A stretch of DNA of 64,000 bases, from positions 2,604,001 to 2,668,000 of the forward strand of contig NC_089432.1 in assembly GCF_026210795.1 (NCBI RefSeq). Direction: 5' to 3'. The notes under the pieces are model-generated. The model did no database searches. It was not told where the DNA came from and worked only from the letters and a program-made list of their open reading frames with translations. Source of the stretch: Rhizophagus irregularis (lineage: Eukaryota; Glomeromycota; Glomeromycetes; Glomerales; Glomeraceae). A program made the translations under genes and the position numbers. Within the stretch, counting starts at the first letter, position 1, and each line of letters opens with the position of its first letter. Below are positions 1-64,000 of this stretch, piece by piece.

Positions 1-2261
1 TAAATATAAAATCCCAAGATTATAAATAGCTATTAAATGTCCATTATTTGCAGCTTTATTATACCAATTAGAAGCTCTTTTAAAATCTTTTTCAACACAT
101 TTTCCAAAATTATAAAAACAACCTAATTTAAATTGTCCCATTGCATAGCAATCTTTAGCTATTTTTTCATAATATACAAATGCTGATTTTTCACCTTTTG
201 TAATCATTCCATGTCCAAATTCATAACAATTTCCAACATAATATTGTGCTAATATATGACCCTGTACCGATGCATTAATAAATAAATTCAATGCTCTCAC
301 GTTATTTTCGGGTGTTCCAATTCCAAAATAATTAAAATATCCAAGTAAAAAATTGGAATTTGAATTGGTTTGGTTATATGATAGCCAATTATAGATTTCT
401 TCTGAATTTATATTATGGTTATTAAGATAATCAAGAACATGCTGTTTTGACTCATCTTTTCTATTTTCTTCCCTAAAAATAAGATCAACTATTTCATCAA
501 CTGCTATACTTAAATTCTTCTCAAATGAAATATTTATATTAATTTGATTATTTGTAGACATCATAAATAATTCATTTGCATTTGTATTATTGAATTTTTG
601 AATCATTTGAGATAATTCTCCATGCAATGAATTTTCTATACTATTTGGAATTAAACTTTCATTTGACGTAGGAATAATGTGATTAAACATACTTTGTTGA
701 TAAATTGTTGTGCTACTTGAATTTAGAGATATTCTTAATCTATTAACAACTTCATGTATTGATGGTCGTTCATTTGGTTCACAATTCCAACATTCTAATA
801 ATTATATTTGATTAAACTATGATAAAAATAAATACAAGAACTGAAATTAATAAGTGAAAATTAAATTTACCAGTATAAAGATCAGAATAATCATTAGGAG
901 TATCGGAAATAATTTCTTCTCTTCGACCTTGTGAAATTTTATACATTAAACTAAGATCATAATTTTCTTCATGAAATGGTGGTTTCCCACTTGATATTTC
1001 CCATAACAATACACCAATACTATATACATCGCTCTTCTCATTTAGTTTTAAATTGTCCGTTATTGCTTTCGGATCGATATAAGGAATCATACCACGTAGT
1101 CTTGATTGTGAATTAGATGATTCATCAACCCTTTTTGATAACCCAAAGTCTGCCAACTTAATGGAATTCTGATGAACTAACACATTACAGGAATGCTATA
1201 ATACACCAGCAGTATTAAATTAACTGTTAACTTAATTCATGTAAGGCCACACAAATTCGAATTTTCGGTTCACTTCACCCGGCCGGGTCACTTTTTCAAA
1301 TTTCAATAAAAAAAAGTTTATATATAAAAAATTTATCATGTGATCAGGACGTAATTTTATTGGCGGGTAAGTTTATCACGCGGCTGAGAACTTCTAGAGC
1401 GAAAATAAATTCCTCCCTTTTAAAAGTCAACCAATCAAATGTCACGATTTTATATATAAACTTTTTTTACTAATAAACAATAAACCCCGGGTCCCCGGGT
1501 TGATTTTAAATTTCAATGTTACATGAACCGAAAAATTGAATTTGTGTGGCCTAATATAGAAATTTTTTTTTAAAAAAAAATTACCAAGTCCCGGTGAACA
1601 ATCCCTTCGTCATGCAGGCATAATACAGAACAAGCTAATTGGTATCCCAAACTGTATTTATTATACCAGGTAAGTCTATGGAAATAATTTTTCAAATAGT
1701 CACGAAGAGCACCACTGTTTGCGTATTCCATTACTAATAAATAATCTTTTGTTGGATTAAGTATATTATCTAATAAAAAATGGTCATTATTAATTATTTC
1801 ATTAAAAAAAATATATATTTCAATCGTTATTAAATTTATTTAATAAAATTCTCACCTGTACCTGACTCATGTTTTGTAATTCCGTAAAAGCGAATAATGT
1901 TATCATGAAAATCTACATCTCGTTGAAGTTTAAGCTAAATTAATAATAAAAAATAAATAAATATAAAGAAAATATAAAAAAATAAATATTTTTTAGAATA
2001 TGCAATCAAATTTTTTAATAATAATAAAATTACCTCATGAATAATTTCTTTCAAAGTAATTTTATTAAGATTATAAAAAGATTTTAACGCTAAATAATTA
2101 TCAAAATTTTTCCAATTTGCACGAAAAACTTTTCCGAATGCTCCGGAACCAATTTCTTGAATATTTTTAAAATCTTCAAATTCATAATATTTAATATGTT
2201 TTTTATTGATAGCTTCTTCAATCCAATTGATCCATTCATTTATGTTTTCAATATTTTGCAT
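1..2261 (-). CDS. Protein kinase with C-terminal Sel1 repeats, copy A (partial, runs off the left edge)
   Basis: Model on the minus strand: exons 2261-2034, 1934-1862, 1769-1585, 1195-871 and 794-1 (continuing outside). All introns are GT-AG and phases agree with copy C. The start is the ATG at 2261, which aligns with copy C. The N-lobe has the glycine loop (GSGAFGKV) and ALK lysine. The C-lobe has HRDL, split from HSCN by an intron, then DFG, SDVYSIGVLLWE and a YIDPKAI segment in place of APE. After CWNCEPNERPS the last exon turns into Sel1 repeats with the GYFNYFGIG signature. The family is a tyrosine-kinase-like Ser/Thr kinase; Sel1 solenoids usually bind partner proteins, so a signalling scaffold is inferred. 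Intron 3 is enlarged by a MITE. No stop or frameshift was seen in the visible part. Confidence 0.85.
1245..1551. mobile_element. Harbinger-like MITE inside an intron of kinase copy A
   Basis: A 307-bp element with terminal inverted repeats starting GGCCACACAAATTC and ending in the inverse, each about 28 bp with two mismatches. It is flanked on both sides by TAA (1242-1244 and 1552-1554). The same intron in copy C (14507-14578) is short and lacks it, which gives an empty-site comparison. A 3-bp TAA/TWA duplication with GG-starting ends is typical of PIF/Harbinger elements. No coding capacity. Confidence 0.8.
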
Positions 2262-2432
2262 TTTGTTACTATTGCTATTATTCGAAATAGTGAATAGAGT
2301 ATGAAATAAAAATTTTTGACGGTAAAAGTAAAAAAAAAAGAAAATATATTCTAATTATGGATTTGTTGTGTAATATTAAAATTAAATTAATTGTTGATCA
2401 ACCGCAGTATTTGTTTTTTGATAAAAGTTATA
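2262..2432 (-). promoter_or_regulatory. 5' flank of kinase copy A
   Basis: The sequence upstream of the ATG is conserved with the flank of copy C (15267-15460), including TTGATCAACCGCAG near 2393-2407 and a leader rich in AATAATA. Conservation supports a shared promoter and leader. No TATA box can be assigned with confidence. Confidence 0.4.
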
Positions 2433-2608
2433 CTAATTTTCGCCCCAGATTCCCATTGGATCCGACGTGGAATTCCATGTAATGACGGCAGAAGACATGG
2501 ACCCGGATGATTACAAATGATTACAACTGAAATCAAAAAAATTCCAGATGTCGATCAATCGGACCCGGTTCACCGGCCAGAATCAATAGAAGTAGTGGCG
2601 AAAATTAG
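2433..2608. mobile_element. Possible 176-bp MITE
   Basis: Exact 12-bp inverted ends, CTAATTTTCGCC and GGCGAAAATTAG, enclose a GC-richer interior (GGACCCGG, CCGGCC) unlike the surroundings. No clear target duplication. It lies in the upstream region of copy A and is absent from the equivalent place near copy C. Confidence 0.45.
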
Positions 2609-2639
2609 CTAAATTTTAATAATTCAGTTAATATACGAG

Positions 2640-2760
2640 CAAATATACCAATTTGCTTAGCCCGCCAGAGCGTTGGGGAAATAAGGGATTATAAATTATA
2701 CGCTGAGTCACAAACTGACAAAATTTTGATACTGGTCTTTGTCACGTGTTAATAATAATT
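2640..2760. repeat. Upstream block shared by kinase copies (TTAGCCCGCC...ATAAGGGA)
   Basis: The block TTAGCCCGCC..GA.CGT.GGG..AATAAGGGA.TATAAATT recurs at 11295-11350 and, more degraded, at 15555-15600. All three lie on the 5' side of kinase-Sel1 copies, so this is either an old promoter segment or a repeat duplicated along with the genes. Confidence 0.5.
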
Positions 2761-4840
2761 GCTGATATAATATTAAATCAACCGCTTTACAAGTCATGGT
2801 GTTATTATCATTTATAAAAATAATTAAAGAACTTCCTTAATATTATTTTCATTATATATAAGATTTACTGAAGATAAATTACTATTATTAACACATTCAC
2901 AAATTATTATTGTTAAAATCGCCCGTGTTCAAAATTCAGTAAATATGTTTTTTTTTTTAGTAATTTATTTTATATTATTTAATATTTAATATTTTAGATA
3001 TCAACATAAATATTTTTTTCCTATTTTGGAATACTTTAACAATGTGAAGAAATTGTTACCTTAATTTTTATGCTTAACTGAAAGATAAAGAAATACTGAA
3101 ACAATTTTTAACCTAAATTATCAAACAAGTATATTTATTTTGTTTGTTATAGGATGTTATTTTTTTTTTGGTTTTTATTAAGAGGAGCATTTGTGATACA
3201 GTATCTATAAATTATACTTAGAACGTTAGTGCTCGTTATATAAACGGGCTATTTCACGGATCAGCCTCATGGCGATCATTATGATCGGTGAAATAACTAT
3301 CAATATATATTTTCACCGGTTAACAATAAAATAATGTCTGGATTTTCATTTGAAATTTTTTTTTTTCATTTTAATCTAATATGATCTAAATTGAAAAATA
3401 AAGCTCAATTTTGAAAAAAATTTTTTATCAGTCTTTTGACGAATTTCAAGAAACGAGATCTAAAATCTACGTATATGATTCTATATTATAAAAACTAAAA
3501 AACTTGTTTTGCAGGAATAAATTATAAATACTGTAATATTCAGGTAAAGGATATATGAAATGAATTTTTTTCTTTTGATGCTATAATTTTAAAAAAAATC
3601 TCATGACAAAACGAGTATATAGTAAATTAGTATGGTACGATATAATATAATAATTAATAAGTAAGGTTTAAGTACAGGTACGATGAGTAAAATATCATAG
3701 GAATTATAATATCACATGAATAACCTTTGGGCATGATTTAGTAAAAATTCCGAATTACAGAATGAATCTTATTTTAAAATAAATCTTTAATATAAATTTT
3801 TTTTTAAGATGTAAAAGTGTAATTTAAAAGACGTTGATATTAAATTTTAGTATTTTGCAGTTGTATCATAGACGAAATGAAAATTAATTTATAGAAAAAT
3901 TTCCTTTAATTTTTTAATGGTAAATTTTTAAAATGAAATTGAAAAAGAAAAAAATAATATAGGTATTATATTTTATTAACTTCGTACCGTTCCGGAGAAA
4001 CAGGTACGGTGAGATCGGCAAATGGAAACAGCATACCGGTTAAAGTTTCATATCTAAAAAACAATAAAGCACAATACCGTAACAAATGCACTAAAATATA
4101 CCATAAATAACACCCTAACAAACTTGATGTTTGAATTAAATTTACATAATTATTTTTTTTCTCAAAATATTGAACAAAATTTAATATCACAAAGACGATT
4201 TCTAAGCCTAAGATTGTACCGAAATTATATATTTCTATATATTCAGTTTGTTAAATAAAAAATAAAATAATGGGTAAAATTAAAATGACATAATATTAGA
4301 GAACTGCATAATTCATTGCTGCTATGAGTCGCTTTAATAATGTTCATAAAACTAAAATTTGAAAATATTATACAGTAAAATTCGATAAATCGGAAATTTC
4401 GATATACGAAAATCCGTTATATTAATTGACCTACATTATATTTAACATTTTCTTTATTTTAAGTAAAAGAAATCATGAAAATGAGTATAAAATATTTTTT
4501 ATTGCGAATAATTACATCAATGACTACGGCCGGAATTAAGATTTCATAACTCTGGCCAAAATTAAGATTCAATTTTATTGGTTACTGTATATCGAATCAT
4601 TTTTTAGAGAAATTTGATCTCTGATTTTTTACTAATAAATTTCGGTATATCCGGTTTAAGCCCAAATCTGGTTTAGACAAATTTCACTTACCAGTTACTG
4701 TTATATAATGCGTCTATCCTCCATCCAAAGATATAGTGCGAATAACCATCATGTGCAGATACGGATTGACGGATGGAAAATATCCGCGGATTGTAACACT
4801 AATTTCATTAATATTCCATTATCAGTTATCTAATCCCCAC
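2761..4840. other. AT-rich intergenic stretch without a convincing gene
   Basis: Only short open frames and A/T runs were seen. At 4380-4680 there are degenerate CG-containing words (TAAATCGGAAATTTCG, AATTTCGGTATATCCGG) that look like remains of a DNA transposon, but no clean ends were found. Near 4788-4797 a GGATTGTAACACTAA end matches the right end of the hAT-like element at 22740-22753. Confidence 0.4.
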
Positions 4841-5570
4841 TTTCGTTAAAAATAGAAATTTATTACTATCCGGTTCATTGCATCGCGTTTCTCTATTTCA
4901 TTACCAATTAACATTCACAAAATCAATAATATTAGTCCTTCGCGGGTGATGAGTCATGAGTGTAAGTATTACTTATTAACTAAAGTGGGTGATGTTTATT
5001 CTGGCATTGTTAGTATTCCTAATATTAGTAATTTAAACCGTTCTATAATAAAAAATAATATAAGGAAAGGCTATATTGTAAATTTATTTATAAAAACTCC
5101 TGTAAAAGATAAAAATAGTTCTGGTAGATGATTTAATAAACGTAAACTTTTTGGGATTTATCTTATCACTTTTATTAATAAGTTAGACCATTCACTTGTT
5201 TCATTATAAAATAAATTTTAAGCTTGCTATCGTTTATCTTATTTTAGTTGTTGAGCCTAATACAGTTAATATCGTAATTAGAAATGCAATGAGATTAATA
5301 TTTTAGATAAATCAAACCTTCAAGATTAGATAACAAATTTGACTAAAAGATCCACAAAATACCGTTCCAAAATAAATCAGTTTAGATTTTGGTAACATGA
5401 TTATTATTTGTTATATTTTTTGTTCGTTTCATCTTCATTTGCTTAAGAAATGTGCTTGTTGCAATATACTAGAAATATTTCCTTTATAATATGTCATTTA
5501 AATTCTTTTTCAAAAGGTAAAATCGTATTAAACGAGAAAAGTAATTAGTTCATATAAATAATAATTTTAT
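4840..5570. repeat. Duplicated intergenic segment of the kinase array
   Basis: This stretch is a diverged copy of 11880-12310 plus 12650-12880. Shared words include AATATTAGTCCTTC, GTTTATTCTG.., AAAAGATAAAAAT and CCATTCACTTGTTTCATTAT. The part at 5300-5570 is also repeated at 6385-6620. It is the 3' flank of kinase-Sel1 genes, which shows that gene plus flank was duplicated as a unit. The open frame 4946-5131 in it is broken in the other copy and is not called a gene. Confidence 0.6.
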
Positions 5571-5574
5571 TGCC

Positions 5575-5735
5575 ACGGCCAAGCCAATTTGTTTGGCCGT
5601 TGACCGATTTAGCCGATCGGCCAAAGCCAACGGTCAAAATTGACGGGCCAAAGTTGATTGGGAATTGACCGTGACCAGGAACTAAATCAGCCGTTTTGGC
5701 CGGCCAAATCGGTCAAACATAATGTTAATCAAATG
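5575..5735. repeat. GGCCAA / TTGACCG-rich degenerate repeat patch
   Basis: Many overlapping copies of GGCCAAA, CGGCCAA and TTGACCG in both orientations form a GC-rich patch in AT-rich DNA. It resembles the simple, repetitive interiors of the GC-rich MITEs elsewhere in the window (22870-23110, 42334-42682). Ends not resolved. Confidence 0.5.
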
Positions 5736-5840
5736 GCCAAATATCTAATTCATTTTCATACTTATTCATTAGAACGGTAAAAAATTGTTTTATAAAATTA
5801 TTTTATTAAAATGTCACAATTTTGGTGATTTTATTGAAGT

Positions 5841-6045
5841 ATTACAGCTGATTTCATAATGTACGGGACACTTAGCAAATTTTAAAGAACTCGGAAATAT
5901 TCGGTAAAGCTTGATATAAAATAAAAATTATACGCTAATTTTGGAGTACTATTCCGAGAATGGTGGTATAATTTTATCTTATTTTGAGCTTTACCGATTA
6001 TTTCCGAGTTCTTTAAAATTTGTACATTGTGAAATCAGCTGTAAT
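5841..6045. mobile_element. 205-bp foldback MITE
   Basis: Almost the whole element is one inverted repeat. The ends ATTACAGCTGATTTCA / TGAAATCAGCTGTAAT continue inward through AAATTTTAAAGAACTCGG and the inverse, for about 85-90 bp per arm. A possible 3-bp duplication AGT flanks it. No coding capacity. Confidence 0.75.
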
Positions 6046-6384
6046 AGTAAATGTGTGCCGATCTCCCTTTACCTATATATATCCTAAAACGCCCCTTCGG
6101 TGAAATATCCCTTCGGTGAAATGATATCGGCGAAATGTACCGTACCGTACGAGCAATGACAATTATTATTGGGTGTGTACCGAAATTGGAATGGATCAAG
6201 TGCGACTTCCACTTGACGATAAAGATATAACAACTTTTTACCTTGTTTTTTTTTGCGTTAAATTCTCATAATACTCAGGATATCTGTTGACACTTTCATG
6301 GTCACCTTGATTATACCCTTGTCCTTAACTTTTGAAATAAAATAATTTAATAATTTTTTACTTTTTTAATAATAAGGGTTTTAT

Positions 6385-6684
6385 TTTTTGCCAAACTTTC
6401 GAGATTAAAAAACTACTTTTGACTAAAGATCCACCAAATACTGTTAAAGTAAATCAGTTTTGAGGTAACATGATTATTATTTGTTGTACTTTATGTTTCA
6501 TTTTATCTTCATTTGTTTAAGAAACGTTTTTGTTGCGATATACTATATCATTTATTTTCTTTTTCAAAAGGTAAAATCATTCTAAATGAAAATTAATTAG
6601 TTCATTATACTAGGTATAAATCATAAAATCAACATTACATAATAATTTAATAAATTCTTGTCTAAATATACAATTTAAATGTCT
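6385..6684. repeat. 3' flank of kinase copy B (third copy of the shared 3' flank)
   Basis: Matches 5300-5570 and 12650-12960 (TTTAAGAAACG.TTTTGTTGCGATATACTA, CTTTTTCAAAAGGTAAAATCATT, ATTAGTTCATTATACTAGG). It leads directly into the Sel1 remnant at 6685. Confidence 0.65.
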
Positions 6685-7085
6685 TTAAATAATTTTACAT
6701 AAACTGTTTCTAATTTTTTTAAGCATTTTTAATTTATTTTGAGCATCTTGATGTCCTTGTTTAACAGATTGCTTATACCAATAAATTGCTTTGTCTATAT
6801 TTTTTTCAATTCCATCTCCATTCTCATACATAATAGCAAGATTATATTGTCTAATTTTATTTCCTAAATTTGCAGCTTTCTGATATAATTCAACAGCCTT
6901 TTTCCTATCAATACTTATTCCAATTCCGTTACAGTAACAATTCCCTAACATCGTTATTGCTCTTGGATATTCACTTTCAGCTGATTTTTTAAATAATTCA
7001 AAAACTTTTTGATGATTTTTATCAACACCTTTTCTATGTAAATATAAAATTCCAAGATAATCATAGCTGTCAAATAACCATTATT
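6685..7085 (-). pseudogene. 3' remnant of a kinase-Sel1 gene (copy B)
   Basis: About 130 codons of open Sel1-repeat frame on the minus strand: LGNCYCNGIGISID.., then NLAIMYENGDGIEKN, ending IRNSLCKII and a stop. It aligns with the C-terminal third of copy C. Homology stops abruptly near 7085, where copy C continues with CHLAAMLC-type repeats; from there the sequence is foreign. A promoter-like block of the same gene family reappears at 11280-11350, so the 5' part was lost or replaced by the island between. Not a functional gene by itself. Confidence 0.75.
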
Positions 7086-7152
7086 TAATTAATTACGATT
7101 TTCAATCTCCAAAAAGAAAAAGGAAAAGGGGGAGCTAATCTTGGATGTACCG

Positions 7153-7217
7153 TATCTCCGAGATCATCTACTAACATCGGTACATTGTACCGATGTTGGT
7201 AGATGATCTCGGAGATA
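7153..7217. repeat. 65-bp near-perfect palindrome
   Basis: Two 32-base arms (starting TATCTCCGAGATCATC) are separated by one base, with a single arm mismatch. It sits at the border between the kinase remnant and a GC-richer decayed ORF, so it may mark an insertion or rearrangement end. Confidence 0.75.
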
Positions 7218-8470
7218 AAGGAAAAGAGATGGCACGTGACTTATTCTTCCATCAATTTGTCGAAGACAGGGAAAGTTTTTAGGATACAAGTGAGACAACA
7301 TTACAAATACAAGGCCGTAATTGCAAAAATTTTGTTGAAAGAAAATTTTGAAACTACTTCAAAAATGGCACTTTTGGAATTTTTATTAGCAAAAATTATA
7401 TTAGATGGTACAACGCAGCAAATGGACTGAAAGCAAGACAGGAACGAGATAAATGGCAATTGGTCAGGAACCTAACTAAAGAAGAAATGGAGAATATAAA
7501 AAGGAGCAGTGAATGCGTTTTAAGAAAAAGCTTCTTACATTAAAATTATTAGAATCACGCAAAAATTGGAAAGTGATTGGATACTTTAATGATCAAAAAG
7601 CATCGGAAAACACGGTAGAGATTTCTTTGAAGAAGAAGGATTTAGTGAAGATTTGGATGGTAAGGAACTTCAAGATGATATATAAAAACGGCAAAAGTAA
7701 GGATGAGAAAAAAAAGAAGATTGTGAATTTAATAAGTACGAATCATGGTGCAGAGAAAGATTTTCGACACCGCAGACGCCTCCAAATAGGACATACTGTA
7801 TATGGAGCTATCAAACATGGCGGCAAAGAATAAGCAAAAACTGACATCAACGTACCGACTGATGAAATGATAGTGAACATGATTAATGAATGTCGTTTAA
7901 GTGAGAAAGGGGAATTGGAAGAAAGCGACATAGAAGATGAGGACGATCTAGCTTTTGACAAATTGGAAAATAGAATTAGCTAGTAAACCTCTAAAACGTG
8001 ATAATGTCGCACCAGAAGATCGTAAAAGATTACCGAGCGAAAAAAAATTGAGTACGCTCGATATCAAGTATCTAATAATGAGTCTGAAAGAGATTTGGTG
8101 AGAGAGGTGCAAGCCAAATTAGAGGAAATAGAGGAGATTTTTGCGGAAACTTCTAATGAAATGGAATGGGAAAAAATCAACATAGACTCATAGAGGCCTT
8201 GCGATTGATAAAGAGCGAATATAAGTTGACGAAGCCGAGGCAAGTGAAAAGCTGGGCGATGAAGACGAACAACTTTATGATGATGAGTCAGAGAATCATC
8301 AGCATGGCGGAACAAATAAAGCGATATATTGCGCGAATACACCACACTTAATGATGATTTCAAAAAAAAGACTGAAGGATGAAAATCGCAAGACGGACGA
8401 AAAAGAAATTGGAGAGAAACGACCAATGACGGAGACGCCACCACCACGAAAGCCGAAAAATTTTAGAGGA
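7203..8470 (+). pseudogene. Decayed hydrophilic ORF of unknown family
   Basis: A GC-richer stretch that reads as protein in pieces in shifting plus frames: 7203-7430, then a piece with ARQERDKWQLVRNLTKEE around 7425-7520, 7513-7833, an acidic piece (GELEESDIEDEDDLAFDK) near 7910-7980, a coiled-coil-like piece (REVQAKLEEIEEIFAE) near 8100-8160, and a basic/proline end (TETPPPRKPKNFRG) near 8430-8470. At least four frameshifts. I do not recognise the protein. Its downstream tail (8700-9030) matches a LINE 3' tail elsewhere in the window, so a retroelement ORF1 or a retroposed gene is possible. Confidence 0.5.
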
Positions 8471-8699
8471 TAATAATTGAGGAGATAGAGATGTCTGATA
8501 ATTTTGCATCGTATAATCGAGGTCACGTGATCTCACGTAAAAAAATTTTTCCGATAGAAAAAATAGGATAAATTCGATGTAAATTTAGTCAGTAGGGATG
8601 GGTAACACAAGACTAGTTTTTTTGTAGGCGGAAACGTGATGAAGGGAAAGTTTGGGATAATGATTACTGGGATGTGGGGCTGTTGGGCCTCGTCTGAAT

Positions 8700-9035
8700 T
8701 TTCAGCTTAGATCTCAGTCGTATAACGAAATTTCTCCTGTAACGTTTATTTGGTTTATTTGGTAATGGTTTTTGTTTTTGTTTCTTTTTTTAGTTTTTTT
8801 GTCTTCTTTAGTTAGGTTTTATTTTATTTGTGGATTTGAGATAATTTATTAGGATCCTAGCATTGCATGACAGTACATATTATGATCTAGCCCGTTGTAT
8901 TTAGAATAGATTATGCCCTAACTGCTATAGAGCCCACGATCCTTGAGGTCTGCGGTTCTAAGTATTTCGAATATTAATATGTACTAATACAAATATTAAT
9001 AAAGAAATGCAATGCATGGTTTTTTTTTTAAAAAA
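8700..9035 (+). repeat. LINE-type 3' tail
   Basis: The segment CTATAGRG..., GTATTTC..., TTAATATGTA and AATAAAGAAATGCAATGCA followed by a homopolymer run matches, on the other strand, the tail at 47855-48010 (AATAAAGAAATGCAGTGCA). Two copies of a non-LTR element 3' UTR are the simplest reading. Confidence 0.6.
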
Positions 9036-9141
9036 AAAGATTTTCTATTCATCTACCCAAAATAAAAATAGAATAGTCTCCATATAAATAATTTGAATTA
9101 TGTAACTTAAAATTCCGTGCATATAATTAGACCCGTGACAT

Positions 9142-10100
9142 TGTGGTGGTCAGTCAACTAAGTAAATCAAAACTATATGTGGTTAACTAACTATAAGCTT
9201 ATTTAAATTTTTTGATCAACATAATATTTATATAAATTCATATATATAAACGTAAAGCTTATTTTTTTAGATGCCCAGATTGAATAACAACTTCTTTCTC
9301 GGTTATTTTGGTATTAATTAATTTTTATGAACTATGACCATAAAGTTACGAAGCATTTTTTTACATTAGCCATTAAATTTTCTAGTATTATAGACTAAAA
9401 ATCCATCTATATATCAAAGTTTGACTCTTCAAACCAAATACTAGGTATCTTATATTAAATGTAACAAATAGCTTCGTAACTTTGTTTATATGGTTGCATT
9501 AATGATTTTCATATAGTTTTTTTCTTAAGATACAAAATAGTTAAAGCTGTACATCTAATTTAACAGTAAGTTATGGGTATATATAAATAATACAAACGCC
9601 GGTTCCATTTAAAAAAAGCAAATAAAGCACGTCTTGATAATATTGAAAAACTAATGAAAAGGTATCATCTACCAGTGAAGATGTATATTTTGTCAATGAA
9701 GAGGTGTTTTTTGATGAAGAAGTGTTTTCTATTAATGAAGAGACGCCTATTGATGATAAGAATCCACAAAAATCTTATTTAATTTCGATGATACAAGAAT
9801 TACCTGATAAAGATATATCTCAAGCAAGAAATCTTATTTCAATTATGTGATATCCAAAAGGACCAAATAAAGAGAAGATATTTTCGCCATATTTACAACA
9901 AAAAACATAGCTATTTTTTATAAGCATCATTCTTCTCATCAATTTTTAAAGACTCAAATTTAACAATTTACGATAATGATATTGCTACCTCAATATTACA
10001 TAATCAAGGATCGACATCTTTGTTTCACAAAAAATTCGATAATAAGTTTTTATATGGTACCACATATAGTTTTGATTTACTTAGTTGACTGACCACCCCA
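9142..10100. mobile_element. Mutator-like non-autonomous element with 9-bp target duplication
   Basis: 959 bp between two copies of CCGTGACAT (9133-9141 and 10101-10109). The terminal inverted repeats share GGTGGTCAGTCAACTAAG and continue identically through the ATATGTGGT word, about 45 bp in all. A 9-bp duplication fits Mutator-like elements. Inside are a second small foldback (9340-9500, AAGTTACGAAGC and inverse) and a piece of coding sequence (9610-9910). No transposase. Confidence 0.8.
9610..9915 (+). pseudogene. Coding fragment inside the Mutator-like element
   Basis: Plus-strand protein-like pieces: KANKARLDNIEKLMKR, then after a frame change EDVYFVNEEVFFDEEV, then SYLISMIQELPDKDISQ, an in-frame TGA, then YPKGPNKEKIFSPYLQ. 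It reads as a host gene fragment captured by the element and since decayed. Family not recognised. Confidence 0.45.
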
Positions 10101-10109
10101 CCGTGACAT

Positions 10110-10460
10110 GCCCCTTCCAACCGGTTAATGAAAAAACTTTTCTTTTTTTGCTGATTCGTTAAAAAAAACTGTTTGTATTATTAATGATTTTTCATCGGCC
10201 GCAACTACTATCCTTTTCGGTCTTTTTTTAGACCAAATTATTCTTTTACAGTAAATATTTTCGGTCCTTTGGTCTTTATGTTTAGACCTCAAATATTTTT
10301 TCTGTCTTTTTAGATCGAATTCTTTTTTTTTTATAATATTTCTTTTTTGATTTTTTAAAACCGATATTTTAATGATTTATTTTGATATTTTTGTTCCGGT
10401 TTTTTTAAATCCGAATTTTTTGAATTTTTTTCTTTATTAACATTAATAAAAAGACTTTCT
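10110..10460. repeat. T-rich tract with serial small hairpins
   Basis: Repeated GGTCTTTTT..AGACC-type words (10217-10235, 10264-10290, 10303-10318) and CCGGTTT..AAATCCG (10396-10413), spaced by T runs, look like a degenerate tandem repeat that can form several short stems. No gene. Confidence 0.45.
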
Positions 10461-10629
10461 TGCTATTTTTTTTATTATTCATTTTTATTGTATTTATTCA
10501 TTTATAATTAACACTAATAAAAGGATAATTTTCTTGGTTATCTCCATCCTATAGCATAAGTTATAGTAAATTTTTAGTTATATAAAATAAAATGTTTAAT
10601 TAAAATCATAATAAATGCTGTTGTAAATA

Positions 10630-10980
10630 GTAAAATGAGAGTATCGTTAAAAAATAAGAATATTTTGTCTTTAGAACAAATAATAGAGATAGACAATAAC
10701 AAGATTATGAAGTGGAAGTATTTGTACTTAGAAAATGATAACAAAATCAAAGGGAAAGGACCTTTGTGATATAAGCAAATTAAAGTTATAATTATGATAG
10801 ACGATAATTGACGCAGGGAAAAAGAGAAATTTAAAACTTTAACAACTACTAACAGTGAGTTCGTAAAGATTGCTCAAGAAACGTCTGTACTCTGTAATAA
10901 TATTATTATATTAGTTGAAAACAATAATAAGAATTCACGTGAATTGCACGTGGTTTGTTTAACAGTTAATAGAAAATTTA
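10630..10980 (+). pseudogene. Decayed LINE ORF fragment
   Basis: Plus-strand frame starting near 10634 reads SLEQIIEIDNNKIMKWKYL, then GKGPL-stop-YKQIK, then REKEKFKTL. This resembles the segment between the reverse transcriptase and the C-terminal zinc motif of Glomeromycotina LINE proteins (a 'WYK' motif and a charged stretch). Several stops. The assignment rests on recollection of that family and should be treated as tentative. Confidence 0.35.
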
Positions 10981-11006
10981 GCATAAATTAACCCTAGCTA
11001 ATTTAA

Positions 11007-11251
11007 AATACGGATCTTCTTTTAGTTGATTGGTTTGTTTCTTTTTTATTTCTTTCCGGGTTGGCGGGTGAGTTCTGGGGGTGGTCGAGGATCCTTTCCG
11101 TTGCTCGCTTTTCTTCAAGGTCAGATGTCACTGCCTGTTGTGGCGGTTTTTTCGTTAGTGATAGAATTACTTTCGGCTCAATTTATTTGTTGTCCTTGTA
11201 ATTTGTACTTCGAATTGGTTCGTCTGAAACATAAAAATAAAATAAAAATAA
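11007..11251 (+). mobile_element. Retroposed fragment with 17-bp target duplication
   Basis: A 245-bp GC-richer insert flanked by AACCCTAGCTAATTTAA on both sides (10990-11006 and 11252-11268). It ends in an A-rich ATAAAAATAAAAT tail. Long duplications and an A-rich 3' end mark target-primed retroposition (a 5'-truncated LINE or a SINE). The tail resembles that of the insert at 37656-37791. Confidence 0.8.
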
Positions 11252-11269
11252 AACCCTAGCTAATTTAAT

Positions 11270-11420
11270 ACTTAATATATCTTATACTAATTTGATTAGC
11301 CCGCCGGAACGTCGGGAGCGAAATAAGGGACTATAAATTCTACACTGAGCGACACAGAAGTGTCCGCTGCTCGTCTCGCAGAATGAATTCTTTCAGTACA
11401 CAATAATTTTGAGGTAAAGA
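11270..11420. repeat. Promoter-like block of lost kinase copy B
   Basis: TTAGCCCGCCGGAACGTCGG and AATAAGGGACTATAAATT match 2655-2700, upstream of copy A. It has no kinase gene downstream on the minus strand, only the island ending in the Sel1 remnant at 7085. This supports a deleted or replaced gene. Confidence 0.5.
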
Positions 11421-12960
11421 TCCGTAATGGAATGATTTTTATAAATTTTTTTTGGCGCGAATCTGTAAACTCGGATTTTATAAAAATTATTTAAGAGAAA
11501 TTAAATTAATCTTTAATATTATTTTTAGAGAATTAAATATAATGTTTGATGTTTAAATACCACCATTTTTTTTGGAAATTAAATATAAATAAAATTTCCT
11601 AGAGAATTAAGAAATAAATATTTAATTAATTGCCGATTTTTATAATCTCGACTTTTGCGACGCAACATAATGATATTATTAAATTTAAATCATGGTTTTA
11701 GAGAGTCAAAATAACATTTGATAAGAGAATTTTGATTACATTTATATATTTAATATTTTGTCATATTTTATGGTATAATTTTTTTTTAATAAATGTTGCA
11801 ATTTTATAAAATTTTTTGAGCCGAGATCCGGGTCTTCATATTATAAACGAAATTTTAGATTGTCTAATTTCACTGATGTTACACTATCTAGTCACTACTT
11901 TCATTAAAAATAGATTCGAATTTACCATTATCTAGTTCATTGGTAGCACGGTTCTCTACTTCATCACCAATAGCACTTTCTAATATTAGTCCTTCACAAC
12001 GAGTGTAATTTATTCACAATTGAATTAACTCAAGTGGGAAACGTTTATTCTGATATTATTGCTACTCTATTCTTGATTTAAAACGTTCTATAATTAACTG
12101 TTAAAGTAATATAAGGTAAAATTGCATAACGGATTTATTTATCATTAATTCCTATGCTAATTTTATAAATTTATTGTTTGTTAAAAACTCCTTTAAAAGA
12201 TAAAAATATTTATACTTACTTCAAATGTTTTTGTAAATATAAACGTACACTATTTGTAATTTATCTTTTTTATTGAGTTAGTCCATTCACTTGTTTCATT
12301 ATGAAAAAAAATAGATTTTTTAAGACTAATTTTTAGTTGTGAAGCCTATACAATAAATACTCTAATATATTTACGATCATCGTATATAGAAATGACAATA
12401 TCCGTTAATTGTTTCACAATAAAATCGTTACGTGACGTTTTTTTACATAAAAAAATACCAGTACTCGTTATCCATCCATGTTATTTACCCGTTAATAACC
12501 CGTTATTAACCCGCTATCCACCCATTATCCATCCGTGATTTATCCGTTCATCCGCTAAGATAACGGTTAACCCGGATTGAACTCGATAATAAACCGGATT
12601 AAAAATTCATTAATAATGGAACGACCCGGGTCTGAACACTATTTTAGATAAATCAAAACTTCAAGAATATATAACTACTTTTGACTAAATGGTTCAACAA
12701 ACAGTACTTTAGCCTTTAGGCTTCGTTTTATCTTCACTTGTTTAAGAAATGTTTTTGTTGCGATATACTATAATATTTCCTTGATAATATTGTATCATTT
12801 ATTTTCTTTTTCAAAGGTAAAATCATTTAAACGTTTTAATGGAAAATTAATTAGTTCATTATACTAGGTATAAATAATAATTTTACTATAATCAACATTA
12901 CATAATAATTTAACTAATTCTTATGTTTGGAAAGATAATTTTTAAAAAAAAGAAAATACT
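11421..12960. repeat. Intergenic duplicate of 4840-5570, with a GC-rich MITE piece
   Basis: 11880-12310 and 12650-12960 correspond to the flank copies at 4840-5570 and 6385-6684. Between them, 12470-12650 holds overlapping AACCCGTTAT / ATCCACCC / CCGGATT words and ends in GACCCGGGTCTGAACACTA, the inverse of the AGTGTT-type ends seen on other MITEs here. No gene. Confidence 0.5.
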
Positions 12961-12974
12961 ATCTTTAATTGTTT

Positions 12975-15266
12975 CTAATTTTTTTTAAGTATTATTAACC
13001 TATTTAGAGCTTTTTGAAATCCTTGCTTAGCAGATTGTTCATACCAATAAATTGCTTTGTCCATATCTTCTTCGATTCCGTCTCCCTTCTCATACATAAC
13101 AGCAAGTTTATATTGTGCAACATCCTCTCCTAAATTTGCGGCTTTTTGATGTAATTCAACTGCCCTTTTTTTATCAATACTTATTCCAATTCCGTCACTG
13201 TAACAATATCCTAACATCATTATTCCGATTGGATGTTCTCCTTCAGCTGATTTTTTAAATAATTCAAAAGCTTTTTGATAATCTTCATCAACACCTTTTC
13301 CTAGTATATATATAAGTCCAAGACAAAGCATAGCTGCCAAATGTCCATTATTTGCAGCTTTTTTATGCCAATTAGAAGCTATTTTTAAATCTTTTTCAAC
13401 ACATTTTCCAATATAATAAAAATAACCTAATTTATATTGTCCCATTGCATGATCTTCATTAGCTATTTTTTCATAATATACAAATGCTAGTTTTTCATCC
13501 TTTGTAATCATTCCATGTCCAAATTCATAACATTTCCCAACATAATATTGTGCTAATATATGATTCTGTACCGATGCATTAATAAATAAATTAAATGCTC
13601 TCCCATCATCCGCGGGTGTTCCAATTCCATAACAATTAAAATATCCAAGTAAAAAAATGGAATTTGAATTGGTTTGGTTATATGATAGCCAATTATAGAT
13701 TCCTTCTGAATTTATATTATGGTTATTAAGATAATCAAGAACATGCTGTTTTGACTCATCTTTTCTATTTTCTTCCCTAAAAATAAGATCAACTATTTCA
13801 TCAACTGTTATGCTTAAATTCTTCTCAGATGAAATATTTATATTAATTTGATTATTTGTAGACATCATATATATTTCATTTGCATTTGTATTATTGAAAT
13901 TTTGAATAGTTTGAGACAATTCTCCATGCAATGAATTTTCTATACTATTTGGAATTAAACTTTTATTTGACGTAGGAATAGTTTGATTAAATATATCTTG
14001 TTGATAAATTGTTGCACTACTTGAATTTAGAAATATTCTTAATCTATTAACAACTTCATGTATTGATGGACGTTTATTTTGATTACCATTCCAGCATTCT
14101 AATAATTAAATATAGAATATGTATTTGATTATACTTATGATAAAAAATAAATATAAAAATAAACAGTGAAATCAAACTTACCAGTATAAAGATTAGAATA
14201 ATCATTAGGAGTATCGGAAATAATTTCCTCTCTTCGACCTTGAGAAATTTTATACATTAAACTAAGATCATAATTTTCTTCATGAAATGGTGGTTTCCCA
14301 CTTGATATTTCCCATAACAATACGCCAATACTATATACATCGCTCTTTTCATTTAGTTTTAAATTGTCCGTTATTGCTTTCGGATCGATATAAGGAACCT
14401 TACCAAGTACTCTTGATTGTGAATTAGATGCTTCATCAATCCTTTTCGATAACCCAAAGTCTGCCAACTTAATGGAATTCTGATGAACCAATACATTACA
14501 AGAATGCTATAACACAAATAGTATAAATTAACTGTTAACTTAATTCATGAAATGTTAATTTTTTAATAAAAAAATTACCAAGTCTCTGTGAATAATCCCT
14601 TCATCATGTAGGCATAGTATAGAACAAGCCAATTGGTATGCCAAACTATATTTATTATCCCATGTAAGTATATAGAAGTTATTCTTCAAATAGTCACGAA
14701 GAGTACCACTGTCTGCATATTCCATTACCAACAAATAATTTTTTGTTTGATTAATTATATTTTCTAATAAAAATAATCATAATTAATTTTTTGATAAAAA
14801 ATAAATAAAAATAAATAAATTTAACGTCTTATTTCTTTAATCGTTATTAAATATTTTACGATACTCTTATCATACCTGACCCGAATTTTGTAATCCCATA
14901 AAAGCGAATAATGTTACCATGAAAATCTACATCTCGTTGAAGTTTAAGCTAAATTATGAACGTGCAATAATTAAAAAAAACAAAAATAAATATTTTTAAA
15001 AATTATGTAATCAAATTTTCTAATAATAATAAAATTACCTCATGAACAATTTCTTTTAAAGTAATTTTATTAAGATTATAAAAAGATTTTAACGCTAAAT
15101 AATTATCAAAATTTTTCCAATTTGCACGGAAAACTTTTCCAAATGCTCCGGAACCAATTTCTTGAATATTTTTAAAAATTTCAAATTCATAATATTTAAT
15201 ATGTTTTTTACTTATAGCTTCTTCAATCCAGTTAATCCAATCATCCACATTTTCATTATTTTGCAT
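12975..15266 (-). CDS. Protein kinase with C-terminal Sel1 repeats, copy C (complete)
   Basis: Five exons on the minus strand: 15266-15039, 14948-14876, 14763-14579, 14506-14182 and 14098-12975, giving 644 aa with every intron GT-AG and all phases consistent. Kinase domain about residues 28-300: glycine loop GSGAFGKVF, ALK lysine, HRDL at 159-162, DFG, SDVYSIGVLLWE; YIDPKAI replaces APE. A linker with GELSQTIQNF leads to six Sel1 repeats of about 36 residues (LGYFYYIGK.., LGYCYSDGIGI..), the usual solenoid for partner binding. Catalytic residues are all present, so an active cytosolic Ser/Thr kinase is likely. Closest relative in the window is copy A; the two share intron positions and flanks, a recent duplication. 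Function inferred from family only. Confidence 0.88.
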
Positions 15267-15639
15267 TTTATTATTATTGTTATTATTCGAAATAGTGAAT
15301 AGAGTAAACAATAAGAATTTTTGACGGTGAAAGTATGAAAGTAAAAAAAAAAAATTTTTATTCTAATTATGGAGTTGTGTAAACTTAAGTATTACGTAAC
15401 AAACCTAAATTAATTGTTGATCAACCGCAGTCCGCAGTATTTATAATGAATATTACGCCTGATGAATTATCTAAAATCTGTGCACTAAATAAATATAATT
15501 AATTGTCCACTCAAATATAAGTGACTAAATTTAATATATTTCAGACAAATATAATAATTTGATTAGTCCGGAGGACTTCAATACTGCACGCAGAATGAGT
15601 GCGATAGATGATTTGCTCTTTTCGATGTATGATCGTGAT

Positions 15640-15660
15640 CTTCGTCACGTGATCAAAATA
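15640..15660. promoter_or_regulatory. TCACGTGA motif upstream of kinase copy C
   Basis: CGTCACGTGATC lies about 380 bp 5' of the copy C start. The palindrome TCACGTGA (an E-box type bHLH site in fungi) recurs about nine times in the window, several of them 5' of kinase genes. Binding is not shown. Confidence 0.3.
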
Positions 15661-15699
15661 ATTGTTGTTCTGCTTTGTCTTAAATTCTCTCTTGCTAAA

Positions 15700-16200
15700 T
15701 TTACCTGCAAATAAAAATGCTGGTAAGCGATTTAATAAGCGTAAACCTTGAGAAAATAAAGTTAACCGTATTGATATTTAATTAACGTTATATTGACATT
15801 TTATATTAATTATAACTTATAGGAATAATTCTCATTTCTCTTAATATTGTTTTCATTATGTGAAAGAATTTTTATAGAAAATATTATATATAAAATTATT
15901 CTAATAAGTTACATACAATATATATATAAGAATATAATGTATATACATATACGGTATATCACGTCATTTTTCGTAAAACGGGTTTTTTTTCGCAGGATAT
16001 TTGGAATTAACAATAAAAGAAACAATGAAATTTATCTGGACAACTCCTTTAACCCCAAAAAATCCATCTCAGATGTCTTAAAAGACAAAGATATGTTAGT
16101 AACGTATATCTCCATATTTAATATCAGCTATGAAATTTTTTAATATATAAATAATTAACAGAAACAAAATAATCAATTCAATAAATCATAATTTTATTAA
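15700..16200. repeat. Copy 1 of a dispersed unclassified repeat
   Basis: AAAGAATTTTTAT, CATTTTTCGTAAAACGG, TTTTTTTTCGCAGGATAT and GGACAACTCCTTTAACCC match copies at 31370-31770 and 38790-39170. No coding frame is conserved between the copies, so it is a repeat rather than a gene. The open frame at 15847-16143 lies in it and is not supported. Confidence 0.5.
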
Positions 16201-16740
16201 ATAATTCAATAAATTCTGGTATTTGGAAAGGTGACGTTTCAATAATTCTATCTAAATTGTAGTAATAAATAAAGCAAAAATGGTTTTAATAATTTTTACA
16301 TAAGTTTCTAACATATTTTCTTAAGTAATTTTAAGCTTTTGATATCCTTTATTTATATCTCTTTCAATTTCAATCTCCATCTTGATTTTCTAAATTTGCG
16401 GCATTTTGGTATAATTTCAATACTAATTCATTCCAATACTATAACAAAGTCTTAGCATCATTATTCCAAGTGAATACTTATAATTCAATGGCTTTTCGAT
16501 AATTTTTATCAACATCATCTAAATATGAAAATCTCAAGATTACACGGTTATCAAATATCCATTATTTGTGCCTAACAAGCAGCTATTCTTTAAATCTTTT
16601 TTAATATATATTCCGTTCTTATAAAAAAACCTACTTTAATTATCCTATTATATAATCATTATCACCACTTCTTCATGATATTCATATACAAGTTTTCATT
16701 TTGTAATTAATATATGATTCTGTTTCGATGCTATACACTT
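16200..16740 (-). pseudogene. Decayed kinase-Sel1 3' end (first of two)
   Basis: Minus-strand matches to the Sel1 exon of copies A and C, in broken frames: the 3' flank word AATAATTCAATAAATTCT, the 'AAGCTTTTGATATCCTT' and 'AAATTTGCGGC' words of the Sel1 exon, and 'CATCATTATTCCAAGTGAATA'. Too many indels for a product. Confidence 0.6.
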
Positions 16741-17639
16741 GTCTTACTGAAAATTTTTTCTTTTTTACTTATCATCGCATTCTTTGAAGACGCGACTTGA
16801 AACACGTTCCTGAAGCCACCGCAAGAAAAGAAAGAAGTAAAATATGTCAACCGTTCATGTTCATTTATACTCGGTAAAGAAAGAACCATAACCTGATTTT
16901 GGCTACACATTAGGTATTTTATCCTTACTTTATATCTATAATGTGATTATCGAGGAATGAATAAATTTAAAAAATTTTGTTGGTCGTTATCACTGTTTAC
17001 GATTAGCGTATTTATGATTTGTCGATCAATTATCTAAAAAAAAAATAGTAAAAATTATTCGCGAAGTCATTTTCTTTCAATTTCTTAATTTTATTAAACT
17101 TCATAACTCAAAGTATTAAAAATTTAGAATTTTATATCAATTTGAATGATAAATAACGATAAGGTTTTTTTTAGCAACCAAATTTTTTTACTTTTCATAA
17201 AAATCTAACGAAAAAAATTTAATCTTCTATACGATTTGTTATTCTTTCTTAATAAATTCATTTTATAATTTGTATATGATAGTTTTATATTACTTATTGT
17301 TTTGTATTTTAATAAGTTTTTATTTTTATTTTCTTTCGGTTTTGTTTTCAGCATTTTTTTCTTAGACAAATCACTAGATCACAGTAATTCGAAGACTACG
17401 ATAAAATATGAAGGTAACGGTAATGGAAGTTTCCCTCAGAAATAATTCATTTTTAATTTTAGTTAGAGAATTTCCATAATCAACATTTACAAGATTTAGT
17501 CTTTTTTAAAAAGTACGATAGTTTTAAAAGTTTAACAAAAATAACAGTAATTCGTCATTAATACTCAATTTAAATTATTATGTAATGATATAATTTATAA
17601 ATAAATGAAAATAATTTTAGCTAATTTTACAAATTCTTT

Positions 17640-18800
17640 TCTCCTAAAGTTTATTAGCATCTTGATATCCTTTTTAAGCAGATTTTTTTATACCAATAAA
17701 TTGCTTTATCTAATTTTTTTCATCGTAGCAAGATTTTATTGAGTCAAATATGCAGCTTTTCGATACAACTTAGGATATTGTGCCAGTAATGGAATAGAAA
17801 TTAATATTGATAAGCAAAAAGCAGCTAACATCGTTATTCCCCTGGATATTCTCACACCTTCAGCTGATTTTTTATATAGTTACAAAAGCTTTTTGATGAT
17901 TTTTATCAACACCGTTTCCATCATTATATAGGTGGCTAAGATTAAATATAGCTGTCAAATGTCCACTATTTGCAGCTTTTTTCATATCAATGTGCAGTTA
18001 TTTTAAAATTTTTTTTTATTATTTTTTATCCTTTGTTTCATAATATTCGTTTGTCATTTTTTGTGATTCTGTCTCTCTGTCTCCATATGGATGACAATAT
18101 CCAACAAAATATTGTGCTAATAATATATGATTCTCTTCCGATTCATTAATAAATAATTTAAATACTCTTTCCTCATTTTCGATTGTTCCAATTCCATAAT
18201 AGTTAAAATATCCAAGTAAAAAATGGAATTTAGATTGTTTTGATTATTTAATAACCAATTGTAAATTTCTTTTGAATTTATATTATGATTACTAAGATAA
18301 TAAAAAACATGTTGTTCCATCACAATTCTTTTTTATTAACCTTTTTAAAAATAAGATCATTTATTTTATTAACTATTATTCTTAAGTTTTTATCAGATGA
18401 AATATTTTTATTAACTTGGTTGCAATTTTGAATCATTCGTGAAAATTTCCATATAGTGAATTTCTCGTACTATTTAGAATTTAATTTTCATTTGATATAA
18501 AAATATATTATTATTTTCTTGATAAATTATTACGTTATTTGAATTTAGAAATATTCCTAATCTATTAACAATTTCATGTATAGATAATCGTTTATTTCGC
18601 TCACCATTCCAACATTCTAGTTATTAAAAAAATATGAATTCAATTAAAATATTACTAATAAATAGTGAAACCCTACCGGTATAAAGATTAGAATAATCAT
18701 TAAGAGTGTTAGAAATAATTTTTTCCCTTCGACCTTGTGAAATTTTCTAAGATCTTAATTTTCTTATGAAATGGTGGTTTTCCACTTGTATAAAGCCAAT
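17640..18800 (-). pseudogene. Decayed kinase-Sel1 gene (second of two)
   Basis: Minus-strand remains cover the Sel1 exon and the end of the kinase exon. The only sizeable intact piece is 18323-18117 (HVFYYLSNHNINSKEIYNWL, equal to VLDYLNNHNINSEGIYNWL in copy C). Around 18590-18620 the exon junction word CATTCTAG is kept, and 18670-18800 retains the ISQGRREEI/PPFH part of the C-lobe with deletions. Stops and frameshifts throughout. Confidence 0.7.
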
Positions 18801-19850
18801 ACTATATCTTCTAATTTAAACCAATTTATTAAAAATATCATATAATTTATATATTTATTTAAATTAATTGGTAAAAGAGAAAAGAATACAGGTTTCTAGT
18901 GAGGGATAAGAAATTGTGAAATATTAATAAAATTCATCAAAGTTCAAATAAAAAGCTTCAAAAAATTAATTTACTAAAAGATTGCGAGCTTTATTCATTT
19001 TGTTTTAGGAAATAACTAATTAATAATACATGTAAAAATTTTTAGAATTTCTGAAGTCACATGTTTTAAAAGTAAGTAGTCATAACTAAACCACGGGTAT
19101 AAGCCTACAATAAAATATTTATTATAAATCATCATCTTATTGGTTTTTTACTCTTTCAAATTTATCAAAGAACCACTTTATGTTATTTATTCGTGAGAAT
19201 TTTAAATATCATCTATCTGTTTCCTTATTTTCAGCAAAAATTGAGTTAATTAATATAATATCATGTAAATTGCAAAAGGTTCTTGATATTTTACAATGAG
19301 AATTGAATTTAATTCTAAATTTAATGACTATTCAATAAAGACAAAAAAATGGGAAATCAATTACACTTCCCAGATAATTCTGGTTACGAAAATACTACTA
19401 TTAACTAGCCTTATTTAGTAACTTAATAAAAGTTGGATATTACTTTTGATCCGGATGATATTAACTTTGTAATAAAAGATTCAAATCAACACATGATAAA
19501 GTTCATCATCAAAAGCTTATTATCATGAAATTTTTTTTCTGCAACATTATGAAATAAAAGTTTTTTCGTTAACTAGTATAGATTTTTTAACTTATTTTAT
19601 TTTTTTAAAAAAAAGAAAAAAGAATTGGTAATTATCTTCGAAATTTCAGATTTCATTAGTTATCTTGAACTCAGCGCTTTAAAAAAAAATAAAAAACGTT
19701 AAAAAAACTTTTTTTATTAAAAAAAATAAATGAAAATGAAATTTCACAATTAAAGTTGCGAAACTTACTATTTCTCATACTTACGCCAAATACTGTACCC
19801 AAAAAACAAAAACATTCAGTTAGTAAAGTTTTGTTCTTTAAAATAAATAA
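18801..19850. other. AT-rich stretch without a gene
   Basis: No sustained frame or clean repeat seen. Low-complexity A/T runs and a weak inverted pair (ACCAATTTATT / AATTAATTGGT, 18829-18882). Confidence 0.4.
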
Positions 19851-19858
19851 CAAAAAAG

Positions 19859-20020
19859 TTACTTAAATCCAACACGTTTAGACCCAAAGAACAAGCCATC
19901 TAAAAAAGAAAGAAATGAAACGTTAGATAATATTATATTATAAGGAATAAATTCCCTCTTACCAAAATATACGTGTCTAAAAATCACAAGAACAGAAAGA
20001 AGCATTAGTGACTTCGTCAT
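19859..20020 (-). CDS. Possible small secreted or membrane peptide (53 aa), unproven
   Basis: A minus-strand frame from ATG at 20020 to TAA at 19859. It opens with MTKSLMLLSVLVIF, which looks like a signal peptide core, followed by RHVYFG. A GTAAG donor after YFG and a TTTTTTAG acceptor before DGLFFG would splice out a small intron and leave the frame open, giving an even shorter product. The downstream neighbour at 19670-19850 on the same strand is also open, so further exons are possible. Short length, no homologue recognised; could be chance. Confidence 0.22.
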   Translation of the reverse strand: MTKSLMLLSVLVIFRHVYFGKREFIPYNIILSNVSFLSFLDGLFFGSKRVGFK

Positions 20021-20268
20021 TGTTTCATTAAAAATAAATAATTAAATGGTACCTTACCATCCAAATACTTGAAAACTAAACTGTTGTCAAAAGAAAAAAA
20101 GATGTGTCATTAGAAATAGAAACAATTTGTTCGTTAAAACAAAAAAAAAAAAGGAAATTATAAAATATAAGTTAAAATAAGAATTTACTGAAAGATTTTG
20201 TGTCTACAGATGTTTGTTAAGGATATATAAATAATGCCTCAAAAATATTATTTCAACACATAAAAATA

Positions 20269-21053
20269 ATGGAAAAAAATGAAAAATTGTTTCTTAAATA
20301 TATTTTAAGACATAAACATAACTGTGACTGGTATCTTTGCAATGAAAGCTTTACTCTATTGCGGGAACTTGAAGAACTTATTAAAGAACATAAGAGAATC
20401 CATCCCGAAGAACCACCTTATAAATGCGTTTGTGGGAAAAGTTTTACCCAAAAATCTGGACTTAACAGACATAAGAAAATCCATACTGATGAACGACCAA
20501 TTTGATAACTGTAAGAAGCGGTTTAGGGAAAGATCCAAATTAACAACTCATCAAAGAATTCTTTACAATATTAAGCCTTACATTTGCAATTTTCCTAATT
20601 GTACACGTTCTTTTAGTGATGTAAGAAGCATAATTTTTTATATTTAATATTTTATATTACTAACAATCAAAAACAAATAAAACTGATATTAATACTTTAT
20701 TTTAGTCATCGGCTTTTAAAAGACATAAAAGAACTCATTCTGGAGAAAAGCCCTACAAATGTTTAAAATGTGGAAGAACTTTTACAAGATGTTACTATGT
20801 TAATAACTTTCATCAAAATAAATGTAAAAATGAAATTTTTTATTACGATAAAAATGAACTTTTTAAATATAGTAAAATTGTAATAATGTTATTCTGTATG
20901 TATCAGCACTTATCATTTCATACTATAAAAAATTGGTCAAATAGTAAGGATAGTTTATGTAAGTCAGACAAGAAATTAGGTATAGCGCGTCGGCATTATA
21001 ATTGTTTTTTATATTTTTATTATTATTATCTAATTGATATTAAATTTAAGTAA
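20269..21053 (+). pseudogene. C2H2 zinc-finger gene, frame broken
   Basis: Exon 1 20269-20620 and exon 2 20706-21053 are joined by a GT-AG intron (20621-20705). The frame from ATG 20269 gives a degenerate first finger, then [17 protein letters not shown], then stops at 20503 just after HTDERP. The next fingers continue in another frame (NCKKRFRERSKLTTHQRI, CNFPNCTRSF, then after the intron KRHKRTHSGEKPYKC..). The break falls exactly where the linker and first cysteine of finger 3 should be, so a few bases were lost. Finger 2 has CxC instead of CxxC. Likely a recently dead DNA-binding protein gene; an assembly error is possible. Confidence 0.6.
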
Positions 21054-21697
21054 AAAATAAAAGAAGTTTATAGAAATTTAGACAATTAGCTTTAAAGTTA
21101 TAAATTAGTTTTAAAATAATTCTGTTAGCAAATTTTTTTTAATTGAACAAGATTTGCATATGAAGATATTTGTGCGAATTTCTTGTTTGGTAATAAAGTA
21201 ATTTAAATAAATATTTCTTGTTTCTATAATTTTACAGACAACAAAGTTGATTTTTCATTAATACTAATAATTAATTCAGTAGTGTTTTTTATTTATATAT
21301 ACAAAACACAATAAAATTATGTATTGATGGATTAATTGTTTTATTGTTCGCCTAATCTACCTGATTTACATTTATCAGTGGTATTAGAATTCTAAATAAC
21401 AAAATTCGGACAAGCAATCTCAAGTGGAAATAAGTGACTATACATATACTATGCAAATAATGACCATCTTCATTCGATGTATTCAGAAAATTACATGAGT
21501 GTGTTATAATTGTGTCCTCTAGAAAACCCCTCAAGATCTACGTAAAGTAATCAACACTGGTATCATTGATCAATATCGTTAATTTTTTCGCTTTTAATTT
21601 CTTCACGGTAAATTTGGTGGATAGAACATTCTGATCGACATTCTTTAATCGGTATAGACAAATAAAAATGGTAAGATCGGTACTGGTCAAATTTGGT
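21054..21697. other. Intergenic stretch, nothing recognised
   Basis: AT-rich, no supported gene. Short frames on the minus strand (21352-21534) have no recognisable features. Confidence 0.4.
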
Positions 21698-21706
21698 AAT
21701 GTGGAT

Positions 21707-22753
21707 TAGTGTTAAGATCCGGATGAATCCGTGATCTGTTAATCCGATTCATAATTAATTTTGTAAATTCGGATGTCCGTAGCAGACCTGCGGATCATCC
21801 GGATTATCCACCAATATTTATCCGGATCACGATTTTTTTTCTATTGTAACCAGATTTTAAATAAAAATTTAATAAAATTGATATTATCAATTATCAATTA
21901 TCTTCGTAGAAACAATTTAGTCTATAGATTAGATAAGTAGATACAAAACCTATATGTATATTTGTATATTATACAATTATTACTAATAAAGAAATGTAAA
22001 AAAAAAAATTAATGCCTTTTTTATGGGGGCCTTCAACATAAACCTACAAATTCCGGACATAGTAAAAATTCAGATAATTTGAGCTGGGCAAATTCCGGAC
22101 ATGAAAAAATTCTGGACAAATTCTGGATGCTACTTCCAAAAAAGGATAAATTAATTTTGTAAAAAAATGCAAAAAGCACAAGACTGACATTCATAACCTT
22201 CTTTGTCATACTAATTAAATTTGCTAAGCAGGCAAAAATACTATATATCTATGATATAAAACTTTAAGTTAAAAGCAATTATAATGATGGTCACCTGTTG
22301 ATCATCTTTTTGTGCCAAATTTTATGAAAAAATATTTCAGGTCAATTTCCGGACAAATTCTGGACAAAATGAGTGTCCAGAAATGAGTGTGTTTTCAGAA
22401 CAATTTCCGAACATGGTACCTGGCATTTTCTGGACATTTTCCGGACAATTTCTGGACAATTTCTGAACACTTATTTTTTATAGGGTTTAGATTAGGTGGT
22501 GAAAACTCTCCTTTTTGTATACAACAATGTGATATTTTATTTTTTGAGGTTTGTGATAAAACTTTTAAAATCAAAGTTTGGAAAGTAACATTAATTCTAA
22601 TTTCCATATTAATAACGGATCATTCAGATTGATCCTTTTTTTCTATCTGGATTCATTCGTCATCTGACTGAAATTCTAACAGATGATCCAAATTAATTTT
22701 GAATCAGATATCTGTCAGATTGACAGAATAACCTTGACCCGGATTGTAACACT
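21707..22753. mobile_element. hAT-like non-autonomous element
   Basis: 1,047 bp flanked by the repeat AATGTGGAT (21698-21706 and 22754-22762). Ends AGTGTTAAGATCCGG and CCGGATTGTAACACT are inverted with two mismatches. An 8-9-bp duplication and TAGTGTT-type ends suit the hAT superfamily. The terminal 130 bp on each side contain degenerate GGATC/ATCCGGAT repeats. No transposase frame remains. Confidence 0.7.
22020..22470. repeat. Degenerate TTCCGGACAAATTCTGGACAA repeats
   Basis: A dozen or more copies of a TT(C/T)(C/T)GGACA(A/T) word in head-to-tail groups (22050-22130, 22340-22470), all inside the hAT-like element. The apparent open frames here on both strands are by-products of the repeat. 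Confidence 0.6.
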
Positions 22754-22859
22754 AATGTGGATGACTCATGTGATGCATTAACGCCCATCCAACTCTCAAT
22801 GTTCGGGTCCTAGTAAACTGCATTGACATTTGACACCTATTTTACAACCGCACTTGGAA

Positions 22860-23160
22860 ATTAACATAAAGTGCCCAGCCTGGCCTGGCCCAGACTTAAT
22901 ATATTGAAAACCTGGTCTAGACTTGACCTGAACTTTTATTATATCATTTTGTTGTAAGAACAAAAAAATTGCCAACTTAATTTTGGCCAGAATTACAAAA
23001 ATCTGGGTTTAATGAAAAATCATGTGCTGGCCCGGCCCTGGCCTGGATGAATTTTGAAAAAAGTTTGCCAGCCCAAATCCAGATTCAGGTTCAGGTTACT
23101 ACGGCCAGGTTAGAGTTTTTGGATTTTGGGTCCCATTATTTGCAGACCTATAGTGAACTG
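22860..23160. repeat. GC-rich CCTGGCC / GGCCCGG repeat patch
   Basis: CCCAGCCTGGCCTGGCCCAG, GGCCCGGCCCTGGCCTGG and CAGGTTCAGGTTAC stand out from the AT-rich surroundings. Probably a MITE of the same style as 42334-42682; no clean ends found. Confidence 0.4.
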
Positions 23161-23856
23161 TACACTTTTATATTTTATTTTAGTTCATATTACTTGACAT
23201 AGTTATATATTTTAAATGATAAGATAAAACCCATTTATTTAATGTAGAATTTACTTATCTTTTATTTACATTTGATTCAATTTCAAACTAAAATTTTAAT
23301 TTAAATTCATTAATTACTTGGACTATATATATACTATAATATAGCAAAATTAATAAATATAGGGATATAAACCATATAAGTATTACTTATCCCCTACCAT
23401 TTACACAATAGTAAGTGTTTTATAGTATATTGTGAGTATAATATAGTATATTTTATTGTTAAATCTTATTTTTCTTTCACTTGGTTTTTTTTTATTTAAA
23501 AGATTTTAAAAAGCTTCAGAACTATTACTATTACACTTGAAAAATAATATTGAGATTACAAATAAATTAAAAGAAAGTTTTTCTCATTTGGAAAATGCAA
23601 ATCTTTCCGAATTACTCAAATTATCAATCAGCCTATTTATAGTATAATCAATAGTTAATATCACAAAATTTCCTAAAAACGGATAAATAAATATATACAA
23701 AATTTGCCGATCAGGAGATAATACAAATAAATAATAAATATGCATTACATCAACATCTAAAAAGCAAATATAATATGCAATAAAATTCTATAAAGATTAA
23801 ATAAGTAATATAAAGCTTATATGCTTTATTATACAAAAGTCATAACACTATACTTA

Positions 23857-24233
23857 GGCTGCTCCAATTTAATAGTTTGTTTAACGTCCTAACTTTATAT
23901 AAAAATTGAGGGGAGGGAGGGGGTCAAATTAAGTAAACATTTAAAAATAAACATAGTTTTTTCTTTATTACTCAATGCATTTTTACTAAAAATACATCTT
24001 AATTTATTACAGATAATGCAATTAATAAGTTTACATATATTACTTTTATTAATTATACCATTTTCTTTGGTAGATTCAAATACACTGGAAAGAAATTCTT
24101 TTAAATATTATACAGATCGGTGATGTTATTATAAGTCACGTGATATAACATATGTTTGTTTATTTTTAAAAATTTTTCAAAAATGAGGGGGGTGGGGTAT
24201 GTTAAACAAACTATTAAATTGGAGTGGTCTTAG
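23857..24233. mobile_element. 377-bp MITE with 9-bp target duplication
   Basis: Flanked by CTATACTTA at 23848-23856 and 24234-24242. Inverted ends share CTCCAATTTAATAGTTTG and the following TTTAAC. Next to each end is a G-rich run (GGGGAGGGAGGGGG; GAGGGGGGTGGGG), giving a C-rich/G-rich pairing. A 9-bp duplication suggests a Mutator-like family. Confidence 0.75.
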
Positions 24234-24479
24234 CTATACTTAGCCTAATAATATAATAATAGATTGATTATTACTTAACTCATTTATAATGAATCTTATA
24301 TAAGTAAATAGACATCTGTTTACTGTAAGCAATCACCAATAGATGAAAATTTTTATTAATTTGTGAAATAAATTTCAAATTTTAAATTATGAGTTGCAAT
24401 TTAAAAATATTTAAAAAGTAAAATTAAAATAATTATTTAGTATTGTATAAATATTCATATTCCAATTTTTAAGATTTTT

Positions 24480-24594
24480 AATTTATTTTAGCATCTTGAT
24501 CTCCTTGTTCAGCTAATTTATTGTACTAATAGATTGCTTTATTTATATTTTTATCAGTTTCTTCTCCATACTCATATATAAAAGTAAGGTTATA
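24480..24594 (-). pseudogene. Lost C-terminal Sel1 repeat of the downstream gene
   Basis: In the same frame as the gene ending at 24595, codons after the TAA read YNLTFIYEYGEETDKNINKAIY, stop, YNKLAEQGDQDAKIN. These equal the final Sel1 repeat of the other copies, with CAA>TAA and TGG>TAG changes. The ancestral protein was about 40 residues longer. Confidence 0.75.
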
Positions 24595-27359
24595 TTAAGC
24601 TGTCTTATTTCTTAAATCTGCTGCTTTTTGATACAATTCAAATGCTTTTTTCTCATCAATATCAGTTCCAATTCCATCTTTATAACAATCTCCTAAATTA
24701 TCCATTCCAGATGAATTTCCTAAATCTGCTGCCTTTTGATATAATTCAAATGCTTTTTTCTTATCAATATCAGTTCCAATTCCATCTTTATAACAATCTC
24801 CTAAATTATCCATTCCAGATGAATTTCCTAAATCTGCTGCTTTTTGATACAATTCAAATGCTTTTTTCTCATTAATATCAGTTCCAATTCCATATTGATA
24901 ACAATATCCTAAATTATTCATTCCAGATAAATTTTCTAATTCTGCTGCTTTTTCATATAATTCAAATGCTTTTTTCTCATCGATATCAGTTCCAATTCCA
25001 TATTGATAACAATATCCTAAATTATCCATTCCAGATGAATTTCCTAATTCTGCTGCCTTTTGATATAATTCAAATGCTTTTTTCTCATCAATATCAATTC
25101 CAATTCCATCTTGATAACAAACGCCTAAACTATTTATTCCATCTACATCTCCTAAATCTACTGCCTTTTTATATAATTCAAATGCTTTTTTCTCATCAAT
25201 ATCAGTTCCAATTCCATGTTCATAACAATATCCTAAATTATTCATTCCTGATGAATTTCCTAATTCTGCTGCCTTTTTATATAATTCAAATGCTTTTTTC
25301 TCATCAATATCAATTCCAATTCCATCTTGATAACAATTTCCTAAATTATTCATTCCTGATGAATTTCCTAATTCTGCTGCCTTTTTATATAATTCAAATG
25401 CTTTTTTCTCATCAATATCAATTCCAATTCCATCTTGATAACAATTTCCTAAATTATTCATTCCAGGTGAATTTCCTAAATCTGCTGCCTTTCGATATAA
25501 TTCAAATGCTTTTTTCTCATCAATATCAGTTCCAATTCCATGTTCATAATAATATCCTAAATTATTTATTCCAACTGCATTTCCTAAATCTGCTGACATT
25601 TGTGTCATTTGAAATGCCATTTTTTTATCAATATTAGTTCCAATCCCCTCTTCATAACAATTTCCTAAATTATTCATTCCAAATGCATTTTTTAAATCTG
25701 CTGCTTTTTGATATAGTTCAAATGCTTTTTGTTTATCAATACTGATTCCAATTCCTAAATAGTTAAAATGTCCAAGTAAAGCAATATAATTTGAATTATT
25801 TTGATTGTTTAATAATAAATTATAAATTTTTTGTAAGTCCATATTATGATTATCAAGGTAATTTAGGATTATCTGTTTTCCTATTTCATAACAATCATTC
25901 TCAAGAAGATTAATTATATCATTAACTATTATATTAAAGCTATTTTCAAAACTGTTATTTGATGATATTGAAGTTTCTATATCTTTCGTATTCATCATAC
26001 TACAATTTTGAATAACTTGAGATAATTCTCCATGTAATGAATTAGTACTTTCAGAAATTTCAACATCTAAAATTGGCTGTTGACTATTTGATGATTGAAT
26101 ATCCTTGTTATTATCATATAAGTGAAAATCTTTTATAATTATATTTTTTTTTGTTATAATTGCTTTTAATTCATCAACTACTTGATTGATAGTTGGTCGA
26201 TTATCAGGTTCAATATTCCAGCAATCTACAGAAAATTTATCTTTAATTAATTAAAATTATATGGTTTATAAATCATATAAATGTAATTTTATACATACCA
26301 GTATAAATTTTTATATATTCTTTAGGTGTATCATGAGTGGGTGTTTCTCTAAGGTCTTGTAAAATACTTGAAATTAAACTAAAATCATGTGATTTACCAT
26401 GAAAAGGAGGCTGACAACTGGCTATTTCCCATAATAATACGCCAATGCTATAGACATCACTTTTATTATTTAATATATATGGCGTTGTTGTACTTCTGTT
26501 AAAACTTTTTGGATCAATATAAGGAATTAATCCAAATATTTTTGATTGAGAGTTGGATGTTTCCTCAATTCTTTTTGATAAGCCAAAATCTGCTAATTTA
26601 ATAGTATTCTGATGGACTAACACATTATTAGAGTGCTATTTAATTACATTAAAATAGAATAAGATAAACTAATCATTAAAATACATTACGCAATCATAAT
26701 AAGATGTAAATTAATTACCAAATCACGATGCACGATCCCTTCGTTATGCAAACATGATACTGCACAAACCAGTTGGAATGCAAGATTGAATTTATCATTC
26801 CAAGTGAGTTTTTCCAAATTTACTTTCAAATATTTTCGGAGAGTACCATTGTCGGCATATTCCATTACTAACAAATACTCTTTTTTTTGGATTTCTTTTT
26901 TTTTTAAAAAAAAACAATTTAATTAATCATATTTAATATAAAAAAAAAAATATTACTAGAATTTTTGATACCTATACTGGAAGTTGTGGATGTGACACCA
27001 TAAAAACGGATAAAATTATCATGAAAATCAACTTCATGCTGAAGTTGAATCTAGCAATAAATAGTTTGTTGATATCAGAAATGTACATATATAAATTGAA
27101 ATATATTCGATATTAAAATTACCTCACGAACAATTGCTTTAAGTGTAGCGTCATTGAAAATAAAAAAGGATTTTAGTGCACAATGTTTGTAATAATTCTT
27201 CCAAATTGCACGATAAACTTTTCCAAGGCCTCCGAAACCAATTTCTTGCGGATTACAAAATTGGTCAAATTCATAATACTTAATAAGTTTTTTAGAAATT
27301 GCATCTTCAATCCAATTACACTCATTTGAGTTTTTAGTAAGTTCAGTGTTATTAGACAT
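24595..27359 (-). CDS. Protein kinase with eleven Sel1 repeats, copy F
   Basis: Exons on the minus strand: 27359-27123, 27050-26972, 26894-26719, 26635-26299 and 26225-24595; 819 aa, all GT-AG, phases consistent. Intron positions equal those of copies A and C. The kinase keeps the glycine loop (GFGGLGKVY), the ALK lysine, HRDL at about 161-164 and DFG; the APE site reads YIDPKSF. From about residue 426 to the end there are eleven Sel1 repeats of 36 residues, most of them nearly identical also as DNA (108-bp units, 24640-25740). The protein ends early: the last repeat is cut by TAA at 24597-24595. Same proposed role as the other copies. The long plus-strand frames over the repeats are shadows. 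Confidence 0.87.
24640..25740. repeat. 108-bp coding tandem repeats
   Basis: About ten head-to-tail copies of a 108-bp unit (ATCAATATCAGTTCCAATTC ... CTGCTGCCTTTT as read on the plus strand) encode the Sel1 solenoid. Neighbouring units differ at only a few bases, which implies recent unequal exchange or gene conversion. Confidence 0.85.
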
Positions 27360-27686
27360 TGTTAGGTATACAAAATGTTGCTGCGGAATTTAATTTTACG
27401 CTTTTCAAAAATTAGAAAAAAATTCGAAATATTTTTTTTTTTTTAGTGCTATTTATAATAAAATGGTGTCACCGGACATTTCTATGTCGAAATATTTTTG
27501 ATCTTCAGCATGCAGGACTTACGGCTGAAAAAATCAGCGTATTCAGGAAAATCAATAAATTAATAAGTTCAATTTATATAATTTATATTAAAACTTTTTT
27601 TTTACCATTTTTGTAATAAAACTTATTTAGTATTATAGAAATATAGAAAACTTTGTAAAATAACGGATTTTTAATGCATTATTAAA

Positions 27687-27748
27687 CATATGGGCGGATT
27701 TGACTCACTTGATGATCGACATTCCGATTAGTCAAATCCGCCCATATG
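27687..27748. repeat. 62-bp hairpin
   Basis: Perfect 19-bp arms (CATATGGGCGGATTTGACT and inverse) around a 24-base loop. Isolated in AT-rich DNA upstream of kinase copy F; probably a tiny MITE or solo transposon end pair. Confidence 0.65.
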
Positions 27749-29185
27749 AATGAGTCAACTTCTTCAATAAATTTTGATAGTATCAGTTGAATTAAAATAA
27801 TAGAACCACATGAAAATGTCAATTAAACTAGGAAACGGGAACCGTTGTAAGTCTGGAGCGAAAAACTAAAATTTGCGATTTCATTGGGTGAGGCGGACAG
27901 AGAAATTCACGTGATCGATTTTTTTCATAGTGCGTAGACATATATATATATTGTCCGGAGCGAAGCGAAGGACAATAAAAAATTTGCGCTCGCTACGTCA
28001 GCTTTTTTTTTCGTTTTTATACGCAAATTTTGCATTGTTACGGTTTCTTTCGAGACTATAAGTAAACATATTCATTTTTTTGCACAATTTTAAATTTAAC
28101 ACTTCAGCAAAAATATATTTCGCATACTGAAAATAAAGATGGTGTTGCTTGCCGTAAATAACAATTACGACATTAAGTTTACAATTTGGGTCGTAGTCTA
28201 ATTTCGGATTACGGTGGTACATTACGACACATGCTTAAATTCGGCCAAATTCATAATGCTGGGTCAAGCGTCGTGTCACGTGATGGTACACTAATTTCCA
28301 AAAAGGAAATTTTGTCCCCAATAAAAATTGGGGAATAAATCGTCGATCATTTGGACGACTTTACGACAACTATTACTAATCATCACGAACTTAATTGTGC
28401 TTATTTAAATCATTTAAAAAAAATTTTAACATGAGTAGATATTCGAAATTATGTGAATTTTCTTCATTTTCTTATTACTTATTTTATTCAGCTTTTATTT
28501 TATAACTTTTTCTAGTATTATTAACGTTAATCCATTTTAAAATTCTTTTAGTGTTACGCATAATTTCAAGTATAGGTTTCTAATTTTAAATTGATCGTTA
28601 AATTTAAAGTTTTATTTGTTGATTTTTGTTTAGATGTAAGAATTTATTTTGTTTTGTTTTCTCAATATTTCTTTTTTTGATAAAGAATATTTTGAAATGG
28701 AAAGATCAATTACATATTCCCAAAATTATACTTTATTGAAAAAAATAAATTAGATTCTGAATGTATAACAATTTTTTTGGAAAGGAAATCCTTGGACGAA
28801 TCCAATCTGAGAAATAACCAAGTTTTCAGTCTATTTTTGACTAAAAATATTGATAATAAATTCATCTTACTTTCTTAATTAGATTAATAATTCACATCAT
28901 TGTCCAAATTGGTCTACTTTACCTTTATTTGAATGTCAAGGTAAACGTTCAACGTAAAAGTAAATAAATCCTTATGATATGTACGATTTAATAGTTTTTT
29001 TTATTAAACCAAAACGTTATATATTTTATACTCGTATTTTGCTATATACAGTAGTATATAAAATTAAAAATTAGCATATTAAGCTTTTTTTAATACTTAA
29101 TAAATTCTTTAACGAAAATTGTACATTTCAAATAAAGCGATTAATATTTTTTTTTTTAAATTAAATTTCCTTTATGATTAAAATG
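27749..29185. other. Intergenic stretch, no gene
   Basis: Contains the small palindrome TTGTCC..GGACAA around 27952-27976, two TCACGTGA sites (about 27908 and 28278) and AT-rich filler. The minus frame 27998-28222 has no recognisable domain and is not called. Confidence 0.4.
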
Positions 29186-29187
29186 TA

Positions 29188-30493
29188 CAGTGCCTGGAAA
29201 TAAGTCAGTAAGCACGTGACTGTAGATCATTTATTTGTTTAATTTTAAAACCAGTTTTGTCGATCATTTTATTATAAATTTGTCTCCAATTTTTTCCCAT
29301 GCGTTGTTTAGAACCTTCTTTAACTACTATGTCTTGCAAACGAAGAGAACTTACAATTTTTGAACGTGGAGAAGTCATTGGAGCTTGGAAATGTGGAGTA
29401 AGTGAACGAAAGATAGCTGAAGCATTAAATTGTCCCAGTTGTACCATTCATAAGGTTATTTCTACTTACAAGATACGTGGTGATGAAACACTCCCTCCTA
29501 GGACTGGAAGACCGCCTAAAATGACAGAAAGGGATGGCCGACATTTAATAAGAATTCTTAAAAAAGATAGGAAAATGACCCTTCAGGAGTTACATGAGAA
29601 TTTCGTTGATTCTACTTCCACACATGTATGCAAAAAAACTTTACTTAATTATCTTCATGAACAAGGTTTTTATAGTCGAGTAGGAGTAAGAAAACCTCTT
29701 GTTACTGAAACAAATAGAATTAAAAGACTCAACTGGGCCAAAGAACGAAAATTATGGATAAATGAGTGGGACAGTGTTATTTGGAGCGACGAATCCAAAT
29801 TTGAATTATTTAGAGGAAATGGTAGGAGATTGGTTTGGAGAAGGCCACATGAAAAATATGATATTGAGTGTTTAATACCTACAGTAAAGTCAGGTCAACA
29901 AGGAGTGATTGTTTGGGGATGTTTTTCAAAAAACAATCTTGGTCCATTAGTTAAATTAGAAGGTAAAATAACAGCCACAGTATATATGAATGTACTGGAA
30001 AATTATTTATTACCATTTATTAATAATTTAGACGATCAGGAAAATTTTATTTTTCAGGATGATAATGCCCCTATACATACTGCAAGGGTGGTTAAGAGTT
30101 GGGAAGAAGAAAATGAAGTAAACAGCCTTCCTTGGCAGAGCCCAGATTTGAATCCTATAGAGCATTTATGGGATGAATTGGAAAGGCAGGTGTGGGTACA
30201 TAAGCCATTACCAAAAAACAGGGAGAATTTATGGGAAATACTTCAAGAGGAATGGTCAAATATTGAAGCTGATAAATATCAAAATCTTATTAGTAGCATG
30301 CCTCGTCGTATCTCTGCTGTTATAAATAGTAAAGGTTACCCAACAAAGTATTAATAAAAAGTTGAAGGCTTTGTCTTTCAAATAAAAAAAAAAATATTAA
30401 ATTTGGCGTAGTAATTTATGAATTATTTAATTTTAAAAATTCGCATTAAAATTGATCAACATCACGTGCTTACTGACTTTTTTCCAGGCACTG
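29188..30493. mobile_element. Intact Tc1-like transposon
   Basis: 1,306 bp, flanked by TA (29186-29187 and 30494-30495). The inverted ends begin CAGTGCCTGGAAA and agree over about 32 bp with one mismatch; both contain GTAAGCACGTGA. One uninterrupted transposase ORF lies inside. The near-identical ends and open frame mark a young, possibly active copy. Confidence 0.92.
29299..30354 (+). CDS. Tc1/mariner transposase, apparently complete
   Basis: 351 aa from ATG 29299; the second ATG at 29329 is the more usual distance from the helix-turn-helix and may be the true start. Residues about 12-75 form the N-terminal helix-turn-helix (ERGEVIGAWKCGVSERKIAE), followed by a GRPPKMT linker and a second DNA-binding helix set. 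Catalytic acidic residues: VIWSDESKF, FQDDNAPIHTA and SPDLNPIEHLWDEL. Between the second D (the one in DN) and the E I count 32 residues, two fewer than the standard DD34E, because LPW runs straight into QSPD. It would cut and paste the element at TA sites in the nucleus. No stops or introns. Confidence 0.92.
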   Translation: MRCLEPSLTTMSCKRRELTIFERGEVIGAWKCGVSERKIAEALNCPSCTIHKVISTYKIRGDETLPPRTGRPPKMTERDGRHLIRILKKDRKMTLQELHENFVDSTSTHVCKKTLLNYLHEQGFYSRVGVRKPLVTETNRIKRLNWAKERKLWINEWDSVIWSDESKFELFRGNGRRLVWRRPHEKYDIECLIPTVKSGQQGVIVWGCFSKNNLGPLVKLEGKITATVYMNVLENYLLPFINNLDDQENFIFQDDNAPIHTARVVKSWEEENEVNSLPWQSPDLNPIEHLWDELERQVWVHKPLPKNRENLWEILQEEWSNIEADKYQNLISSMPRRISAVINSKGYPTKY

Positions 30494-30495
30494 TA

Positions 30496-31369
30496 TATAT
30501 ATGTCTTATTGTATATAAAAAAAAATGGAAATGTTTAAACCCCATTTTTACCAATAATTTTATAGTTGCTGTATATTAATAATTATTTTCACCTTTGTTT
30601 CAATGTTATCAAAAAGAATTATGATAAAAAAATGTGAAGAAATGCAAAGTTTACTTAAATAATATATTTTGCGAATAAAAATACGATTTGTCAAAATTTC
30701 TTTAGAAAACTTACAAAATTAGAAACTTTTATTACAACTCAAAATTGCAATAATAAATATCTGTCTTCCTTGGCCTTCTTATAATAAAGATTTTTATTTC
30801 GATAAAAATTAAAAAATTTGGGATCACTAAAAGTTCCCCGTGAGGTAAATATTGCAAATATTATAACAGAATCAATACTTTAATATACTAGAACAATTTT
30901 TACAATGGAACAAGCTTAATCGCAATCTTGAACGTTCAGCTCTTTATACCTAATATGAAGTCAGTACTACGGAAGTTCTATGTCATTCAATTGTTTATAC
31001 TGCGAAGAAATTTAATTAAAAATCAGCAAATTAACTGGAAAAATATTAGATTTTTTTGTTATTAGTTGCTTCTACTCCGTAGCAAAACGAAGGAACCATA
31101 CTACATTCTACGCAGGGTGGCAAAAAAAGATTCCGTCCCATTTGTCGCTACTCTCGTTAGATAGTTGATTCTTAATTTATCTTTGATAAGGTTCCCATGA
31201 TGTAATATATTCGTGATTCGTTACATTGTCAATTTAAATCTTTATGTTATCATTCCGGTTTCGATTCTCCAATTCTATATAAAGTCATATATCTAAATTT
31301 TTTTATAAAATTCTTTAAATTCTGATAATTAATCGCTTATTAGCATTTTATTTACGATTAAATTTAGTT
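30496..31369. other. AT-rich intergenic stretch
   Basis: No gene or clear repeat. A GC-richer patch around 31070-31210 (GCAGGGTGGCAAAAAAAG) may be a degraded element. Confidence 0.35.
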
Positions 31370-31770
31370 AACTGTAAAACCATAGCAACATTACGAAATT
31401 AATTTTTTTTTAATTAAATTAACCGCTTTATCATTATCGTTATTGGTATAATAATAGACTTTCATTTCATTAATATATAAAAGAATTTTTATGAATTAAA
31501 ATAATGAAATTATGTAAACTGAAAATAAATTATTATTTTACTACACCATTTTTCGTTAGATGATTTTTTTTCGCAGGATATTATACATGTTTAATATTTT
31601 ATGTGCATGAATAAATATTCTTGGACAACTGCTGCTTTGAGCCAAAAAATCCACCACAACAAATTTAATTTGACATATACAGTAGAATTAATCTTTGATG
31701 AAATAGACAAAGCAAAAAAGATTGTATTTTGGATAGTATTATTGGTTGTACATCTTATATTCTTATATAA
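31370..31770. repeat. Copy 2 of a dispersed unclassified repeat
   Basis: Shares ACCGCTTTATCATTAT, AAAGAATTTTTATG, CATTTTTCGTTAGA, TTTTTTTTCGCAGGATAT, AATAAATATTCTTGGACAAC and TTAATCTTTGATGAAATAG with 38790-39170, and most words with 15700-16200. Confidence 0.55.
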
Positions 31771-32399
31771 GACAATATGAGTGGCTGTTGAGTTATAAAT
31801 GATTTATTGATTTTACAAAGATTAAAGATTTACTAGTCAATTATTTAATTATAAAAATAATAAAAAAAGAATAATTTATACTTGATTTTAGACTAGCACA
31901 TTTCCTCATTTCCTTAACAATATTTTAATGTAAATCTGGATGGCATTTGTATGTTTCACAAATTCATCATTTTAAAATAAAGTCACATGTACTGTACATT
32001 AAAAAAAGATTTCCTTAACAACATTTTTCTCTTATAACAAATCATAACCATTTAAATAATGTTTAACTAAAAATCGAGGAGCAATAGAATATTGATTTTA
32101 CGCAAACATAAAACTATTCCAAGAAAACACCCACCTACCTGGTCTGCAGATGTATCCAGTGTACCCAGTAAGCTAAGCATCTATTGCGTATATTCATTAA
32201 TATCATAGTATTTTGTGGCATTTATAGTAAATATAATTAAGTTTATAAATGGATAAAGTACACGAGAACTCATATTTTGGACAAAAGTCCATAAAGATCA
32301 GTCTACATAAATTATTTTATAAGTTCTTGTGTTTGAAATTGAAATTTCCATGTTTCTACTTAAAATGTAAAACTAGTATTCTATTTATTAATAATCGTA
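31771..32399. other. AT-rich stretch, no gene
   Basis: Nothing recognised apart from short runs. The plus frame 32249-32446 overlaps the antisense of the Sel1 remnant that follows and is not called. Confidence 0.35.
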
Positions 32400-32545
32400 C
32401 CAAAACACATCTAATCGATTTTGAGCATCTTGATATCCCTGTTTAGCGGATTCAATACCAATAAATTGCTGAATTAGTATTTTTTTCAAATCCATATCTT
32501 CTTTCGTACATCAAAGCAAGATTATCAATTGATCTTATTAACAAT
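32400..32545 (-). pseudogene. Isolated Sel1 exon fragment
   Basis: On the minus strand this matches the last Sel1 repeat of copy G (62690-62800): ATCGATTTTGAGCATCTTGA, GTTTAGCGGATT.., CCAATAAATTGCT and CATCAAAGCAAGATTAT. Small deletions break the frame. A dispersed remnant of the kinase-Sel1 family. Confidence 0.65.
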
Positions 32546-33805
32546 GTTTTTTTATATGTATACTAATTTAGCATATTTTAATATTCTTTTTTTTTAAAAA
32601 AGAATTTCACTATGCTTCATAAATATTGTTTGTCCATATGCCTAGTGGATTTGCTTATGAAAATTTTAATAATAAAATGTACTATTTAAAGCATTATTGA
32701 GAAGCATATTGTAATCATCAATAAACTTTTAAATTTGATGATAAAATAGTTCGATCTTACCAATAATATACGGAAAATCTAATCAATTTTTCTGAATATC
32801 CAAAAAATATTATTCTTTTTTTCCCATTTCTTGTTAAAAGTTATGAATCATAGAAAAGAATTTTATTACAAAACACCAAATTAGAATTATAGTTATATTA
32901 ATTATATTGTTTTATCATAAAGGATTTATCATAAATTCTTAATATGGCCCATAGTCAAGAGAAATACTAGCTATGTGTATGTAAATTTTGGAATTATTAG
33001 CAAGAATAAATATATGAATCTTAGATATAAAGTAATAATAAAATGGAAACAAGAAAGGATAACAAAATAATCAAGTGTATGAACAAGCAATTACGGAAAC
33101 AAAAGATAAATACAAAGAAATTAATAAATAAATTGTTAAATAGATGTAGATTGGCAAAAAGGTTAAAATCATATAGAATTAATATAAAATATAAAATAAA
33201 TTTGCAATATGATAAAACTAGATTCAAGTACTGAAGGTAAATACAATTATATTAATACTAGCTAATCAAAAAATAGCATGATAGGACTTAAAGCTGGCCG
33301 ATTTTTAGAAAATTCCAAATACGAAATCAGCAGGCGGGCATTCCTAAATTAAAAATGATTGCTAGTATTAATAATAACTACGGAAATTTATTCCATTATT
33401 ACAATACAATTTGGTTCTTTTAAATAAGGTTTAAAGTCGTTTAATTTTAAAGATTTCATTTAATTAATTAATTGAATATATATAAAATAAATGAACAAAT
33501 AAATAAATGTATTAATTAATAAGACAATTTAAGATTTTATCTAATACTATCATTCTTACTCCTACTCCTATTCTTCCACTATGGTCTTATAATTTATTAA
33601 ACAAATAAAATATAAATAAAAATTACAATTCAACTAACTATTGAAAAGAAAAAAAACATCATCCACATTTTTAAATCAAGAACAAAGCATAATTTGTAAA
33701 AAATTTTTTTTAATCCGCTCTACAGAAAACTATGTCAATTAGAATTTTGAATCATAATAGCGAAAAAAAATTCAAAAAAAATTAATAATAGAAATTACTT
33801 AATTA
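32546..33805. other. AT-rich stretch, no gene
   Basis: Two complementary short frames at 33021-33234 are low-complexity and unsupported. A weak CXGGCGGGC patch near 33330. Nothing else seen. Confidence 0.35.
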
Positions 33806-33809
33806 TATT

Positions 33810-36800
33810 CTAGCCCTTGATTTTAACTTTGCCTTCAAAATCGCTATTCTGATCTAAAATAATTTAATAAATAAAAAAATAAATACATCAAATATAGGTA
33901 AAAATAAGTTTATTATAAGTATAGATGCTTACCAGACAATTGTGAAATGTCAATTTGCAGGGATTCTATCAAAAAAAAAATAAGTATTTTGTATACAATT
34001 AATTTGAATATTTTTTCATTAATCAATACCTTGAGACTCCATACTAATTTCAGAATACTTTTGCTCAGAAAGATTATTGTCATTGATTTTTAATTTTTTT
34101 AATTGAGAAATATCAATTAATAAGGATTCTAATTAAAGAATTGAAATAATATTAGTTAGTATTTTACAATTAATAAGAAATTTTATATTAATCATTACCT
34201 GAAGATTTTATGCTAATTATATCATCATTCTCTTTATAATAATCATCAGTATTTTTTGGTTCAGGAAGATTATTAAAATTAAGTAATCTACTGGTATAAA
34301 TAGCTTCTGAATGTGTTTTAAATGATATTCCTAAATTGGTTGAAATTGCACTGACCAATGTTCTACTATTGGTTATTTCTGATTCCTTAATTTGTTGTTG
34401 TATTCCTGTATAATTATCAAATTCGCTATGACCACTTAATTCCCTAAGCCATTGGCTTAACAATTTTTTAATTTCTTCTGCTTTTGGCCTATTTAATTGA
34501 TTTGCATCCAAGCATCTTTTAATTAAATTCACAATTAATTGAGGAACTCTAATATTGAATCTTGGTCTTAGTCCTTGACAAATTCTTATTGCTAAATTAT
34601 TATTATGGCTTACATCATGATATGGAGGTAATCCAGAAATTACCTCATACATAATTATACCAATACTGTAAATATCTGCAGCTTTGGTATAATCTTGGCC
34701 TCGTAAAATTTCAGGAGCAATATAAGGTAAAATACCATATATTTTATTTTTAGTATTTTCTGATGCATTATAATCTGCAGGTTTGCATAATCCCATATCA
34801 GTTATACATGTCATGCTTTTAAGCCTTAATATATTACCAATATGCAAATCTCGATGAATTAATTCTTCTTCATGAATATCTTTAAGTCCATGTGCAATGC
34901 TATGTAAATAATTAATTTTATCACTCCAACTTAATTTATCATAATTTCCATTTAAATAATTTCGCAAATTTCCACCTTCTGCATAATCTAAACCATAACA
35001 TAATTTTTTGTTTCTGGATCTTGAGTTATTCCATAAAATTTAATAATACGCTTTTGCAAGTTTAATTTGTAATGTAAGGTTATCTATATATTAAATAAGT
35101 ATTAGCACTAATAATTATAAAGATTTTAAATTTCAAATAGTAAAATAATTCACCTCATTCATAAATTCAAATGTAACATTTTTTGAATTATTTAAGCTTT
35201 TGAGTGCTACAAACATATTTTGATCTTTTCTTTTCCAATTTTGTTGTTTATTGTCCCATTCATCAATATATCCGTCAATCCATCTTGCTCTATATACTTT
35301 GCCAAACCCACCTTTTGCAATAAATTCAATATCATAAAATCTGTAGTAAGGTATCCATTCTAATGCTTTTTTGGACACATTATAATTACTATATGTTGAT
35401 AATTGGATACCTCGAATAAATTTATCAATATCTTCATTCCCACTAGTCCAATTTTTGAAGTTTTGCTGAAAATGGATTGTACTAAATACATATTTATAAT
35501 TATTGGTTTTTGGATCTTGAGTTACTCCATAAAGTATTTCAGCCTATAAATAAATTATATTAATGAAAATTTAAATTTTGAAATATTATTAATAATTAAT
35601 TTACCTCATATTTAAATTCTAATGCAATATCTGCCAAATTGTTCAAGTTTTTAAGAATTACATACATATTCTGGCCTCCTCTTTTCCAATTTTGATGTTT
35701 ATAATCCCATTCAATTATATATCCATCAATCCATTTCGCTCTATATACATCTTTTGTAATATATTCAATATCATAAAATTTATTGTAAGATATCCATTCT
35801 ATTGTTTTCTTGAATATTTCATAATCATCATGTGTTGATAACTGAGAATCTTGGATGAATTTATCAACTTTTTTATTACCACTAGTCCAATTTTTGAAAT
35901 TTTGTTGAAAATGTATTATACTACATGCATTTTTACATTTTTTACATTTATTATTCAAAACCATCATATAATTCTTAGCTTCTGAATCTTGAGTTATTCC
36001 GTAAGACATTTTAACCTATAAATAAATTATATTAATGAAAATTAAAATTTTAAAAATATTACTATTAATTAATTTACCTCATCTCTAAATTCTAATGCAA
36101 CATCTACCAGATTATTCAAGTTTTTAAGAATTACATACATATTCTGGCCTCCTCTTTTCCAATTTTGATGTTTATAATCCCATTCAATTATATATCCATC
36201 AATCCATTTCGCTCTATATACATCTTTCGTAATATATTCAATATCATAAAATTTATTGTAAGGTATCCATTCTATTGCTTTTGTGAATACTTTACAATTA
36301 TCATGTACTGATAACTGAACATCCTGAATAAATTTATCAACATCTTCATTACAACTAGTCCAATTTTGGAAGTTTTTCAAAAAATGCATTTTGCAACACA
36401 CATATTCACATTTTTCACATGTATCATTCAAAACTACTATATAGTTCTTAGTTACCAGATCTTGAGTTATCCCATAAAATTCATGAGTTATACAAAACTA
36501 TAAATAAATTATACTAGTGAAAATTAGATTTCAAAAATTTCATTAACCAATATATTAATTTACCTCATTTATAAATTCGGAACTGACATCTGTTGGACTA
36601 TTTAAGCTTTTAAGAACTACAGACATATTTTGGCCTTTTCTTTTCCAATTTTGATGTTCTTTATCCCATATGTCCATATATCCATCAGCCCATTTTGCTC
36701 TATATACTTTACAAAACTTATTTTCTGAAATATATTTAATATCATAAAATCTATTGTAAGGTATCCATTCTATTGCTTGGCATGTATAATTACTATGATC

Positions 36801-36950
36801 TGATAGCTGAGAATCTTGAATATATTTATCAATATAATTATTCCCACTAGTCCAATTTTTAAAATTTTGGTTAAACCGTTTTGCATTACATTCACTATCA
36901 CAATCACATGACTTAATCAGCTTTTTGGTAATTTTAGCAAAGAATTCCAT
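33810..36950 (-). pseudogene. Protein kinase with four serial N-lobes; one-base frameshift in the C-lobe exon
   Basis: Exons on the minus strand: 36950-36564, 36497-36078, 36015-35605, 35543-35154, 35083-34199, 34128-34030, 33966-33934 and 33853-33810. Each of the first four exons encodes a FxQNFKNWTSGN head, IDKFIQD, EWIPYN(K/R)FYDI and a kinase N-lobe with LK(S/N)LNN lysine. Only the fourth keeps a glycine loop (KGGFGKVY); the others read ITKDVYRA or SENKFCKVY. Exon 5 has the C-lobe: HRDLHIGN, DMG in place of DFG, APEIL, DIYSIGIIMYE. Around 34990 the frame breaks (GTTTAG where GTTTTAG is expected), and the exon length fits the later phases only if one base is restored. The last exons repeat an ESL.IDISQL motif. 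If the base loss is an assembly error the gene is complete. Confidence 0.75.
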
Positions 36951-37049
36951 TGCGAACTCTCGAACTACATATAAAAAAGTAAATTTGAAAAAAAACTTTG
37001 CTAGTAGTTAAGTAGTAAGACGAAAAAAAAAATTCAGACCGATGTAAAA

Positions 37050-37235
37050 GTTGTACTTATGTACTAACTCGAGTGTCACGTGATTATATGAAGACCAGAC
37101 TGCGAAACTAAATAAATATGCAGTGTAAATTGACATGAAATTTGTGCGTTATAAGGACAATAGATATAAATAGATTAGTGGCGCAATTTAATACTATTTA
37201 TTTTAGGTAGACAATTTATTTTTAGTGACATTAGA
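37050..37235. repeat. Duplicated segment, copy without insert
   Basis: GTACTAACTCGAGTGTCACGTGATTAT, AAATAAATATGCAGTGTAAATTGA and ATAGATTAGTGGCGCA recur in the same order at 37608-37925. This copy lies just 5' of the serial N-lobe kinase and includes a TCACGTGA site. Confidence 0.65.
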
Positions 37236-37607
37236 ATTGGAACTTAATTATAATTTATTTATTCCAAAGTCATAAAATTAGATAAATAAATGAGGGCTAA
37301 TTTGGGTTATTCATGCCAAATTATATTATGATCTAATAATATAATTTAAATTAATCCAAAACTTATGTCAAAATAAATATCAGTCAATTATAAAAAAAAA
37401 ATCATCATGAATTATCTGAAAATCTGGATATACAATATATTAATATTTTATTTAAAATAGGTTTTCTCTCTTTTTTTGCTTATTAAAATAATTTCTAATG
37501 GTCAATCCCGCTTCTCAAAAAATAATTTAGAATAAATATTAGAATAAAAATTGATTATATTTCATTATTTCTGAAAATAATTCTTGTCATTGATCAAATA
37601 TTTAAAG

Positions 37608-37925
37608 AACGTTTGTACTAACTTGGGTGTCACGTGATTATTATGATCAGTACTGGCGGTTTGGGTTCGCGGTTTTTAGAATTACTTTTGACTCTCGCAT
37701 AGTTTGTCATTAACTCCTTATAATTTGTAATTTGCAACCGTGACTTCATTCACGTGGAATGTAAAAATAAAAATAAAATTAAAATTAAAACTAAATAAAT
37801 ATGCAGTGTAAATTGATATGAAATTTGTGGACAAATTTTACTATAGATATAAATAGATTAGTGGCGCAGTTTAATATTTATTTTAGATAGAGTTTATTTT
37901 TAGTGATATTTTATTTAGTTTAGTG
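37608..37925. repeat. Duplicated segment, copy interrupted by a retroposed tail
   Basis: Direct copy of 37050-37235. Between GATCAGTACT and CTAAATAAATATGC it carries an extra 136 bases that the other copy lacks. Confidence 0.65.
37656..37791 (+). mobile_element. Short retroposed fragment with A-rich tail
   Basis: The insert ends GAATGTAAAAATAAAAATAA and further A-rich units. Its body (GAATTACTTTTGACTC, CCTTATAATTTGTAATTTG) resembles the last 100 bases of the insert at 11007-11251. The uninserted duplicate defines its limits to within a few bases. Confidence 0.55.
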
Positions 37926-38214
37926 GTCCGCGATGACTTTAAACTATGAAATTTGGGGATTATGGTGGTCAGGGATGACCTTTAATAATGGTTATTATAT
38001 TGATATTTATTATAGTATTATTTATTATTTTTCATTATCATTTTATATATAGTTGAACTTGGGCAATATTTTGTATTTTCACGCACTAATAAACCTTTGT
38101 TTTACCCGAGAAGTATTTAACTGTATAGGTCGGCAAAGGATATACTAATCCTTACAGGTAATGCTGCGGGGTGGTCGTACAGCGTTTCATCGTTTCACTT
38201 TCGAAACAATAAAG

Positions 38215-38760
38215 AAATGTTACAAATTGTGAGAAATGTGGCGACAGATACACAAATGTAGAAGATAAATGGTGTAAACCATGTCAAATATGATAATCTT
38301 AAAAAAAAATTTTACAAATTGGACAAGCGGAAATGAAATATTTGATGATTTAACTCAAGAAAAAATCGAGATATTCGTGAACAAAATGAAGCTATATTTG
38401 AATGGATACCATACAATCAATTGAATGATATTAAAGGAATAAACAACGGTTTATATTTGGCAATATCGAAAGATGGTCCATTATACTATTGCCATCACGG
38501 AAAAGAATATCTTTGGTTTACCAATTATTACCAATGAATTTTAAATGAGGTATGAAATGACTTTATTTAATCCAAAATTTTCATATATATATATATCATT
38601 GTAATAATTTTTTTATTATTTATAATAAGCTAAATCATATTTTGGTTTAAATGATTTTCCAATATATGGAATATCTCAAAATCCAAATACAAAAGAATAT
38701 TTTATGGTTTTTCAAGATTATTATTGTGAAAAATATGATAAAAATATACAAATGTGAAGT
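38215..38760 (+). pseudogene. Decayed kinase head of the CxxC / NWTSGNE family
   Basis: On the plus strand, frames read GDRYTNVEDKWCKPCQI, stop, NFTNWTSGNEIFDD, frame change, EWIPYNQLNDIKGI, DGPLYYCHHGKEY, then a GTATGA donor near 38549. A second exon follows from about 38633 (AKSYFGLNDFPIYGISQNPN, then EYFMVFQDYY). This is the N-terminal head and N-lobe of the same broad family as the gene at 33810-36950, but on the opposite strand; stops replace the rest. Confidence 0.65.
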
Positions 38761-38789
38761 TAATAAGTGTGAACTTTCAGAATTCTAAG

Positions 38790-39170
38790 TTATAAGTGTA
38801 GCATTACTATATTTAAATTTCCAATTAAATCAACTGCTTTAGCGTTTATTATGCCATTATTAGAATAATAGATTTTTCACTTTATTGTTAGGTAAAAGAA
38901 TTTTTTATGGATTAGAATGATTAAACGAATTATATAAACTACCTGAACTACATCATTTTTCGTTAAACGGTAAAACGGATTTATGAACTATTAAACTACA
39001 GTACACACGAGAATTATATTTTAGGTACATCAATTCCCAAGAATAAATATTCTTGGACAACTTCTTTGATCCAAATAATCCATCACAACTAATTTAATTG
39101 ATCATATAGAATTAATCTTTGATGAAATAGTCTAAGCAAAAAAAAAGTTATATTTTGGATAGTATTATTC
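38790..39170. repeat. Copy 3 of a dispersed unclassified repeat
   Basis: Same ordered words as 31370-31770 (CATTTTTCGTTAAACGG, AATAAATATTCTTGGACAAC, CCATCACAACTAATTTAAT, TTAATCTTTGATGAAATAG). Confidence 0.55.
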
Positions 39171-39639
39171 CCTATAAAAAAATTGGATACGTTTTTTATA
39201 AAGTTTTTATACGATTTTTTTCCTTAGAAATAAAGTATCATAATAGGGATACGGAAAAATGCAGAATTCTGTATCACTAAAAATAAGGTTTGGATACGGA
39301 ATTTGCACAGGATTCATATGGAATTTACATGATTTGATCACTGATTTTATTATACGATTTGGTCACTGAATTTACTATTTGTATTACAGTTTACTATAAT
39401 TATATTTACATAAATCTAATTTTACTTTATTAAATTAAATAAAAAATAAAAAATAAACAAAATACAAATACATTATGAAAATTCCCTCCTTATTAAAACC
39501 ACCTATTGCAACCAAAATTATCTATAAGTTCAGGTTCATTTGGAGTCAAACAACCTAAAAACAAAAAATAGAAACATAATAACGTCTAACTTAATTGGAA
39601 ACAAAACCCCCCTCATGTAGTATCTGCAATCTTTCAAGT

Positions 39640-40340
39640 CACCAAAGGTCAGCATTCCTACAAAAAAAGAAAGAAAAAGAAACCAAAACAACAAAATAAA
39701 TCCAAAACTGACCTACAAAAAAAGAAGACTCTGAAGCAACAAAACTGTAACAACCTACAAAAGAAAAGAATCTGAACCCAACTTACAAAAAAAGGGAAAA
39801 TTTGAACTGACCTAAAAAAAGAAAAAAATCCTGAACCATCCTACAAAAAGGAAAGAACTTCCAAACTGATCTACAAAAAAGAAAAAAGAAACTGAATCTT
39901 CTCACAAAAAAATCTGCTGACCTATAAAATAAAAAAGGGGATAAATATAAATAAAAAAGAAAGAGGAATAAAGAATAAATCAAAAAATATTCTTTTAAAA
40001 AGAGGGTTAACAAAGTTAGAAAAATAAAAATTTTTTTTTTAAAGAGGAAATAGAAATAGAAAGAAGAAAATTTTTTTAAAAAAAAAGAAAAGTGGGAATA
40101 AAAGAATAAAATCAAAAAAAAAATTTTTTTTTTAAAGGAGAGTGACGAAAAAAAAATTTTTTTAAAGGTATGAAAAAAAAAATTTTTTTTTTAAAAGGGG
40201 GATGACAAAGAAAGAAGAAAAATTTAGAAAAAATAACAAAAATAAGACAAGAGAAAAGAGAAAGAAAAGGAAAGACAGAAAGGAAGAAAGGAAGATCAGA
40301 AGATCAAACTCATCAAAGTAAAAGTTTATATAAAAAACAA
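39640..40340. repeat. Purine-rich strand-biased tract
   Basis: About 700 bases of almost pure A/G on the plus strand. The first part (39680-39930) is a degenerate tandem repeat of CCTACAAAAAAAGAAA..CTGAA; the second has alternating A and T runs (AAAAAAAAATTTTTTTTTAAAG) four to five times. The minus-strand frames here are by-products. It sits between GGATACGG-type words at 39250-39310 and their inverse-like counterparts at 40390-40500, perhaps an element. Confidence 0.55.
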
Positions 40341-40894
40341 AAAACAAAAAACGTATCATAACAAAACAATAAACAATCACGTGATCTCGTGTTATGATAC
40401 GGGATTTTTGTAAAATTATCTTCTAAAGATATTAAGTTTAAAAATTCCATATAAATTCTGCATGATTAATTTTTTCCGTATACATTTCGTATACATTGCC
40501 GTGCAAGAAAAGCTGCCACCTTTTCCACGACAAGTGACGTTAAATTATCATTAAATAAATTAAGAACTTTAATATTTTTATGTAATAATAAACCAAGCAA
40601 TGCATTTATTTAATAAAAGTACGAATTTTGGGTTATATAATATAATATTTATTGGGTTAAAATAATTACATTGTGAAAATAAAATAATATTAAAATTAAT
40701 TATGTAAGAATAATTTCGTAATAACTATTCAAGAACTCCCTTTCACTTCTTCCAAAAGTTGCTCTTTATATAACTAATTTAAGGGTAATTATTTTTTTAG
40801 GGTTATTAATTAAAATGTTTCACTATCCTTTAATGTTACATCATAATTAATATTATTATTAATGTTTATCACCATGCGGGTCTTTGATTTTCAT

Positions 40895-41155
40895 ATTTGT
40901 TAAGAAACAAATAAAAGAAATGCTAAAACGTTTCTTAATTAAAATAAAAAAACACTTCCCATTTCTTACCTTAAAGTCCAGTTTCATGCTCAAGCCGGCA
41001 CCCTACAAAAGAAACAATTAAAAGGAACGTTAAAACGTTTCTTAAATTAAAATAAAAAAAAAATAACTCCTCCTCTTTCCCCATTTCTTACTTTAAAGTC
41101 TGTTTCATGTCCAAGCCATCACTTTACAAAAGAAACAATGAAAACAATGAAAATA
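40895..41155. repeat. Two-copy tandem duplication of about 128 bp
   Basis: The block ACAAAAGAAA.., AACGTTTCTTAA.TTAAAATAAAAAA, CCATTTCTTAC, TTAAAGTC.., TTTCATG..CAAGCC occurs twice in a row. No frame. Confidence 0.6.
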
Positions 41156-42330
41156 AAGGCTTTGACACGAAACGCGTATAAACAAATAACTGATTGACTA
41201 ATATGACGAATTGTAAAGCCTGATCAGCCAATCAGTGATATAGGGTGAGTAATAACTGATCTCACCCCGGGGTGAGGAATAAATTTTCTCAATAAATAAT
41301 AAAAATTAAATAAAATAAAAATTTAAAAAGGCAAAAATAAACCTAAGAAAGGGGTCTGAAAGGTAGTCAGTACCTTTAAAAGACTAAAGTAGCTATGTAG
41401 ATTTGTATTTAATATTAGACTAACAATTTAATTTTAAGAAGACATTGTATAATACTGAACATATAGTAATTTATATTTAGAATATGATTATTAAATTAAA
41501 ATAATACATTATATATTTATTAGTATAATACAACTATCTATATTTGAATGATATAAATTATATTTACAATATTTACAATACAATAATGTGAAGCATATTT
41601 ACAATATGATTAAATTAGTATTACAATAACTTGATGCAAATATTAAACAAATGTTGCAGTATTAATTTATGGTTTATTTATATGTTTATAGACTCATCAC
41701 AAAATCAATTCTGAATAATTATCGCCGTTTTCAAAATGGTGTGTGCAGCTCGATCATCGAATATTGATTATGATGATTGGTCATGTGATCAAAACAAACA
41801 AAATTGGCCAATCAAATATTATAATGGTCATGTGACAATAAGTGGAAAAAATCATTGCTCCGCGAAAAAATTAATTTTTATTTAAAATTTTATTTGTTTT
41901 GTAATTTCAATCTCTTCTTTATACAATTACAAATTAAATCCTCATAAGGTTTCGATTTTACAATATAAAAATTCAAAATTTTCATATAGAATTTCTGTAA
42001 AGATAAAGAGAAAATAAATCAGAGTCAATATTATTATAAAAATGCTTAAATTTTTTTAAAATGACCATTTAAACTTGATAAAACTTTAGTCTAAGCAACA
42101 TCATACCTGTTAAATAACTTATTTAATTTTTAACTTAGCTCTTAACTTGTTTTGAGGCATAAAATATCTATTGTTATAAAATTATAAAAATAAGTATACA
42201 CAGTTAGATAGTCTCATTCAAATTTAATAAATCTAAATTCCAAACATTCCAATATTTACAGAAAAACTTTAAATAGCCTTCTAAAACCTTTTAACTTACC
42301 AAAAATGCTAAATTATTTTATAATAATGCA
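41156..42330. other. AT-rich intergenic stretch
   Basis: Contains the perfect palindrome CTCACCCCGGGGTGAG near 41259-41275 and a patch at 41730-41870 with CATGTGA repeats (GGTCATGTGATCA, GGTCATGTGACA). No gene. Confidence 0.4.
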
Positions 42331-42333
42331 ATT

Positions 42334-42682
42334 AGTGTTCCGAAGGGGTCGAGTCAGGTCAGGTTTTGAGGTGTATTCGAACTCGACCCGAGTGTAAAAG
42401 TAATGACTTGAATTCGACTTGACCCGATTCAGTTATAATCTGACTCAGATAACCCAGGTTCGACCCGTCAAGTTGTATATAATATAAAAAAATTGAAATT
42501 TTTAGTTAAAAATATAATAAAAAGATTCGGGTCGCTGGGTCAAAGTAAAGGTATAACCCGACTTGACGGGTCGGGTCAAGTTCATGCGGGTTACGGGTCA
42601 TCAAATCGTGCGACCCCAACCCAACCCCTAAATACGAGTCGGGTCAATAACCCGGGTTTGACCTGACCTTTCGGAACACTAA
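42334..42682. mobile_element. GC-rich hAT-like MITE
   Basis: Ends AGTGTTCCGAA and TTCGGAACACT are inverted. The flanks ATGCAATT / GTGCAATA match at six of eight bases, an old 8-bp duplication. The interior is made of overlapping GACCCG, CGGGTCAA and GGGTCAGGT words. A half copy with the same words lies at 62527-62632. Confidence 0.6.
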
Positions 42683-43031
42683 GTGCAATATAACGTAATA
42701 GGCAAAAAATTACAAAATTTTATTAACACTATCAATGTAATTGATTATAATTATTATAAAAAGAGAGAAAATGGTATCTAAGAATAGAAAAAAAAATGTA
42801 AGAACCTTAAAGTTTGAGAGAAAATGAAAAAATCATTAGTTATTGATGGTAAACTCAATAATCGCCAATAATCTCAAACTTTGGACGAAAGAAGTAAAGA
42901 AACTCAAAACTGTACATAATAATTGACTTATAAGGAAAAGCTGTAAACAAACCTATTAACGCAACTTCTGGCAGGGAATCTTAGAAAAGAATGCGAAACA
43001 TATATTGGGTTTAAAATATTCGGTGAAAATC

Positions 43032-43160
43032 CACCCCAGCCAAATGATCGACATAGTTTATAAGCTGGATGTTCGTGCGCTAACTTATAGCTTATAAACT
43101 GCCCATGGGCATATGTAGCCCACGGGATCTGATTGGTTCAGAATGAGGACAATAATGTCC
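43032..43160. repeat. Left terminal inverted repeat of the KDZ element
   Basis: 129 bases identical in inverse to 60997-61125. Contains two internal inverted pairs (TTTATAAGCT / AGCTTATAAA and GCCCATGGGC). Confidence 0.92.
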
Positions 43161-44640
43161 TCATAATTATGGACTGTGATAGTCCTTTAGTTTAAAAATG
43201 AGGGCAATAATGTCCTCGTAATTATGGACTATGAAGTGCCTTCAATTTAAAAATGAGGACAATAATGTCCTCGTAATTATGGACTATGATATGCCTTCAG
43301 TTTAAAAATGAGGACAATAATGTCCTCGTAATTATGGACAATGACATGCCTTCAGTTTAAAAATGAGGACAGTAATGTCCTCGTAATTATGGACTATGAT
43401 GCGCCTTCAGTTTAAAAATGAGGACAATAATGTCCTAACGTAATTATGGACTATGACAAACCTTCAGTTTAAAAATGAGGACAATAATGTCCTCGTAATT
43501 ATGGACTATGAAGTGCCTTCAATTTAAAAATGAGGACAATAATGTTTTCGTAATTATGGACTATGATATGCCTTCAGTTTAAAAATGAGGACAATAATGT
43601 CCTCGTAATTATGGACAATGACATGCCTTCAGTTTAAAAATGAGGACAATAATGTCCTCATAATTATGGACTATGATGTGCCTTGAGGACAATAATGTCC
43701 TAACGTAATTATGGACTATGACAAACCTTCAGTTTAAAAATGAGGACAATAATGTCCTCGTAATTATGGACTATGATAAACCTTCAGTTTAAAAATTAGG
43801 ACAATAATGTCCTCGTAATTATGGACTATGATGTGCCTTCAGTTCAAAAATGAGGACAATGTCCTCATAATTATGGACTATGATAGACCTTCAGTTTAAA
43901 AATGAGGACAATAATGTCCTAACGTAATTATGGACTATGATAAACCTTCAGTTTAAAAATGAGGACAATAATGTCCTCGTAATCATGGACTATGATGCGC
44001 CTTCAGTTTAAAATGAGGACAATAATGTCCTCATAATTATGGACTATGATGCGCCTTCAGCTTAAAAATGAGGACAATAATGTCCTCATAATTATGGACT
44101 ATGATGCGCCTTCAATTTAAAAATGAGGACAATAATGTCCTCATAATTATGGACTATGGTAGACCCTTCAGTTTAAAAATGAGGACAATAATATTCTCAT
44201 AATTATGGACTATGTTGGGCTTTAGTTTAAAAATTAGGACAATAATGTCCCTATACATCATGGCGGATTTATAGAATACCCAAAAATTTGTCTGTCATGT
44301 CAAATTAAATAAATATTAGATGAGGTATTATTTTAGTCATCAAATTTCTATTTAAGTCCCAAATTTATTAGTGAACAGTCAAAAATGAGTTCTAAAAAAT
44401 TTTTTTGTACCTTAAATCTTGCATCTAACCAATTTTCCCATTATCTAAACAATTATTTCAGTATTAAAGGCACATCATTATTTGACATTTTTTAGGAAAA
44501 AGCTTAATGTTTTGGTAAGTCAATTTTGATTTCTGAGGGCGCAGCAGGATTTTTGCCAAATTTCATAAATCCGCTGCAATAAATGATGGACTATGATGGA
44601 CTTCAGTTTAAAAATAAAGGAAAAAATTATATAGTGGAAC
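43140..44640. repeat. Left subterminal array, about 21 units
   Basis: Head-to-tail units of about 50-60 bp: GAGGACAATAATGTCCTC, TAATTATGGACTATGA, then a variable four bases and CCTTCAGTTTAAAAA. Each unit has a GGAC..GTCC stem of 6 bp. A MITE (44256-44588) splits the last units. The right array is its inverse. Confidence 0.9.
44256..44588. mobile_element. CATCAT-ended MITE, copy 1
   Basis: Starts CATCATGGCGGATTTAT and ends ATAAATCCGCTGCAAT..ATGATG, an imperfect inverted pair. It interrupts the subterminal array and is closely matched by 51741-52006. The interior includes TTTGTCTGTCATGTCAAATT and GTCCCAAATTTATTAGTGAA. No coding frame. Confidence 0.7.
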
Positions 44641-45326
44641 GGAAAGTTCACTATGACGAGCTTTGACTGTATAACTTTAGTTGCTTATTTAAATTTTTTT
44701 TTACTAGCTAGTACTAGTATTTTTAATTATCCAATCAAAATTATAGTCCAGAGTTTAAGTATTAAATAAGTTGCAAATTCAACTGTAAAGTTCTTTAATT
44801 AATTGCATATGGTTTAATATATTTAATTTCAATTTTTATATAATGATAATATACATGATTTAAAATGTACAATTAGCTTACTGGTATATAATGAATTGGT
44901 CTGTTCTGTTCTGATCCAGTCTGGTTTTAACAAAACTAGTCTTTTAACTAGAACTGGATCAAATCAGCCTTTGAGCCATTTTAAAGATTGTTCTTTAGAC
45001 TGGTATAAAACTGAAATTATTTTGCTATATGTATGTAGCTTTGACTTAATCAGAAAGACAATGAAATTATCAGTCATAACTTAACAGTCATTATTTAATT
45101 ATATCTAATTTGTAATAAACTGATATGAAATTTGAAATATGAAATTTTAATATTATATGATAATGAAATTAAATCATTTTATTGGATGAAAAATTTATAA
45201 CCTTGGATTAAAGACCATAATAACCAGTTCTAGAACTGGGGAAATTATTTTATTACCAACTATAATGCTAACTATTCTACTATTCACTCAAATTATTTAT
45301 CTTAAAATATATGTTATTTAAATTAC

Positions 45327-46743
45327 TTAATATCTTTTCTTATCTTCAGTACTTAAATCAGAATAATTACAGAATAAAACATCTTCAGGCCATCCTATTA
45401 TAGTATATTTAGTTTGGTTATACCAATTTTTATAGGGTATTCTTTCTTTTGTTATCAAATCTATAATTAATTAAGTATAATTATTATTAACTTTCCATTA
45501 TATTTAAAATTATAATTATTACTTACTAAATTTCTCTTGTAAATATTTTCTAACTTTATCACGTGCATTCTTACTATTTGGACATTCTTTATCAATAATA
45601 GATAATTGATCATCTGCACTTTCTATCATAGTTATATCCTCTATATCTTTTTGAAATGTAACTTGTTTAATAATTTCATTTTTAGCTGATACAGAATAAT
45701 ATAAAAAGTTAGTTAATTTTTATAACATTTGTATAAAATAATATTATTATACCTGATTTTTTTAAACAAGAAAAATGATAAAAACTGTTATGAATTTCGT
45801 CTAGTTTTAAGCAGGACTTGTAAAATTCTTCACCAACTGGAGTTCCAAAATAAGAGATGTTCAATTCTTTGCTTAAAGGAATCACAAGTGTCAAAAATTC
45901 TACATCACAGGTAATTTGTAAAGTTCGATACTAGAAATCAAGCATTTAATAATTAATTATATAGAATTTTATATTTTAACTGATAATCTAATAATATATA
46001 TACATACCAATTTTCTAATTTCACAAATTTGTTTATTTAATTCAGCTTTGCGAAGTCTTATACTTTCTATTAATTTTGGTTCTTTATTGAATCTATTTTC
46101 AGATAATTCTTCAGCTCTGTTTTTAAAAGAATTCAATTGTTCTTTATTAAGCAATGCATATTCTTCAGCACATTGTTTTTGAGCTCCTGGAGTAGTAACT
46201 TTAATTTCTAGTAAATATATAATTCTTTTAATAAGTAAATATTTTATGATAAATTAAACCAATAATATTTATAGAACATACTATTTTTTTTGAACCATTC
46301 AGTTTGAAATGTATTCCATGAACTAATACTGCGAGTCTTTTTTGGTGCTGGTTCTCGATTATCTTTCATGATACTCTATAATTTATAAAAAATTTGGTCA
46401 AATCAAAATAAATTATTCTTTGAATTGTATTCAAAATTTTTAACCTTTATAAATGCTAGCTCAAGTTGGCATTCATCAGATAACATTTGGATTTCTGCAT
46501 CATGTTTTTGTTGTAAAGCAATAATCTTTTCATATTTTTCCTGTGTAAGACCTAAATTAAATTAATTAACTTAAATATAAACTGAAAGTATAAAGTATTT
46601 TAATATTTAAAACATTATATTGTAATTACCATCGCCTTTTTCTTTGAAAAGTTGATCACTAAAAGAATCAGATATGAGATATTAATACAAGGTAAATAAT
46701 TTTTAAACAGTATATCAAAAAAACTTTACGTTGAAATATCCAT
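45327..46743 (-). CDS. Unrecognised 8-exon gene carried by the KDZ element (304 aa)
   Basis: Exons on the minus strand: 46743-46730, 46658-46630, 46551-46445, 46375-46282, 46207-46008, 45930-45753, 45685-45527 and 45460-45327. All introns are GT-AG and 305 codons stay open to the TAA, strong evidence of a real gene despite tiny exons. Residues 15-50 form a likely coiled coil (QEKYEKIIALQQKHDAEIQ). A basic PAPKKTR stretch could be a nuclear signal, followed by SWNTFQTEWFKKN and a charged helical region to about 145. A hydrophobic middle (EFLTLVIPLSKELN) leads to an acidic linker and a C-terminal PYKNW..GWPEDVLF motif. I recall similar GWP-type ends in fungal hypothetical proteins but cannot name the family. 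Its place inside the element, divergent from the transposase, suggests an accessory or DNA-recognition factor. Confidence 0.8.
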
Positions 46744-46999
46744 TATGAGATGGGTGTAAAGAGATTAAATGATCAAAAAGATGAAAAGATTGTGATGAAA
46801 AAAGCATGAAAATGTTATTTTAATTGGCTGTCAGCTATTTTGATCAAGAATTATGATTGGCTAATAATCACCTGAAACAAACAAACAATCATTTGTACAA
46901 TAAATAATGAAAAAAATATGATTCAAAGTTTTGGTGACATACTTTTAATTACTAACTTATCAAATTGCTTCTCTTTACTGAATTTTTAGAAAGCTTACT
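46744..46999. promoter_or_regulatory. 5' flank of the 304-aa gene
   Basis: Contains ATTGGCTG and GATTGGCTAAT (CCAAT-box words, 46833-46866). No repeat like the ACGCGT array of the other accessory gene. Confidence 0.35.
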
Positions 47000-47845
47000 T
47001 ATTCACTGTTAGGGTATTTAACTCATTACCATTTCTAATATTTTCTCATTTTATTTTTTTAATAATTTTACTATTTTCTGAATTTTTTTGTTTTTATTAT
47101 TTATACTTAACTCCTCTGTTTCTCTATCACTTCTTTTATCCTTCTCTAATCAAGAATCTCCTTATCTTTTAATCCAATTTACCTATGCTTTGAGACTTCT
47201 CAGAACTTACTACTTCTTGACATCTCATTTTCCAAATTTTTTCATATATATACGTCAAATATAAGTCACAACATATCTTCAACATCTTTGAATCATCTAC
47301 TTTACAATGTTTATATTGCCAAATCTTGATGTTAGAAAGTCCACGCATTATCTCATATAGTAAATTCTTAATGTAAATAATCTTGATTTAACATTACTAT
47401 GTTGTAAAGCTTTTCTCTTTCTTTATTATCTTCTGTAATTACATTGACTGCATCTATCCATAAATTAATAGAAGAATCTTGTTACAATGCTACTATATAG
47501 TAGTATGATCCCATGTTTCTGTTTCTTCATTACATCTTATACATTTCTCTGAAGAAGTTCCAAAAACTTTCCTTTGATATAATATTTCATATGTTGGCAA
47601 TGTTTAAAGAAACTTTTTGATCCTAAAAGCTCTAATTTGAGTATCCATCGCATTAGTTGATGATTTTGATACACTTGTTTCATTACGAATTATCATAAAC
47701 AAAATTGGCCAATTGATGTTAACTTATATTAGTTACAAATAGCTGTTCTAATTATTTTAATAACATAATTTCTTTCTTATTGTTAAGACTACTAAGGTCT
47801 TTGGCCCATTTCTATAACAACCTTCCATATTTTATTTTTTAAAAA
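47000..47845 (-). pseudogene. Decayed LINE C-terminus (outer copy)
   Basis: Minus-strand pieces read LPTYEILYQRKVFGTSSEKC, CIRCNEETETWDH (CxxC zinc motif near 47510-47550) and upstream fragments in other frames. It is a diverged relative of the LINE that follows; many stops. Confidence 0.55.
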
Positions 47846-47849
47846 AAAA

Positions 47850-50800
47850 TTTGCACTGCATTTCTTTATTAAACAATACCATAGATATACATATTAACGT
47901 CAGAAATACCTAGAGGCATGTGAAAAAGCACATGACCCTATAGCAAACCAGTCTATTTAAATACAAAGAGCATATATAATTATATATACCTGAGCGTGCA
48001 AAAAGAACTAACAACAATATATAATCGATGTCACTCAACCCAAAAGAAACAATACAAAATAAAAAAAGAAAAACAAAAAACTTTCACACATAACATATAT
48101 AAAAACTCTAGACCTAACAGAAAACTAAAATTTAACTAAAGTAAGATTACAAGTAACTTCCATTATACGGAAATGTGTTTAAAACCAAACGAAACTTTCA
48201 TTAGTGACCACTCGCCCAGAATTATCACACCTCTTTTCCAACTTCCATCACCTATAATCCACTTATCCCTTTTTTTTATTTTTTTAATTTTAATAATGCA
48301 TTTATTATCAATTACAAAAAGATTACATAAAAAAATTTTTAAAACACTAAAAAATAATTAAAAATTTTAATTATCTTCTATAACTAAAAGCATTTTATAC
48401 TAAAAAATTTTTTTATACTAATTTATTTTAATACCCCCATGATTTCGTAATTGATATACCTTCCATTATTTCTAATATTGTTTTCTATATTTTTTCTTTA
48501 TCTTTTTCTATATTATCTGCTGTTTTGTATTTTTTCTCGCTTTACCTCCTCCTTTTGCTCTTTTGATCTTTTTTACGTTTCTTTTTCTCACCTTTCTTTA
48601 AATCCTTCTTTTCTTCTATCGCCACTACATCTTTACATCTTTTATCCCATATTTTCAATCTTATATTCTCATAACAAAAACACCACAATTCTTCTATAAT
48701 CATATTGTATTCTTTTTCTTCAAAATAAGATTGAAATTGTTATTATATAATCCTCTAAGCATCTCCCATTCTCTACTAAAACCTAATAAAATTCTTGTAG
48801 GCTTTTCTAATACTTGAACAAAATCCTATTAATATCTCATAATATTGTCGAATCATCAATCTTTTTTTCATCCTCCAACTTTTTATCGAATTCTCTATAA
48901 TTTCTCTTACAGAAAATTCATTACACTCACATTTCCATTAATTATACCAATCTTCTTCTTCCTTATTGCATCTTGGGCAGGTATCATTATCAATCCAAAT
49001 ATTTTCCTTTTAAAAAGTACACTATATGTTAGTAATTCTTTTATCCAATTTTTAATTTTATACGCTCTTTCTTTTGTGTCCTCTTGCGCACATTGCCAAA
49101 ATGTAAATTTGTTCCATTGCTTATAAATTTTAAAGACTTTACCCAATCGAATTTATTTCTGTAATTATAGGAAAATAAATCTTCAATCTTTTTACTATTT
49201 AAAATTTCGTTCTTCCATATCACTTCTGAAACTTTCTTTCGCCATCCCCTTAAATCTCCTAAAATCAAATTATATTTCCAATATAAATTGAATTCGTTGG
49301 TCACTAATCCCCCTTCATTAAAGTCTATCATATATGTTTCATTTTTGCTTTCTTTCATTTGCAATAGAATTTATCCATTTCTTCTTTACATATTTTTATA
49401 TCGTTCGCCTCCTTCTCCGTACACGAAATCGTTCTTATATTCATTTGCGATCAAAACTTTTCTATTACCAATAACTCCATATTGTATTCATTATCTAACC
49501 TTCGTCTTGTACTTAAATTTTCTATAATTCTTTGATAATTCACAAAATTTCCCATCTAAACCTAAAATTAATTCGCTATTACTATTTAATAAAATGATAC
49601 CTATTATCAAACATCTTAATAAAATTTTGTATTCATTCTCAAACAATACTTTAAATTTTCTGTTAAAATTAATCTCATTCTTTGTAACGAATTCTTCATG
49701 TCTTATCTTCCACATTACTAAATATTCAATCGATTTTTTCCCATTTTCCTTAACTTTACTTTTTAGTTTCATAACCTCTATCATTAAAAAATTTACCTTC
49801 CTCCTAAAACTAAAATCGTCTTTCTCTAAAATACTATTCTTTAAAATTCTATCAGATTTTTATTTGTATTAACCAAATTATCTATCATCTCAATTCTTGT
49901 ATTAAATCTTTATTCTTTTTATTCTTCTCTTAAATATTTTTCCACCAGATCATTTATTTTTAATATTTCGGAATGTCTCATAAGGTTTGATATTCCAACC
50001 TTCGTTCCGTTTTCTAATAATCCTACTTTCTTCATTTTAAATAAATTAAACATTCAATTTTACTCTCTTTATTCATATTTTTTTTTACCTATATTCTTTT
50101 TACAACCCTTACATTTAATTAAAGTAGGTGAATCATCTATATTTATATTCTCATTTATCATGATCCAATGTATCCCTATCCTCTTATAATTTTTATTTCT
50201 TGATTTTTTCCTATCTTCTCCAAAGATAGGAAATCCTTTTTCATCATTCCATGTTATTAAATTATTTCTTGACACTTTCTCATTTTCATCAAAAATTTTC
50301 ATATGAATATTATTTCTATCAAAATTTTTATTTTTATATTAAATTTCTCATCTCTTTATTTTCTCTCACTTCGTTTTCTACAATCTTAAACCAATTAGGT
50401 ATTTTACCTCTAAAACTCAAATCATTTCCTATAAAACATGTTTCCACTTCATTATTCTAAATTGATTTGCTTCCAATAATTGTTCTAAAAAGAGAATTTC
50501 TTTCTTTCTTCGTGATAATGCACTTCTTTAAATTTCTGAATCAGGTAATAGATCTATTATCTCTATATTACCACCTTTAATCTTATGCCCTGCATTTTCG
50601 TCTAAAATCTCATGATTGCATAAACTCATGTTTCTGATTTCAACAAGTTAATTGCATCGTTAATCTAACAATTGCGTCCTTTTATTGCTTTACCATTTAT
50701 ATCTCCTATGCACACTGCGGTCCACAATCTCATTTATTCTTGCATTATCTTGATTTTAAATAAAGTACTCAATTTTTCATTACCATTTGCTAAATAAATA

Positions 50801-51190
50801 ACATTCTTACTTAAACTTTCAAGTTGCAGATCGTAAATATTTTTTAACCCATAAAATCTTTCTCATATAAAATCATTTTTTAAAGCTTTCATAATTTGTC
50901 CCCATCAAAATTTTTCCTTCGTTAGAATTTTACTTAGTCATTTACCAGAATTTTCAAAAATAATTTTCTCGCTGTCTCTATTAAAGTAATTGGTTGTATC
51001 AATTTCAAATCTTGATTCCAGTCGGATAAATTAGACCTTTTTTCCATTCTCCTAAAATTACTCCACACTCCATACCCTCATTAATTATTCCTAACAAAAA
51101 CCTTTTGTTAAATTTTTACAATATTTCCAATAGTCATATGGAATCCCACATTCCCACTAATATCTGGAGCTTTATTATTTTTTGCGTGCT
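47850..51190 (-). mobile_element. 5'-truncated, decayed non-LTR retrotransposon (LINE)
   Basis: Minus strand from about 51190 (5') to the A-run tail near 47850 (3'). Near 51000-51060 it reads EWKKGLIYP, then in another frame DLKLIQPITLIETARKLFLK, the classic reverse-transcriptase block of this family. Downstream pieces are LITWNDEKGFPIFGE and KCKGCKK (50302-50069), WKNEILNSKKIEDLFSY and WVKSLKFISNGTNLHFG (49364-49041), then CPRCNKEEEDW near 48960. The 3' tail AATAAAGAAATGCAGTGCA equals that at 8985-9012. The catalytic YADD-type region is not readable and stops are frequent, so it is dead. Plus-strand frames over 48170-50460 are shadows. Confidence 0.75.
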
Positions 51191-51740
51191 GGCATCTCTA
51201 TAAAAAAAATAAGAAATTTCAGAAACATTTCTTTAAAACAATTAAATTAAAGAAAAAGCTCTATCTCCTATAAGTGTCTACCTTCTTTGTTTAATGGCAC
51301 CCTTTGAAAAACTTTAAATTTATATTTCATTTATACAGTATTCTCTATTGTCTCATGTTTTATTATACAAGTAAAGATTTTGATTATCTCAAATTTAGCT
51401 ATAATAAATGATGGTACTGGATTATATTATAAATAGTTGATAGAAGCCAGGTGTAGAGTACTGAAATATTTGCAAAGAAATCTTAAAATAAAATTGGAAT
51501 TTTAACAATTTAATTAGCGTTAATTAGGATAATCATTAAAAGCCGAAACCAAATTTACTTTTATACCATGTGAAATCAGACAATCAATACAAAATATGAC
51601 GTAATAAAAGTTATTGGAAAAATCGAAAAATCAGAATTTTTTTATTTGATTATAATAAATATAAAAATAATTATTAAAAGTTTAATATTCAGTTTCATAA
51701 TAAATATATAATATTTATATAACAACTTAATTAAAATTAA
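51191..51740. other. AT-rich stretch inside the KDZ element
   Basis: No gene seen. May hold more 5' LINE sequence (KPxYDYWKYCKN-like piece at the border) but not readable. Confidence 0.35.
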
Positions 51741-52006
51741 CATCATGGCAGATTTATGAAATACCCCAAAATTTGTCTGTCATGTCAAATTAATTATATG
51801 TTTGATCACCAAATTTCTATTTAAGTCCCAAATTTATTAGTGAACAGTCAAAAATGAGCTTTAAAAATTTTTTTTTCCAGTGTTAAAGGCGCATCATTAT
51901 TTGACATTTTTTTAGGAAAAATTTCTGTAAGTCAATTTTAATTCCCAAGGGCGCAGCAGGACTTTTTCCAAATTTCATAAATCTTTATAAATCTGCTGCA
52001 ATGATG
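51741..52006. mobile_element. CATCAT-ended MITE, copy 2
   Basis: Same orientation and sequence as 44256-44588 with internal deletions and a duplicated CATAAATCTTTATAAATCTGC end. Both copies lie inside the KDZ element, 7.5 kb apart. Confidence 0.7.
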
Positions 52007-52429
52007 ATAATCAGTAATATTTATTTCTTGAAAAAATAATCGCAAATGAAGTTAAATTTTTTCGCCTAATATGAAGAATTTTATGCCACAATAAATTTGC
52101 ATCATTTTTGTGATTGATTTAATATATAAATTTGCACAAGAAAATAATTTTTACACAAAAACCCTATAACTATCTTTTTTTATTTAGTAATCATTAATTT
52201 AAATTTGATTGATGATATATTACATTTTATTTTCAATTGACCGTTTATGATTAAATAATCCTTTGTAATTTAAATTGTATTATAGTTACTAATTAAAAAA
52301 AATTCAAATAAAATGTATAGATTTTTTTTTATTATTTTAGCCCCCATTTGATCGGAGTACAAACTATAAATAAGTTTTCTATAATTTTTAACAGGTAATT
52401 AAAGTAATTATTCTATTTTGAGTTACAAT

Positions 52430-52740
52430 CTAAAAATAGTATAGAAAACATTTCAAACATTTTCCCATTACGCGTTTAATTCTAAAAATAGTATAGAAAA
52501 CATTTCAAACATTTTCCCATTACGCGTTTGATTCTAAAAATAGTATTGAAAACATTTTAAACATTTTTCCATTACGCGTTTAATTCTAAAAATAGTAAAA
52601 CATTTTCCCATTACGCGTTTAAGTCATTTAATTCTATAAATAGTATAGAAAACATTTCAAACATTTTCCATTACGCGTTTAATTCTAAAAATAGTAAAAC
52701 ATTTTACCATTACGCGTTTAATTCTAAAAATAATTAATTA
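52430..52740 (+). promoter_or_regulatory. Array of six ACGCGT boxes upstream of the 555-aa gene
   Basis: Six tandem units of 38-60 bp, TCTAAAAATAGTATAG.., CATTTTCCCATT, ACGCGTTTAATT. ACGCGT stands at 52470, 52522, 52574, 52613, 52673 and 52712, about 100-350 bp before the ATG at 52820. ACGCGT is the MluI cell-cycle box bound by MBF (Mbp1/Swi6) in yeasts. Whether this fungus uses it so is inference. Confidence 0.7.
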
Positions 52741-52819
52741 CAAATGTACTAGAATAAAATAACATAAACAATCCCTATTTTTCTTTTTTTTAACGTTTAC
52801 GAAATTTTAAACTTTTACA

Positions 52820-54810
52820 ATGTCAAATAATATAAAGGTAAATTGTACTTTTAGTTATTATAGTTAAATAAAATTATTTATAATGTATTTAATATGTTTA
52901 TTTATTTAACTTTAAGGACAATAAAGTTTCATTATCATTATCTGATAATGACAATATAAAAATTTCAGAAGCTTTATCTTTTATTCGTAATAAACTTCAA
53001 GGCCGCCTTAAAAACATTTCTGTCATCAACGATCGTACAGCTGTCGTCATATATGGAAAACATAAAGATAGATTGATGATCGATTTGAAGGATAATAATT
53101 ATTATGAAAATTTAGAAGTAAGATTATTAAAATTAAATTCTTTTTTTTCTCTATAATTTATATTTATATTTTTATATGCATATTAGGAAAAACTCGAAGC
53201 ACTTAAAGCTGAAAATAATAATTTGCTGGTAAATAGTGTTATATATAATACAAATGTGTTTTAATTTTAAAATTTACATTTTATTAAAATTTTATTTAAT
53301 ATATTAAAATTTACTTTAGTCTGAATTGAAGAAGTTTGAAACCCTGGCGCGTTTTGATGGATCATTTTCAACAGTCGTATCATCAGATAATGATAATAAC
53401 GAAACTAGTCTAGTTGATAACATATCTACAACTTCTACTGCATCTAATAATTTGCCATCAATGTCATCCCCGTCTATATCAACTTCTTCTAAACCTTTTA
53501 AATTAGAAGATTATATTACAGTTTTAAATAATGATTTAAATACCGTTAATCAATCAATTGAAGATGATTCTGATGAAATTTGGGAGAAATTAAATTCCAG
53601 ATGCCACAAAAAATTTGGATATAATAACGAAATCAAACAACCTACAAGAGAGGATATAAAATGGGGGGCTGATATTCTACCTATTTATGCAGAATGGAAA
53701 AAACTAAAAGATTTTAAATGTTTAATAGAAAAATGGATCGCTAAAATCAACGAATATATGCAGAAAAATGATATGTTATCGTCGTCCCCAACTTTAATTT
53801 CATCTTCATCTTCGTTCTCAACATTAATTCAACCATCACCATCTTCAACATCAGTTCCATTATCATTTGTCTCTTTAATTAAAGGAAAGAAAGTAAGAGA
53901 TAATGTAAATGAAAGCATAGAAGTTGTAAAAATTAATGTAGATAATAAAAATGAAGTGGACGAAGATGTAGAAATTATGGAGATTGATGTAGAAAATGAC
54001 GATATACAAAATGAAGAAACTGAAGGTATTTCTGTTTTTTATTGAACTAATAAATATAATTATTATTAATTTATATTTATATAATCTATTATATTTCTTA
54101 AATCAATAGATAAAGCAAAAAAAAACCTTGAAGCTAAAGAATTAAAAGAGAAGAAATTCAAAAAATTTGGTGAAAAACTCCGAAAACTAGTTATGGATGA
54201 TCTTCAATCAAATACTCATGATTCACCAGTTCAAAAATTGGCAGATAAAGATATGGTTAATGAATCGGATTTACAAAATAATAATTTAACGCACTCCCTT
54301 AATCTTTTAACTGCTGAACCAATTAAGATTATAGATAAAACAAGTGGTATACAAAGAGTCAAGCAGTGGGCCCTCCAAAAGAACCAAATAGAAAAAATTG
54401 GAATAGCGTTCAATGTATTCAAGTTTTATCATAGGATGTCCTTGATTGATATTTATAATGAAATTAATGTTGTGGCAGAATCAAATTTTCCAAATCAGAA
54501 GGGTAAACAAAGGACATTTGTAAAAGAGATTATTTGTATTCAAGAAGGCATTTCAGAACGTTCAGAACGACGTTTTAAAACAAGTGCAATGAGGTTACAA
54601 CATATCGTTAGTGCAGGAATATCCTTTAATCAGATAATTAAAGTAGGAATGCACGTATCTGATTTTGAATCCACCAACCATTTTTATGAAATATTTATGG
54701 AAGCACTTGATATCAATTCAATAGAAAATTTAAATGAAGGAGTACGACCATTGAATACAAAAATTTTATTTGATAAATTGTCAGCATATGAAATAATGGA
54801 ACTAGATTAA
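52820..54810 (+). CDS. Unrecognised 5-exon gene carried by the KDZ element (555 aa)
   Basis: Exons 52820-52837, 52917-53117, 53187-53228, 53320-54025 and 54110-54810, all GT-AG, 556 codons open to the TAA. Residues 7-73 form a compact domain with SEALSFIRNKLQGRLKNIS and VVIYGKHKDRLMIDL. Residues 74-92 are a short coiled coil (EKLEALKAENNNLLSELKK). Then come Ser/Thr-rich low-complexity stretches around a conserved-looking block (EIWEKLNSRCHKKFGYN.., ILPIYAEWKKL), an acidic stretch, a lysine-rich helix and a C-terminal domain with FNVFKFYHRMSLIDIYNEIN and AMRLQHIVSAGISFNQI. No family recognised. It lies between the LINE remains and the transposase, same strand, 537 bp before it, and probably belongs to the element. 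Its promoter carries six ACGCGT boxes. Confidence 0.8.
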
Positions 54811-55347
54811 TGAGTTTTAGCATTTATTAATTTTTAGTTAAATTTGTATTGTTTTTTTTTTTGAAGTAGGGAATTATTATAAAATCTTTACTAAATATTA
54901 TTAAAATTATTGAAATAAAAGATTCTTAAAGTAATAGTTCAGTATAAATTAAAGTTACCGTGCATTGCTTAAAAGGCCCATTTTAGCTTCTATATTTAAT
55001 ACCGACCCAAAATATCATAATATATAGATTTTTTTTATTTTCTTAAATTAAGAATATTAAACCATTAAACCATTACTATAAGTTGAATGAAATCTTTCGT
55101 ACATTAAATTTGTTTAATACAGCAGGATGTATGTATACACCCGATCTAATTAAATGTTTTAAACCTGGTAAATTGATTTATACCTAAGGTATTAGGCAGT
55201 GTTATAAGGTACTTATGGTAATATCTGCTAATCTGCTTTTATTTTATAAATAGATTTGATCTGCAGCAAGTAGTCTAATTGGCTAATTTAGTTTGATCAA
55301 TCCCGAAAAATTTTTTTTTGTAAATTTATTCTTTTTACATATTTAAT
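54811..55347 (+). promoter_or_regulatory. Intergenic region before the KDZ transposase
   Basis: AT-rich with CTAATTGGCTAATTTAG (CCAAT-type word) near 55274-55290. No coding frame. Likely the terminator of the 555-aa gene and the promoter of the transposase. Confidence 0.35.
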
Positions 55348-58300
55348 ATGAATAAAGGAAATTTGAATAAAAAAGGTATTTATATTATTGTTATTAAAGA
55401 AATATATTTAAATTGTTACTTAATATCTTTTATTTTTAGGTAAAATTAGTTACAGGCCTTATTTAGTTTCTTCAAATAAAAAAAATGCAAAAAAAGTAGT
55501 TATTAATCGATATGCAAAAGGAAGTAACAAATATCGAGCCAAAAATTTATCTGAAAATATATATAAATCTACTGAAATAGTGGATGAAGATAGAAACAAT
55601 GATGAATGGATAGATATTGATATTATAAAAGAAGATGAAAACTATAGTTCTGCTAAAAATACATATAAAAATGCTCAAAAAAATTTGTCCGAAAATTGGA
55701 GAAAAATCTCACCAAAATTATTTGACATTATGATAGAAAATAATGCAATTAATAAGGACTCCAAATGCTTCAAATGTAATTCACCTGCCATTTGTTATTG
55801 TTTAGATTGTGGTCTTAATACTTATTTGTGTTTAGAGTGTAATACTTTATATCATAAGGATATAAATTTATTTCATAGAAAAGTTTTTATAAGTAATATT
55901 TTTGATAAAGAAGAAATAAAACTACCACAATTATGTACAGGATTTTGTGAGCATGAAATTAAGGAAATATCAATCATTAATTTAAAAGGTAAAGTATAAA
56001 TCTTATTTGTTATACTTTAATAAAATTTTCAATTAAATAAATATTGCATTAAATAGGAATATTTAAAGCAAAATTTCCAACTTGTGAAGGTTTGGTCGAA
56101 ACATTAATCAGGCATAAATTATTTCCTTCCACCCCTATAAATCCACAAGTTGCTTTCTCATTTGAATTATTTGATATTTATCAAGAATTATTACTCGAAG
56201 CACATGTATCATATCTTTCATTTTGTCGAGTATTAGAATCATTATTCTCTGATCAAGATATAACTAGAGTTAAGTTTTTAAAAAATTTCATTATATTAAT
56301 GTTATATAGTTTACTAATATGTTTTTATTATTATTAGAACATATATTATCTTTTTAAATCTGCTTTTCATCAATATTTAGGATTAAAAACTATGATTGAA
56401 AATACTATTAATAAGTTATTTAGTAGTAAATCACAATTTAATTGTCCAGCTTGTCCACAGGTAACTTTATTTTTTGCTTGATTTACTTCCCATTTATATT
56501 TTTAAAAACTTTTTTACATTATATTTTGAATTAATAAACAAATTTAATTATAGCCAGAAGAGAAAAACTCTAAAATTATAATTGCATTGGATGCTAATTT
56601 TCAACTTAAACGAATGAAAAGTGCTGGTTCTAATATTGGTGAAAGAATAATTGAAGAATCATTTATTTTAAACCAAAATAAATATGATGAATGGGTACAA
56701 AATTCGATTAATTTAAGTTCATTAAATACATTAAATATAAATAATAATAATGCGGTAAGTATTCTATATATATATTTGTTGTTTATTTAACTTCATTTAT
56801 TATTTTAATTTGTTAATTATTAATTATTTATTATTTCATTAAGCAAATAAATGTATGTGACAGCCATTTTAAAGCGGCTAATCAAACAAAAGCAAACCTT
56901 AAATCCAATTATTTGGACGATACAGGAATATTTGGAAGTACATGTAGGCACGGCATTCCTTTAAAATTTATTAATTTAAAAGGAATTGGGGAAAGGTAAT
57001 TTATATATTATTGTAATATTAACATTTGATATTAACATTAGTTATTCATATTATATAATTACATTTTTATAGATTTTCTTTAGCAGAATATATTTTATCA
57101 GATTTACATAATATGTTTTATGAAGATTCTTCTACATTTATTGTCTTATATGATATTGCATGCAATCTTCATTCACATGTAGAAAAAAGTGAAAGTAGAC
57201 TTTTTCCATTCAAATCTCGATTTAATTGGTGTGTTTCAATATTTCATGCCTATGCACATTCAATGAAATGCCAATTAAATTACCACCCAAGGGCTTGTAA
57301 TTCCATAGGATTAACTGATGGGGAAAGTTTAGAAAGACTGTGGTCATATTTAGGACGCTTTTCTTCTACAACAAGATATATGAGACCACATCATAGATTG
57401 GATATTTTAGAAAAAGGAATTCAGCATATAAGTAGAAAAATGATTAGTAATTTAGGTAATGTTCAATTAAATTTATGATAATTTAAAATATTTATATTTT
57501 AATTTATATTTTTATTTTATATCAGCATGTAACTTAGTTAAAAGGTTTAAAAATGCTTATAAAATAATGAATGTATCAGTAAAAATATTAAAAGAAATGG
57601 AACAAATGCATGGAATTGATGAAAGTAAAATACTTTATTATATTCAGTGCCAGTATGAATCCAATTTTGGTAAATATTATGTATTTTATTATGCTAATTT
57701 TTTAAAAATTAGTTTTAATATATGAGATTTTTAGTTTTTAGGCAACATTTAATTGGAAAAGAGTTGTATTTCTTAAACCTAATGGAATTACATCCATATG
57801 AGTATGTACTAATTTTATTCAAGTAATAATTATTTTAATATTACTAAATACTAATATTATTTTTTTAGGATTGAAATATCAAAAGCTAACTCTGAAAGAC
57901 AGTTGGAATCATTAAAAAGATCTCGCTCATTATATATAAAAAAAGTTGAAAAATGTGAATCAGATTTAGATATACCTGAATCAAAAAGATGGAATCCATT
58001 TAATCCTATATATTCCAAATATTTTCATGATTATTGTGAACGTAATTTGGATTTAATTTCTGATAAGCTTAGAAAATTTCGTAATGAATATATATTTAAA
58101 AATTCACAATTATATAATCAAGACCATATAGGTAATTATATATATTTGTAATCTTAACTTATTTATTAAAATATTATTTAACCATATTTATTTTTATTAG
58201 GTCATAAGTTAACATTAAAAATTAAATCAAGTATTAAAGATATTTCAAAACAAATTGAAATAAACATTTCATATTATGAATATTTCAGATTACTTGCACA

Positions 58301-58992
58301 AGAAAATTCATTTTGTAAAGATTATCCAAAAGCAATATTTAATGAAATAGTTAATCATACGTCAGATTTTTGGCAAATATTAGATATATCAATTAATGAT
58401 AAAATGGATAATATACCTCGAATAGTTATATTCAATTCAATTAAAAATTTTAATAATTTACAACGGTCTAAAGAAGAAATATCATTAATTGTGCAAGAAT
58501 TAAAAAGATTATATGATTTCTGGATGAATTATAAAATTAAAATTGAAAATAAATTACAACAATTACAACAATTTAATGAAAAAACTACAAAAAATGTAAG
58601 TATTATTCATTTTTATCTTGTAATTATTTTGAACAAGCTATTAATAATCTAAATAAAAAATTTGTTTGTAGTATGGAATGATTTGTATTTTGATGAAATA
58701 TTATAAAAATGTAAGTAAAAATTTAGAAAATTGTCAGATAGCTTTAAACAAAATTGAAAATTACAAAGTGAATAATACTGTACAAGTAGTAGATGTTCCA
58801 ATTTATGATTTAATTAATGAGATTGAGGAAGATAATCTTTTAAAAGGAGATTTAGCAGAAAATTTAACTGAATTAGAAATTTGTGATAATGAAGAATGTA
58901 TAGAATATGAAGGGGAAATAGTAGATAAAAGTAAAGATTGTGAAGAAGAAATAATAACAGAAGGTGAAAGTATGGATTATAAAATAGTATAA
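55348..58992 (+). CDS. KDZ-superfamily transposase, 12 exons, open frame (945 aa)
   Basis: Exons 55348-55375, 55440-55988, 56057-56268, 56338-56460, 56554-56754, 56844-56995, 57073-57455, 57526-57669, 57735-57801, 57869-58131, 58201-58595 and 58672-58992. All GT-AG, every phase fits, no stop. Residues about 119-160 are a cysteine cluster (CFKC..CYCLDC..YLCLEC..H..LFH) of the CxC type that precedes KDZ transposases. Then AFSFELFDIYQELL, a CPACPQ zinc-like motif, and the catalytic core: ALDANFQLKR (D about 317), CDSHFKAANQ, CRHG, LYDIACNLHSH (D about 449), FHAYAHSMKCQ and GLTDGESLERLWS (E about 506). Later come RWNPFNPIY and a helical C-terminus with acidic tail. It should excise and insert the 18-kb element in the nucleus. 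Completeness plus identical ends suggest recent activity. Confidence 0.93.
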
Positions 58993-59560
58993 TCGATCCA
59001 AAAGGAGCAATATGAATTGAATATCTAATAAATCTGACAAATATTTTGATACTTAAAAAAATTAGTCATATATAATATAATATTTATTATAACAACTTTG
59101 AAATAAATAGAAGAAACCTATTTTACTTTAAAAATAACTTTTCTAACAATTTGATTAGGAGTTTAAAGCGGTAAAAAAATATTGCAATTAAAATATATTT
59201 TTATTTCTCTAAATTTTCTGCCACATTATTACCTTTTAGTTTAAATGGTTATGGCACAATTTCCTGACGGGATTACATTTGCCTGAAAGATTTGGCCAGT
59301 GTTATGCAGGTTATGCATGAACACGTGATCAAACGGCCAGCGTTAGGTTATTGGAAAAATGTCCTGTCAGGGAACAGTCCATAAGTGGTTTAAATAGACA
59401 ATCAAATATGAAAATACATTTTAAACAAAAAGAACATGCTATTTATAATATAACCTGTTAATAGTAAGTTATATGAGTATACTACTGTTATTATTTTAAA
59501 TGAGATCTATAATTATAAAGACACTATGATTGTCCATTTACTAATTAGGAGGTTCCTATA
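58993..59560. other. Stretch between transposase and right array
   Basis: AT-rich. At about 59258-59375 an imperfect inverted pair (TTCCTGACGGGA..ACATTT / ACATTTTT..GTCAGGGAAC type) could be a small MITE with a GGCCAG-bearing interior and an ACACGTGA word. Confidence 0.35.
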
Positions 59561-61010
59561 ATCTATATATGAATACAGAAGCTGAATATAATTTAAATGA
59601 GAGGTCCAATATTGTCTGTAATTATGAGAGCTATTTTAAACTAAAGGACTATCATAATCTATAATTACGAGGACATTATTGTCCTCATTTTTAAACTGAA
59701 GGCACATCATAGTCCATAAATACGAGGACATTATTGTCCTCATTTTTAAGTTGAAGGTCTATCATAGTCCATAATTACGAGGACATTATTGTCCTCATTT
59801 TTAAACTAAAGGACTATCATAGTCCACAATTACGAGGACATTATTGTCCTCATTTTTAAAATGAAGATCTATCATTGTCCATAATTACGAGGACATTATT
59901 GTCCTCATTTTTAAACTAAAGGACTATCATGGTCCATAATTACGAGGACATTATTGTCCTCATTCTTAAATTGAAGGCACTTCATAGTCCATAATTATTA
60001 GGACATTATTGTCCTTATTTTTAAACTGAAGATCTATCATAGTCCATAATCACAGGGACATTATTGTCCTCATTTTTAAACTGAAGACACTTCATACTAG
60101 TCCATAATTACGAGGACATTATTGTCCTCATTTTTAAGTTGAAGGTCTATCATAGTCCATAATTACGAGGACATTATTGTCCTCATTTTTAAACTAAAGG
60201 CTTGTCATAGTCCATAATTACGAGGACATTATTGTCCTCATTTTTAAACTGAAGATCTATCATGGTCCATAATTACGAGGACATTATTGTCCTCATTCTT
60301 AAATTGAAGGCACTTCATAGTCCATAATTACAAGGACATTATTGTCCTCATTTTTAAACTAAAGAACTATCATAGTCTATAATTACGAGGACATTATTGT
60401 CCTCATTTTTAAATTGAAGGCACTTCATAGTCCATAATTACGAGGACATTATTGTCCTCATTTTTAAACTAAAGGACTATCATAGTCTATAATTACGAGG
60501 ACATTATTGTCCTCATTTTTAAATTGAAGGCACTTCATAGTCCATAATTACGAGGACATTATTGTCCTCATTTTTAAACTAAAGGACTATCATAGTCTAT
60601 AATTACGAGGACATTATTGTCCTCATTTTTAAACTGAAGGCACATCATTGTCCATAATTATTAGGACATTATTGTCCTCATTTTTAAACTGAAGATCTAT
60701 CATGGTCCATAATTACGAGGACATTATTGTCCTCATTTTTAAACTAAAGGACTATCATAGTCCATAATTACGAGGACATTATTGTCCTCATTCTTAAATT
60801 GAAGGCACTTCATAGTCCATAATTACGAGGACATTATTGTCCTCATTTTTAAACTAAAGAACTATCATAGTCCATAATTATGAGGACATTATTGTCCTCA
60901 TTTTTAAGCTGAATAAGGCGCATCATAGTCCATAATTATGAGGACATTATTGTCCTCATTTTTAAACTGAAGGCGCAACATAGTCCATAATTACGGGGAC
61001 ATTATTGTCC
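59560..61010. repeat. Right subterminal array, about two dozen units
   Basis: Inverse of the left array: TCATAGTCCATAATTACGAG, GACATTATTGTCCTCATTTT, TAAACTGAAGG units of about 55-60 bp with a hairpin in each. The first few units (59500-59650) are degenerate. Confidence 0.9.
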
Positions 61011-61125
61011 TCATTCTGAACCAATCAGATCCCGTGGGCTACATATGCCCATGGGCAGTTTATAAGCTATAAGTTAGCGCACGAACATCCAGCTTATAAA
61101 CTATGTCGATCATTTGGCTGGGGTG
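60997..61125. repeat. Right terminal inverted repeat of the KDZ element
   Basis: Inverse of 43032-43160 without a mismatch that I can see; followed by the target duplication TGAAAATC at 61126-61133. Confidence 0.92.
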
Positions 61126-61133
61126 TGAAAATC

Positions 61134-61480
61134 TGGGAATTTTTTTTAATCAGATGATCGACGTTGCACACACCATTTTATTTGATCACCAAGAATATCA
61201 TCATACGAATGTACTGTATTATTACAGAAGATTATATCATAGTAATCTATTTAAAAAAAAAAATTTATATCAAAAAAAATTTCCATTATCAAATCTATTA
61301 TAAAAAAAATATATTCTTATAACCAAAGCCTATTGTTATTACTAAAAAAATCAATAGAACTATTACTTAATAGTATTGGAATGACACCAGTTTATACCAG
61401 GAAGCAAAAAAAAAGTAAATTTTTTTTATAACCGGGAACTAACTATTACTATAAATTAATATTAGTAAATGTCAGTTACC
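61134..61480. other. Flank of the KDZ element, no gene
   Basis: AT-rich; the plus frame 61103-61303 crosses the element end and is not a gene. Confidence 0.35.
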
Positions 61481-61990
61481 GATCGGGTAAAGTCCGATCT
61501 ATTGTTGGAAAAAAATTTTTAAAAAATCTTGAAAAAATTTCTAAATTAAAAAAAAAATCCTAAAAAAAAAACAAAAAAAAATTACTAAATGATCTATTAA
61601 AAATGATTTATCATTAAAAAAAAAATAAATGAAAATTACTAAAATGATTCTGTTAAAAAAAAAATAATGATAAATGACTAAACAATCTATTAAAAAAATA
61701 AAAAAAGTTACTAAATGATTATTAAAAAAAATAAAAAAAAGTTACTAAATAATCTATTAAAAAAAAATCAATAAAAATTACTATAAGATCTATTGTTAAA
61801 AAAAAATAATTGTTTAAAAAAATAAAATTACAAATGAAAAAAATTCCGATCCAAAAAAAAAATTAAAAAATTAAAAAATTACTAAACGAAAGAAAGGCCA
61901 AAGTCCGATCTATTGCTACAAAAAAAAAAAATCCTGAAGTTAATCTATTACGGTTAAAAAATCAGAGATAAAAAAAATTACTAATCGTAT
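61480..61990. repeat. Degenerate ATTACTAAATGATCTATTAAAA tandem repeat
   Basis: About ten A-rich units of TTACTAAATGATCTATTAAA, bordered by direct copies of AAAGTCCGATCTATTG at 61490 and 61908. No gene. Confidence 0.6.
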
Positions 61991-62520
61991 AAAGAAGAGC
62001 AATATTGTATTTACAATTTATTAACTTAACAAGTTAATTGTCTATTACTTATTAATCATATTAGCCAAAACTTCAATTACCAGAAACTAAAAAATTTTTA
62101 TATTAGTAATCAAACAGTAATCAATGGATTTGCTGATCAACTACTATATGAATATGGAATAGTTCAGGCGCAGACAAATCATATTCATATTCATAAGATC
62201 AGCCGCAGTTGTAATATGTCCTGCGGTAAAAAACTTAGTAAGAAAAAAATACATTAAAAAATAAAATTTAGCCGTAGTATAAATCAAATAAAGATACTGT
62301 AAGTGACAGTAACATTAGTAATTCACCAATCAACACTTTTAATTATACAATCACGGGACACGTTTCACAATTCAAAGATTATTTATACGGGTAATCTAAA
62401 CGTTACTGATCTACACAAATTATTTTTATTATATTAATTAATAATATAGATATAGATATAGATATAGATGAAAAAAAGTAATTTAAACAATTTTAGACTA
62501 ATAAATTTACTTAATAACAT
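61991..62520. other. AT-rich intergenic stretch
   Basis: A short GATATA repeat (62448-62470) and CCGCAGTTGTAATATG near 62210. No gene. Confidence 0.35.
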
Positions 62521-62526
62521 TAAATG

Positions 62527-62632
62527 CTAGGTCGGGTCAGTTATTTGACTCGATTCGTATTAAAATCCCATGTCATTTTATGACTTCAAATATATCCTCA
62601 AACCCGACCTGACTCGACCCTTTCTGGGATAT
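62527..62632. mobile_element. Half copy of the GC-rich hAT-like MITE
   Basis: GGTCGGGTCAG..ACTCGATTCG at one end and ACCCGACCTGACTCGACCC plus CTTTCTGGGATATTA at the other match the left end of 42334-42682 in both directions. It overlaps the end of the next gene. Confidence 0.55.
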
Positions 62633-64000
62633 TAAAAAATGCATAAGATTGACACAAATTATTTCTAATTTTAGTAAGTACATTAAATCGATTTTGAGCA
62701 TCTTGATAACCTTGTTTAGCGGATTGTTCATACCAATAAATTGCTTTGTCTATATCTTTTCCGATTCCTTCTCCTTTTTCATGCATCAAAGCAAGATTAT
62801 ATTGAGCTATTTTATTCTCTAAACTTGCTGCTTTTCGGTATAATTCAACTGCCTTTTGTATATGAATATTAATGCCAATTCCATTATGATAACAATATCC
62901 TAACATCATTATTCCACCTGAGTATATTCCTTCAGCTGATTTTTTGTATAATTCAAAAGCTCTTTGATGATTTTCTTCAACACCATCTCCATTTCTATAG
63001 GAATTCCCAAGATTGCACATAGCTATCAAATGTCCATTAATTGCAGCTTTTTCATACCAATCTGCAGCCATGCTAAAATCTGTACTAACACTTAATCCGT
63101 TTTTATAAAACCAACCTAGTTTAAATTGCCCAATTGCAAAATCTTTATCGGCTAGTTTTTTATAATATTCGAATGCCAATTTATTATTTATTGTAGTTCC
63201 ATTTCCAAATTCATGGCATTCTCCAACAAAATATTGTGCTAATATGTGACCCTTTTCAGAGGCATCAATAAATAAACTAAATGCTTTCTCCTCATCCTCA
63301 GTTATTTCAATTCCATAATAATTAAAATATCCCAGAAAAAAAATGGAATTCGGATTGATTTGATTATTTAATAACCAATTATAAATTTCATATAAATTTG
63401 TATTATAAATATTTATAATCATAAGGACGTATTCTTTTGTTACATTTCCTTTGTTCAGCCCATTAAAAATACGATTAATTATTTCATCAATTATCATATT
63501 TAAATTCTTCTCGTTTTGTTGATAAATATTTACACCATTTGAACATGAAATAAATCCTTTTAGTCTACTAACAACTTCTTTTATAGATGGTCGTTTGTTT
63601 GGTTCACCATTCCAACATTCTAATGATCAAATATATATAATTGATTAATAAATATTAATTAAAAATAGTCAATGCATTCTAATCATACTTACCAGTATAA
63701 AGATTAGAATAATCACTAGGTGTGTTAGAAATAATCTCTTCTCTTTGACCTTGCGAAATTTTATACATTAAGCTAAAATTATAACTCTTCCCATGAAATG
63801 GTGGATACCCACTTGATATTTCCCATAATAGTACACCAATACTATATATATCACTTTTCTCATTTAGGTTTAAATTGTCATCCATTAGTACTTTTGGATC
63901 AATGTAGGGAACCCTACCAAATAATTTTGTTTGTGAATTAGATGCTTCTTCAATCCATTTTGATAATCCAAAATCGGCCAACTTGATGGAATTCTGATGA
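62598..64000 (-). CDS. Protein kinase with Sel1 repeats, copy G (partial, runs off the right edge)
   Basis: Exons visible on the minus strand: 64000-63693 (C-lobe, starting within the HQNSIKLADFG segment) and 63619-62598 (linker and Sel1). The junction (GT at 63692, AG before AATGTTGGAATGG) equals that of copies A, C and F. DFG, YIDPKVL, SDIYSIGVLLWE are present. The linker is shorter than in copies A and C. Six Sel1 repeats follow (FNYYGIEITEDEEKAF.., NLALMHEKGEGIGKD). The natural end IRNNLCQSYA is followed by FFNIPERVESGRV encoded by the MITE half copy, which supplies the stop at 62598. The N-lobe lies outside the window. Confidence 0.83.

What the first reader, a model, noticed from the sequence alone, without database searches (positions are those of the whole stretch)
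43032..61125. Complete 18-kb KDZ transposon with identical ends and cargo-like genes
A 129-bp identical inverted repeat pair, a perfect 8-bp target duplication (TGAAAATC) and an open 12-exon KDZ transposase define the whole element without doubt about its limits. Two further multi-exon genes of unknown family lie inside, one divergent and one co-directional. In mushrooms KDZ elements are known to travel with TET/JBP genes (established); here the companions differ. A complete, probably young KDZ element with its own accessory genes would be valuable for learning what these genes do.
Basis: partly seen in the sequence, partly recalled or inferred. Interest (0 to 1): 0.9.

Follow-up and report, generated by a model that had tools for sequence, protein, structure and literature searches.

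The report
Three-gene KDZ transposon with palindrome arrays
This is a complete, recently mobile 18-kb jumping gene in a plant-symbiotic fungus whose three genes and long arrays of one palindromic DNA site recur together in several distant relatives, so its two extra genes look like working parts of the transposon rather than passengers.

Summary
In detail: 43032-61125 is a complete KDZ DNA transposon with 129-bp identical inverted ends, 8-bp duplication TGAAAATC and an open 12-exon transposase. The genome matches Rhizophagus irregularis. Four further copies differ in the 15-kb core by 7-16 substitutions, so it moved recently. "Cargo" is not the best word for the other genes. Gene A (weak HMG-box and GTF2I-repeat matches, agreeing by sequence and fold) and gene B (no known family) recur with KDZ in three other families whose transposases are 43-54% identical to this one, in four different gene orders, between related ends. 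KDZ and A trees share one split. All four families carry inverted subterminal arrays of one palindrome, GGACA-N4-TGTCC: 1467 genome-wide against 21 for the reversed control. Gene-less derivatives examined (6 of 6) keep it. B genes lacking KDZ and A have it inside or beside the gene in all 11 looked at, of about 32. Best reading: a multi-component transposon working like maize Spm/En, with B the likeliest palindrome binder. Binding, transposition and roles are inferred. KDZ elements with accessory genes are known; this gene set and site were not found in the papers searched.

The parts
43024..43031 (+). Left copy of the 8-bp target site duplication TGAAAATC
   Evidence: Sequence; flank comparison
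43032..43160 (+). Left inverted end, identical for 129 bp to the right end; CACCCCAGCCAAATGATCGACATAG at the tip
   Evidence: tip pattern 78 matches genome-wide, 0 in the reversed control
43142..44250 (+). Left subterminal array, 55-bp unit, about 20 copies, 17 exact GGACA-N4-TGTCC sites between 43147 and 44237
45327..46743 (-). Gene A, 8 exons, 304 aa in this copy (320 aa in public model P0001): HMG-box-like and GTF2I-repeat-like protein
   Evidence: Model; public proteins; fold; Pfam below cut-off
47000..51200 (-). Stretch without intact genes; 48500-49700 is a degraded dispersed repeat, 99-100% shared by the five copies and 65-90% similar at other places
52429..52732 (+). Tandem array just upstream of B holding 6 of the window's 7 ACGCGT sites
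   Evidence: similar array upstream of B in the C25 family
52820..54810 (+). Gene B, 5 exons, 555 aa, no known family; candidate palindrome binder
   Evidence: Model; P0007; own-genome search
54170..54171 (+). Donor site implied by public models P0012-P0014 that join the start of B to KDZ exon 1 or 2
   Evidence: no RNA seen
55348..58992 (+). KDZ transposase, 12 exons, 945 aa, with CxC cysteine cluster
59634..61015 (-). Right subterminal array, 55-bp unit, 25 copies, 25 exact GGACA-N4-TGTCC sites between 59671 and 60997
60997..61125 (-). Right inverted end, 129 bp identical to the left end
61126..61133 (+). Right copy of the target site duplication TGAAAATC

Best explanation
The element is an autonomous KDZ cut-and-paste transposon made of three component genes plus cis sites. 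KDZ is the transposase, acting on the CACCC...GATCGRCA ends and leaving 8-bp duplications (anatomy shown; catalysis inferred from the family). B is the likeliest protein to bind the GGACA-N4-TGTCC palindromes arrayed at both ends, gathering the ends and perhaps regulating its own gene (inferred). A, with an HMG-box-like and a GTF2I-repeat-like domain, probably bends DNA or opens chromatin at the ends (inferred). Gene-less derivatives keep ends plus palindromes and are presumably moved in trans. It works like maize Spm/En, where one protein cuts and another binds subterminal repeats, but it is not a CACTA element.
For: Trio together in 11 loci of four families with transposases 43-59% identical between families. 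10 of 30 paired elements carry all three genes. Exact 8-bp duplications in 16 of 16 elements read at both ends. KDZ and A trees both pair C25 with C10 at support 100 (four sequences each). Codon position 2 most and position 3 least conserved in five comparisons covering the three genes. GGACA-N4-TGTCC 1467 against 21 reversed control; spacing 5 gives 41 against 11; 42, 62, 28 and 19 sites in the four family stretches, no site in 50 first-order resamples of each. Six of six gene-less or trio-free elements examined keep it. B loci without KDZ and A: 3 of 3 on the listed part of C1 lie among palindromes, and 8 of 8 read at a predicted place have 1-5 sites.
Against: No binding, excision or RNA data. 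B tree unresolved (support 45). The B fold failed (mean pLDDT 35.5) and B has no Pfam match over cut-off, so a DNA-binding role is by association only. A's best-scoring sequence matches to HMG box and GTF2I are weak and P0001 is below both cut-offs. The 8 free B loci are near relatives, chosen among the better hits, and not independent. About 32 B loci have no KDZ or A hit. Three of 14 KDZ loci, fragments, lack A and B hits; A has 2 relics without KDZ. In three of four families (window, C25, C10) the palindromes lie only in the end arrays, not within B.
Confidence: 0.6

Rival explanations
1. The same multi-component transposon, but the palindrome is read by the KDZ transposase (CxC zinc cluster) or by A rather than by B; B serves another step.
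For: KDZ has a predicted cysteine cluster over Pfam cut-off; A has two DNA-binding-like folds; KDZ, A and palindromes also occur together in all 11 trio loci.
Against: B, not KDZ or A, accompanies the palindrome at the 11 free B loci looked at.
Confidence: 0.25
2. A and B are passengers (cargo) captured by an ancestral element and carried along without a part in transposition; the arrays are ordinary subterminal tandem repeats.
For: Accessory genes of unknown function are common in giant KDZ elements (PMC12477816, passages). The gene-less 3-6 kb derivatives move without carrying A and B, though they could be helped in trans. Array copy number varies (42-55 sites among the five copies).
Against: Conservation of all three in four diverged families despite reshuffled order, congruent KDZ and A trees, and codon-position bias; the exact palindrome kept while unit length changes.
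Confidence: 0.1
3. GGACA-N4-TGTCC is a binding site of a host factor that elements and B genes have collected, for example to be switched on or off by the host.
For: Array copy number varies freely between copies, as a regulatory array might; the site also occurs in introns of B genes.
Against: In the first 100 listed rows (part of C1) most sites fall in clusters rather than singly, and 3 of the 4 clusters that I count there hold a B gene; the list is a part only.
Confidence: 0.05

Closest known systems
Zisupton and Dileera elements of the KDZ superfamily; Cryptococcus KDZ1
   Same: KDZ transposase domain with CxC cysteine cluster, inverted repeats and 8-bp duplications (PMC12730594 sections read; PMC12810828 passages: KDZ1 about 11 kb, 241-bp inverted repeats, 8-bp duplications, CxC1)
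   Different: Here two conserved companion genes without TET/JBP, and palindrome arrays; none of the passages read mentions these
TET/JBP-bearing Kyakuja, Zisupton and Dileera of Dikarya
   Same: KDZ element with an extra gene
   Different: No TET/JBP domain found in the three products at E up to 1; Kyakuja is described with 7-bp duplications and no inverted repeats, unlike this element
Maize Spm/En and other CACTA elements
   Same: Large element, subterminal repeats at both ends, one large transposase and a second protein, gene-less derivatives (PMC2613891 passages); public models that join B to KDZ recall the alternative transcripts
   Different: Different transposase family, 8-bp duplications, different ends, and a palindromic site; binding by B is not shown
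HMG-box and GTF2I-repeat DNA-binding proteins
   Same: A's residues 62-127 and 237-318 resemble them by fold and weakly by sequence
   Different: P0001 is below Pfam cut-offs; a fungal transposon protein; both in one protein

Membership tests
KDZ superfamily of DNA transposons | KDZ transposase domain | tested here: met
   174.3 bits, cut-off 26.6
KDZ superfamily of DNA transposons | CxC cysteine cluster upstream of the domain (frequent, not universal) | tested here: met
   CxC2 34.5 bits (cut-off 27), CxC1 28.7 (26.9)
KDZ superfamily of DNA transposons | Inverted ends and 8-bp target duplications (Zisupton, Dileera) | tested here: met
   129-bp identical ends; 8-bp duplications in 16 of 16 elements read
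KDZ superfamily of DNA transposons | Several copies at different sites | tested here: met
   Five loci, four with both ends and different 8-bp duplications
KDZ superfamily of DNA transposons | Catalytic acidic residues | not tested
   No residue-level comparison was made
Zisupton, Dileera or Kyakuja sub-lineage | Placement in a transposase tree with reference members | not tested
   No reference sequences were compared; 8-bp duplications and inverted ends differ from Kyakuja as described in PMC12730594
TET/JBP-bearing transposons | TET/JBP dioxygenase gene | tested here: not met
   No such Pfam domain in the three products at E up to 1
CACTA/En-Spm superfamily | CACTA transposase and CACTA ends (features recalled) | tested here: not met
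   KDZ domain instead; ends CACCC, duplications 8 bp
Spm-like two-protein mechanism | A second element protein binds subterminal repeats | not testable with these tools
   Only association of B with the palindrome was seen
HMG-box proteins (gene A) | Pfam HMG-box match over cut-off and three-helix fold | tested here: inconclusive
GTF2I-like repeat proteins (gene A) | Pfam GTF2I match over cut-off and fold | tested here: inconclusive

The most novel reading that the evidence does not exclude
B is the founder of an unrecognised DNA-binding family that reads GGACA-N4-TGTCC. About 32 further B genes, with palindromes inside or beside those looked at, form a genome-wide trans-acting network with the KDZ elements: autonomous elements, gene-less derivatives and free B genes all obeying one operator, convergent on Spm TNPA. 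Protein A would then show GTF2I-type repeats serving as DNA-binding parts of a fungal transposon.
Probability: 0.4. Interest if true: 0.85.

Novelty: new variant of a known kind. Interest (0 to 1): 0.72.

Why it matters
It turns one odd element into a testable system: three genes, one exact 14-bp palindromic site, near-identical copies that speak for recent movement, and gene-less derivatives. Papers on R. irregularis say that much of its repeat content is unclassified (PMC11075540 abstract in the listing; PMC8647823 passages), and KDZ is not among the families named as found in the passages read. If B binds the palindrome, a new DNA-binding family and a regulatory network come with it, and the long-open question of what accessory genes of giant KDZ elements do becomes directly testable.

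Tried and rejected
A third accessory gene in 47-51 kb: rejected; frames are broken and 48500-49700 is a degraded dispersed repeat. I first took it for a dead LINE; the pieces tested gave no convincing Pfam match and open frames of 200 aa or more from four other stretches gave no tblastn hit, so its class stays open.

Ends enclosing only the transposase: no KDZ hit lies in the 20 other paired elements; that search scores only its best candidates. C4:569912, C4:1940139 and C4:2960319 have related ends but no homologs of the window element's frames (one stray 25-residue hit at E 5e-4) and hold what look like nested unrelated elements.

An ACGCGT (MluI-box-like; name recalled) array as a shared cell-cycle promoter: upstream of B in the window family and C25 only, none in the C5 and C10 stretches. 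Kept as a lead.

Membership of A in a mushroom protein family that I recalled was sought with the last protein search: of 16 hits, 13 carry names from Rhizophagus irregularis, R. clarus or Glomus cerebriforme and 3 carry no organism. Not shown. B had 8 hits, all R. irregularis. The B fold is unusable. dN/dS failed, so codon positions were used. A two-site pattern search did not complete. Absences from the list exclude nothing.
Full report
WHERE. The window is part of contig C4 of a 146.7-Mb genome in 32 contigs. Public Rhizophagus irregularis proteins list contigs of exactly the lengths of C2 (6138810; P0001) and C25 (3600274; P0016), so the genome is taken to be R. irregularis, an arbuscular mycorrhizal fungus (lineage).

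THE ELEMENT. It spans 43032-61125 with duplication TGAAAATC on both sides. The first 129 bp of the two ends are identical in inverted orientation; inside them follow inverted arrays of a 55-bp unit, about 20 copies left and 25 right. Three multi-exon genes can be read with GT-AG introns throughout: A on the minus strand, B and the KDZ transposase on the plus strand. Public R. irregularis models agree: P0001 equals the window's A up to residue 302, and P0007 has the length of B with 100% in the search table, one residue apart by eye. Only KDZ has Pfam domains over cut-off.

AGE. The end sequence finds four further copies, on C2, C9, C10 and C4:927 kb. In the core the ten pairs of copies differ by 7 to 16 substitutions in about 15.1 kb, small indels apart. 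KDZ is open in 4 of 5 copies; the C4:927 kb copy has a 2.9-kb insertion in it and lacks the outermost 22 bp of one end. B is open in 5 of 5. A in the window copy differs from the other four by a 1-base indel near its end, is 16 residues shorter than P0001 and has two other last residues. In the C25 family the B region of the three other copies is 99.85% identical to C25. Both families therefore moved recently; that they move now is not shown.

RECURRENCE. The KDZ profile finds 14 loci, A finds 13, and 11 are shared (my merging of rows; the searches score only their best candidates). B finds the same 11 plus a relic at C15:561 kb and about 32 other loci (my merging). The 11 fall in four families: the window family (5), C25 with C17, C20 and C28 (4), C5 (1) and C10:4.2 Mb (1). 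The three KDZ loci without A or B (C15:2.59 Mb, C18:3.49 Mb, C10:2.78 Mb) match only in pieces; the two A loci without KDZ (C6, C1) have stops inside. KDZ identity between families is 43-59%, A 37-60%, B 25-37%. Taking KDZ as plus, the orders are A- B+ K+ (window), K+ B+ A+ (C25), B- K+ A- (C5) and A- B- K+ (C10:4.2 Mb). KDZ and A trees both pair C25 with C10 at support 100; the B tree is unresolved at 45. The end sequences pair the same way by eye. In five pairwise comparisons covering the three genes, codon position 2 is the most and position 3 the least conserved.

ENDS. A pattern drawn from the four families, CACCCNANNCNNNNGATCGRCAWAG, has 78 matches and none in the reversed control. They form 30 inverted pairs 3.0 to 30.3 kb long; 10 pairs hold the trio, and no KDZ, A or B hit lies in the other 20. 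The eleventh trio locus, C4:927 kb, has one end that fits the pattern. Of the 30, 16 were read at both ends and all 16 have exact 8-bp duplications. Twelve of the 30 are 3-4 kb long; the one of these read in full, C9:1313713, has a single open frame of 70 aa or more.

THE PALINDROME. Although unit lengths differ (55, 26/53, 49, and 99/65/44 bp), every family's arrays contain GGACA-N4-TGTCC: 42 sites in the window, 62 in the C25 stretch, 28 in C5 (its left end continues outside that stretch, with 6 more sites) and 19 in C10. All lie in the two subterminal clusters except two single sites in C5. Fifty first-order resamples of each stretch gave none. Of spacings 0 to 12, only spacing 4 is populated, apart from three single matches. 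Genome-wide there are 1467 sites against 21 for the reversed control; the spacing-5 pattern has 41 against 11. C4:569912, C4:1940139, C4:2960319 and C9:1313713 have 2 to 5 sites each, and the end pieces of C2:1730881 and C7:4861433 have 3 to 8 per end: six of six trio-free elements examined. In C4:2960319 the right-hand sites lie about 3 kb from the end, probably because of a nested insertion.

B FOLLOWS THE PALINDROME. The three KDZ-less B loci on the listed part of C1 lie among palindrome clusters. From one (C1:3.14 Mb) I predicted sites about 0.5 kb upstream of the middle domain, apparently in the first intron. Eight other B loci were then read in 600-bp pieces at that place: 8 of 8 have 1 to 5 sites, all at spacing 4. 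These were among the better-scoring loci and several share site positions, so this is a property of one gene group, not eight independent cases; about 21 of the 32 loci were not looked at. The B gene of the C5 element has a site between exons 1 and 2. In the window family, C25 and C10 no site lies within B. No KDZ or A hit lies at the free B loci. This is why B is ranked first as palindrome binder.

SPLICING. Public models P0012-P0014 join the start of B, through a donor at 54170, to KDZ exon 2 (P0012, P0014) or inside exon 1 (P0013). In C25 KDZ lies upstream of B, and in C5 and C10 on the opposite strand, so such joining would be particular to the window family. No RNA data were seen.

LITERATURE. 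KDZ elements carrying TET/JBP genes are known (PMC12730594: abstract and sections 4, 11, 19), and accessory genes in giant KDZ elements too (PMC12477816: passages; it also reports nested insertions shared by many copies, as seen here). PMC12810828 (passages) describes Cryptococcus KDZ1 of about 11 kb with 8-bp duplications. PMC11075540 (passages) used a KDZ profile on R. irregularis without naming KDZ among the families found in those passages; PMC8647823 (passages) has no occurrence of KDZ or Zisupton in its main text. PMC9297572 (passages) describes Zisupton in nematodes. The Spm comparison rests on passages of PMC2613891. Searches joining KDZ, Kyakuja or Zisupton with Rhizophagus, HMG, subterminal repeats, palindromes or accessory genes, and GTF2I with transposons and fungi, listed no paper whose title or abstract start reports this gene set or site; the original KDZ paper of Iyer and co-workers was not seen. 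Absence is claimed only for these searches of an open-licence library.

Noticed in passing
G000 C1:206053, C1:3141766, C1:3186022, C2:1329268, C7:4416000, C28:2947631 and about 26 more loci: A group of free B-like genes (26-41% identity to B) without KDZ or A hits, with GGACA-N4-TGTCC sites inside or beside the 11 looked at; whether they are elements of their own is open.
   Followed up: partly
window 52429-52732 and G000 C25:3327369-3327825: Tandem arrays just upstream of gene B rich in ACGCGT (6 of 7 in the window, 7 of 10 in the C25 stretch); absent from the C5 and C10 stretches.
   Followed up: partly
window 24595-26250, minus strand: Open frame of 551 aa made largely of a 36-residue repeat (108-bp tandem repeat at 24607-25755), Sel1-like by eye.
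   Followed up: no
window 35495-36869: A 473-bp unit repeated about 2.9 times in tandem.
   Followed up: no
G000 C4:927105-948785: A copy of the window element with a 2.9-kb insertion in KDZ exon 10; the insertion's ends are related inverted repeats (CACTGGTCGAAGT-like), so another element has jumped into it.
   Followed up: no
G000 C15:561318-562718, C6:3973824-3974390, C1:6579000-6579401: Relics of B (58-80% identity by piece) and of A (50-81%) without a detected KDZ: traces of older related elements.
   Followed up: no
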